A DNA stretch of 38,503 bases, taken from Acidobacteriota bacterium. Lineage in GTDB: Bacteria > Acidobacteriota > Polarisedimenticolia > SMYD01. Made by a program: the position numbers and the translations under genes. Positions 1-38,503 of the stretch are shown here, piece by piece. The DNA is taken from NCBI GenBank assembly GCA_004356015.1, contig SMYD01000006.1, forward strand, positions 1 to 38,503, read 5' to 3'. How positions within the stretch are numbered: the stretch's first letter is position 1; every line of letters begins with the position of its first letter. The notes below the pieces were generated by a model. The model had not been told where the DNA came from. It worked only from the letters and a program-made list of their open reading frames with translations, and searched no databases.

Positions 1-24
1 AGAAAACGCAAGATCCGCAGCACG

Positions 25-2976
25 TCAGGCTTTCCCTTCTCCCGGCCTGGGGTTGCGGATCTTCGCCAGGTACGAGTTGCGCGGCCGGTTGTTGAGTTCG
101 GCCAGCAGCTCATAATTGCGGTTCACCTTCTTCTGCTTGGCGACCCGGGACCGGGGGTCGAGAATATTTCCGAACGAAATAGCCTGGGTCGGGCACGCCT
201 GCTGGCAGGCGGTACGTGGCTCATCGGCGGCGAGAGGCCTCCCGGCGGCCTTGGCGTCGATCTTGGCCGCCTGGATCCGCTGGGTGCAGAAGGTGCACTT
301 CTCCATGACACCCCGGGAGCGAATGGTCACATCGGGGTTTGCGGCCATCTTCAGGAGCTCGGGCGTATCCTTGGTCAGGTTGTAGTAATTGAACCGGCGC
401 ACCTTGTACGGGCAGTTGTTGGAGCAGTAGCGCGTGCCGATACACCGGTTGTAAACCATGACATTGAGGCCTTCCCTGTCATGCACGGTGGCACTGACCG
501 GGCAGACCTCTTCACACGGGGCATTTTCACAATGCTGGCAGGTCACCGGCTGGAAGGCCATCTCATCGGGATCGTCGACGGAGCCCGTGTAGTACCGGTC
601 GATCCGGATCCAATGCATCTCCCGGCCCAGGGCTACTTCGTCTTTGCCCACGACCGGGATGTTGTTCTCGCTCTGGCAGGCCACCACACAGGCGTTGCAC
701 CCGGTACAGGAACTCAGGTCGATGGCCATCCCCCACTGGGGACCTTCATCGTAAGGATGGTCCGGGTAGATGGACACCAGTGGGGGCATCTCGACCGCTT
801 CCTCCACGAAGTCGGGGTGGCGTCTGTACTTCTCAAGGGAGGCGGTGCGCAGAATGGCACCCAGCCGCTGGTCGCGCCCGCTGGCCCCGACGGCATCCAT
901 ATCCCAGTGATCCTGGGTCAGAGCCAGGGGGTACTCCCGGCCGGTGCGCGCCAGAGTCACGCCGGTGGCAATCCACGGACTGCCGGCGGTGCGCAGGACG
1001 TAGGTATCGAATCCGATGCCGTCCCCGATGCGGCCGGCGGCACGGCGGCCATAACCGAGTGTGAGGCCGATGGATTCGTCTGCCTGTCCCGGCACAACCA
1101 GAGCGGCAATTTCAAGCACCTCACCACCGTTCGAGAGCTCAATCAGGTCGCCGTTTTTCACGTCCAGGGACCGGGCCGTGGCCGGGCTGATCCAGGCTGC
1201 GTTATCCCAGGTCAACTTGGTGACCGGATCCGGTAATTCCTGCAGCCAGGCGATGTTGGCGAAGCGGCCATCCAGAACAGAGGCATCGGGCCGGAAGACA
1301 ATTTCCAGGCCATCTCCACCGCCCCGGCTCAACTCCGACGGGATCCTGGCGACCACTGACAATTCCTCGGCGGGCAGGGCACTGTCTTTCAGGTATCCGT
1401 CGTGGAGCAGTTCCTGCCAGCGCAGTTCGAAGGTGTCTGCGGGCAGGAGGCCTCTCCAGGTCTCGCGCACCAGGTCATGGGCGCTCCGGGGCTCTTCGTG
1501 GACCAGCAGGGAGAGGAGTTCCGCCATGGTCATGCCGCCGTGGAGCGGCGCGATGAGCGGCTGCACGACACTCAGGCCGCCGCCGACCGCCCGGGCATCA
1601 CCCCACGCTTCCAGGAAGTGGGCTTCCGGCACATGCCAGTGGGCATTCTGACCGCTCTCATCGCGGTACATCCCCAGGTGGACCACCGTCTCGACCTGCC
1701 CGAGAGCATCCGGGAACGACAGGTCCGCAGGCACATCGTAGACGGGGTTGCCACCCAGAATCAGGAGGGTGCGCACTTTGCCCGCCGAGAGGGCCGACAC
1801 CAGCCCGGGCAGGTCCTCACCGCGGGAACGGGAGGAGTCCACCGGAGGGAGGTAGGAGATGGTGTTGCCCACATTGCCCAGGAACTGGTTGAGGGCCACC
1901 ACAGCAGCGTGCACGACTGCCGGCAGGTGGCTCCCGGCCAGGATCAGGCTCTTGCCCCGGGAGCGTTCCAGATCTCCGGCGAGACCCTGCACCCAGGCGA
2001 GGTCGAGATCTGCCGTGCCGCCGGCGCGCCTGGACCCGGGAGCGCCCAGTTCCAACGCCAGAGCCGCCAGAAGGGCTCCCATGCGGCCGGACTTGAGGCG
2101 CAGGCGATGGTCCGCCATGCCACCGGTGGGTGACATCCGGCTCTCGGCGACATAGAGCCTGCTCATGGTATCCGTCTCGCTGCCCAGACGGCGACCGTCG
2201 GCAAATTCCCGGGCATGCCGGATTGCCTCGGCGTCGCCCACCAGGAAGTCTGAATCCAGGGAGAAGATGACCTCGGCCCTCCCAGGGTGAAGCATGGGCA
2301 CCAGGGTGCGGCCGGTGGCGGCAGCAATCCCGGCATCGCTGTTCTCTTCGCCGCAGGGAGACCACGTCACCCACCGCGCCTTCGGGTACTGCTCGCGGAA
2401 GCGCTGGGCCAACCGATGCAGAGTGGGAGAACTGAACGGCTCCACCAGCACGGCAAGTCCTTCGCCGCCGCCGGCCAGATGGCTCTCCCTGAGGGCGCCC
2501 AAGGCAACTGCCAGCTGGCTTCTGTCCCGGTGCTCATCGCCCTCCCGGATCCCGCGGGAGCGATCCGGGTCGTACAGACCATAAATGGCCGCCTGGATCA
2601 GGGCGCTGGATGCGCCCAGGGTGGAGGGGTGGAGAGGGTTCCCCTCGATCTTGCCGGGACGCCCCTCGTGAGTCTCCACCACGAGCCCATAGGCGCTGTT
2701 TCCCATGGGCATGGTGGTGGCGTAGTACCGGGGCACTCCCGGGATCATCTCCTCAGGCGGCACCACATAGGGAACAATCGCCTCCACAGGACGGCGGCAG
2801 GCTGCCAGCGCGGCCACGGAAGCGGTGGCGCCCATGATGGTGAGCATCCGGCGCCGGGAAATCTCCCCTGGCGACTCATCAGCACCCCTGGGGAACTCAC
2901 CCTCCTGGAAGTTGCGGACCTCGGGATCACCCGCCAGTTGCCCGGCACTGCGCCAGTACGGCAACTTGCGGCTCAT
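25..2976 (-). CDS. actB: Alternative complex III iron-sulfur subunit ActB
   Basis: 983 residues. The protein fuses a molybdopterin-oxidoreductase-like domain (about residues 60-740) to a ferredoxin-like domain, the arrangement of ActB. A Tat signal (SRRRMLTIMG) is followed by a lipobox-like LAAC, so a lipid-anchored, exported protein is likely. The C-terminal quarter has four cysteine clusters: CTGCNACVVAC, CQHCENAPCEEVC, the three-cysteine CIGTRYCSNNC, and CTFC with a later CQQAC. This fits three [4Fe-4S] and one [3Fe-4S] centre, as described for the family. Alternative complex III oxidises quinol in place of cytochrome bc1. The open frame extends about 53 codons further upstream, but that part lies inside actA. 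The ATG at 2976 overlaps the actA stop by 4 bases and puts the Tat signal at the N-terminus. ActC would follow beyond the left edge. Confidence 0.95.
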   Translation of the reverse strand: MSRKLPYWRSAGQLAGDPEVRNFQEGEFPRGADESPGEISRRRMLTIMGATASVAALAACRRPVEAIVPYVVPPEEMIPGVPRYYATTMPMGNSAYGLVVETHEGRPGKIEGNPLHPSTLGASSALIQAAIYGLYDPDRSRGIREGDEHRDRSQLAVALGALRESHLAGGGEGLAVLVEPFSSPTLHRLAQRFREQYPKARWVTWSPCGEENSDAGIAAATGRTLVPMLHPGRAEVIFSLDSDFLVGDAEAIRHAREFADGRRLGSETDTMSRLYVAESRMSPTGGMADHRLRLKSGRMGALLAALALELGAPGSRRAGGTADLDLAWVQGLAGDLERSRGKSLILAGSHLPAVVHAAVVALNQFLGNVGNTISYLPPVDSSRSRGEDLPGLVSALSAGKVRTLLILGGNPVYDVPADLSFPDALGQVETVVHLGMYRDESGQNAHWHVPEAHFLEAWGDARAVGGGLSVVQPLIAPLHGGMTMAELLSLLVHEEPRSAHDLVRETWRGLLPADTFELRWQELLHDGYLKDSALPAEELSVVARIPSELSRGGGDGLEIVFRPDASVLDGRFANIAWLQELPDPVTKLTWDNAAWISPATARSLDVKNGDLIELSNGGEVLEIAALVVPGQADESIGLTLGYGRRAAGRIGDGIGFDTYVLRTAGSPWIATGVTLARTGREYPLALTQDHWDMDAVGASGRDQRLGAILRTASLEKYRRHPDFVEEAVEMPPLVSIYPDHPYDEGPQWGMAIDLSSCTGCNACVVACQSENNIPVVGKDEVALGREMHWIRIDRYYTGSVDDPDEMAFQPVTCQHCENAPCEEVCPVSATVHDREGLNVMVYNRCIGTRYCSNNCPYKVRRFNYYNLTKDTPELLKMAANPDVTIRSRGVMEKCTFCTQRIQAAKIDAKAAGRPLAADEPRTACQQACPTQAISFGNILDPRSRVAKQKKVNRNYELLAELNNRPRNSYLAKIRNPRPGEGKA

Positions 2977-3620
2977 CGATGGCACCCGGAGCAATCCACG
3001 GGTGGCTTGAGACGCCGGTCCTCCATGGCCGCAGCAGCGAACTCGTCCTGATCGGGGCCTGGATTCCAGCGCATGTTGGTGACCTGGTTCAAGGGACGCA
3101 GATGGGGGGCCGGCTCCCGGTGGCAGTCGAGACACCAGGACATGCTGAGGGGTTCCACCTGACGGACCACGTCCATCTCATCGATGCGGCCATGGCAACT
3201 GGCGCAGCCCACTCCGGCGCGCACATGCACGCCATGATCGAAATAGGCGTAGTCAGGCAGCTTATGCACCCGCAACCAGTGAATCGGCTCTCCTGTGCGC
3301 AGGCTCTCACGCAAGGGCGCCAGCTTTTCGCTCTCCCTGAGAATCACGGTATGACAGTTCATGCAGACCTTGCTGGGGGGAACATTGGCCACTGCGGAGA
3401 CTTCCACCGAGGCATGACAATAGCGGCAATCCATGGCCAGTTCTCCCGCATGGAGGCGGTGGCTGTAAGGTATCGGCTGGTGGGGTTGATAGCCCACGTC
3501 GGTGTACTCCGGCGACCCGAAGTACCAGATCCCACCCACGGCCAGAAGTGGCACCGTGGCCCCGACAACGGCCCCAAATATGGGGAGCTTGTTGATCCAT
3601 TCTGGAAAAATTTGAGACAA
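2973..3620 (-). CDS. actA: Alternative complex III pentaheme cytochrome c subunit ActA
   Basis: 215 residues. One N-terminal membrane segment (about 15-34) anchors a periplasmic domain with exactly five CxxCH heme sites: C65-H69, C86-H90, C139-H143, C163-H167 and C210-H214. This is the signature of the pentaheme subunit of alternative complex III, which takes electrons from the iron-sulfur and quinol-oxidising part and passes them to a periplasmic carrier or the oxidase. It is the first gene of the leftward operon and overlaps actB by 4 bases (ATGA). The start appears to be TTG at 3620: no ATG or GTG lies upstream in frame near the membrane segment, and a G-rich stretch (TTGGGGA) precedes it. 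A strong sigma70-type promoter lies about 70 bases upstream. Confidence 0.93.
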   Translation of the reverse strand: MSQIFPEWINKLPIFGAVVGATVPLLAVGGIWYFGSPEYTDVGYQPHQPIPYSHRLHAGELAMDCRYCHASVEVSAVANVPPSKVCMNCHTVILRESEKLAPLRESLRTGEPIHWLRVHKLPDYAYFDHGVHVRAGVGCASCHGRIDEMDVVRQVEPLSMSWCLDCHREPAPHLRPLNQVTNMRWNPGPDQDEFAAAAMEDRRLKPPVDCSGCHR

Positions 3621-3692
3621 GACCCAGTCGTCCCCAAGCTGGTGCCGTCGACGTAAACCCCTGCCCGACGCCGAGCCAGCGAAGCGGAGGGC

Positions 3693-3721
3693 AGTCTAAA
3701 CCGGGACCGGAAAGCGGTCAA
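3693..3721 (-). promoter_or_regulatory. Sigma70-type promoter for actAB
   Basis: On the minus strand TTGACC (3716-3721) is followed after 17 bases by TAGACT (3693-3698). That is 5/6 and 4/6 matches to the -35 and -10 consensus with ideal spacing. Transcription would start near 3686, leaving an untranslated leader of about 66 bases before the TTG start of actA. Confidence 0.6.
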
Positions 3722-3775
3722 GCGTCCCTCCCTCCCGATCCCATATCCTGTCCGAGGAACAGGGCAGGAGGCCCC

Positions 3776-3898
3776 ATGACGGGACAGGACAGGAGACCAG
3801 GCGGAAGCGGCCTGATAGATCATTTGCTGAACCCTTATTTCTTCGCCTTTGTTGGCGGAGTCCTGGCCCTCACCTTGGTGCGAGCCTGCTGGTATTAG
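3776..3898 (+). CDS. Candidate 40-residue single-span membrane protein
   Basis: ATG at 3776 opens 40 codons ending in TAG. AGGAGG (3766-3771) sits four bases upstream, a full but close Shine-Dalgarno match. The product has a short polar, positively charged N-terminus (MTGQDRRPGG) and then one hydrophobic segment (about residues 20-35, NPYFFAFVGGVLALTL), ending RACWY. It lies upstream of and on the same strand as the oxidase operon. Tiny single-span subunits are common in oxidases, so an accessory subunit or assembly peptide is possible, but I recognise no family. The ribosome site and composition argue for a gene; the short length keeps it uncertain. Confidence 0.45.
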   Translation: MTGQDRRPGGSGLIDHLLNPYFFAFVGGVLALTLVRACWY

Positions 3899-3915
3899 CT
3901 CTCAGGGGTCCGCTC

Positions 3916-3944
3916 TTGTCTCAAACCGGAGCCTCTGTTACTCT
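3916..3944 (+). promoter_or_regulatory. Possible promoter of the oxidase operon
   Basis: TTGTCT (3916-3921), 17 bases, TACTCT (3939-3944): 4/6 and 3/6 matches to the sigma70 consensus. A better -10 box, TATAAA, lies at 3967-3972 but lacks a clear -35. Either would give a leader of roughly 75-100 bases before the gene at 4053. Confidence 0.25.
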
Positions 3945-4000
3945 CCCGTGACGCCCCGAAGTCGAATATAAACGGAATTCTGGCCCCCGGCCGGATAAGA

Positions 4001-4012
4001 TCGATAAATCGA
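4001..4012. repeat. Short inverted repeat, possible operator
   Basis: TCGAT-AA-ATCGA is a perfect inverted repeat with a two-base centre. It lies about 40 bases before the start codon at 4053, between the candidate -10 boxes and the ribosome site. A dimeric regulator could bind here, but 5-base arms also occur by chance. Confidence 0.2.
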
Positions 4013-4052
4013 CAACAATTCAGAACTGCCACAAGATCTCAAGGAGCCGTTC

Positions 4053-4796
4053 ATGGTCAACAGGCTGTTTCCGCTGAAAAAGACATTTCACCTGGCCGCC
4101 ACGCTGCTTGTGGCCACCGGCCTGGCCGGCCCGGCCCTTGCCGGCAGCATCACCGGCACAGTCAAGTACGATGGACCGGTTCCCGCATCCATGAAACGGC
4201 CCCTCAGGATGGACGCCGACCCGGTCTGCGCCAAGAAACACACCGAGCCCGTGCTTCCGGAGGGACTGGTTCTGGGAGAAGGTCAGACCCTGGGCAATGT
4301 CTTCGTTCACATCAAGAGCGGTCTGCCGGACAAGGAATACCCCACCCCCACCGAGGCCGTGGTCCTGGACCAGAACGGCTGCAAGTATATCCCCCATGTC
4401 ATGGGCCTGATGATCAACCAACCGTTGAAGATCCTCAACTCCGACGGCCTCCTGCACAACGTCCACTCCCTGCCCAAGATCAACGCCGGCTTCAACAGGG
4501 CCATGCCGGGAGCCGTCAAGGAGGCTGAATTCAAGTTCAACAAGCCGGAGTTCATGTTCAAGATCAAATGCGACGTGCACCCGTGGATGGGTGCCTACAT
4601 CGCGGTCATGTCCCATCCCTACTTCACGGTCACAGAACCCGACGGCAAGTTCACCATCGATGGGCTGGCGCCGGGTACCTATGAAATCGAGGTCTGGCAG
4701 GAGAAACTGAAGACCAAGTCGGCCACCATCACCATCACCGGTGATGAAGCCCAGACCGCCGACTTCACCTTCACTCCGCCCCAGAGAAAGAAGTAG
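4053..4796 (+). CDS. Secreted cupredoxin-like protein with C-terminal carboxypeptidase-regulatory-like domain
   Basis: 247 residues. A Sec signal peptide ends near PALA-G at residue 30. The middle domain has a type 1 copper pattern: N129-S-D131-x3-H135, then C173-x2-H176-x2-M179, giving the His, Cys, His, Met ligands of plastocyanin-like proteins. The last 60 residues (DGKFTIDGLAPGTYEIEVW) look like a carboxypeptidase regulatory-like beta-sandwich. AAGGAG sits six bases before the ATG. It is six bases upstream of ctaD and divergent from alternative complex III, so it may carry electrons between ActA and subunit II, which lacks a fused cytochrome c domain. That role is inferred from position and the copper site; a purely structural or copper-delivery role is possible. 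Confidence 0.8.
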   Translation: MVNRLFPLKKTFHLAATLLVATGLAGPALAGSITGTVKYDGPVPASMKRPLRMDADPVCAKKHTEPVLPEGLVLGEGQTLGNVFVHIKSGLPDKEYPTPTEAVVLDQNGCKYIPHVMGLMINQPLKILNSDGLLHNVHSLPKINAGFNRAMPGAVKEAEFKFNKPEFMFKIKCDVHPWMGAYIAVMSHPYFTVTEPDGKFTIDGLAPGTYEIEVWQEKLKTKSATITITGDEAQTADFTFTPPQRKK

Positions 4797-4802
4797 CCGG
4801 TA

Positions 4803-6509
4803 GTGAGTTTTTGGCGCAAGTACGTCTTCTCCGTCGATCACAAGGTCATAGGCATCCAGTATGCCGTGACCGGACTGATGTTCCTCTTCTTCGGCTTCTG
4901 CCTGATGATGATCATGCGCTGGCAACTGGCCTACCCGGGCCAACCCATCCCATTCATCGGCTCGTGGCTCGGCGATGCGCGTGCGCCGAGCGGCATCATG
5001 CTCCCCGACTTCTACAACCAGCTTGGCGCCATGCACGGCACCATCATGGTTTTCCTTGGTGTGGTGCCCCTGGCGGTGGGTGGATTCGGCAACTACGTGC
5101 TGCCTCTGCAGATCGGCGCCGTGGACATGGCCTTCCCCAAGCTGAATATGATCAGCTACTGGTGCCTGTTCCTGGGCGGGGTGATCATGCTGGGGAGCTT
5201 CTTCCTGCCCGGCGGAGCGGCCCAGTCAGGGTGGACATCTTACCCTCCCCTGGCCGACATCGCGCCTTCGGGGCAGACGGCATGGCTCTTCGGCATGATA
5301 TTTCTAATCACCTCCTCCCTGCTGGGCTCCATGAACTTCATCGTCACCACGATCCAGTTGCGCGTGAAGGGACTCTCCTTCTTCCGCCTACCGTTCTTCG
5401 TCTGGGCCCAGTTCGTGACCAGCTTTCTGCTCCTGCTTGCCTTCCCGCCCCTTGAGGCGGCCGGTGTCCTGCAGCTCATGGACCGCCTGGCCGGGACGAG
5501 TTTCTTCCTGCCCACAGGTCTGGTTGTCAGCGGCGAGATCCTGCAAGTCAGCGGGGGCGGCAGCCCTCTCTTGTGGCAGCACCTTTTCTGGTTCCTGGCT
5601 CATCCCGAGGTCTATGTACTCATTCTCCCGGCCATGGGCATTGTGGCCGAGATCATCGCCAACAACACTCGCAAGCCGCTCTGGGGCTATCGCTCCATGG
5701 TCTACTCGGTCATCGTCCTGGGATTCCTGTCCTTCGTGGTCTGGGCTCACCACATGTTCCTCACCGGCATGGGCACGGTCATGTCCAGCTTTTTTCAGAC
5801 CACCACCATGATCATTTCCATTCCCTCGGTGATTCTTCTGAGTTGTCTTTTCATCTCACTGTATGGCGCCTCGATCCGCTTCAACACCCCCATGCTGTTC
5901 GCCCTGGCCTTTCTACCCATGTTCGGTATCGGCGGCCTCACGGGGCTGCCCCTGGGTCTCTCAGCCCCTGACATCGCCCTCCATGACACCTACTACGTCA
6001 TCGGGCACTTTCATTACTTGGTGGCCCCGGGGACCATCTTCGCGCTGTTCGCCGGCATCTACTACTGGTTCCCCAAGGCGACCGGACGCCGCATGAGTGA
6101 ACTCCTGGGCAAGCTTCACTTCTGGCCCTCGATCATCTTCATGAACGGCATTTTCATGCCCATGTTCATCCAGGGGTTCGCCGGGGTCTCCCGGCGGCTG
6201 GCCGACGGCGGCGCCACATATGATTTTGCCGGCAACGTGACACCCCTGAATCGCATGATGTCCTGGTCCGCATGGGGCCTTGCCCTGGCCCAGATCCCGT
6301 TCATCATCAACTTCTTCATGAGCATGAGAAGCGGCGTGAAGGTCGGCAGCAATCCATGGAACGCCACAACCCTCGAATGGCAGGCGCCCTCGCCACCTCC
6401 CCATGGCAATTTCACCAGAGAGATGGTCGTCGTCCGCGGGCCGTATGAGTACAGCGTACCGGGACAGAAAGAGGACTTTCTCCCTCAGAATCAAAAGGCG
6501 GAGGCCTAA
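4803..6509 (+). CDS. ctaD: Cytochrome c oxidase subunit I (aa3 type)
   Basis: 568 residues with about twelve membrane segments; GTG start. Visible cofactor ligands are H78 and H404 for heme a, H402 for heme a3, and H267, H316 and H317 for CuB, with the cross-linking Y271 in HPEVY. The D-pathway is present: D108 and N115 (GAVDMAFPKLN), N97, and E269 of HPEVY, which marks family A1. The K-pathway is not standard. In the helix after HHMF, where the family has PTGIK, this protein reads PSVIL, so L345 replaces the conserved lysine. The heme-propionate arginine pair (SRRLADGG) is kept. It catalyses oxygen reduction with proton pumping in the cytoplasmic membrane and sits in the order blue copper, I, III, IV, small, small, II. 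Confidence 0.97.
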   Translation: MSFWRKYVFSVDHKVIGIQYAVTGLMFLFFGFCLMMIMRWQLAYPGQPIPFIGSWLGDARAPSGIMLPDFYNQLGAMHGTIMVFLGVVPLAVGGFGNYVLPLQIGAVDMAFPKLNMISYWCLFLGGVIMLGSFFLPGGAAQSGWTSYPPLADIAPSGQTAWLFGMIFLITSSLLGSMNFIVTTIQLRVKGLSFFRLPFFVWAQFVTSFLLLLAFPPLEAAGVLQLMDRLAGTSFFLPTGLVVSGEILQVSGGGSPLLWQHLFWFLAHPEVYVLILPAMGIVAEIIANNTRKPLWGYRSMVYSVIVLGFLSFVVWAHHMFLTGMGTVMSSFFQTTTMIISIPSVILLSCLFISLYGASIRFNTPMLFALAFLPMFGIGGLTGLPLGLSAPDIALHDTYYVIGHFHYLVAPGTIFALFAGIYYWFPKATGRRMSELLGKLHFWPSIIFMNGIFMPMFIQGFAGVSRRLADGGATYDFAGNVTPLNRMMSWSAWGLALAQIPFIINFFMSMRSGVKVGSNPWNATTLEWQAPSPPPHGNFTREMVVVRGPYEYSVPGQKEDFLPQNQKAEA

Positions 6510-6512
6510 AGA

Positions 6513-7106
6513 GTGCTGGAACTGCCCTACATTGTTGAACCGCGCCCCGACACGGGCCTTACCAACGGCAAGCTGGGGATATGGCTCTTTCTGGCCTCGG
6601 AAGTCATGCTGTTCGGAGGTCTCTTCGCCGCATATATTATGCTGCGCGTCGGTGGGCCCACCTGGCCCGTGGGCGCCGACATCCTGAATGTTCCAATGGC
6701 CACGTTCAACACCGTGGTTCTCATCACGTCCAGTATCACCATGGTCATGGCCTGGGCTGCCCTGATGCGGCGCAACTACGGCACCTATCAGCTCTATATG
6801 TTTGCCACCGTGGGACTGGGTCTCGTGTTTCTCACCGTCAAGTATTTCGAGTACAGCCACAAACTCCACGATGGCCTGTACCCCAGCACCAGCACCTTCC
6901 TGGCCATTTACTTCACCCTTACCGGCCTGCACATGCTGCACGTCATCGCCGGAATGGTGGTCATCACCTACTTCGCCCTGGCGGGCAGAAGCATGTTTCG
7001 GAAGAACCCCCAGTGGCTGACCAACCGGGTGGAACACACAGGTCTCTTCTGGCACTTTGTCGACCTTGTCTGGATTTTTCTGTTCCCTGTCCTTTACCTG
7101 ATGTAG
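6513..7106 (+). CDS. ctaE: Cytochrome c oxidase subunit III
   Basis: 197 residues with five predicted membrane segments, the usual size of five-helix bacterial subunit III. Diagnostic stretches are LGIWLFLASEVMLFGGLFAAY, with the conserved glutamate in the first helix, FTLTGLHMLHVIAGM, and a C-terminal VEHTGLFWHFVDLVWIFLF. GTG at 6513 is used, with GGAGG eight bases upstream inside the end of ctaD. The gap to ctaD is three bases. The subunit binds lipid and stabilises proton uptake into the D-pathway of subunit I. Confidence 0.95.
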   Translation: MLELPYIVEPRPDTGLTNGKLGIWLFLASEVMLFGGLFAAYIMLRVGGPTWPVGADILNVPMATFNTVVLITSSITMVMAWAALMRRNYGTYQLYMFATVGLGLVFLTVKYFEYSHKLHDGLYPSTSTFLAIYFTLTGLHMLHVIAGMVVITYFALAGRSMFRKNPQWLTNRVEHTGLFWHFVDLVWIFLFPVLYLM

Positions 7107-7115
7107 GAGCCGTGA

Positions 7116-7421
7116 ATGAGCAACCACGCTGAAGAGATGGACCGACACATCAGAACCTACCTCCTGGTCTTCGGCAGCCTGATCGTCCTCACCCTGATCA
7201 CAGTGGCCTCCTCACAATTCCTGCATCTCCCCATTGGGCCCCATATCGCCGTCGCCTTGATCATCGCCACGATCAAAGCGACCCTGGTGGCCTGCTTTTT
7301 CATGCATCTCATCTCCGAGCGCAAGCTGATCATGGCAGTTCTGGGATTGACGGTTTTCTTCTTCTTCGTGCTCCTGCTGGTGCCCGCCATGACCGCCCTG
7401 AGCCACGAGACGGGACACTGA
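7116..7421 (+). CDS. ctaF: Cytochrome c oxidase subunit IV (prokaryotic type)
   Basis: 101 residues with three hydrophobic segments (about 15-33, 43-64 and 71-93). The middle one contains the family's characteristic IATIKATLVACFFMHL. This matches the bacterial COX4 family, which packs beside subunits I and III. It begins nine bases after ctaE and ends two bases before the next small gene, inside one translationally compact operon. Confidence 0.9.
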   Translation: MSNHAEEMDRHIRTYLLVFGSLIVLTLITVASSQFLHLPIGPHIAVALIIATIKATLVACFFMHLISERKLIMAVLGLTVFFFFVLLLVPAMTALSHETGH

Positions 7422-7423
7422 CC

Positions 7424-7633
7424 ATGTCTCTCAAGGCATTCCATATCTTCTTCGTCACCCTGGCCAGTTCCCTGGCCTTCGCCTTTGCCGGCTGGGCGCT
7501 GCCCTCCCCTCTCGCCGGAGCTGGCGCCCGCGGCGGCTACTTCACCATGGGCGTGCTGTCCCTCGTGTTGGGAGTGGGCCTCATCGTCTATGGCTTCTGG
7601 TTCTGGAAGAAAATGAAGCGCCTGGCCGCATGA
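7424..7633 (+). CDS. Small two-span membrane protein of the oxidase operon
   Basis: 69 residues. An N-terminal hydrophobic segment (about 6-26) could be a signal anchor. A glycine-rich turn (LAGAGARGGYF) follows, then a second span (about 41-60) ending in WFWKKMKRLAA on the positive, inner side. I cannot assign a named family. Its place between ctaF and ctaC, with a 2-base gap before it and a 4-base overlap after it, suggests an accessory subunit or assembly factor of this oxidase. Confidence 0.75.
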   Translation: MSLKAFHIFFVTLASSLAFAFAGWALPSPLAGAGARGGYFTMGVLSLVLGVGLIVYGFWFWKKMKRLAA

Positions 7634-7878
7634 CAAAACGACTCAGGTATCTGTTGGGAGCCCTGCCTGTTCTGCTGCTGATCTGGTCAGCGGGCAGTCA
7701 ACCGGCCGCCGCCTGTGCCGTCTGCTACGGCGATGCTGAAGGCCCCATGATCAAGGCTGCCAGCATGGGCGCCTGGCTCATGATTGTGCTCATCGCCGCG
7801 CTCCAATCCAGCTTTGCTCTCTTTTTCATCTACCTCTGGCGCCGGGCCCGCAAGACAAAGGATCCTCTGCCCTCATGA
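7630..7878 (+). CDS. Small membrane protein with CxxC motif in the oxidase operon
   Basis: 82 residues. A leader-like segment (about 5-22) ends near QPAAA and is followed at once by CAVCYGDAEGPMIKA, with two cysteines at the start of the mature part. A membrane span (about 46-69) and a positive tail (RRARKTKD) close the protein. From memory, related short proteins with a CA(T/V)C(Y/F)G motif lie beside oxidase genes in Verrucomicrobiota and Acidobacteriota and have no assigned function. The exported cysteine pair could bind copper or heme or act in thiol exchange during CuA assembly; that is inference. It overlaps both neighbours by 4 bases. Confidence 0.75.
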   Translation: MTKRLRYLLGALPVLLLIWSAGSQPAAACAVCYGDAEGPMIKAASMGAWLMIVLIAALQSSFALFFIYLWRRARKTKDPLPS

Positions 7879-8675
7879 TGAACCTGCTTCCCGATGCCGC
7901 ATCAGTTCACGCAGCGGGTATTGACCAGATTATCAGCATAGTCCACTGGCTCATGGCCGTTCTCTTCGTCGGCTGGGGCGCGTTCTTCATCTACGTGTTG
8001 TTCCGCTTCCGCCAGGGACGCAACCCAAGGGCAGATTACATTGGTGTCAAGAGCAAGCTGAGCACCTGGCTTGAGGTGGCGCTGGCCGTGGTCGAGGCCG
8101 TGCTCCTCATCGGCTTTGCCATCCCCAGCTGGGCCGAGCGAGTGGACCAGCGCCCACCTGAAGAAGAATCCACCGTGGTTCGTGTGGTGGCCCAGCAGTT
8201 TGCGTGGAACATCTGGTACCCGGGAGCCGACGGCGTGTTCGGTAACCAGGACATCATGCTGGTGGATGAAGTGACCAACCCCCTCGGCCTGGTTCGCAGC
8301 GGCCATGGCGCGGACGACATCACCACCATCAACCAGATGCACCTGCCGGTGGACAAGCCGGCCATTGTCCACATATCCAGCAAAGATGTCATTCACAGCT
8401 TCAACCTGCCCCAGATGCGCATCAAGCAGGACGCCATACCCGGCCTGCAAATTCCCGTCTGGTTCATTCCCAACGTGACCACAGCCGAGATGCGCACCCG
8501 CAAGGGTGACGAGGATTACAACTTCGAGATCGCCTGTGCCCAGCTCTGCGGAAACAGCCACTACAGCATGCGCGGATTCCTGACCATCGATACGGCCGAG
8601 GAATACCAGGAGTGGCTGGATCTGGAAGCGACCTACCTGGTCGGCGGCGACGAAGACGATTTCTGGGCCGAGTGA
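7875..8675 (+). CDS. ctaC: Cytochrome c oxidase subunit II with CuA site
   Basis: 266 residues. Two membrane segments (about 24-43 and 65-84) precede a periplasmic cupredoxin domain. The CuA ligands are H174 (DVIHSF), C221, C225, H229 and M232 (CAQLCGNSHYSM); glutamine replaces the frequent glutamate between the cysteines, as in many caa3-like enzymes. The aromatic patch for electron entry (AQQFAWNIW) is present. There is no cytochrome c domain after CuA. In the second helix, E67 matches the glutamate at the K-pathway mouth in other oxidases, and a second glutamate, E74, sits where proline is common. The ATG overlaps the preceding stop (ATGA). Confidence 0.96.
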   Translation: MMNLLPDAASVHAAGIDQIISIVHWLMAVLFVGWGAFFIYVLFRFRQGRNPRADYIGVKSKLSTWLEVALAVVEAVLLIGFAIPSWAERVDQRPPEEESTVVRVVAQQFAWNIWYPGADGVFGNQDIMLVDEVTNPLGLVRSGHGADDITTINQMHLPVDKPAIVHISSKDVIHSFNLPQMRIKQDAIPGLQIPVWFIPNVTTAEMRTRKGDEDYNFEIACAQLCGNSHYSMRGFLTIDTAEEYQEWLDLEATYLVGGDEDDFWAE

Positions 8676-9003
8676 CGGCGGCGGAGGACCAGTCGGCTAG
8701 CCGGGCGAGGAGGCTTCCTCCTCTGTGAGTACACCCTGCTGCCCTCACCCGTTCCGACACAGATCTCCTCATAGCCTGCCGTGTGGAGAGCGATCTCAAC
8801 GATGGACAACGGATCCTCGCTGGCCGTCGTGGGTGATCGGGTCTGGCATGCCCCTCCACAGGCAGGTCGGTCCGGCTCAACGACGGGTACGTGGCGACGC
8901 GCCGCTGGGACTGGTATGGCGACTGGGGCGACACCTATGTGGCGGTAGGTACAGAAATGAATTGCTGCTGACAGCATCCGCTCTTTGACATGCTCTGAGG
9001 ACG
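8676..9003. other. Convergent intergenic region
   Basis: 328 bases between the ends of the rightward oxidase operon and the leftward gene run. The first 50 bases contain two small inverted repeats, listed separately. The rest shows no convincing gene on either strand. One plus-strand frame reads RRWDWYGDWGDTYVAVG before a stop but has another stop upstream and no start, so it is noise or a decayed remnant. Confidence 0.6.
8694..8723. terminator. Possible terminator stem-loops after ctaC
   Basis: CGGCTAGCCG (8694-8703) is a perfect palindrome. Right after it GAGGAGG-CTT-CCTCCTC (8707-8723) forms a 7-base-pair stem with a 3-base loop. Neither is followed by a clear run of T on the plus strand, so intrinsic termination would be weak. 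The symmetric stems could act in both directions between the convergent operons. Confidence 0.35.
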
Positions 9004-11142
9004 TTAGTCCGCCTCCGCCAGCAGTCCACGGCGTGCCAGCAGGGCCTTGATGTCGGGCTCCCGGCCCCGGAATGCCTTGTAGAGTTCCATTCCTGGGGCT
9101 GTGCCGCCTGTGCTGAGAATGTGCTCGCGGAAGGCCTGCGCCGTCTTCCGGTCGAAGAGGCTGGTCTCCTTGAACGCCTGGAAGGCATCGGCATCGAGCA
9201 CTTCCGACCAGAGGTAGCCGTAGTAGCCTGAAGCGTACCCACCGGCAAAAATATGCTGGAAGTATCCACTGCGATAGCGCGGCAGGATCTCCGCGATGAG
9301 CCCCAACTCCCCCATGATGTCCTTCTCGAACTGGCGGGGCTCAACTTCTGTCGGCGGGGTCTGGGTGTGGTACTTCATATCCAGGTAGGCCGCAGCCATG
9401 TACTCCACCGTGATGAACCCCTGATTGAACCGGCTGGAGGCGGTGATCTTGTCCACCATCTCCTGGGGGATCACTTCTCCGGTGCTGTAATGTCTGGCAA
9501 ACATCTTCAGGACTTCCGGCTCGCTCATCCAGTTCTCCATGACCTGAGAGGGAAATTCCACATAATCCCGCGGCGTCCTGGTCCCCGAAAGGGATGGATA
9601 AACCACATCTGAAAACATGCCATGCAGGGCATGGCCGAACTCGTGAAAGAGGGTCTCGGCCTCGGAGAAACTCAGGAGAGAGGGTGAACCGGCGGTGGGT
9701 GGCGGAAAATTAAAATTGGTGGTGACAATGGCCTTCACCTCCCCGTCCATTTTTTCCTGGGAGCGCAGGGCATTCATCCAGGCGCCGCCACGCTTGCTCT
9801 CCCGGGCGTAGAAGTCCATGTACAGGATTCCAAGATGACTCCCGTCGGCATCCTTGACCTCGAAAACCTCCTGGTCCGGATGCCACCGTGCTACATCATC
9901 TCTGGGAGTGAAGGTCACCCCGAATAATCTGTTGGCCACGGCAAACGCCCCATCCCGCACGGCGGTGACCTCGAAATAGGGACGCAGCGCCTCCTGGTCC
10001 AGATCAAAACGAGCCTTGCGCACTTTTTCGGTGTAATGCCGCCAGTCCGCTCCTTCCAAGGCACCCTCCACGCCCTCCTCCCGCATCATGGCCTGCAGGG
10101 CGTCACGCTCCTTGCCTGCGGCAGCCAGCGCCGCTCCCCACACCTGGTCCAGAAGTTCATAGACGTGTTCCGGTGTGCCGGCCATGGCATCCGCCAGCAC
10201 GTAATGAGCGTGGGACTCATAACCCAGCAGCACGGCTCTCTCGGCACGCAAGGTGACTTCCCGGGCCAGGATGTCGTTGTTGTCCGCGTCGTTGCCGTTA
10301 TCGCCGCGCATGGCATAGCCCGTGAAGAGCTTCCGGCGCATCTCGCGGTTGGGCGAATACTCGAGGAAGGGGTTGATGCTGGGGCGAGACAGAGTGAAGA
10401 CCCAGCACTCACATTCATGGCCGCGCCGCCCGGCTTCCTCGGCGGCCACCGCCACCAGACTGGGAGGCAGGTTGCCCAGGTCGGCTCGCCTGGTGACCAG
10501 CAGTTCGAACTCATTGGTCTCGTCGAGAAGGTTGTTGCGGAACTGCTCCGACAAGGTGGCCAGTTCACTGTTGATTTTCCGCAGACGGGCCTGGGCCGGC
10601 TCGTCAAGATTGGCACCGGCCCTGACGAAGTCCTTGTAGGTTTCCTCGAGGAGACGGAGCTGTTCAGGGGAAAGGTCCAGAGTTCCCCGCTGCTCATGGA
10701 CGGCCTTGATGCGGATGAACAGGTCCTTGTTGAGGGAGATGTCATCGCCATGGGCCGAGAGCTCCGGCGCTATCTCGGTGGCCGTCTCCCGGGTGACGTC
10801 ATCGGAATTGGCGCCGTTGATGGCAAAAAAGATGTTCTGCACGCGATCGAGCAATCGCCCGGAACGCTCCAGCGCTTCGATGGTATTGGCCAGCGTGGCC
10901 GGCTCCGTGTCGGCGGTGATGGCCTGGATCTCGTCCCTCTGCCGAGCCATCCCTTCCCGCAGCGCCGGCATGTAGTCCTCACTCTCGAAGGCGTCGAAGG
11001 GGGGCGTGCCGAAGGGTGTCTCCCACGTGGCCAGCAAGGCATTTGCGCCCGCAGGCTCAGTCTTGTCCGTATCCATCATCGGCCCCTCACAGCCGCCCAG
11101 GAACAAAGCGGCTGTCAACAGAACTCCCAGTGCTGGTCTCAT
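9004..11142 (-). CDS. dcp: Peptidyl-dipeptidase Dcp, M3 family, as a lipoprotein
   Basis: 712 residues. The zinc site HEFGHALHG places H500, E501 and H504, with E529 in [10 protein letters not shown] as third ligand. The [15 protein letters not shown] stretch resembles Dcp rather than oligopeptidase A. Dcp removes dipeptides from the C-terminus of peptides. The protein starts with a hydrophobic leader and a lipobox (LFLGGC), so it should be a lipid-anchored periplasmic enzyme. The frame stays open another 41 codons upstream, but the ATG at 11142 overlaps the gcvP stop by 4 bases and gives the complete lipoprotein signal. It is the last gene of the long leftward run, which suits a scavenging role without linking it to the cluster's chemistry. 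Confidence 0.92.
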
Positions 11143-14054
11143 GAGTTGCCTTCTCCCAGGGCTTCGCCGTCCCCGCCCTGTGGGCAGGTGGTCACCAGAT
11201 GACGGTCCCCGTAAACGTGGTCGATGGCCCCGACCGCCGGCCAGAATTTGTGCCGTCGCAACCATGGCGCCGGGAAGGCCGCTTCCTCACGGCTGTACGG
11301 ATGCTTCCACTGGGCGGCGGCGATGGCGCGGGCCGTGTGGGGCGCGTTCCGCAGGGGGTTGTCCTCCCGTGGCATGCGTCCCTCGGCGATGGCCGCGATC
11401 TCGCCGTGAATGGCGATCATGGCCTCACAGAACCTGTCCAGTTCTTCTTTGGACTCGCTCTCGGTGGGCTCCACCATGAGGGTGCCCGCCACGGGCCAGG
11501 ACATGGTCGGCGCATGAAAGCCGTAGTCCATGAGGCGGCGAGCAATATCGGCGGGTTCAATACCTGCATCGCCTTTCCAGGAGCGCACATCGAGAATGCA
11601 TTCGTGGGCCACCATGTCGTTGCGACCCGAATAGACCACCGGGTAATAGTCGCGCAGGCGGCGAGCGATGTAATTGGCGTTGAGAATGGCCACCTGGGTG
11701 GCACGGGTAAGACCGGCATGCCCCATCATGGCGATGTAGGCGTATGAGATGGGGAGGATGCCGGCACTGCCGAATGGGGCCGCGGCCACCGGATCGATCC
11801 CCTCACCGCCCCCCGTTTCCACCAGCGGATGACGCGGCAGATACGGCAGCAGATGACTGGCCACGCAGATGGGTCCCATGCCGGGACCGCCCCCGCCGTG
11901 GGGGATGCAGAACGTCTTGTGCAGGTTCAGGTGGCAGACATCCGCACCCAGTTCCCCCGGCCGGCACAGACCCACCATGGCGTTCATGTTGGCGCCATCC
12001 AGATAGACCTGGCCGCCATGCTCATGCACCACCTTGCAAATATCGAGAATGGACTCCTCGAAAACTCCGTGGGTCGACGGATAGGTGACCATGAGAGCCG
12101 CCAGACGATCTGCGTGCTCAGCGGCTTTGGCGCGCAGGTCGTCCAGATCGAAGTTTCCGGCCTCATCGCAGGCAACCGCCACCACCTCCATTCCCGACAT
12201 GATGGCGCTGGCCGGATTGGTGCCGTGGGCCGAACGGGGGATCAGGCAGACGCGGCGCTGATCGTCGCCCCGGGCCTGATGGTAGGCGCGAATCACCTGC
12301 AGCCCGGCGTACTCTCCCTGGGCACCGGCATTGGGCATGAACGAGGTTCCCGCGAAGCCGGTGATATCGGCCAGCCACGCACCCAGCCGCTCGATGAGCA
12401 CCTTGTACCCCTCAGCCTGGTCCACCGGCGTGAACGGATGCAGCGAGCTGAAGCCGCGTTCACTGATGGGATACATCTCGGCCGCGGCATTGAGCTTCAT
12501 GGTGCACGACCCCAGGGGGATCATGGATGTGGTCAGGGACAGGTCCCGGCTCTGGAGGCGCGCGAGGTAACGCATGAATTCAGTCTCGGAACGATAGCGG
12601 AAGAAGACCGGATGGGTCATGAAATCAGTGGTGCGGGCGTGTGGCGCCGGCAACTCGTCCTGGAGAACGCGAGCCAGTCCGCCAATGCGCTCTTCATCGA
12701 GGCCGTCCACCTGCCCCCCGAAGGCGGTCACCAGGGCCTCCACATCGGCGGGAGTCACCGGCTCACCCAGGGTGATTCCCAGGTCTCCATTGTCAAAGCG
12801 GCGCAGATTCATGCTGGCAGCCACGGCGGCCGCCATGACTTCCTCGGTGCCCCGGGCTGCCGGCGTGACCCGCAGGGTATCGAACCACGGACCGGGAGCC
12901 ACCACACAACCGGCTTCCTTCAGCAGGGCGGCCAGGGCCACGGCATGGGCTTGCACTCGCCGGGCCATGCGCCGCAAGCCGTCGGGCCCGTGATAGACGC
13001 CGTACATGGCGGCCATGACCGCCAGGAGAACCTGGGCAGTGCAGATATTGCTGGTGGCCTTATCCCGGCGGATATGTTGCTCACGGGTCTGCAGCGCCAG
13101 GCGCACGGCGGGAGCGCCGTGGACATCGCGGCTGACACCCACCAGGCGCCCGGGCAGATGGCGCTTGAACCGGTCCTCGGTGGCCATGTAGGCGGCATGG
13201 GGGCCGCCATACCCCAGGGGCACCCCGAAGCGCTGGGTGTTGCCCACCGCGACCTGGGCACCGAACTCCCCCGGCGCCCGCAGCAGGGTGAGAGCCAGCA
13301 GGTCGGCGGCCACCACCACCATGACGCCGGCGGCATGGGCACGGGCGCAGTAGTCGCGGTAGTCATGAATGCGGCCGTCGGTTCCGGGGTACTGGAGAAG
13401 CGCTCCGAACATTTCGGAACCGGGCGCCACGGTCAACGGATCCCCGACCTGCACCTGGATGCCCAGGGCATGAGCACGGGAGCGAACAACTTCGATGGTC
13501 TGTGGGTGGCAATCCTCTGCGACGAAGAACATCGACGCCTCGCTGTTGCGAGGCTGGGCCCGCCGGCACAGGGTCATGGCCTCGGCGGCGGCGGTCCCCT
13601 CATCGAGCAGGGACGCGTTGGCCAGGGGCAGTCCGGTCAGATCCGAGACCATGGTCTGGAAGACCAGGAGCGCTTCCAGGCGTCCCTGGGCGATCTCGGG
13701 CTGGTACGGCGTATAGGCGGTATACCAGCCCGGATTTTCGAGGATATTTCTCTGGATGACAGGTGGTGTGAAGGTCTCGGCATAGCCTGTGCCCTGAAAT
13801 GAGCGGAAGACCTGGTTGCGCTGGGCCAGGTCATGGAGATCCGCCATGACCTCCGCTTCGCTGCAGGCCGGCGGCAGGGCCAGGGGCCGGTCGGTCCGGA
13901 TTTTCCTGGGCACGGCCTTGTCGATCAGTTCGTCCAGGGAGGTCAGCCCCATGGTGGCCAGCATCTCGTGGACATCCCGTTCCCGGGGGCCGATATGCCG
14001 GTCCACGAACCCGCCCGGGGGAGCTTCGGTCATGGTCGTCTTGTCGGTTTTCAT
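11139..14054 (-). CDS. gcvP: Glycine dehydrogenase (decarboxylating), P protein
   Basis: 971 residues, the full-length fused form like the E. coli enzyme rather than the two-subunit GcvPA/GcvPB form. The PLP lysine is K713 in [16 protein letters not shown]. The N-terminal [14 protein letters not shown] and central SCTMKLNA and GANMNAMVG stretches are typical. It decarboxylates glycine and loads the aminomethyl group on the H protein. gcvT and gcvH are absent here, so the rest of the system must lie elsewhere. It is 25 bases downstream of the FtsX permease and overlaps dcp by 4 bases. A second ATG seven codons in (MTEAPP) is an alternative start. Confidence 0.96.
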
Positions 14055-14079
14055 GGCGGCGATTTTATCACCGCAGCGG

Positions 14080-17000
14080 CTAGTTTTCCGCCTTCAGAAC
14101 ACCCAGCAGAGGGGCTCTGAAAGCGCTGCGCACGGCTGCCAGGCTGGAAAGGAGCCCCACGGCGACCACCAGGCCAAGAGTCTGCCCCAGGGACCACCAC
14201 GGCAGGACCAGATCCCCGGCCAGGAGGCGCGGCGCCAGCGACAGCAACGAGGCCCCGCTGCCCAGGGCCACCCCCAGGAACAGAAGAAATGCGGTCTCGG
14301 CCAGGATCATGCGCGCCAGACGCCGGCGCGAGAAACCGAACGCCTGCAGGGTTGCAAGTTCTCCCCGCCGTTCCAGCACGTTGCGCAGCAGGACGATGCC
14401 CAGCCCGAGGGTTCCCAGGAGCAGCCCGAAACCGCCCAGGGTCTGAAAGGTGGACAGGTAGGTATTCTGTACGGCCTGGAAGGCGGCAAGGCGCTGCCGG
14501 GTGGCGACCACGTCCATCCCGAAGCGCGTCAAACCGGATTCGAGGGCCGCGGCCACCTCACCAGTAACGGACGGCGGCGCGTTGATGAGAAAGTAGCCAT
14601 ACCCGGAGCGACTCGGGAAGTGGCGAAGAAAGTTTTCCTCGGAGATGAGGAGTTCGCTCTGGAACACACTGCCGCGGAGGAGCGCCACAATGCGCAGACG
14701 CAGGGTCTCCCCGGCTTCATTCTGCATGACCAGATCCTGGCCCAGTCCCAGGTGGAGAATCCACTGCACCGAAGCGGCATCGCCGGCCGCCGCAATCACA
14801 CCCGGTTCCAGCTCACCCTCCAGGAGGGACCAGGGATCGTTCGTCTCGGAGAGGGTCTTCTGAAAGACAAAGTCACTGCGCCTCGCCAGGGACGGAGGGA
14901 CACCCAGGAGACGCGGGGCGCCGGGAGCGTAGAGATTGAGGCAACTGGCATCGCTGCCCGGACGCAGGCGGAAGGACACCACCTGGGCGTCATCCAGGGC
15001 GGCCGCCGCCTGACCACCCAGGCCCAGTTCAAAGCGGTCCCCCGGGTCGTTGAGATCCTGGTACAACGGCACGCTGCTCTCCGCCAGCAGGGCGAACCCA
15101 CCCGCACCGGGAGGCGGTTGCCCCTCCTGGCCGCCGCTCTCCAGCCGGTTTGCGGCGACGGTGATGACGACGAAGGTGGCGCAGGCCACCAGGGCCATGG
15201 AAAGGATGGAGCGCCCCGGGCTCCAGGAGCTGTTACGGGCCGCCATGCCCGCCAGGGACAGGTTCCCCACCCCGCCGGGCCGCTCGTGGCGCCGGCACCA
15301 GCGGGAGAAGAAGGCCAGGCCCGCCATGAGCAGGCCCGCACCGGTCCCGAAGGAGAGTCCCGGCGATGAACTCTGTCCGCTGAGCACGGCGGTTGCCGTG
15401 AGTCCCACGGCCAGCAGCAACCCGCCCCACGCCATGGCCAGAGAGATCCGTCCGCCCGGTTTCGTAGCCTGGGGACCCACCGCTCCGGCCAGGAGAGCCG
15501 CGACGGGGCGCCGGGACACACGGCGCAGGGTCAGGAATACGGCCGCCAGGGTGACCAGCAGGGCACCGGCCGCGCCCATCACGAGAGTCGGCCAGGATAG
15601 ATGAAGGAACAGGCGTGACGAGCCGATGGCCGGACGCCAGATGGTCCTGAGAGCTGCCATGAGTGCGGCGGCATAACCCACACCCAGCCCGGTGCCGGCC
15701 ATCACTCCGGCCACGGCCAGCAGTGCGGCCTCAGCCAGAAAACGGCGGCGCACCCGTGCCAGGGAGTAGCCCAGCGCCAGGAGCAGGCCTATCTCCCTGG
15801 AACGCCCTTCCACGCCCAGGCCGAACAGCAGGCTGACCAGCATGGCCGCCGAGACGATCAGAAAGAGGCTGAACCCCAGGAAGAGCTGGCTGAAATCGGT
15901 CGCCCCTCTGGCGCCGGCGACCCCTTCGGCCCGCACTGCCCGGAAGTTGTAGCCGTAGGGCGCCAGGTCGATGTGGTGCAGGATGGACTGTTCAAGGGCA
16001 TCCAGACCGTCGCCTCCATCCGGCAGTCCCAGGCGGATGCTGGTGAGATGGCCGTAACGCGTGCTCCACATGTCTCTTGCCGCGGCGATCGCGAAGAACG
16101 CCTTGGGGACACCCCGGTACTCATCCCAGTAGGCCTCGTCCCGGGGCCGAATCCGATCGAGCTCCACCGGGAAGGGCGGATCCCATTCGGAGATGTGCTT
16201 GGCATCGGCGATTCCCGGATAGTCGGGCGTGAGACCCGGATCCATGGCCAGGCCGTTCTCCGCCAGGATTCCGGCGACGGTGAACTCCCTGCTCTCGACG
16301 TCCAGAGCCTCGTTGTCCCGCACCACAAAATAATCCATCTTGACCCTGGTCCCCACCTCCGCCTGCAGATCGGCGGCGGCCCAGGCTCCCAGCAGAATCT
16401 GGTCAGGCTGGAGATCCGGTGCCGGACGGCCGTCGGCCAGGAGCAGGGGGAGGAACGGCGGCGCGGCGGCCGGCCCGCCGATGGCAGTGACCGTGGAATA
16501 GGGCACCTGGCGGTCGCCGGATCGCAGGGTGTTGGCCAGGTAGGTCTGCACCGGCCTCAGCGGCAGGGCAAGGTCCGCCGCGGCAGCCTTCACCGCTTTT
16601 TCCACATGGGGGCGGAGGACAAACTCGCGGCTCTGGAGCGCCACCACATCCCCCTGGCGATGCAGTTCCAGATCCAGATCCGAGAGGGTCATGGCGGCCC
16701 GCAGCAGTGTCCCGGCCGAGGCCACGGCAGCCGCTGCCTGCGCTTCGTCTGCCATGTCGCCCTGCCCGTCGCGTCCCGACAGGAACAGGCTGTTGGCCTG
16801 CGAAGGACGATCCAGGCGGCGCTGCAACTCACCCAGGTCCATGAACAGGTTCAGGGGTGTCCCCTGGTGGGGTGTCAGTCCGAAACGCCCGGCGCCCGTG
16901 TCGGGAATCACCTCGGCAAGGATCAGCCGCAGGCGGCCTGTGACTTCTTCCGGGGCGCGCCGGCCCAGCAGCGTCTCCCGGGGAATGGCATCGAAGCGCG

Positions 17001-17469
17001 CGAAGGAGACGATCAGATCGTCGCCAACCTGGGCATCCAGTTCGGCGGCCAGGGCAGCATTGATGATGGCGGCAGGCTGTCGCCCGGACTCCCGCGGCGG
17101 AATGGTGAACCCGGCCCCCACCATGTCCAGGAAGCGGTGATCCACGCCCAGGATCTTGACGCGTGCGGCGAGACGCCCACTGCCGGCGTGGGCTGCCGAG
17201 CCGTCCAGATTGATGGCCGGGACAGCCTCATGGAACTGGGTGGAAAATCGCGCCTGGCCGGCAAGGTCGCCGGCAAGATCTTCACGGAAGAAGCGCGGCG
17301 ACACCAGAGCAAGGTCCACGTCCCCCAAGCGATTGACGGCCAGATCCTGCAGGCTGCCCCGGACCGAATCGCCCATGAGCAGAGCCCCGGTGAGAACCGC
17401 CGTCACCACAGCCGTGGCCAGGACCACGGCCAGGTGGCTGCGCCGGTGATAGATCAGGCCGCGGAACAC
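14080..17469 (-). CDS. ABC transporter permease with two FtsX-like domains
   Basis: 1129 residues. One N-terminal span (about 14-34) is followed by a large periplasmic domain of about 480 residues. A first FtsX-like group of spans follows ([35 protein letters not shown]), then several central spans, a second extracytoplasmic part, and a C-terminal FtsX group ([31 protein letters not shown]). The cytoplasmic [11 protein letters not shown]-type loops are typical of MacB/LolCDE superfamily permeases, which drive extraction or export of lipoproteins and large molecules rather than import. It overlaps the ATPase gene upstream by 16 bases. Lipoprotein sorting or export of the cluster's product are both possible; the substrate cannot be read from sequence. 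Confidence 0.85.
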
Positions 17470-18137
17470 CGGCCTTCCACCAGCTGGAACCGGCGCGTGA
17501 AGCGTGCCGCCAGATCCGGGTTGTGGGTGACCACCACCAGGATGTTTCCCTCCCGGCGATGCATGTCCAGAAGCAACTGCCCCACTGCAGAGGCATTGGC
17601 CGTGTCGAGGCTGCCAGTGGGCTCGTCGCAGAGAAGCAGGCGCGGCCCGTTCATCAAGGCCCGGGCCACGGCGGTGCGCTGCCGTTCACCGCCGGACAGC
17701 TCGGCCGGACGATGGTGCAGCCGGTGCCCAAGGCCCACATCTTCCAGCAGCCCCCTGGCCCGCCCCTGGGCGTCGGCCGGGGGACGCCCCAGGGCATAGG
17801 CTGGCAGAAGCACATTCTCGAGGACGGAATACTGGGGCAGCAGATGGTGATCCTGGAACACGAAGCCGATGATGCGGTTGCGAAACAGGGACAGTTCTTT
17901 CGGGTTCATCTCGGCGGGCCGCCGCCCATGGATGGCGATACTGCCGCTGGTGGGCCGATCCAGGCCGCCCAGCAGATGAAGAAGGGTGCTCTTTCCCGAA
18001 CCCGATGGGCCCATGATGGCAACCGCTTCGCCCCCCGCCAGTTTCATGGTGACGCTCTGCAGGACATCCACGGTGCCGGCGGCACCGGAGAATGATTTGC
18101 ACACATTCTCAACGACAACACCCTCGCCGCCGGTCAC
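17454..18137 (-). CDS. ABC transporter ATPase, MacB/LolD type
   Basis: 227 residues. Walker A (GPSGSGKST, from residue 43), Q-loop (VFQDHHLLP), signature LSGGERQRTAVARAL, Walker B with catalytic glutamate (LLLCDEPTGSLD) and the H-loop histidine (VVTHN) are all intact. The small size and DEPTGSLD wording are typical of the LolD/MacB/FtsE group, which pair with FtsX-type permeases like the one downstream. The open frame extends further upstream, but the GTG at 18137 overlaps the thioesterase stop as GTGA and gives the normal length for the group. The N-terminal extension would lie inside the thioesterase gene. Confidence 0.92.
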   Translation of the reverse strand: MTGGEGVVVENVCKSFSGAAGTVDVLQSVTMKLAGGEAVAIMGPSGSGKSTLLHLLGGLDRPTSGSIAIHGRRPAEMNPKELSLFRNRIIGFVFQDHHLLPQYSVLENVLLPAYALGRPPADAQGRARGLLEDVGLGHRLHHRPAELSGGERQRTAVARALMNGPRLLLCDEPTGSLDTANASAVGQLLLDMHRREGNILVVVTHNPDLAARFTRRFQLVEGRCSAA

Positions 18138-18571
18138 GACCCGGACCCACCGCCGTCCAGGCGGACGGACAGTTCCTCGGGAATGGGAATGGCGGTGAAG
18201 CGACCGTCGGGTTCGATGACACAGCAAACCGAGGTCATTTCGCCGCAGGCGACTTCCTCATCTCCGCGCCGCAGAACAAAGGCATAGGTCATGGACGTCC
18301 TGCCGCACCGCACAACCGTCACCTCGATCTGGATCTGGTCGCCGAAGACGAGAGGGCGGCTGTAGCTGCAGCGTGCCGACACCCTGGGCCAGCTCACCCG
18401 CTTGCCCTGGATGCGCGTGTCCACGTCGATCCCCCGGGAGGCCAGAAACTGGTGTTCCGCCGTCTCCATGAAGATCAGATAGCGCGAAAAGTGCACCACG
18501 CCACCGCTGTCGGTATCGGCGAACTCCACTTGCCGTCGCGTCACGAAATGCTCCACGCCGCCTCCCTTCAC
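18134..18571 (-). CDS. Hotdog-fold acyl-CoA thioesterase (4HBT/YbgC type)
   Basis: 145 residues. The stretch VEFADTDSGGVVHFSRYL carries the 4HBT active-site aspartate and glycine-valine-histidine pattern, with the following METAEHQFL helix. Such enzymes hydrolyse acyl-CoA or acyl-carrier-protein thioesters. It is coupled by 4-base overlaps to the glycosyltransferase upstream and the ABC ATPase downstream. An acyl-thioesterase in a run that also holds a LuxE-like acyl-activating enzyme and an acyl reductase may be part of the same pathway; it could also be a housekeeping YbgC-like protein. Confidence 0.87.
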   Translation of the reverse strand: MKGGGVEHFVTRRQVEFADTDSGGVVHFSRYLIFMETAEHQFLASRGIDVDTRIQGKRVSWPRVSARCSYSRPLVFGDQIQIEVTVVRCGRTSMTYAFVLRRGDEEVACGEMTSVCCVIEPDGRFTAIPIPEELSVRLDGGGSGS

Positions 18572-19881
18572 ATCCCTGTTCCCGGTGTCATGGCATTCAC
18601 CAGGCCATGGTAGATCTTGACGGTGCGCTCGGCCATGAGCCGATCGTCAAACAGCTCCCGGACCGACTCCCGGCCCTTGCGTCCCATCTCATGACGAAGC
18701 CGGGGGTCATCCTGAAGCTCCATGAGAGCCCGCACCAGGTCTCCCGGCTGGTCAGGAGCATAGAGGAGGCCGCCACCGGTGGCAGCCAGCAGCTCCGGAA
18801 ACGCGCCATGATCCGGCTGCACCACCGGTGTGCCGTTGGCCAGGGCTTCCAGAACGAAAAGCCCCTTGGGTTCGTGGTAGGGCGTGGGCACGGAGAGGAC
18901 ATCGAGGTTGCCGAGGAATTCGATCTTGGTCGGCCGATCGATTTCACCCAGAAACTCAACCTCCTCCTCCAGCCCGGAATTCCGGACACGGGCCTTGATT
19001 TTCTCGAGATAGGCGCGGTCCCGCCCGCCCAGATACCCCGCCACGCGCAGTCGCACCGCCTCAGGCCCCCGGGACCGGGCCAGTTCCACGAAGGCCTCCA
19101 CCAGGAGGTGCAGCCCCTTCTCGGGACAGATCCGCGCCAGGTAGCCGATGGTGAACGGGCGATCCCGGGGTACCGGGCGCGGCCCCCCATGCCCTTCCAT
19201 GTGTAAACCCAGGGGCACGTGATGAACCCGGTCCCTGTCCACTCCCAGCATGTCGGCCATGACCCCGGCATAGACCGAACTGGGCGCGATGAAGGCGTCG
19301 ACATCCATGGCCCGCCGGCGCAGAAGATCATGCACTTGCTCCTGGTACGGCTCGACCAGGCCCTGCAGAAAGATCTCCTCTCCCTGCAGCGAACAGACCA
19401 GCGGCACCTTCAACTCCTGCCGCAGGCGCCGGGCAAACCCCAGGAGCAGCGAGTTGGAGAGATGCACCACATCCGGGCGGTAATCATCCCGCAGCCAGCG
19501 GACCAGTTCGTCCAGTTCCCGGGCCTGATTGCCGTCTTCCCCCCGCAGCATGGACACGGTCAGGTCGCCCAGAAAACTCGCGTCGATGTTGGCATCGCCC
19601 CGGGCCAGCAGTTTGATCACGCCGGGTCGATTCAGGAAACCGGTGAGGGCCGCCGGCAGGTGGCGATAGAGCCGGCTGCGCTGTCGGAGAAAGACATTGA
19701 GTGCGCCGAAGAAGACCCTGGGGCCGCTGACGTCCTCCTCATCGGTGCGCATGGGTGTGTAGATGGGAATCAGCGCCACGTCGTGTCCCTGGCGCATGAG
19801 CGCCCCGGCCAGCGTATTGTCATGCAGGCATGCACCGCAGAGCATGCCGCCGGCACCCGGGCTGATGTGGGCAATTCTCAC
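18568..19881 (-). CDS. Glycosyltransferase family 4 protein
   Basis: 437 residues with a GT-B fold. The N-terminal domain opens with VRIAHISPGAGGMLCGACLHDN, a variant seen in a GT4 subgroup of Planctomycetota, Verrucomicrobiota and Acidobacteriota. The C-terminal domain has the nucleotide-sugar site with the E-x7-E pattern in EPKGLFVLEALANG and the preceding GYLARICPEKGL. The frame stays open 1.5 kb further upstream across the symporter gene, but that portion is not protein-like. GTG at 19881 overlaps the symporter stop as GTGA. It probably transfers a sugar to a lipid, polysaccharide or small molecule; donor and acceptor are unknown. Confidence 0.88.
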   Translation of the reverse strand: MRIAHISPGAGGMLCGACLHDNTLAGALMRQGHDVALIPIYTPMRTDEEDVSGPRVFFGALNVFLRQRSRLYRHLPAALTGFLNRPGVIKLLARGDANIDASFLGDLTVSMLRGEDGNQARELDELVRWLRDDYRPDVVHLSNSLLLGFARRLRQELKVPLVCSLQGEEIFLQGLVEPYQEQVHDLLRRRAMDVDAFIAPSSVYAGVMADMLGVDRDRVHHVPLGLHMEGHGGPRPVPRDRPFTIGYLARICPEKGLHLLVEAFVELARSRGPEAVRLRVAGYLGGRDRAYLEKIKARVRNSGLEEEVEFLGEIDRPTKIEFLGNLDVLSVPTPYHEPKGLFVLEALANGTPVVQPDHGAFPELLAATGGGLLYAPDQPGDLVRALMELQDDPRLRHEMGRKGRESVRELFDDRLMAERTVKIYHGLVNAMTPGTGM

Positions 19882-21350
19882 GGCTGCCTTGCCTGGGGGA
19901 AGAAACGTGCGAGCACCTCGTCGCCTGGAGGGCGCGTGACCAGCGAAACGGATACCAGGGCGAGGGTGGAGGCACCCAGCAGGATCACCACAGGCATGAG
20001 ACCATCCTGGGCCCACGGGAGACCACCGGCCCTCTGCTCGGAGACGAACAGATAGATCCACCCGAAAGCCACGGTGAGGACAGCGGCGATGGCGCCGGAA
20101 CGTGTGGCCCGCCGCCAGAAGAGGGCTCCGGCCATGAGCGGAAAGAGGGCGGCAAAGCCGGTGAAGGACCAGATGCCCAGACTGAAGATGCTGGGGCGGG
20201 TGACCAGGCTCAGGACATAGGTCACCACCAGAATCCCCACCACGAAGAGGCGCCCGGCCAGCACCTGGCGCTGTTCGCTCATGCGGCCGTGAAACCCGAA
20301 GTGGCGCACGATGTCCTGGGTGAACATGGTCCCCAGCGACAGGACCTGGGAATCCAGAGACGACATGACCGCGGCAAAAACCCCCGCGCCCAGAAGGCCG
20401 GCCATGACGCCCGGCGCGTAAAGGTTGATCATCTTGACCAGCACGGCGTTGGCGGCCGGCCCCTCGAGACCGGGAATCGCCACCCTTCCCAGTACCCCCA
20501 GGAGGACACTGGGCACCCAGACGATGGCCACGAACAACGGGTAGGCCACCACGGTCAGACGAAACGACGATGCCCGGCGCGCTGTCAGCCAGTGCATGAA
20601 GATGTGCGGGAACATGGCCACCGACAGGGGAATCAGGGTGAAGCTGAGGAGTTTCAGCGGTGGGATCTCCGGCCCCCGCACCAGCAGCTCCGGCGCGGCG
20701 GCGCCCACGGCGTCCAGAGCCTGGGAAAGTCCGCCGGCGCGGTCCACGATGAGCACGAAGGTGACCGCCCCCAGAACCATGAAGACCAGGGTCTGAAACA
20801 TATTGGCCCACGCCGTCCCCCGCAGACCGCCGGCGGTCACGTAGGCCAGGACCACGGCGCAGATGAGCAGGCTGCCTGCCCATGCCGGCACCTGGCCGGA
20901 GGTGATCTGAGCCATGGCGATACCTCCACCCATGACACCGATGAGCAGGTAGGGCACCAGCAGGGCGGTCAACACCACGAAGAGCAGCAGGCCAAGGGTG
21001 TCCGATTGAAAGCGCTCCCGGAAATACTGCACCTGGGTCAGAAAGCCGTGATGGCGGCCCAGGCTCCAGACCCGGGGCGCCATCAGGAAGATCACCGTCG
21101 GCACCACCAGCGCTGAGGATGAGGCCATGAGGGCGAAGACGCCCACGCCGGTTCGATACGCCTCCCCGGCTGCTCCCAGCAGGGAGAACGCGGTCATGTG
21201 GGTGCCGAACAACGACATGAGCAGCAGGAACGGTCCGATGGTCCGGGTGGCCAGGAAGTAGTCCTCGCCAGTGCCCCGGAAAAGGCGATGGCTGAGCAGG
21301 CCGATGGCCAGAACCAGGGCCAGGTAGACGAGGATCACCGCCAGGGTCAT
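19878..21350 (-). CDS. Sodium:solute symporter (SSS family)
   Basis: 490 residues, about thirteen membrane spans. The N-terminus (LAIGLLSHRLFRGTGEDYFLATRTIGPF) carries the DYFLA-R pattern of the sodium:solute symporter family, and FAAVMSSLDSQVLSLGTMFTQDI matches the conserved helix near the second sodium site. It imports a small solute with sodium; the substrate is not evident. It overlaps by 4 bases the small membrane protein upstream, a common pairing for this subgroup, and the glycosyltransferase downstream. Confidence 0.92.
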   Translation of the reverse strand: MTLAVILVYLALVLAIGLLSHRLFRGTGEDYFLATRTIGPFLLLMSLFGTHMTAFSLLGAAGEAYRTGVGVFALMASSSALVVPTVIFLMAPRVWSLGRHHGFLTQVQYFRERFQSDTLGLLLFVVLTALLVPYLLIGVMGGGIAMAQITSGQVPAWAGSLLICAVVLAYVTAGGLRGTAWANMFQTLVFMVLGAVTFVLIVDRAGGLSQALDAVGAAAPELLVRGPEIPPLKLLSFTLIPLSVAMFPHIFMHWLTARRASSFRLTVVAYPLFVAIVWVPSVLLGVLGRVAIPGLEGPAANAVLVKMINLYAPGVMAGLLGAGVFAAVMSSLDSQVLSLGTMFTQDIVRHFGFHGRMSEQRQVLAGRLFVVGILVVTYVLSLVTRPSIFSLGIWSFTGFAALFPLMAGALFWRRATRSGAIAAVLTVAFGWIYLFVSEQRAGGLPWAQDGLMPVVILLGASTLALVSVSLVTRPPGDEVLARFFPQARQP

Positions 21351-21577
21351 GCATCCCCTCCCCGGGAATCGTCATCATCCAGCCCCCGGGGCCAGGCGAA
21401 CGCCGCGGCCAGAGCCATGATCAGGGTCGCGGCCACGCACAATCCCACATGCCAGGTCAGGCTCGCCGGCAGTCCCAGGACCCGCATGTCGCTGGACGCC
21501 AGCCAGTCGTCATGGCGGAGAATGAAGAGAGCGGCCATGGCGGCCACCAGCAGGACACGGATCCCGCGGCCCTTCAT
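21347..21577 (-). CDS. Small membrane protein paired with the symporter (DUF3311-like)
   Basis: 76 residues with two spans (about 6-20 and 42-62) and an acidic tail (DDDDSRGGD). The pattern of a short loop with GLPASLTWHVG before the second span resembles the DUF3311 proteins encoded beside sodium:solute symporters. ATG at 21577 overlaps the flavoprotein stop and its own stop overlaps the symporter start, so the three are translationally coupled. It is probably an accessory subunit of the transporter. The family call rests on size, topology and context. Confidence 0.75.
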   Translation of the reverse strand: MKGRGIRVLLVAAMAALFILRHDDWLASSDMRVLGLPASLTWHVGLCVAATLIMALAAAFAWPRGLDDDDSRGGDA

Positions 21578-22863
21578 GTCGCAGAAGTTGAAAGGCTCAG
21601 CGGCCGGTAGTCCTGCAGCGGCGACCAGTCATCCAGAAGTTCGATGATGCCGCTGCAGTCCCGGCGGTAGACATTGCCCACCAGGAGGTTCACCAGGTCA
21701 ACGCGGGCTTGCGGGTACCGGCGCAGGAACCTGGCGAAACTGAAGTCTGGGTCGTAAAAGGCGTAGACCAGACGGCGAAGGGCTTCCACTCCCGCCACGA
21801 ACTCTTCACCATGGCGTCCCAGACGGGCACCGCTCAGATCGTCCGCCGCCAGAGCGTCGTGGATGCTGTCGGCGGCGTACTCGGCGGACTTGAGCGCCAG
21901 AAAGACACCTGAGGAATAGATGGGATCGAGAAACCCGAAGGCATCCCCTGCCAGCACCCAGCCATCGCCGGCGATCCTGCTGGAGATGTAGGAGAAATCC
22001 CGCAGGACCTGCACGGGCCCCTCCTGGACCGCCCCCTGCAGACGCTCCTCCAGGGGCGGACAGAGAGCCCGCTCCTCGGCGAAGACCTCCCGGGCAACCT
22101 TGCTGCGCCCTTTGAGGAGGTAATCGATGTGACCCACCACGCCAATACTCATCAGGTCATCAGGCAGCGGGATGGACCAGAACCAGGACTCGCCATGCTT
22201 TGTACGCAGGATCAGCGTGGCACCGGCGTCCCGGCCGCTGTCCCGCGCACCGCCACGAAAACGGGTGAAGTACGAGATATGGCGCAGCCGAGAGTCCATG
22301 ACGCGCAGGCCCAGACGCCGGGCCACGAGTCCGTTCTGCCCGCTGGCGTCGACCAGCACCCGGGCCTGCAGCGGACGCTTGGCACCGTCGCCACCGGTGG
22401 TCTGCACACCCACCACCCTCTCCCCTTCCATGAGGAGACCGGTCACGTTGATGCCGGTGCGCACCTCCACGCCCTTCCCGGCGGCGTGGTCCAGGAGCAT
22501 CTGATCAAACGGCGCCCGATCCACCTGCCAGGTGACGGCACTCTCACCCTGCTCCACCTCGTCAAAATAGAAAGGCAGGGCGCCCCGACCGCTGGGCGCA
22601 AAGAAGCGGACACTCTCCTTCTTCACGAACGGGCCGGAGTGCATCTTCTCCAGGATGCCCAGACGCTGAAAGGTCCAGTAGGTGGCGGGCATGAGGGACT
22701 CGCCGATGCGGTAACGCGGGAACACCTCCCGATCCAGGAGCAGCACGTCCCGGCCTTTCATGGCCAGGAGGGCGGCGGTGACCGACCCGGCCGGGCCCCC
22801 TCCCACCACGATCACATCCCTCTCTGTCCGTGAGAGCATCTCCTGGGGACTCCCGGCCGTCAC
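21574..22863 (-). CDS. FAD-dependent oxidoreductase, flavin halogenase-like
   Basis: 429 residues. Residues 17-30 carry the Rossmann FAD motif VIVVGGGPAGSVTA, and GWVLAGDAFGFLDP (301-314) is the second FAD motif. Two features point to the flavin-dependent halogenase group rather than plain monooxygenases or geranylgeranyl reductases. W227-F-W229-S-I-P232 fits the WxWxIP motif, and K81/K82 in PFVKKESVRFF lies at the position of the catalytic lysine (K79 in PrnA). Halogenases form hypohalous acid that reacts with this lysine, but the wider family also holds epoxidases and reductases, and no carrier or reductase partner is adjacent. It overlaps its neighbours on both sides by 4 bases. Confidence 0.8.
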   Translation of the reverse strand: MTAGSPQEMLSRTERDVIVVGGGPAGSVTAALLAMKGRDVLLLDREVFPRYRIGESLMPATYWTFQRLGILEKMHSGPFVKKESVRFFAPSGRGALPFYFDEVEQGESAVTWQVDRAPFDQMLLDHAAGKGVEVRTGINVTGLLMEGERVVGVQTTGGDGAKRPLQARVLVDASGQNGLVARRLGLRVMDSRLRHISYFTRFRGGARDSGRDAGATLILRTKHGESWFWSIPLPDDLMSIGVVGHIDYLLKGRSKVAREVFAEERALCPPLEERLQGAVQEGPVQVLRDFSYISSRIAGDGWVLAGDAFGFLDPIYSSGVFLALKSAEYAADSIHDALAADDLSGARLGRHGEEFVAGVEALRRLVYAFYDPDFSFARFLRRYPQARVDLVNLLVGNVYRRDCSGIIELLDDWSPLQDYRPLSLSTSAT

Positions 22864-24092
22864 GAATCCGCAGAGAGGTCGAAGGCCACCAGTTCCTCTT
22901 CGTCCCGCACATACAGCCGCCCGTGGCTGAGAGTGGGCATGGTCCAGGTCTTGCCGTCCATGGGCCTGGTCCGGCCGGTTTCCCGGTACCCCTCAGGCGT
23001 CGCCTCGGCCACGGCCAGTTCGCCCTTCTCGCTGAAGATGAACAGATGCCCGTCGGCGACCAGGAGAGACCCCTTGGCAAAGCCGCGCTGCTTCCACTTC
23101 TCCTCACCAGTGGCGCCGTCAATGCACTTCAAGGTGCCGTCGTCGAATCCGTAGAGGAATCCGTCCAACAGGACCGAGCTGTTGAAATGGTTCTTCATGA
23201 CCCGGCTGCGCCAGACTTCTTCGACCTTCCAGGCATCTCCCTTGCCGCTCACCTGCAGAAGGGCGGCACCGGTGTCGTACCCCGAGGAGATGAAAATACG
23301 ATCGGGCGCCATGAAGATGGGCATGGCGGCGTTGATGTTGTAGGAAGTCTTCCAGGGCAGGCTCCAGAGAGCCTTGCCCGAATCGGGAGCCACCGAGACC
23401 AGGGCGGTGCCGGTGAAGAACAGGACCTGGCGCGTGCCGTTGATGGTCACCGCCAGGGGGGAAGAATAACCGGTCTTCTGATCGCCGGTCCCCCAGGCGA
23501 CCTCCCCGGTGTCGCGCTTGAAGGCCATGAGATTGCGCGAGTCGCTGCCGCCCACTTCCAGGATGACCAGGCCATCCTCCACCAGAGGTGACGCGGACGA
23601 ACCAAAGTGAGGCAGTTTGGCGTCGAACGCCTCCTCCAGGTCGTGCTCCCAGACCATCTTCCCGTCATGGGCCTTCACCGCCACCAGGCGGCCCCTGGCG
23701 CTGAGTGCGAAGACCAGATCGCCATCCACGGTGGGCGTCGAGCGCGGCCCGTTACCATGCCCCTCCTTGAAGCCCTTTCCCAGAACCACCCTCCAGATTT
23801 CCCCGCCGTCTCCGGCGGCCAGACACACCAGACGGGCCTCTCCGTCCCGGGCGTACATGGTGTAGAGACGATCCCCCACCGCGGCAATTCCCGAATACCC
23901 CTCCCCCAGGGGCGCCCGCCAGAGTTCCGGGGGACCCGACGCGGGCCATGTGGTCAACAGACCGGTCTCAAGGGAAAGACCGTCGCGCTCCGCGCCCCGG
24001 TACTGGGGCCAGTCATGGCCGGCGTCACCGGCCAGCGTGGTGGCCAGGGTCAATCCAGCCAGCACAGCACAGGTCATCAGATAGCGCTTCAT
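22860..24092 (-). CDS. Secreted PQQ-like beta-propeller protein (410 aa)
   Basis: 410 residues with a Sec signal (MKRYLMTCAVLAGLTLATTLAG). After DWPQYRGAERDG come repeated units of the W-docking type (CLAAGDGGEIWRVVL, AVKAHDGKMVWEHDL, AFKRDTGEVAWGT, SVAPDSGKALWSLPW, CIDGATGEEKWKQRG), giving a seven- or eight-bladed propeller. There is no vicinal Cys-Cys pair and no obvious catalytic domain, so a true PQQ dehydrogenase is unlikely; such proteins bind partners or ligands in the periplasm. It is one of four propellers in this run and lies between the radical SAM gene and the flavoprotein, overlapping the latter by 4 bases. Confidence 0.88.
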   Translation of the reverse strand: MKRYLMTCAVLAGLTLATTLAGDAGHDWPQYRGAERDGLSLETGLLTTWPASGPPELWRAPLGEGYSGIAAVGDRLYTMYARDGEARLVCLAAGDGGEIWRVVLGKGFKEGHGNGPRSTPTVDGDLVFALSARGRLVAVKAHDGKMVWEHDLEEAFDAKLPHFGSSASPLVEDGLVILEVGGSDSRNLMAFKRDTGEVAWGTGDQKTGYSSPLAVTINGTRQVLFFTGTALVSVAPDSGKALWSLPWKTSYNINAAMPIFMAPDRIFISSGYDTGAALLQVSGKGDAWKVEEVWRSRVMKNHFNSSVLLDGFLYGFDDGTLKCIDGATGEEKWKQRGFAKGSLLVADGHLFIFSEKGELAVAEATPEGYRETGRTRPMDGKTWTMPTLSHGRLYVRDEEELVAFDLSADS

Positions 24093-24117
24093 ATCACGTG
24101 CCTCCAGGAGAAAAAGA

Positions 24118-25419
24118 TCATGTGTAGCGAATATTGCGAAAGGCCGGGGCGTAAAAAGACGGCAGCAGGTGATCCACCTGCAGCAGGCCGGCGCGTGTGA
24201 GAGTGATCCCCGACGATGTCACTCCGGCCAGGCCACGCTCCTTGAGATCGTCCCAGACTTCAGACCAGTGGTCAACGATATCGATACCGAATTTATTGTG
24301 GAAGTAGGCCGGATCGAGGCCGCCCATCTTGAGTTGCAGGATCACCTCCCTGGTCAGGCGATCCTCGGGGCTGGTGGCATAGGCCCGCTCGATGGGTAGT
24401 TCGCCCCGCTCGAGCCCCTGGAGATACGGCTCCCAGCCGGAGACATTCTGGAAGTGCACGCCGTTGACATGGGAGAACGACGCCACCCCGGTCCCCAACA
24501 GGTCAGCACCGTGCCACAGGGCATCCCGATAGACAAAGCGGGAGCCGGCCCCTTTCAGCACCGTGTAGGCGCTGGAGATCCTGTAGCCGGCGGCCTCCAG
24601 GCGTTCATACGCATGGTCCTGCCAGGCCCGGCGCGTCTCCCAGTCGGCCACCGGGACCGGGTCACCGTTGTCCAGAACGCGCCGGGAATAGACCGTATTG
24701 AAAGGCAACTCCATCTGATAGATGGTGACACTGTCGGGTGCCACTTCCACGGTGCGGCGCACCGTGTCTTTCCAGGTCTTCCAGGTCTCCCCCACCATGC
24801 CGGCGATGAGATCGATGTTGAGCTGATCAAATCCCTGGGCCTCGATCCAGGGCAGGACCCGGTAGATTTCCTCAGACAGGTGGGCGCGACCGTTCTCCGC
24901 CAGGATGTCGTCATTGAAATTCTCTACACCCAGGCTCAAACGTGTCACGCCGACACCCCGGATTGACCGCAGCTTGGCCTCGCTGATGGTGCCCGGCTCA
25001 CACTCGAAGGTGATCTCCCTGGCCTTGTCCCAGGGCAGGGACTCGGTCACGTTGGCCACCAGTTCCTCCAGGAGGCGGCTGGAGAGATAGGAGGGCGTGC
25101 CACCACCGAAATAGACGAAGTTCAGCGGCCGCCCCTGAACCGCCGGACGGGCAGCCAGAAGCTGCGTCTCCCGGGTGAGGGCCGCCAGGTAGCGGCGCAC
25201 GCCGGCGCTGTCCTTCTCGGTGTAGATCTTGAAGTAGCAAAACTTGCACCGCTTGCGGCAGAAGGGAATATGCAGGTAGAGGCCAAGGGGCACACCTTCC
25301 GCTCCAGGGCTGTCCAGAGCGCGACGGGCTGCGTCCACCTGCCCTTCGCCCCACGCCGAATAGGGCGGGTAGTTGGAGACGAAGACGCTCCCGACATCTT
25401 CTTTTTTCACGTCAGCCAT
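24118..25419 (-). CDS. HemN/HemW-like radical SAM protein
   Basis: 433 residues. LHIPFCRKRCKFCYF holds the [4Fe-4S]/SAM cysteines C54, C58 and C61, and NFVYFGGGTPSYLSSRLLEEL is the SAM-binding glycine motif of the HemN superfamily. The C-terminal third (TREVILQLKMGGLD, LTRAGLLQVDHLLP) resembles the HemN C-terminal domain. Members include coproporphyrinogen dehydrogenase, the heme chaperone HemW, and class C methyltransferases and cyclopropanases of natural-product pathways. The setting between propellers and beside a halogenase-like flavoenzyme favours a biosynthetic role; that is inference. The start at 25419 gives an 8-base overlap with the gene upstream; a longer frame lies inside that gene. 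Confidence 0.88.
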   Translation of the reverse strand: MADVKKEDVGSVFVSNYPPYSAWGEGQVDAARRALDSPGAEGVPLGLYLHIPFCRKRCKFCYFKIYTEKDSAGVRRYLAALTRETQLLAARPAVQGRPLNFVYFGGGTPSYLSSRLLEELVANVTESLPWDKAREITFECEPGTISEAKLRSIRGVGVTRLSLGVENFNDDILAENGRAHLSEEIYRVLPWIEAQGFDQLNIDLIAGMVGETWKTWKDTVRRTVEVAPDSVTIYQMELPFNTVYSRRVLDNGDPVPVADWETRRAWQDHAYERLEAAGYRISSAYTVLKGAGSRFVYRDALWHGADLLGTGVASFSHVNGVHFQNVSGWEPYLQGLERGELPIERAYATSPEDRLTREVILQLKMGGLDPAYFHNKFGIDIVDHWSEVWDDLKERGLAGVTSSGITLTRAGLLQVDHLLPSFYAPAFRNIRYT

Positions 25420-26602
25420 CTTGCACGTCTTTCTCGACTTTCTCTGCTCTCGCTTCGCCGGCCCCAAAACAATAGAGCATGCCATCCAGCGTCCCGATGA
25501 CCATGCGCCCTCCAGCCACAGCCGGTGACGCAATGACCGAAGAGCCTGTGGCAAACTCCCAGACTTTCTCGCCGGACCTGAGGTTCAGGCCCACCAGGTC
25601 ACCGCCCATGGTCCCGAAATAGACGGTCGGCCCGGCGATGACCGGCGATGAATCGACCCGTGAGCCGGCGGCATGGGTCCAGACGGCATGACCCGTTTCC
25701 GGATCCAGGGCATGGACAAGCTTGTCCCGGCCACCGATGACGACCCTGTCGGCACTGAGTGCGGCGGAGGAATAGAACGGGAAGTGACGCTCCGGATTCG
25801 CGTAGGCCCACACGACCTTCCCCGCCACCAGATCGATACCCAGAACCTGGTTCTCGAAGGTGCCCACGAAGACCAGACGGTTGCCCACGGCAGGGCTGCC
25901 CCCGACATAGGCATCGATCCCCACCGTCACGACATCGCTGCCGTCGCGCGGGTCCAGCCCGCGCAGGAGACCGTCGCAACCCGCCACGAGCACAACCTGG
26001 CGCTCTCCCAGCCGTGCCACTGCTGCCGTGCCATAGATATAGGATCCGGTCTCGACCTTCCAGACCAGTTCACCGTTGTCGGGATTCAGGGCGTAGAGGA
26101 AATTGTCCTGAGAACCGAAGATGACCCGGCCACCGGCAAAACTGGCCGAGGCGATGACACCGCCGTCAGCAGCAAAGGTCCATTTCACCTTGCCCGCGGC
26201 GGCGTCCACGGCGTGAAAGATCCCGGACTCGTCGCCGAAATAGACAATGCCCTTGCGCACGGTGGGCGACGATTTGATCTCGTCGCCGGCTTCATAGGTC
26301 CAGAGCAGCTTGCCGCTGTTGAGGTCCAGGGCGTGAAGTTCGCCGGCCAGTGAGCCCACATAGACAACGCCGTCCACCATGGCGGCCGTGGATTCAATAC
26401 CGTCATCTGCCTCGAACGTCCACAGCACGGTAAGATCGGCCGGCAACGACTGTGCCGCCGCGCCGGTCAGCCGGGCATCGCCGCGAAAGGAGGGCCAGTC
26501 GTCACCGGCCGCCGCCCAGGCAGGGTCCATGGCCGCCCCGGGGAGGAGTATCAAGGCGCCATACAGAAGGCCATAGTTCAGGTTGGTACGCAGGGCCATC
26601 AT
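25412..26602 (-). CDS. Secreted PQQ-like beta-propeller protein (396 aa)
   Basis: 396 residues. A signal peptide (ending near AWA-A) precedes DDWPSFRGDARLTG and about eight very regular blades of about 40 residues, such as ALDLNSGKLLWTYE, AVDAAAGKVKWTF, ALNPDNGELVWKVE, GIDLVAGKVVWAYA, ALDPETGHAVWTHA and GLNLRSGEKVWEFA. This is the repeat of BamB and quinoprotein dehydrogenases. It lacks a vicinal disulfide and any cytochrome domain, so it reads as a binding or scaffold protein. It starts one base after the alcohol dehydrogenase stop and overlaps the radical SAM gene by 8 bases. The second codon is also ATG. Confidence 0.88.
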   Translation of the reverse strand: MMALRTNLNYGLLYGALILLPGAAMDPAWAAAGDDWPSFRGDARLTGAAAQSLPADLTVLWTFEADDGIESTAAMVDGVVYVGSLAGELHALDLNSGKLLWTYEAGDEIKSSPTVRKGIVYFGDESGIFHAVDAAAGKVKWTFAADGGVIASASFAGGRVIFGSQDNFLYALNPDNGELVWKVETGSYIYGTAAVARLGERQVVLVAGCDGLLRGLDPRDGSDVVTVGIDAYVGGSPAVGNRLVFVGTFENQVLGIDLVAGKVVWAYANPERHFPFYSSAALSADRVVIGGRDKLVHALDPETGHAVWTHAAGSRVDSSPVIAGPTVYFGTMGGDLVGLNLRSGEKVWEFATGSSVIASPAVAGGRMVIGTLDGMLYCFGAGEARAEKVEKDVQDG

Positions 26603-26603
26603 C

Positions 26604-27809
26604 TCAGGCGGCTTGCCGGTAGAGTTCGAGCAGATCCGCCGCCGTCACCGGGCGAGGGTTGAATCCTGCTGTCCACTGGCGGGCGGCTTCCTCCGCCATG
26701 GCAGGCAGAGACGAGGTATCCACTCCGGCATCCGCCAGGGTCGCGGGCAGGTGGCACGCCTCGCGCAACGCCTCGACGCGCGTTGCCAGTTCATGGGGCG
26801 AGGCGGCGGTCATGCCGGCCCTCCTCTGCAGATCCGCGTAGGCCGCGGCGATCATCTCGCCATTGAAGCGCACAACATGGGGCAACATGAGCGACACCGC
26901 AATCCCATGGACAATGCCGTGGCGGGCGGTCAGGGGATTGGCACAGGCATGAGCCGCGCCCAGCATGCCTCGATCGATCCCCGCCCCGGCCAGGTGAGCG
27001 CCCCACAACATGCCCGCCCGTGCCGCCTCACCTGCGGACTCGCCCAGGGCCGGTGCAAGTTCCGTGGAGAGCAACCGCCAGGCTTCCGCCGCGAACATCC
27101 TTGCCGTGTCATCGGCGGGGAGCGACACGAAGCTCTCCACCGCGTGGGCAACCGCATCCATTCCGGCCACGGCGGCCACACGGCGTGGCACACTGACCAG
27201 AAGCCCGGGGTCGAGGATCACGGCACGGAAGCGGGCCTTGTCATCGCCGCAGGCCATCTTCTCCTTGTCGGCCGCCCGGGCGATGAGAGCGTAGGCCTGC
27301 GCCTCACTGCCGGTGCCTGCCGTGCTGGGCACACCCACCGAATCGAGCATGGGAAGGGTGGCGCGATTCGTACCGCGATAATCCTCCATCTCGCCACCGT
27401 TGGTCAGGATGAAATTGATCCCCTTGGCGCAGTCCAGGGAGCTGCCGCCCCCCAGTCCCACGATAAAATCGATCTTCTCCCGCCGCGCCATCTCGACGCC
27501 GGCGGCCACATGCAAGGTTGTGGGATTCTCTTCCACACCGGAGAAAACAGCGACGGCCAGGGATTTCTTCCTGAGAGCCGACCGGGCCCTGTCAGCGTGC
27601 CCTGCCTTCACCAGCCCCGGGTCGGTCACCACCAGGACCCGCGTGCCGCCCAGATCCTTGACCAGGGAGCCCAGGGCTTCCAGCCGGCCCTCGCCAAAGA
27701 GGACCCGGGTGCCGTTCACCTGGCTGTCCCACGGCGCCTCGTCAAGGCCGGGAAGCCTGCCCGTTGCTGTCGCCCGGCGAGGGACAGGCGGCGGCATCTC
27801 GCCGGTCAT
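26604..27809 (-). CDS. Iron-containing alcohol dehydrogenase
   Basis: 401 residues. The NAD site GLGGGSSLDCAKG (about 118-130) and the metal ligands D218, H222, H287 and H301 match the spacing of the group III iron alcohol dehydrogenases such as FucO. These interconvert an aldehyde and an alcohol with NAD(P)H. The long open frame extends 48 codons upstream inside the preceding gene; ATG at 27809 overlaps that gene's stop (ATGA) and fits the family length. Directly downstream of an acyl-reductase-like gene and a LuxE-like gene, it would reduce the resulting aldehyde to an alcohol, or run in the oxidative direction. Confidence 0.92.
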   Translation of the reverse strand: MTGEMPPPVPRRATATGRLPGLDEAPWDSQVNGTRVLFGEGRLEALGSLVKDLGGTRVLVVTDPGLVKAGHADRARSALRKKSLAVAVFSGVEENPTTLHVAAGVEMARREKIDFIVGLGGGSSLDCAKGINFILTNGGEMEDYRGTNRATLPMLDSVGVPSTAGTGSEAQAYALIARAADKEKMACGDDKARFRAVILDPGLLVSVPRRVAAVAGMDAVAHAVESFVSLPADDTARMFAAEAWRLLSTELAPALGESAGEAARAGMLWGAHLAGAGIDRGMLGAAHACANPLTARHGIVHGIAVSLMLPHVVRFNGEMIAAAYADLQRRAGMTAASPHELATRVEALREACHLPATLADAGVDTSSLPAMAEEAARQWTAGFNPRPVTAADLLELYRQAA

Positions 27810-29251
27810 GCGGCAGCACTCGCGGCGGAGGCGGGATTCTGGAAGGCGCGGCGGTGGTAGAGAAGCTCGAAGAGATTTCCCTCGTGGGGCTGATCCCATG
27901 AAACCCTGCCGGTGGGGATGGAGCCCAGATTCAACCGCTCGATGTGCCGGCATTCCATGGCGGCGCCGGCGAAGCGATCGTCGCCGGTGAGCACCGTGCC
28001 CACAAGGGTCGGGCCTATGAGGTCCAGCAGATCGGCCGGCGGGACTTCCACATAGGCGGCGAAGGGAAAGAGCAGCTCAGCACGGGCCAGCGCGTGGGCC
28101 GGATCGGTACAACGGATCAGGGTGGGACGGAGGAAAGCCAGACCATCCATCTCGACCACCCTGCCATCCTTGTAATAGGGGGCGGTGAGATCCTCCGCTC
28201 CCGGCGCTTGCAGATGATCGTCGATGAAATCCGAAATTCGTCGCGCCACCTGCACGTCACCGAATGCCGCCAGACGCGCATCCGGATGGTCCAGCGGCAG
28301 CGGTTCCATGGCTGCCAGTTTCTCCGCCAGAGCCTCCGCCAGACCCGGCGCCCTGCCACCGACCCACACGCCTGAGGCGTTGACGCACGATCGACCCCCG
28401 TTATCGGCAATCGATGCGGCCATGAGCTCGACGTGGTCTTCCCACCTGGAGATCTGATCGGGAGCCAGCAGGACCTTGCTCTTGCCGGGACCGTGCAGCT
28501 CGATGCGGCGATCATGGAGCCACGGCTTCACCGTGGCGGCATCCCCGAAGAAGAGCGACCGATGGCAGCGGCTCAGGATCTCCGTAGCACCGGCATAGTC
28601 ACTTGGATAGAAGCTGAGTGCCTCCGGGGGGCAACCCGCGGCCAGGAACGCCTGAATGACCCGGAAAGGTGTCCACGGCTCCTGGCGGCCTGGCCGCAGC
28701 ACCAGCGGCACCTTCATGGCCACAGCCGGCAGCCAGAGGGCGTGCACTCCCGGCGAATTGCTGGGCAGCACCGCGCCCAGCATGTCGGCCTGGCTCAGAT
28801 AGCTCACCGGACGCTGGGCGTTACCGTTCCACCCTTCATCCAGGACCGACAGGTCGAGGCCGCGGGTCAGGCCCATGAGAATCCGCTCCATCTCCGCCAG
28901 GACAAAACGAATCTTCTCCATATTGCGATGACACAGGGCGCGAGGCACACCGGTGGTGGCCGACTGGATGGCCACGAATTCATCCGGCCCCTGCATGACG
29001 TCTCCCATGGGCAGGCGGCCGGTCATGAACAGATCGGCGGCACGCCGGGACATGGAGATCAGTTCCGAGACAGGCCGTTCCGCCAGGATCTGCCGGTTGT
29101 GACGAGCATCGAGGATGAGATCCCGGGCGATGAGACCCGGGTTGGCCTGGCTGACCAGGGCAACCGTCTCGCCGGTTCCCACATGCTTGAGCTGGATGGT
29201 ATCCAGGCTGAGATACGGCTTGCCCCCGCGGAGAACGGGCAGGTGCAGCAT
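27806..29251 (-). CDS. Aldehyde dehydrogenase-fold acyl reductase (LuxC-like)
   Basis: 481 residues, the size of LuxC. The ALDH-fold cofactor region begins near VLPSNSPGVHALWLPA (161-176). The general base E251 lies in ELHGPGKS and the nucleophile C289 in NGGRSCVNAS, with the usual spacing, so it looks catalytically competent. LuxC enzymes reduce an acyl group delivered by LuxE to an aldehyde; related acyl-CoA reductases use acyl-CoA. Its start overlaps the LuxE-like stop by one base (TGATG), supporting a joint acid-to-aldehyde reaction. An ordinary aldehyde dehydrogenase acting in the oxidative direction is the alternative. Confidence 0.8.
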   Translation of the reverse strand: MLHLPVLRGGKPYLSLDTIQLKHVGTGETVALVSQANPGLIARDLILDARHNRQILAERPVSELISMSRRAADLFMTGRLPMGDVMQGPDEFVAIQSATTGVPRALCHRNMEKIRFVLAEMERILMGLTRGLDLSVLDEGWNGNAQRPVSYLSQADMLGAVLPSNSPGVHALWLPAVAMKVPLVLRPGRQEPWTPFRVIQAFLAAGCPPEALSFYPSDYAGATEILSRCHRSLFFGDAATVKPWLHDRRIELHGPGKSKVLLAPDQISRWEDHVELMAASIADNGGRSCVNASGVWVGGRAPGLAEALAEKLAAMEPLPLDHPDARLAAFGDVQVARRISDFIDDHLQAPGAEDLTAPYYKDGRVVEMDGLAFLRPTLIRCTDPAHALARAELLFPFAAYVEVPPADLLDLIGPTLVGTVLTGDDRFAGAAMECRHIERLNLGSIPTGRVSWDQPHEGNLFELLYHRRAFQNPASAASAAA

Positions 29252-30330
29252 CAGTAGACTCCCACCACGACCGAGGTCTTGAGAGAGGAGAGGAGGCCCA
29301 GATTGCTGACCCCGTCCCACGGGAACTGCTCGCAGGGTGCCGCCCTCTCGCCTTCGTCTCGCTCCGCGAAGCGGGGCATGAAAAATTCTCTCGTCAGCGT
29401 CGTCAGGAGAACCCGCCCGGTGGCTCCGTAGGGCACCGTCTCATCCAGGTTGTCGGGGTTGACGATTTCAAACACCGCCCGGGGCAGCGGCGGGTAATAG
29501 ATGATGGCGTAGTGATCTGCCGGGTCGTACGCCTTGGCGACGGCCAGGCCCATGAGGGTGTTGCCGTAGGTGGGCACGAAATCGATGCCGGGAGCCAGTT
29601 CCTCGCGCACAAAGCGGTTGAACTGGGCCGTCATCTCGGTCCCCCCACAGAAGATGCCGGTGAATCCCAGCTTCCCCAGGGGACAGCGCTGGGAGAGGGC
29701 ATCCAGCAGCTTGGGGGTGGTGAACAGGCACTTGATGTTGGGATGGGCACCCATGATCTTCATGGCCTGATCGATCACGTGGTCCTTGTAGGCCTTCATC
29801 TCCTCCCAGGCCTGGCGCTTGACCAGGTTGTTGACCCAGCGGGGATCCAGATCCACGAAGAAGCACATCCCACCGCGATACTGGGCCAGGTGCTCGATGG
29901 CCAGGCGCAGGCGGCGGGGGCCGGTGGGTCCCAGCATGAGCCAGTCGGACCCCTTGGGAAACCCCTCGTCGGAGAGTTGATCGCCGAACGCTTCATAGTC
30001 GACGCGAAAATCGTTGATGTTGATGCGAGTCTTGGGAACCCCTGTGGAGCCGCCGGTTTCGAACACGCACAAGGGCTGCCCCTGGAGCCCTCTGGGCAGC
30101 CACCTGCGCACCGGCCCGCCCCGCAGCCAATCATCCTGGAAATGCCCCAGCTTCTTCAGATCGTCGTAACCCTGGATCGTCTTCCGTGGGTCAAAGTCCA
30201 TCTTCTGCGCATAATTCAGCCAGAATTCGCAGCCCGTGTCGGGATTGAAGTGCCACTGCACAATCTCACGGACGTGGGCATCCAGCCGTTGGCGCCCGGC
30301 GGCAATCTCTTTCTCCAGGGAGGCATCCAT
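29251..30330 (-). CDS. LuxE/PaaK-like acyl-protein synthetase
   Basis: 359 residues. ETGGSTGVPKT (91-101) is the AMP-binding P-loop of adenylate-forming enzymes, and FCGGTEMTAQF (228-237 region) and VPTYGNTLMGL (252-262) match the later core motifs of the LuxE/PaaK group. The length fits LuxE (about 370), which lacks most of the mobile C-terminal domain of acyl-CoA ligases. LuxE activates a carboxylic acid with ATP and holds it on a C-terminal cysteine; C333 is a candidate. The longer open frame upstream runs into the preceding propeller gene; ATG at 30330 gives the family-length protein. It is the first enzyme of the acid-aldehyde-alcohol trio. Confidence 0.85.
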   Translation of the reverse strand: MDASLEKEIAAGRQRLDAHVREIVQWHFNPDTGCEFWLNYAQKMDFDPRKTIQGYDDLKKLGHFQDDWLRGGPVRRWLPRGLQGQPLCVFETGGSTGVPKTRININDFRVDYEAFGDQLSDEGFPKGSDWLMLGPTGPRRLRLAIEHLAQYRGGMCFFVDLDPRWVNNLVKRQAWEEMKAYKDHVIDQAMKIMGAHPNIKCLFTTPKLLDALSQRCPLGKLGFTGIFCGGTEMTAQFNRFVREELAPGIDFVPTYGNTLMGLAVAKAYDPADHYAIIYYPPLPRAVFEIVNPDNLDETVPYGATGRVLLTTLTREFFMPRFAERDEGERAAPCEQFPWDGVSNLGLLSSLKTSVVVGVY

Positions 30331-30355
30331 GGTGCTCTCTTTCGTGGCGCTCACC

Positions 30356-30369
30356 GGCCGACACCGGCC
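30356..30369. terminator. Small hairpin in the gap before the luxE-like gene
   Basis: GGCCG-ACAC-CGGCC forms a 5-pair, all-GC stem with a 4-base loop in the 46-base gap after the propeller gene, the longest gap inside the leftward run. No T-run follows on the minus strand. It might slow transcription or set mRNA stability between the propeller pair and the enzyme genes. Confidence 0.2.
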
Positions 30370-30376
30370 AGAATCT

Positions 30377-31840
30377 TCAGCGGGATTCCGGAGCCCCGCC
30401 GGCCGGGGCGATCCCTTTCTTGAGGGCAAATATCTTGTTGCGGGACACCACGTACATGACACCGTCCCGGGCCACCGGTGTGGTGTAAACCGCCGCCCCC
30501 ATGTTGGTCTCGTACAGCAGTTCCATGGTCGTACCGGCCTTGAGCACGGCGATGTCGCCATCCTCGTCGCCGATGTAGACCTTGCCGTCAGCCACCCATG
30601 TGGAGCCCCAGATGGCGGCGAAGGTATCGTACCTCCAGTGCAGCTTGCCGGTCTCCAGATCGAAGCAATAGACAAACCCGGACAGATCGGCGATGTAGAG
30701 CAGTCCATCATGAATCGACGCGGTGGACATGGTGCGATGGAAGTCGTCGCCACCCACGTGCCAGACAGTGGCCTTGTCGGATACATCGCCAGTCATCGTG
30801 CCGTCGATGGCGTAGAAATGACCGCCGGATTCGCCGTGCTCCGGATCCTGGCCGACTCCCAGGTAGACCCGGTCTTTGTAGATCACCGCTGTCGAGATGA
30901 TGTTGTTGCGCGTGCCCGAGCCGCCCAGCACCCACTTGGAATCCTTGGGATTGAGGTCGAATTTCCAGATCAGCTTGCCGGTCTTGGGCTCGTAGGAATA
31001 GAGCCAGCCATCGCCACCGGGGAAGACCACCTGGGCTTTGCCACCCATGACGCCGTAGGAGGGGTTGGACCAGCTTCCATGCAGGACATCAGGTGACGGC
31101 TCGACCCCTTCCCACACCACCTTGCCGGTCTTGATGTCGATGGCCAGAAAGCTGGGCGACAGCGGCGACGGGATGTTCACGTGCCCTTCATCCACACCCT
31201 GGCCGGTGATCACGAAGAGGATGCCGTCCACGATAAGGGGGCTGCCGGCGGCCAGATTGTGCGGGAACACATCCAGTTCCTCGATCATGTCCAGCTTCCA
31301 GATGATGTCCTCATCCATGGGGCCGGTGGCGGTCTCATCTCTATAAGGGCCGTCGTTCTCGCCGTCGGTGAAGCCTTCGGCGTCGGCGGCGATGATCTCG
31401 GCCCGGTTGGAGGTGTAGTAGACCACGCCGTCATGAATGGCCGGCGTGGAACATACGCCCTGCAGGGGCCAGTCGTTGACCCGGCCCGCCGGCAGCTTGG
31501 CGTGGGCCGACTGCCAGATCAGCTTGCCGGTCTTGATGTCGAAGGCCATGACATTGCCGCGGTCACCGGTCAGCTTGGGATTGTAGAGATGCTCGTTATT
31601 GGTCCCCACGTAGACTCGGCCGTCGGCCACCACCGGTCCGGCGTAGCTCTGCGAGCCCAGTTCAGCGGACCACAGGATGTTGAGCCCTGTTGCGGCATCG
31701 AACCTGGTGGGCAGGTTCTTCTCATCGCTGACCATGTTGTGGGACGGTGTGTTGCCGTACATGGCCTCCTCCGCCACCGGCACCGTCCCTGCGGCCAGCA
31801 GCATTCCCCCCAGAATCAACCACACAGAGTTCTTTCTCAT
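30377..31840 (-). CDS. Secreted PQQ-like beta-propeller protein (487 aa)
   Basis: 487 residues with a Sec signal (LILGGMLLAAGTVPVAEEA). Propeller repeats include AFDIKTGKLIWQSA, AIDIKTGKVVWEGV, SYEPKTGKLIWKFDL and CFDLETGKLHWRYD. Insertions such as ADAEGFTDGENDGPYRDE are acidic and could bind calcium. No cytochrome domain or vicinal cysteines are seen. It overlaps the larger propeller gene upstream by one base (TGATG). Being the second gene from the operon head, it should be well expressed. A structural or binding role for a partner of the cluster is likely, but the ligand is unknown. Confidence 0.88.
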   Translation of the reverse strand: MRKNSVWLILGGMLLAAGTVPVAEEAMYGNTPSHNMVSDEKNLPTRFDAATGLNILWSAELGSQSYAGPVVADGRVYVGTNNEHLYNPKLTGDRGNVMAFDIKTGKLIWQSAHAKLPAGRVNDWPLQGVCSTPAIHDGVVYYTSNRAEIIAADAEGFTDGENDGPYRDETATGPMDEDIIWKLDMIEELDVFPHNLAAGSPLIVDGILFVITGQGVDEGHVNIPSPLSPSFLAIDIKTGKVVWEGVEPSPDVLHGSWSNPSYGVMGGKAQVVFPGGDGWLYSYEPKTGKLIWKFDLNPKDSKWVLGGSGTRNNIISTAVIYKDRVYLGVGQDPEHGESGGHFYAIDGTMTGDVSDKATVWHVGGDDFHRTMSTASIHDGLLYIADLSGFVYCFDLETGKLHWRYDTFAAIWGSTWVADGKVYIGDEDGDIAVLKAGTTMELLYETNMGAAVYTTPVARDGVMYVVSRNKIFALKKGIAPAGGAPESR

Positions 31841-34056
31841 CAGTTATTCACCGTCACTTGAATGTTGTCCCAGTAAGCATCGGCCCGGGCGTGACCCACC
31901 ACGCCAGGACTCCCATAGGTAACGGGATGCGGATCTTCGGCCGTCAGGGTCCAGTCCCCCGGCTCCTCCTCACCTCGCTTCCAGATCTTGCCGCGGACCT
32001 GGGCTGTCTTTCCGCTCGTTTCCACGCGCAGTTTCATGACATACCAGGTGTCCATGTCCCAGGTGAACTTGGTCTCCTGGGACATGCGCAGATCCGCCGA
32101 TGTGGAGCGGATCTGAACCTTCTGGTGAGCACCCTGCAGGTCCAGGATGTACCCGCTGTTGATGAGCCCCAGGTCGGCGCGGCGGCGGCCCTTCTGGGAG
32201 CTGAACACATCGGCCTGGATGGTGTATCCGGATGCATCGGGGCGCCCGATGAAAGCCGTACGGCGGTCGATGCCGCGCGCACTGGGGGCCTGATGCAGCA
32301 CCTTGCCACCATCCCGCTCGGCCACCTTGAAGCTGCGGCCGGCCCGGACCCAGGTGGGCGGAACAATGCCCGTCTCCATGCTCTCGAAGTCCAGAGACCA
32401 CGGTGCTACGGGCAGCACTCGCACCCAGGCCTTGGCTTCAACCCCGCCGGCGCTCACCTTGACGGTGCCCGTTCGGGGGCCACCGCCGTCTCCAGGGGTA
32501 TAGACACCTTCGGGAGAAACCGTCCCATCCAGTCCATCCAGCGACCATGTCAGGTCGGGAGAGGCCACGGGCTGTCGCTCACCGTCCAGGGCCCGCACCG
32601 TGAAATGAATCGGACGGCCGGGAGTGGCCACAGCAATGGCCGGCACAACCTGCAGCCAGTCGGCCTCACCCTGGCCGGGCGCCGGTGCTTCCGCGGCCCG
32701 CAACGGGCCGTTGTTCAGAGGCCGCGTGCTGTCACCCAGGGCGTAGAGACCGCCCTCGGTGGCGAAGAAGACCCGGCCATAGGCCACCGCCGGTGAACTG
32801 TAGATCTCGGCGTAGCGACCGTCTTCAACCTTGAGTTCGTCCATGTCCAGGCTCTCGACACCGTCTCTGCCCAGCTCGAGGATGTGGAAGCGTCCATTGA
32901 CCTCGGTCGCGTAGATCTTGCCGTCGGCCACCACCACCGAGGCCTTGCCCACCGTGCCCAGGGAATACTCCCACTTCTCCGTGCCGGTCTCGGCGTCCAG
33001 GGCATGGAGGTTGGCCGAGTTGTCCGACAGGTAGAGCACGCCGTCGTGATAGGCCGGCGAAGGAAAGCCGGCGAAGACCTCGTCGTTGCGCCACACCTCG
33101 GCGGTCTTGGTGATGTCGCCCTCGCCTTTGGCTTCGAAGCAGACCAGGCGGCCCTGGGTCGTGGCATCCAGGTTCTCTTCGCTGTGCGACGCGAACACCC
33201 GATTGCCGTGGACCAGAACCGTGCTGTTGAGGCCGCGCTTGCTCAGCTGAAAGCCCCACACTTTCTCGCCGGTCTCCAAACGCAGGCCGTAAATCCAGCC
33301 GTCGCCGCTGCCGGTGACCAGCATCTTGCGGCCGTCGATGACGGCGGCCACCGGGGTCGACTGGGTATTGAAGTCGAAGGCCATGCCGCCGGGCGTCGCC
33401 ACCCAGACGATCTCGCCGGTCATCTTGTCCATGGCGTAATAGCGATGGCTGAGGCGGCCCAGGTCTCCCCACCCGACGCTGATGAAGCTGATGATCATCA
33501 GGTCGTCCACCACCAGGGGCGTCTGGGTGCGGCCTCCGTAGCCGGAGTAATGCCCCAGTTCATCTCCCATGAAGCGGGACCAGAGACGCTTCCCGTCGGG
33601 GGCATAGCCGATCATCTGCCCCGAGACACCGTGGGCATAGATGTTGCCGGTGGCCGGATCGGCCGCCAGGCTGGCCCAGCCCACCCGGTTGAACGGCACG
33701 GTGGTGTGGTAGACGTTGAAGCGATCCTCCCAGAGAAGGTCACCGTTCTCCGCGTCAAAGCAGGCCACCCGCTCCTGCCGATCGATCTCTTCGCCGACGC
33801 GGCCGATGACGCAGACGCGGCCATCCACCACGACCGGCGTGGAGCGGCCGATGAAGTCCGCCTTCCAGATCATGTTCTCGCCGCCGGGCGTCCACGAAGA
33901 AACCAGGCCGGTCTCCGTGGAGGTGCCGTCCTGCTGCGGCCCGCGCCAGGCAGGCCAGTCTTCGGCATATCCCCCCTGATCCGCGCCCGTGCAGGCCAGA
34001 GTCAGACAAAGTCCGGCCGCTGCCACCAGTTTGAAGGTCCCACCCACGGTTCTCAT
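31840..34056 (-). CDS. Lipoprotein with PQQ-like propeller, Ig-like and lectin-like domains
   Basis: 738 residues. A leader ending in LTLAC predicts a lipoprotein. Residues about 35-460 form a propeller (DWPAWRGPQQDG, then repeats such as CFDAENGDLLWED, AMDKMTGEIVWVA, GLRLETGEKVWGF and ALDAETGTEKWEY). About 475-565 look like an Ig-like domain (TPGRPIHFTVRALDGE, VTWS-like strands). About 570-738 resemble a concanavalin/LamG-like sandwich (LDFESMETGIVPPTWV, YWDNIQVTV). This mix suggests binding to a carbohydrate or surface polymer outside the cytoplasmic membrane. It heads the long leftward run; GGAGGAG precedes the ATG by ten bases. Confidence 0.88.
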   Translation of the reverse strand: MRTVGGTFKLVAAAGLCLTLACTGADQGGYAEDWPAWRGPQQDGTSTETGLVSSWTPGGENMIWKADFIGRSTPVVVDGRVCVIGRVGEEIDRQERVACFDAENGDLLWEDRFNVYHTTVPFNRVGWASLAADPATGNIYAHGVSGQMIGYAPDGKRLWSRFMGDELGHYSGYGGRTQTPLVVDDLMIISFISVGWGDLGRLSHRYYAMDKMTGEIVWVATPGGMAFDFNTQSTPVAAVIDGRKMLVTGSGDGWIYGLRLETGEKVWGFQLSKRGLNSTVLVHGNRVFASHSEENLDATTQGRLVCFEAKGEGDITKTAEVWRNDEVFAGFPSPAYHDGVLYLSDNSANLHALDAETGTEKWEYSLGTVGKASVVVADGKIYATEVNGRFHILELGRDGVESLDMDELKVEDGRYAEIYSSPAVAYGRVFFATEGGLYALGDSTRPLNNGPLRAAEAPAPGQGEADWLQVVPAIAVATPGRPIHFTVRALDGERQPVASPDLTWSLDGLDGTVSPEGVYTPGDGGGPRTGTVKVSAGGVEAKAWVRVLPVAPWSLDFESMETGIVPPTWVRAGRSFKVAERDGGKVLHQAPSARGIDRRTAFIGRPDASGYTIQADVFSSQKGRRRADLGLINSGYILDLQGAHQKVQIRSTSADLRMSQETKFTWDMDTWYVMKLRVETSGKTAQVRGKIWKRGEEEPGDWTLTAEDPHPVTYGSPGVVGHARADAYWDNIQVTVNN

Positions 34057-34235
34057 TCCCGAACGTCTCCTCCGCGCCCCATGCGATCCTGGGCGCGCCA
34101 GTCACCTTATCGTCCGCACCTCACCTTGCGACCGACAACCTTCTCAGGTCGAAGGCGTTACCCACGATTGACAGAGCGGACCGGCTACGAACGCGAAGGT
34201 TACTACAAGGGCCCGGCCCGGCGGCGAGAACTGCT

Positions 34236-34252
34236 GTAAAGTGTTGTAAAGA
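34236..34252 (+). repeat. Ten-base-phased direct repeat, possible activator site
   Basis: TGTAAAG at 34236-34242 recurs at 34246-34252, one helical turn apart, within an AT-rich patch of a GC-rich region. It lies about 50 bases upstream of the -35 box of the TAXI-TRAP promoter. Helically phased direct repeats are typical of response-regulator or other tandem-binding activator sites. Confidence 0.35.
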
Positions 34253-34298
34253 TAAGAGAAGGCTGACCTCTTTCTTGCATGAATCAGCTTTCCGGCCG

Positions 34299-34327
34299 TT
34301 GACAGCACCACTCTTCCTCTTTAGCGT
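34299..34327 (+). promoter_or_regulatory. Promoter of the TAXI-TRAP operon
   Basis: A perfect TTGACA (34299-34304) is followed after 17 bases by TAGCGT (34322-34327, 3/6). The start of transcription would be near 34334, which leaves the first ATG (34336) almost leaderless and favours the second ATG at 34357, preceded by GAGGA. Confidence 0.5.
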
Positions 34328-34356
34328 AGGCCGCCATGAAGAAACGAGGAAACACC

Positions 34357-35379
34357 ATGCATCGTCGTAGCCCGATCGCAATCACCCTGATGGGTCTCAT
34401 TGTTCTGACCATGGCCTGCAGTCGCGATGGTAGTGGCGGCCCTCCCGGTGACAGCACCGCGACCGGGGACACCGGCGGCACCCGTTTCCTCAGTATCGGC
34501 ACGGCCCCTCCCGGCGGGGCTTTCTTCGTGGTCGGAGGTGCCCTGAGCGAAGTGCTGGACACCTACGGGCCGGCAGGCTGGTCCGTGACCGCCGAGGCGA
34601 CCAAGGGCAGCCAGGAGAACATCCGCCGCCTGGCTTCCGGGGAACTGGATGTGGCCCTGGCCAACGCCGCCATCAGCTACTTTGCCGTGCGCGGCAGCGA
34701 AGGCTGGGAGAAAGCCTATCCGGTGCGCACCGTCATGACCCTGGCACCCAACGTGGCCCTGTTCCTGACCCCGGCCAACAGCGGCGTGAAGACCCTGGCC
34801 GACCTCAAGGGCAAGCGCGTGGTCGTCGGCCCGGCCGGCGCGGGATTCAACTACTTCCTCCGTCCCTTGCTGGGCGCCCACGGCCTGACCTATGACGATT
34901 TCACCCCGGTTCACAACACCCAGGCCGCCGCCGTGGACATGCTGGCCGACGGCTCGGCCGCGGCCGCCTTTCTGGGCGGCGCCGTTCCCACGGCGTCCAT
35001 CACCCAGGCCACCGCTTCCCGTGACACGTTGTTCATCCCGTTCGATCCTGTTGCGGTCCGGAAGCTCACGACCGAATACCCCTTCTTCGACACGGCCACC
35101 ATCCCGGCAGACACCTATCGCGGGCAGGAAGAGGAGTTCGCCGGGCTCAACGTCGGCTCCATGCACCTCATCACGTCCGAGCCCGCCGACGAGGACCTCA
35201 TCTATCAGATCACCCGCACCATCTACGAGAATCGTGCAAAGGTCGTCGAGAAACACCCGGCCGGCCGCGCCATCAACCCCAGGGTCGTCGTGCGGGACAC
35301 CGGCACGCCCTTTCATCCCGGCGCCATCAGGTATTACCGGGAGATAGGTATCTGGCCCGAGCCGGAATCCGGCTCCTGA
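34357..35379 (+). CDS. TAXI-family TRAP transporter solute-binding lipoprotein
   Basis: 340 residues from the chosen start. A leader ending in LTMAC predicts a lipoprotein. The mature part begins SIGTAPPGGAFFVVGGALSEVL and continues with TKGSQENIRRLASGELDVALANA and LKGKRVVVGPAGAGF, the standard pattern of TAXI (TRAP-associated extracytoplasmic) binding proteins. An in-frame ATG seven codons earlier exists, but GAGGA is six bases before the ATG at 34357 and the promoter position agrees. It captures a substrate for the fused permease encoded 10 bases downstream. TAXI proteins mostly bind organic or amino acids; the ligand here is unknown. Confidence 0.92.
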   Translation: MHRRSPIAITLMGLIVLTMACSRDGSGGPPGDSTATGDTGGTRFLSIGTAPPGGAFFVVGGALSEVLDTYGPAGWSVTAEATKGSQENIRRLASGELDVALANAAISYFAVRGSEGWEKAYPVRTVMTLAPNVALFLTPANSGVKTLADLKGKRVVVGPAGAGFNYFLRPLLGAHGLTYDDFTPVHNTQAAAVDMLADGSAAAAFLGGAVPTASITQATASRDTLFIPFDPVAVRKLTTEYPFFDTATIPADTYRGQEEEFAGLNVGSMHLITSEPADEDLIYQITRTIYENRAKVVEKHPAGRAINPRVVVRDTGTPFHPGAIRYYREIGIWPEPESGS

Positions 35380-35389
35380 AGATTTCGGC

Positions 35390-37345
35390 ATGACCGAGGA
35401 GCGCATCTCCCCTGCGGTCATCCTGGTGGGGGCCGTCCTCTGCCTGTTCGTCCTGGCAGAGGTCAACTATCCCGTACTGGCCCCCCAGTCGCGACTGGCC
35501 ATCTTCTCGTTGCTGGGCCTGTGCCTGTGCTTCGGCACCGTACCACTGCACTCGCGCCTGGCCGGGAACCGGGCACTGCGCTACCTGGACTTCGGTCTCA
35601 TGGGGCTGACCCTCCTGGCGTGGGGATGGGTCCTGGTCCAGAGCGAGCCCGTATTCGCACGCTTCTGGGTGGACGGCCAATCGCTGGGAAACCGCGCCGG
35701 TAACGAAACGGCCACGGATATCGCGGCGGGAATCATCGGGCTGATGCTGGTTCTGGAGGCGGCCCGGCGCACTCTGGGCTGGGCCCTGCCCCTGCTGGCC
35801 GGCACGTTCATTGCCTACGCCTCGCTGGGCTCCTGGCTGCCGGGCTGGCTCATGCCCCACCGGGGATACAGCGTTGAGCGCATCGTCTCCCAGGCGTTCC
35901 TCCACAGCCAGGGCGTCTTCGGCATCGCCCTCAACGTCATGTTCACTTACGTTTTTCTCTTCGTGCTCTTCGGTGCCTTCCTGCAACAGACCGGTGCCAC
36001 CGGCTTCATCATCGACTCCGCCCGGCGTCTCTTCCGCAACAGCCCCGGCGGCCCGGCCAAGGTGGCGGTGCTCAGCAGCGGACTCATGGGCTCGCTCTCT
36101 GGCAGCGCCGTCGCCAATACAGCCACCACCGGCACCTTCACCATCCCCATGATGCGCAGCGCCGGCTTCTCCGCTGTCGTCGCCGGCGGCGTGGAGGCGG
36201 CGGCCAGCACCGGCGGCGCCCTGGTCCCCCCGGTCATGGGAGCCGGCGCCTACATGATGCTGGAGATCATCGACCCGCCGGTGACCTTCCTGCAGATCAT
36301 CCGGGCCGCCATCCTCCCGGCCATCCTCTATTACATGTCGCTGTTCTTCATCGTTCACTTCACCGCCCGCCGCCAGAAAGCAGGTACGGGTGACGATGGC
36401 CTGGCAGCTCCGGCTCCCCTCGACCCGATGCAGGGGGCTGTGTTCGGGGCGTCGTTCGTGGCCATGCTGATCTTTCTCTTCATGGGCTACACCGCCTTCC
36501 GGGCGGTGACCCTGGCCATGGCCATGGGCTTCCTGGTCAGCCTTGTCTCCCCCTCCACCCGCACCGGCATCCGCGGCCTGGGCACCATCGCCGCCAAGGC
36601 CGCCCGCGACGTGATGCCGCTCATCGCCGCTGCCGCCTGCGTCGGCATCATTCTTGGAGTGGTCACTCTCACCGGCATCGGCACTCGCCTGCCGTCGCTG
36701 CTGGTTCCACTGGCGCAGGAGAGCCTGCTGCTGGCCCTGGTCGCCCTGATGATCTCGTCCTTGATTCTGGGCATGGGCCTGCCGTCCGCAGTCTGCTACC
36801 TGCTGCTGGCCACCATGGTGGGACCGGTGCTGGGCAAGCTGGGCGTGGTGCCGCTTGCGGCGCACATGTTCATCTTCTATTTCGGCATGATGTCCATGGT
36901 GACGCCGCCGGTGGCCCTGGCCGCCTACGCCGCCGGCTCCATCGCCAAGGCACCCATCATGCGCACCGCCATGGCCGCCTTCCGTTTCGCCCTGGTGGGC
37001 TTCACCCTCCCCTATCTCTTTGTCTACAGGCCTCAGCTTCTCATGCTCGACGCGGCCGGAGAGATGGCGGGCTTCATCCCCATCGTCGTGGCCTTCCTGC
37101 TGGCGGTGGCCGGTATCGTGCCGTTTGCCGCGGCCATTGCCGGGCGCCTCTTCACCGACCTGTCGGCGGGATTTCGCGCCGCGCTGCTTCTGGTGGCCGC
37201 CCTGCTCCTGCTGCCGGGTCCCCACGTGGACGTTGCCGGCCTGGGCATCCCTGTTCTCAATGTCGTCGGTCTGCTCCTGCTGCTGGGCCTGGTCACCATG
37301 GACGCCCGGCGCAGCCAGCGCCACGTGCCGCCCTCTGTGGCCTGA
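35390..37345 (+). CDS. TRAP transporter fused permease (DctQ-DctM type)
   Basis: 651 residues, about sixteen to eighteen membrane spans. The N-terminal portion (to about 140) corresponds to the small DctQ-like domain and the rest to the large DctM-like domain. The latter holds the conserved SGLMGSLSGSAVANTATTGTFTIPMM and GGALVPPVMGAGAYMM stretches and a later repeat-like ILGMGLPSAVCYLL. Such 4TM/12TM fusions pair with TAXI proteins and use a sodium or proton gradient. Uptake of the TAXI ligand into the cytoplasm follows. Confidence 0.94.
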   Translation: MTEERISPAVILVGAVLCLFVLAEVNYPVLAPQSRLAIFSLLGLCLCFGTVPLHSRLAGNRALRYLDFGLMGLTLLAWGWVLVQSEPVFARFWVDGQSLGNRAGNETATDIAAGIIGLMLVLEAARRTLGWALPLLAGTFIAYASLGSWLPGWLMPHRGYSVERIVSQAFLHSQGVFGIALNVMFTYVFLFVLFGAFLQQTGATGFIIDSARRLFRNSPGGPAKVAVLSSGLMGSLSGSAVANTATTGTFTIPMMRSAGFSAVVAGGVEAAASTGGALVPPVMGAGAYMMLEIIDPPVTFLQIIRAAILPAILYYMSLFFIVHFTARRQKAGTGDDGLAAPAPLDPMQGAVFGASFVAMLIFLFMGYTAFRAVTLAMAMGFLVSLVSPSTRTGIRGLGTIAAKAARDVMPLIAAAACVGIILGVVTLTGIGTRLPSLLVPLAQESLLLALVALMISSLILGMGLPSAVCYLLLATMVGPVLGKLGVVPLAAHMFIFYFGMMSMVTPPVALAAYAAGSIAKAPIMRTAMAAFRFALVGFTLPYLFVYRPQLLMLDAAGEMAGFIPIVVAFLLAVAGIVPFAAAIAGRLFTDLSAGFRAALLLVAALLLLPGPHVDVAGLGIPVLNVVGLLLLLGLVTMDARRSQRHVPPSVA

Positions 37346-37379
37346 GGACCCTCGACCTCTTCCTGCTATCCTGCCTGCC

Positions 37380-38405
37380 GTGAGCGATTTCACCCCTGCC
37401 CGCAAGACCGTCTTCTCCGGTATCCAGCCCTCGGGAAACCTGCACCTGGGCAACTACCTGGGCGCCATCCAGCAATGGGTGCGCATGCAGGAGGACCGCA
37501 ACAGCTTCATCTCCATCGTCGATCTGCACGCCATCACCGTCACCCAGGACCCCAAGGAGCTCGCGACAAGAGTGCGGGAACTGGCGGCGGTGCTGCTGGC
37601 CGCCGGCATCGACCCTGAAAAGACCACCCTCTTCGTCCAGAGCCACGTGCGCGCTCACGCGGAAGGATCCTGGCTGTTGAGTTGCGTCACGCCCCTGGGC
37701 TGGCTGGAGCGCATGACCCAGTACAAGGACAAGTCGGCGAAGCAGCAGAGCGTCATGACCGGCCTGCTCACCTACCCTGTGCTGCAGGCGGCCGACATCC
37801 TGCTCTACGACGCCCATGAAGTGCCTGTGGGACAGGACCAGAAACAGCACATCGAACTGACCCGGGATATCGCCCAGCGCTTCAATCACATGTATGGCGA
37901 AACGTTCGTGGTGCCCGAGCCGGTCATTCGCAAGGACGGCGCTCGCATCATGGGCCTGGATGACCCGCGCTCAAAGATGAGCAAGAGTGAGGCCGGCAGC
38001 GGGCATGCTCTGCTGCTCACCGACGAGGAGGTGGTCCTGCGCCGGACCATCAAGCGGGCCACCACCGACTCGGGGCGCGAGATTACCTTCAGCGAGGATG
38101 CCGAGCGCGCCGGGGTCAACAACCTGCTGACGATCTATCAGTTGCTCACCGGCAAGGACCGCAGCGGCGTGGAAGCCGACTTCAAGGACGCCCGCGGCTA
38201 TGGCGACCTGAAAACCACCGTGGCCGACCTGGTGGTGGAAAAACTGGCGCCCATCCGCGCAGCCTGCACGCGCTACCTGGACGACCCGGCGGAACTGGAC
38301 CGGATTCTTCAAAAGGGTGCTGATCGTGCCCGCGCCGTGGCCGAGCCCAAGCTGATCCAGGTCAAGGAGCGCATGGGCCTGGCCGTTCCCGCCGCCCTGC
38401 TCTGA
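37380..38405 (+). CDS. trpS: Tryptophan-tRNA ligase
   Basis: 341 residues. The class I signatures are intact: PSGNLHLGN (17-25, the HIGH equivalent) and KMSKS (199-203). GQDQKQHIELTRDIA and the C-terminal helices also match bacterial TrpS. The start is GTG at 37380; a longer frame to the left lies inside the permease gene in a different reading frame. It is 34 bases after the TRAP permease and may share its transcript. The enzyme charges tRNA-Trp and is likely the essential copy. Confidence 0.96.
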   Translation: MSDFTPARKTVFSGIQPSGNLHLGNYLGAIQQWVRMQEDRNSFISIVDLHAITVTQDPKELATRVRELAAVLLAAGIDPEKTTLFVQSHVRAHAEGSWLLSCVTPLGWLERMTQYKDKSAKQQSVMTGLLTYPVLQAADILLYDAHEVPVGQDQKQHIELTRDIAQRFNHMYGETFVVPEPVIRKDGARIMGLDDPRSKMSKSEAGSGHALLLTDEEVVLRRTIKRATTDSGREITFSEDAERAGVNNLLTIYQLLTGKDRSGVEADFKDARGYGDLKTTVADLVVEKLAPIRAACTRYLDDPAELDRILQKGADRARAVAEPKLIQVKERMGLAVPAALL

Positions 38406-38425
38406 TTCGTGTAAAATAAGCCATC

Positions 38426-38503
38426 ATGACCACAAAAGAACTTGAAGATGAAGCCCTCAAGTTAGCCCCAAAAGCACGTGCCCGCCTTGCCGCCAAGTTG
38501 CTG
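38426..38503 (+). CDS. Addiction-module antitoxin component, 5' part only
   Basis: 26 codons before the window ends. The start MTTKELEDEALKLAPKARAR, continuing LAAKLL, matches the short 'addiction module component' family, whose N-terminus reads like L..EALKLP..ERA.LAE.LL. These roughly 70-residue proteins are antitoxins, usually followed by a ParE/RelE-type toxin gene. A possible -10-like TAAAAT lies at 38412-38417, close to the ATG. The toxin, if present, lies beyond the right edge. The call rests on the N-terminal pattern alone. Confidence 0.65.
   Translation, partial: MTTKELEDEALKLAPKARARLAAKLL

Follow-up and report, generated by a model that had tools for sequence, protein, structure and literature searches.

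The 38,503-nucleotide window analyzed here (contig SMYD01000006.1, Acidobacteriota) carries a real, conserved and apparently undescribed multi-gene system. Its cytoplasmic enzymes probably act on an aromatic acid, reducing and modifying it, with secreted beta-propellers then handling the product outside. An earlier note on this DNA knew of no described pathway with this gene set, and our literature search, limited in scope and covering few subscription journals, likewise gave no description. By layout, 15 minus-strand genes, from 34056 to 14080, form a single operon in which the largest gap is 46 nt and most junctions overlap. All nine genes of the run previously delineated at 21574-34056 are present on this strand, but that extent is too short: it left out the half concerned with export and import, where the run continues through DUF3311, SSS symporter, GT4 glycosyltransferase, 4HBT thioesterase, ABC ATPase and large permease genes. 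The operon and a linked transporter consist of the following genes.

31840..34056, minus strand: propA, secreted PQQ-fold beta-propeller, 738 aa (PF13360, 2e-26)
30377..31840, minus strand: propB, secreted PQQ-fold propeller, 487 aa (PF13360, 5e-31)
29251..30330, minus strand: EhpF/GriC-type arylcarboxylate-activating ANL enzyme, 359 aa (EhpF 3hgu/3l2k, full length, E 4e-42)
27806..29251, minus strand: ALDH-superfamily reductase, partner of the EhpF-like enzyme (EhpG/GriD role; PF00171, 8e-9)
26604..27809, minus strand: iron-containing alcohol dehydrogenase (Fe-ADH), aldehyde to alcohol (PF00465, 1e-46; PF25137, 2e-32)
25412..26602, minus strand: propC, secreted ACSF4/PQQ-like propeller, 396 aa (PF13570, 249 bits, over cutoff)
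24118..25419, minus strand: HemN-superfamily radical SAM enzyme, own subfamily, 433 aa (PF04055, 1.5e-21)
22860..24092, minus strand: propD, secreted propeller, 410 aa (PF13360, 1e-37)
21574..22863, minus strand: FAD-dependent halogenase-like/monooxygenase-like flavoprotein, 429 aa (PF04820, 6e-28; 8zop, CndH, PltA and CmlS in PDB)
21347..21577, minus strand: DUF3311 small membrane subunit of the SSS symporter (PF11755, 7e-9)
19878..21350, minus strand: SSS-family sodium:solute symporter, 490 aa, probable carboxylate importer (TIGR00813, 138.7 bits, below cutoff)
18568..19881, minus strand: GT4 glycosyltransferase, 437 aa (PF00534, 2e-28)
18134..18571, minus strand: 4HBT-family acyl-CoA thioesterase, 145 aa (PF13279, 1.3e-12)
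17454..18140, minus strand: LolD/MacB-like ABC ATPase, start codon uncertain (PF00005, 8e-35; LolD, 247 bits, below cutoff)
14080..17469, minus strand: large FtsX-type ABC permease, 1129 aa, presumed export/extraction partner (weak ADOP/DevC/LolCE matches)
34357..35379, plus strand: TAXI-type TRAP solute-binding protein, linked, outside the operon, divergent to propA (PF16868 on the L120 ortholog)
35390..37345, plus strand: fused TRAP permease, linked, outside the operon (PF06808 on the L120 ortholog)

Gene content, layout, families and synteny are read directly from the sequences, and these genes are not together only in this genome. The order propA, propB, EhpF-like, ALDH, Fe-ADH, propC, radical SAM, propD, (TonB receptor), (PaaK), halogenase-like, (SSS), glycosyltransferase, thioesterase, ABC recurs at 50-70% identity, and order and strand are kept in at least six phyla (Acidobacteriota, Poribacteria, Gemmatimonadota, Latescibacterota, Calditrichota and KSB1), the conservation across several phyla for which the earlier note had called. 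The EhpF-like gene occurs in 74/85 Poribacteria and 77/396 Acidobacteriota genomes. Of the 41 genomes in the window's class, exactly the same 6 carry this gene and the radical SAM gene, a coincidence far beyond chance (1 in 4.5 million if the genes were independent). A reduced form, also visible in the sequences, consists of the reductase, a glycosyltransferase and an ABC transporter, often with a propeller, and is devoid of the Fe-ADH, radical SAM and halogenase-like genes; the window's cluster lacks the TonB and PaaK genes present in relatives. Near-universal presence in sponge-associated Poribacteria, together with the six-phylum order, suggests that an aromatic metabolite matters to bacteria seldom brought into culture.

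Judging from sequence, the gene pair formerly read as LuxE- and LuxC-like is an EhpF/EhpG (GriC/GriD)-type two-part aromatic carboxylic acid reductase. The first protein is not LuxE, PF04443 having no match anywhere in the genome; residues 18-359 align with EhpF, the sole relative with a solved structure and a full-length match, to the last residue (147 bits, E 4e-42; profile score 182 bits). The second, whose gene overlaps and adjoins the first, does belong to the ALDH superfamily, but lacks a PF05893 (LuxC) match and is assigned as the partner ALDH of EhpF/GriC-type enzymes; its catalytic Cys289 is invariant in the alignment, and the general-base Glu is not. Catalytic motifs are intact in the window's enzymes, as had been noticed, and conserved across relatives (the ANL loop TGGSTGVPK, Cys289, CxxxCxxC and Lys82/WFWxIP). 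Homologous ANL and ALDH genes are adjacent in the Pantoea phz operon, in Streptomyces (in Streptomyces Mg1 beside DAHP synthase and pabB) and in the haloarchaeon Halalkalicoccus, where the pair sits behind an SSS symporter; related Streptomyces proteins are annotated as arylcarboxylate reductase.

The characterized relatives act on aromatic compounds. GriC adenylates an aryl acid and GriD reduces it to the aldehyde (PMC10179220), EhpF acts between phenazine-1,6-dicarboxylate and griseoluteic acid, which carries a hydroxymethyl group (PMC3175449), and in Proteus ehpFG form an adjacent pair in an aromatic context (PMC11278526). Like the EhpF/EhpG system for D-alanylgriseoluteic acid in Pantoea/Enterobacter agglomerans, the window encodes an ANL enzyme without the C-terminal domain adjoining an ALDH-family reductase, but it lacks the phz core and adds the Fe-ADH, radical SAM enzyme, halogenase-like flavoprotein, propellers, importers, glycosyltransferase and ABC transporter. 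With GriC/GriD of grixazone biosynthesis in Streptomyces griseus it would share the two-part formation of an acyl-AMP and its reduction to an aryl aldehyde; unlike that system, it occurs in genomes without 3-amino-4-hydroxybenzoate genes, and this compound, made by a GriH-type synthase, was rejected as the substrate because GriH-type PF01959 was absent in the 26 genomes tested. Kinship to EhpF/EhpG and GriC/GriD makes it likely that the pair reduces an aromatic acid, and the linked genes, for a PaaK-like CoA ligase, 4HBT thioesterase, halogenase-like flavoprotein, SSS or TRAP-TAXI importers and a siderophore-type TonB receptor, also fit such a substrate. The presence of the Fe-ADH supports the predicted route, already suggested previously, from acid activation through aldehyde to alcohol.

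Calling the radical SAM enzyme HemN-like is correct at the superfamily level but not for HemN itself. The protein falls below every HemN, HemW and HutW cutoff (TIGR00538 (HemN), 187 vs 325 bits; HutW, 182 vs 400 bits) and matches NocN, like HutW a class C radical SAM methyltransferase, in its N-terminal half only (98.9 bits). It shares with these enzymes CxxxCxxC and a HemN-like body, but has distinct conserved N- and C-terminal motifs and lacks the additional, fourth cysteine of HemN (CRKRCKFCYF vs CHKLCYFCGC in E. coli HemN); on the cutoffs and cysteines together, a role as HemN coproporphyrinogen III oxidase is rejected. The flavoprotein is CmlS/CndH-like and shares the fold family and the Lys and WxWxIP motif with variant-B halogenases (CndH, CmlS, PltA, 8zop); Lys82 and WFWxIP are invariant in nine homologs and align with 8zop and CndH. 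It scores far below the CmlS equivalog cutoff (192 vs 900), and the variant-B family also contains non-halogenases. The halogenase-like designation is retained, with halogenation predicted at most.

The remaining genes suggest traffic across the envelope, and export of a small molecule is rather probable. The SSS symporter stays below all cutoffs (TIGR00813, 138.7; panF, 122; MctP, 48.5 bits) and has homologs in related clusters (L013, L014, L077, L095/L096). Thioesterase orthologs lie between the glycosyltransferase and ABC ATPase genes in L092, L094, L096, L120 and L122, the same loci that encode orthologs of the ABC permease, which, like the GT4 glycosyltransferase, is also found in reduced clusters. 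The divergent TRAP-TAXI transporter (34357-37345) has cluster-linked relatives in Mor1, one Gemmatimonadota and one Poribacteria genome, with orthologs of the solute-binding protein in L023/L093, L120 and L121 (59-65% identical) and of the permease in L093/L023 and L120 (59-62%). A PaaK-like CoA ligase is cluster-linked in some lineages.

All four propellers reported before are present in the operon, with BamB/PQQ folds and predicted secretion, in support of an extracytoplasmic role. PropA, which carries C-terminal Ig-like and LamG-like domains and a signal peptide with a possible lipobox, has orthologs in 59 of the 65 loci with enough upstream sequence. PropB, the most conserved of the four, has orthologs in 66/74 loci, with 57-72% identity in the alignment and many invariant polar residues; propD lies directly upstream of the TonB receptor gene in relatives. 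AF2 and Foldseek gave good models for propA (pLDDT 85.6) and propB, but no function could be assigned, because the matches were spread over proteins as unlike as BamB, designed propellers, quinoprotein alcohol dehydrogenases and tetrathionate hydrolase. Compared with PQQ-dependent alcohol dehydrogenases and "acido-empty-quinoproteins", which share the 8-bladed PQQ fold and have a PQQ-dehydrogenase-family counterpart in related clusters, the window's propellers are shorter, have no vicinal cysteine pair (CC) of the kind that stacks on PQQ in any of the four sequences, and are encoded in a genome in which pqqE was not found. Their scores against TIGR03075 (PQQ-dependent dehydrogenase) lie far below the cutoff (38-101 vs 480 bits) and the propB model is nearest to BamB, so that oxidation catalyzed by the propellers is a guess. 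The NCBIfam "PLuB system" PQQ-repeat model gave only a weak match, to propC; the system was absent from the genomes tried, we found no paper on it, and this link was set aside.

We infer the product and the propeller activity as follows. An aromatic acid would enter through the TonB receptor, where present, followed by SSS/DUF3311 or TRAP-TAXI, and in certain lineages would be activated with CoA by a PaaK-like ligase. Ring modification would fall to the halogenase-like flavoprotein and radical SAM enzyme; the 4HBT thioesterase would release the acid, the EhpF-like enzyme would adenylate it, and the ALDH and Fe-ADH would yield the aldehyde and then the alcohol. After export involving the glycosyltransferase and ABC transporter, the propellers might bind or re-oxidize the product, so that the acid could return. 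That the propellers act on the same molecule as the cytoplasmic enzymes has close to an even chance, and the whole reading, an envelope-linked pathway around a two-component ATP/NAD(P)H arylcarboxylate reductase with an exported product, is put forward tentatively. Recurring carboxylate importers and the syntenic propellers speak for it, as does a PQQ-dependent alcohol dehydrogenase-family gene located between the two reductase genes in one Acidobacteriota genus (L127, L128, L129; a diverged copy in L140), the L129 protein scoring above the cutoff (571.8 vs 480 bits). The reduced clusters, and the window's own lack of TonB and PaaK, count against it. A closed aryl acid/aryl alcohol redox cycle is not especially likely; it would resemble in outline fungal aryl-alcohol cycling by aryl-alcohol oxidase and aryl-alcohol dehydrogenase (PMC8140971), with reduction inside and oxidation outside, an analogy only, as no homologous proteins are involved. 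The glycosyltransferase lacks an explanation if the alcohol itself must be re-oxidized.

Alternatively, the cluster could make an aromatic metallophore, a halogenated or hydroxylated aryl aldehyde or alcohol chelator exported by the ABC transporter and re-imported as a metal complex through TonB, with the propellers as binding proteins. The TonB receptor of related cluster L080 exceeds the siderophore-family cutoff (252 vs 223.5 bits), and the order propD-TonB-(PaaK)-halogenase-like occurs in Gemmatimonadota, Latescibacterota and Acidobacteriota. However, a TonB subfamily is no proof of ligand, and neither the window's operon nor the Poribacteria loci seen contain such a receptor. The loci show carboxylate-type SSS and TRAP-TAXI transporters instead of a FecBCD-type importer, and the recurrent neighbors include no peptide, hydroxamate or other chelator assembly genes and no Fec/Fhu-type ABC importer. 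With four propellers left unexplained, we consider a metallophore unlikely.

Unlikely as well is synthesis of an aromatic quinone-like cofactor that substitutes for PQQ in the PQQ-fold propellers of organisms not making it. In its favor, pqqE occurs in 0/77 cluster-bearing vs 17/319 other Acidobacteriota genomes, the latter serving as the positive control, but this contrast is weak (p 0.023, phylogenetically clustered in two families); nor was pqqE found in any of the other cluster-bearing genomes tested. The g89 genomes, also without pqqE, encode a PQQ-dehydrogenase-family protein between the reductase genes. The flavoprotein is a distant relative of QhpG, LodB and GoxB, enzymes that hydroxylate residues of protein-derived quinones. 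The combination of radical SAM enzyme, flavoenzyme and ABC exporter resembles cofactor maturation. Against this, the window's propellers pass no quinoprotein model, PQQ could be scavenged, and reduction of a carboxylate to an alcohol with glycosylation is not obvious quinone chemistry. A broader version, in which the cluster makes and manages a dedicated aromatic redox molecule, mediator or non-PQQ cofactor, that serves the PQQ-fold propellers in Acidobacteriota, Poribacteria and allies, is doubtful; it would account for the conserved quinoprotein-like proteins that genomes lacking PQQ synthesis keep in a single operon with arylcarboxylate reductase, radical SAM and halogenase-like genes. The system opens a way to ask what the very abundant "PQQ-like" propellers do where PQQ is not made, and renders this question testable.

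Import and degradation of an environmental aromatic acid would fit the TonB, SSS and TRAP-TAXI importers and the PaaK-like ligase, flavoprotein and thioesterase families, but is quite improbable given an ATP-dependent carboxylate reductase, glycosyltransferase and MacB/Lol-type ABC transporter, which are not catabolic, and no recurring ring-cleavage genes. The lipid-like product envisaged in the earlier note, with LuxE/LuxC-type conversion of a fatty acid to a fatty aldehyde or alcohol, is unsupported and very improbable: adenylation is common to LuxE and EhpF, and the ALDH-Fe-ADH order fits acid-to-alcohol conversion, but neither Lux family is matched and the nearest relatives use aryl acids. 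Assembly of unrelated neighbors by chance or a shared promoter only, to which the commonness of PQQ-fold propellers in these phyla might lend some color, is barely credible against the six-phylum order and the exact co-occurrence of the EhpF-like and radical SAM genes. The sulfatase, M19 dipeptidase, PhyH and LamG genes lying amid the Poribacteria cluster genes have no counterpart in compact clusters and are taken as lineage insertions.

The genes named in the earlier note were all found on the minus strand of the window, which is an entire contig (38.5 kb) from a draft genome of 2.73 Mb. The note had ended the cluster at 21574, which is too early: the run continues to 14080, adding genes for DUF3311, an SSS (sodium:solute) symporter, a GT4 glycosyltransferase (GT), a small 4HBT thioesterase, an ABC ATPase and a 1129-aa FtsX-type permease. 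From propA (34056), the first of the four propeller genes propA-propD, to the ABC permease (14080), fifteen successive genes are separated by exactly measured gaps of no more than 46 nt, mostly overlaps of 1–16 nt, and because of this spacing they likely form one predicted operon. Beside it lies one further feature:

34357-37345, divergent to the cluster: TRAP-TAXI transporter, with 59–65% identical relatives that are cluster-linked elsewhere

Farther along the window, at 25-3135, 4803-6509 and 7875-8675, a molybdopterin/4Fe-4S protein (by eye, an ActB-type subunit of alternative complex III) is encoded near cytochrome oxidase subunit genes; by eye, these are ordinary respiratory genes.

The identity with LuxE proposed for the acyl-activating protein did not hold. 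This LuxE-like protein has no match to LuxE, and its sole solved relatives are the EhpF structures, with a full-length alignment. The enzymes EhpF-O act on phenazine-1,6-dicarboxylate, taking it towards griseoluteic acid derivatives, griseoluteic acid carrying a hydroxymethyl group (PMC3175449); ehpF and ehpG adjoin in Proteus (PMC11278526), and in grixazone synthesis the homologous pair consists of GriC, which forms the acyl-AMP, and GriD, which reduces it to the aldehyde (PMC10179220). When plasmids were searched with tblastn, the LuxE-like protein and the partner reductase (ALDH) of the window both matched adjoining genes in a Pantoea phenazine operon, in a Streptomyces locus that also carries DAHP synthase and pabB, and on a haloarchaeal plasmid. 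On that plasmid, from Halalkalicoccus jeotgali (L125:7508-11566), an SSS symporter is followed by an EhpF-like and ALDH pair, side by side, which, judged by gene content, is the cluster core in an archaeon. The ALDH alignment shows an invariant Cys but variation at the usual general-base Glu, a pattern that would be consistent with an acyl-transfer type reductase. The predicted assignment of the LuxE-like/ALDH pair as a reductase is strong.

Running the LuxE-like alignment against 84,980 species genomes yielded 300 relatives, and the best 80 of these, taken for comparison (loci denoted L), were labelled by their submitters as Acidobacteria, Poribacteria, Gemmatimonadetes, Latescibacterota, Calditrichia and KSB1. 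Among named relatives, an Acidobacteria MAG comes closest (93% identity in the LuxE-like protein), and the complete genome of Acidobacteria bacterium Mor1 belongs to the same class as the window genome. As judged by tblastn with every window protein, relatives retain the one-strand order propA-propB-LuxE-ALDH-FeADH-propC-rSAM, where FeADH is an iron-containing alcohol dehydrogenase and rSAM a radical SAM protein. Among loci with enough flank, propA was found upstream of the LuxE-like gene in 59 of 65 and propB in 66 of 74; downstream, ALDH was found in 57 of 63, and all three lay on the strand of the LuxE-like gene. Fe-ADH, propC and rSAM fell within 9.5 kb in about half, because Poribacteria carry inserted genes between them. 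The LuxE-like and rSAM genes occurred in the identical 6 of 41 genomes of the window's class (chance 2e-7 if the genes were independent).

Relatives' clusters also carry additional genes. A PaaK-like aryl-CoA ligase sits between rSAM or TonB and the halogenase-like flavoprotein. In the window, as in L092, L094, L096, L120 and L122, the 4HBT thioesterase is flanked by GT and the ABC ATPase. A siderophore-type TonB receptor directly follows propD in six loci (L042, L073, L080, L082, L088, L089), and a metallophore system is a serious rival to the reading that we favor. Calditrichia carry propD-TonB-DUF3311-SSS-GT together on a single strand. The TRAP-TAXI relatives are cluster-linked in Mor1, one Gemmatimonadota genome and one Poribacteria genome; the inner-membrane importer thus seems exchangeable, being either SSS/DUF3311 or TRAP-TAXI. 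In two loci (L092:5093-8166, L096:6857-9984), the next genes after the ABC permease encode an XrtA/PEP-CTERM-type amidotransferase resembling asparagine synthase and a second GT4.

Other Acidobacteriota possess a reduced form with a more distant LuxE-like protein (56–65% identical). These clusters (L130-L137, L141, L142) contain only LuxE-like, ALDH, GT, ABC ATPase and ABC permease genes, with a propeller after them in about half; in near-complete genomes of one genus, a propeller gene separates LuxE-like from ALDH (L127, L128, L129; diverged copy L140). Thus, the reduced and extended forms have in common a reductase, an exporter and an extracytoplasmic propeller. In one Acidobacteriota family (L127, L128, L129, L144), an enolase-superfamily gene occurs near ALDH, above the o-succinylbenzoate synthase cut-off in L128 and L144, the two loci scored; it may be a clue to which aromatic acid the pathway uses.

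All four window propellers have N-terminal signal-like stretches and PQQ-fold domains, and propB shows enzyme-like conservation: numerous H, D, E, Q, N and W residues do not vary. AF2 models of propB and propA were good (pLDDT 80.7 and 85.6), and Foldseek with the propeller models gave hits to BamB as well as to quinoprotein dehydrogenases and tetrathionate hydrolase. The L129 propeller is a member of the PQQ-dependent methanol/ethanol dehydrogenase family (571.8 bits versus a cut-off of 480); the window propellers failed the PQQ-dehydrogenase tests. pqqE was absent from every cluster-bearing genome examined and present in 17 other Acidobacteriota, and a non-PQQ cofactor for the propellers is likewise a serious rival. 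The flavoprotein retains the halogenase Lys and WxWxIP and is a candidate halogenase. The rSAM protein constitutes a separate subfamily within the HemN superfamily, scoring under all cut-offs and lacking the extra HemN cysteine; since another HemN-superfamily protein is encoded elsewhere in the genome, the housekeeping role probably does not fall to this one. A second, divergent subfamily member (492 bits) occurs in genome G005 (C20:73547-74815; L116:11544-12812), in a region with an amidase and an MBOAT gene and no LuxE-like gene nearby.

The cluster most likely encodes an aromatic-acid pathway. An aromatic acid would be taken up, optionally activated with CoA and modified on the ring, and the modified acid released; ATP-dependent reduction would yield the aldehyde and further reduction the alcohol, and the exported product would be handled by the propellers outside the cytoplasm, where it might be re-oxidized, closing a redox cycle. 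That closure is a guess, and a rather improbable one; the loop resembles, by analogy only, fungal aryl-alcohol cycling, in which aryl alcohols are re-oxidized in a redox cycle (PMC8140971). The literature searched held no description of the gene combination, the dedicated propellers or the phylogenetic spread. The parts are of known kinds, those of an aryl-acid-reducing biosynthetic cluster, and the combination, propellers and spread are apparently new; we keep as a possibility that the system is categorically new.

The LuxE-like gene was found in 74 of 85 Poribacteria (one a weak partial match only) and in 77 of 396 Acidobacteriota, covering 47 of 210 genera. In its tree, sequences cluster mostly according to phylum (8 label changes versus 19.7 in shuffles), with Gemmatimonadota and Latescibacterota intermixed; therefore, the tree indicates that the system is old, with recent transfer mostly absent. 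In one MAG a frameshift splits the gene (L097:14023-15115), through sequencing error or decay. In four Poribacteria loci (L032:11077, L061:11077, L063:5727, L064:11077, and ~0.5–0.8 kb downstream of these positions), a small two-gene module, by eye a RelE-type toxin and a HicB-like partner, lies directly behind the LuxE-like gene and is followed by a second copy of the LuxE-like 3' end (80–88% identical DNA), which looks like an insertion of the module into that end with the end restored.

Follow-up and report, generated by a model that had tools for sequence, protein, structure and literature searches.

The window analysed here is a stretch of 38,503 nucleotides from the draft genome of an Acidobacteriota bacterium (2.73 Mb, 92% complete). 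It carries on its minus strand an open frame of 429 amino acids (21574-22863, GTG start) for a flavin-dependent halogenase-like protein. Sequence, predicted fold and tree position give good support for reading this protein as a variant-B-type flavin-dependent halogenase and not as a geranylgeranyl reductase, and judged from the tree it belongs to a new clade within a known enzyme class. Genome by genome, this clade is coupled to an EhpF-like enzyme, an association that is well supported by the observed distribution. We propose, at about an even chance of being right, that the halogenase is a dedicated step of a carrier-free, cross-phylum aromatic pathway, in which a hydroxybenzoate-type acid would be halogenated and its carboxyl then reduced.

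Motifs, fold and phylogeny of the halogenase-like protein

The halogenase start overlaps the 3' end of the upstream propeller gene by 4 nt. Translation could instead begin at an in-frame ATG at 22839, and the predicted model is of low confidence for residues 1-11. The protein contains a GxGxxG flavin-binding motif (residues 21-26), Lys82, WFWSIP (227-232) and FLDPIYSSG (311-319); the roles of these motifs are taken as given in the accessible part of PMC12871659. An earlier note on this DNA had pointed to WFWSIP and to a catalytic-lysine position at K81/K82, and both are present. In the alignment of the window protein with its relatives from 80 loci, K82 is Lys in all 81 sequences, whereas K81 is Lys in just 38 of them, so that the proposed lysine position holds for K82 and not for K81. 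The FxxPxxSxG tunnel motif is an additional halogenase motif that was absent from the earlier note.

The 80 loci were retained out of 95 relatives and had been found with six peptide patterns. Two of these, KHGESWFW and FGFLDPIY, overlap the W and F/P motifs, and the conservation of W227, W229 and P232 (81/81), of I231 (80/81) and of F311, P314, S317 and G319 (81/81) is therefore partly ascertained. K82 is overlapped by none of the six patterns. Residues G21, G23 and G26 of the flavin-binding motif are each kept in at least 95% of the 81 sequences. K82 shares its alignment column with the Lys of FasV (8zop), CndH, PltA, Mpy16 and the C-1027 halogenase, the last of which is annotated as a tryptophan 7-halogenase and is presumably SgcC3. 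E. coli FixC also has a Lys in this alignment column, and hence the lysine by itself is not discriminating; the W and F/P/S motifs are. The first four of these halogenases share WxWxIP, FxxPxxSxG and the Lys with the window enzyme.

Profile comparisons point in the same direction. Pfam Trp_halogenase matches the window protein with 98 bits (cut-off 21), and the best NCBIfam match is the CmlS halogenase model with 192 bits, far below its equivalog cut-off of 900. We built a profile, A2, from 52 of the 81 aligned rows, leaving out the locus L057 on account of a stop codon within its sequence. Against PDB sequences, A2 scored highest with FasV (334 bits), CndH (303), PltA (300), Mpy16 (288), ChlB4 (280) and CmlS (270). 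Among the non-halogenases, the geranylgeranyl-reductase-like 3oz2 reached 106 bits and FixC 84 bits; the distant halogenases CtcP (131 bits) and PltM (110 bits) lie barely above 3oz2. An AlphaFold2 model based on the same alignment had a pLDDT of 92.6. Foldseek ranked known halogenases and the uncharacterised 3nix at the top, and the best ten VIA-align matches (Z 38.8-50.6) were nine known halogenase entries and again 3nix, while monooxygenases and reductases followed at Z values of at most 36.0. PltM and CtcP were not among the best 50 VIA-align rows. The predicted fold resembles FasV, Bmp2, PltA, Mpy16, CndH and CmlS over nearly the whole chain at about 30% identity.

The tree was calculated from 39 rows, including 16 of the 81 halogenase rows and 19 of the 23 reference rows (L024, L025, L027 and L029 were left out, having been trimmed in a wrong frame). 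It contains several long branches. The 16 orthologues form one group with a support of 86/99. FasV, CndH, PltA, Mpy16 and the C-1027 halogenase share the orthologues' side, and FixC and the geranylgeranyl-reductase-like rows, which have neither the W nor the F/P/S motif, are found on the opposite side of a split supported by 94/91. In this phylogeny against halogenases and reductases, a comparison that the earlier note had suggested, the protein is thus placed outside the reductase clade. L030, a long branch without the Lys and the F/P/S pattern, also falls on the halogenase side. Two further partial halogenase-like ORFs were seen in the window's genome (G000), on C145 (L002) and C148 (L003), both at contig ends; the one on C145 is a long branch in a separate clade together with other genomes of the phylum. 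Taken together, motifs, tree, profile scores and fold back the halogenase reading that the earlier note had raised. Its second suggestion, an epoxidation, is spoken against by WxWxIP and by the tree position.

The operon around the halogenase gene

The halogenase gene lies in a run of minus-strand genes that abut or overlap from 34056 to 18134, the widest gap being 46 nt, before the EhpF-like ligase gene. The apparent first gene of this operon encodes a PQQ-type beta-propeller with a C-terminal extension (PQQd, 31840-34056) and is followed by a second PQQ-type propeller gene (PQQc, 30377-31840). Then come the genes for the EhpF-like adenylating enzyme, a protein of 359 amino acids of the ANL superfamily (29251-30330), for an ALDH-superfamily protein that is acyl-reductase-like by position (27806-29251), and for an iron-type alcohol dehydrogenase (Fe-ADH, 26604-27809, start chosen by hand). 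The invariant Cys of NGGRxC is present in the ALDH-type protein and kept in its 10 aligned members. Between these genes and the halogenase gene are encoded a propeller of the ACSF4 type (PQQb, 25412-26602; PF13570, 249 bits, cut-off 133), a HemN-like radical-SAM protein with a CxxxCxxC motif (24118-25419) and a PQQ/BamB-type propeller (PQQa, 22860-24092), whose N terminus appears signal-peptide-like by eye. Downstream, a small DUF3311 membrane protein of 76 amino acids (21347-21577) overlaps both the halogenase gene and the gene of a sodium:solute symporter family protein (19878-21350) by 4 nt each. A GT4 glycosyltransferase (18568-19881) and a hotdog thioesterase of the 4HBT/YbgC-like type (18134-18571) complete the run. 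Next to it, on the same strand, are genes for an ABC transporter ATP-binding protein (17454-18227, the real start probably lying further in) and for an FtsX/MacB-like ABC permease (14080-17469).

The earlier note had stated that the run contains no polyketide or peptide synthetase, and this holds for the scanned window genes. A carrier protein was likewise not seen among the scanned operon genes, nor does the stretch from 34056 to 18134 offer space for a carrier gene; since the DUF3311 gene fills the space between halogenase and symporter, no carrier is hidden there. The free substrate considered in the earlier note is consistent with an operon of this kind, although a carrier may be encoded elsewhere in the genome. 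No phenazine genes were seen among the scanned window genes, and a scan for tRNA genes was negative. A consensus scan of 18000-35000 returned one promoter-like site (2.2 in shuffled sequences) and 16 terminator-like sites (8.7 in shuffles, sd 3.3).

The ligase profile had a single PDB match, EhpF (3hgu), with an E value of 2.3e-57 over positions 14-364, so that the likeness covers nearly the full length. EhpF stems from a phenazine operon, in which EhpF-O convert phenazine-1,6-dicarboxylate to D-alanylgriseoluteic acid, according to the accessible part of PMC3175449. A label of the neighbours as fatty-acyl LuxC/LuxE enzymes was rejected, as the ligase profile matched EhpF alone and the Pfam scans gave no match to LuxC or LuxE. 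The acyl pathway of the earlier note is supported in part: ligase and reductase were not recognised as fatty-acyl enzymes, and the evidence points to an aromatic acid. A defence system was discarded as well, none of three proteins giving a match. Identity with the NCBIfam PLuB system is not favoured: there was a 16-bit match, and the PLuB PQQ-repeat protein NF040673 turned up in none of 16 halogenase genomes, with the control genomes silent too.

Outside the operon, at 25-3135 and 4803-8675, we observed a fused molybdopterin-type/Fe-S protein that is QrcB/QrcC-like below the cut-offs, with cytochrome oxidase subunits I and II encoded close by on the opposite strand. A TAXI-type solute receptor and a fused TRAP permease (34336-37345) are divergent from the operon.

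Co-occurrence with the EhpF-like enzyme and distribution across phyla

We compared the presence of the halogenase and its partners genome by genome. In the window's phylum, 60 genomes were searched (that of the window and 59 others), and 29 of them match the halogenase at 1e-20. The clade itself was found in 11 of the 60, its limit having been defined after the scores were seen (E of at most 1.4e-124, the next genome being at 2.6e-70). Exactly the same 11 genomes were recovered with the EhpF-like profile (E <= 1e-30) and with the radical-SAM profile (E <= 1e-100). In one of them (G054, L057 on C16) the halogenase orthologue has an in-frame TGA, although this genome also encodes the radical-SAM and EhpF-like proteins.

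In Planctomycetota the halogenase (E <= 1e-80) was found in 32 of 118 genomes, and the EhpF-like enzyme in exactly those 32 after six weak matches had been set aside: 38 genomes pass 1e-60, the six excluded lie at 1e-63 to 1e-69, and the weakest one kept is at 3.9e-102. In many of these genomes the searches for halogenase, EhpF-like enzyme and lyase-like protein scored part of the first-look candidates. The two genes need not be neighbours, and in six Planctomycetota they are located on one contig at a distance of 1.3-4.5 Mb in linear coordinates. Simple counting gives chances of 3e-12 (11/60) and 1e-29 (32/118) for such exact matches; these values are far too small, because related genomes share ancestry and are not independent. 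The agreement in two phyla is a better argument for coupling than the counting statistics. Among 40 halogenase genomes that were chosen, except for L037, because their fetched locus was ligase-free, the ligase is present in 32 and had no match in eight.

According to record titles, the 80 loci belong to Acidobacteriota, Planctomycetota, Verrucomicrobiota, Poribacteria, Latescibacterota, KSB1, Gemmatimonadota and one Deltaproteobacteria, and complete or partial versions of the cluster occur in at least six phyla. The nearest named relative, L033 (Acidobacteriota), is 86% identical in the halogenase and has an identical cluster order. We labelled the genes of the loci by our own clustering, with family scans covering few of their proteins, and by these labels the partners recur as radical SAM (32 loci), symporter (26), GT4 (25), thioesterase (24), ALDH-type (17), ABC (15), Fe-ADH (14) and EhpF-like (13). 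At least three partner genes are found in 38 of the 80 loci and at least one in 51, leaving 29 loci with no partner gene nearby, and several of these loci span 21 kb. Of the five neighbours scanned in one such locus (L041), four match secretion or pilus families and the fifth matched nothing.

Other gene contexts were also seen. In L076 (5557-9211) the genes for lyase and halogenase come after one that resembles squalene-hopene cyclase and one for a fusion of polyprenyl synthetase with DUF116; the Planctomycetota loci L077, L079 and L084 share its gene clusters, the family scan having been run on L076 alone. A halogenase homologue on an Azospirillum ramasamyi plasmid (L151, 8971-10284) is 37% identical and differs in context from the window's clade. 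It lies beside ketosynthase, FabG, MMPL and LolA-related genes, which we read as an aryl-polyene-like cluster.

A candidate aromatic pathway and its alternatives

In its clade (86/99), its fixed partner and its spread over several phyla the window enzyme is unlike the known variant-B-type halogenases named above, and no PKS, NRPS or carrier protein was found among its scanned neighbours. The recurring set of aromatic-acid enzymes points to an undescribed, widely conserved pathway whose product would be a small aromatic compound carrying a halogen. Among the matches listed from the open literature, no title or beginning of an abstract describes this gene set. A word search of the accessible parts of PMC8269204 and PMC12871659 gave no mention of Acidobacteria or Planctomycetes.

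The link to a hydroxybenzoate-type acid comes from a chorismate-lyase-like protein that is encoded in 23 of the 32 halogenase-bearing Planctomycetota and in none of the 86 others; the remaining nine of the 32 are without it. In Verrucomicrobiota loci the lyase-like gene precedes the halogenase gene. The fold of this family (alignment A1) is closest to the DUF98 protein AF1396 (2nwi, Z 17.0), with further matches to UTRA regulator domains (Z up to 12.8) and to E. coli UbiC (Z 11.7). A Pfam scan of lyase-like members recovered no family, giving one weak unrelated match (E 0.024). With hhalign, the family aligned to UbiC at E 5.6e-7, placing M35, R77 and L115, which we take to be substrate contacts of UbiC, on the invariant M93, R121 and L161. 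The lyase-like partner of the other phyla thus shares its fold and three positions with the UbiC/DUF98 chorismate lyases; it was not found in the genome of the window. Together, the EhpF-only match of the ligase and the tie of the lyase-like protein to the halogenase in Planctomycetota and Verrucomicrobiota point to an aromatic acid, and for these two phyla a hydroxybenzoate-type substrate is moderately supported.

Relatives of the lyase-like protein, at about 30%, are encoded on Azospirillum plasmids as well (seven records). In the one stretch examined the relative lies near pabB, and no halogenase was present there. On the Azospirillum argentinense plasmid (L150, 8887-9477) it is annotated as hypothetical, and a single gene separates it from pabB and a class IV aminotransferase gene, which is once more a setting of chorismate metabolism.

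We infer the chemistry of the enzyme, the halide, the substrate, the order of steps and the product as follows. FADH2 from a reductase encoded elsewhere would react with O2, the resulting peroxyflavin would oxidise chloride or bromide, and Lys82 would relay the hypohalite to an electron-rich ring. The substrate would be a free hydroxybenzoate-type acid, with chorismate as its source in organisms that have the lyase-like partner. The EhpF-like enzyme would then adenylate the carboxyl of the halogenated acid, and the ALDH-type protein followed by Fe-ADH would reduce it to a benzylic alcohol. This alcohol might be processed by the radical-SAM protein and GT4, and the product could be moved by the ABC, symporter and, at some loci, TonB components. 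What the product is we can only guess, and the proposal leaves the roles of the propellers, the radical-SAM protein and GT4 unexplained. The Bmp5/Bmp6-type and 3,5-dibromo-p-anisic acid pathways lead from chorismate via 4-hydroxybenzoate to a halogenated ring, which is the same logic as proposed here. To our knowledge, these pathways are sporadic and come without the set of EhpF-like enzyme, reductase, Fe-ADH and radical-SAM protein.

A true halogenase might also act on a different substrate, another aromatic acid or a lipid-like one, in which case the lyase-like protein would be a lineage-specific feeder; in phyla other than Planctomycetota and Verrucomicrobiota, its place is taken by a TonB receptor or by a second ligase. 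We consider this possible, if rather improbable. The lyase-like gene is found in 0 of the 60 genomes of the window's phylum, including the window's own, which is 92% complete. Directly upstream of the halogenase, 25 of the 80 loci have the lyase-like gene, 13 a TonB receptor gene and seven the gene of a PaaK/FlxY-like ligase. Moreover, the planctomycete Alienimonas chondri makes an ester of 4-hydroxybenzoic acid and a chlorinated fatty acid for which the genes are unknown, according to the accessible part of a review (PMC12078418). However, the constant partner is the EhpF-like enzyme, whose sole relative of known structure comes from an aromatic pathway, that of a phenazine, and among the 118 Planctomycetota the lyase-like gene was not found outside the halogenase genomes.

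That the protein is instead a flavin monooxygenase, a hydroxylase descended from a halogenase with its motifs retained, seems to us quite unlikely. It would fit with an overall structural resemblance to class A hydroxylases, p-hydroxybenzoate hydroxylase included (Z of about 35), and with a pathway that may require a further phenolic OH, such as is found in quinone-type cofactors. Yet WxWxIP and FxxPxxSxG are both retained, the nearer halogenases score much higher by profile and by structure, and the model of the flavin monooxygenase QhpG (NF049967) reaches 129.7 bits, under its cut-off of 240. A geranylgeranyl-reductase-like prenyl reductase is scarcely credible, as the 132.6 bits obtained with TIGR02032 fall below the curated cut-off of 158.8 and the tree sets the halogenase apart from the reductase-like and FixC rows, in which the W and F/P/S motifs are missing.

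Returning to the proposed aromatic pathway, one can go a step further and imagine a halogenated, or cryptically halogenated, hydroxybenzyl compound as a quasi-core diffusible redox shuttle or cofactor, not an antibiotic, of lineages in Planctomycetota, Verrucomicrobiota, Acidobacteriota, Poribacteria, Latescibacterota and Gemmatimonadota. After export it would switch between its acid and alcohol forms, with the propellers acting outside the cell and the EhpF-like enzyme, reductase and Fe-ADH inside. We regard this extension as a long shot.

Flavin-dependent halogenases are usually sporadic tailoring enzymes of antibiotics. If our proposal is true, enzymatic halogenation would be part of the conserved physiology of major, largely uncultured groups. 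The weight of this comes from the two sampled phyla, in each of which the halogenase clade and one constant partner enzyme were found in exactly the same genomes. The named strain Limnoglobus roseus PX52 (L081), in which halogenase, EhpF-like enzyme and lyase-like protein are all present, provides a directly testable handle on the product.
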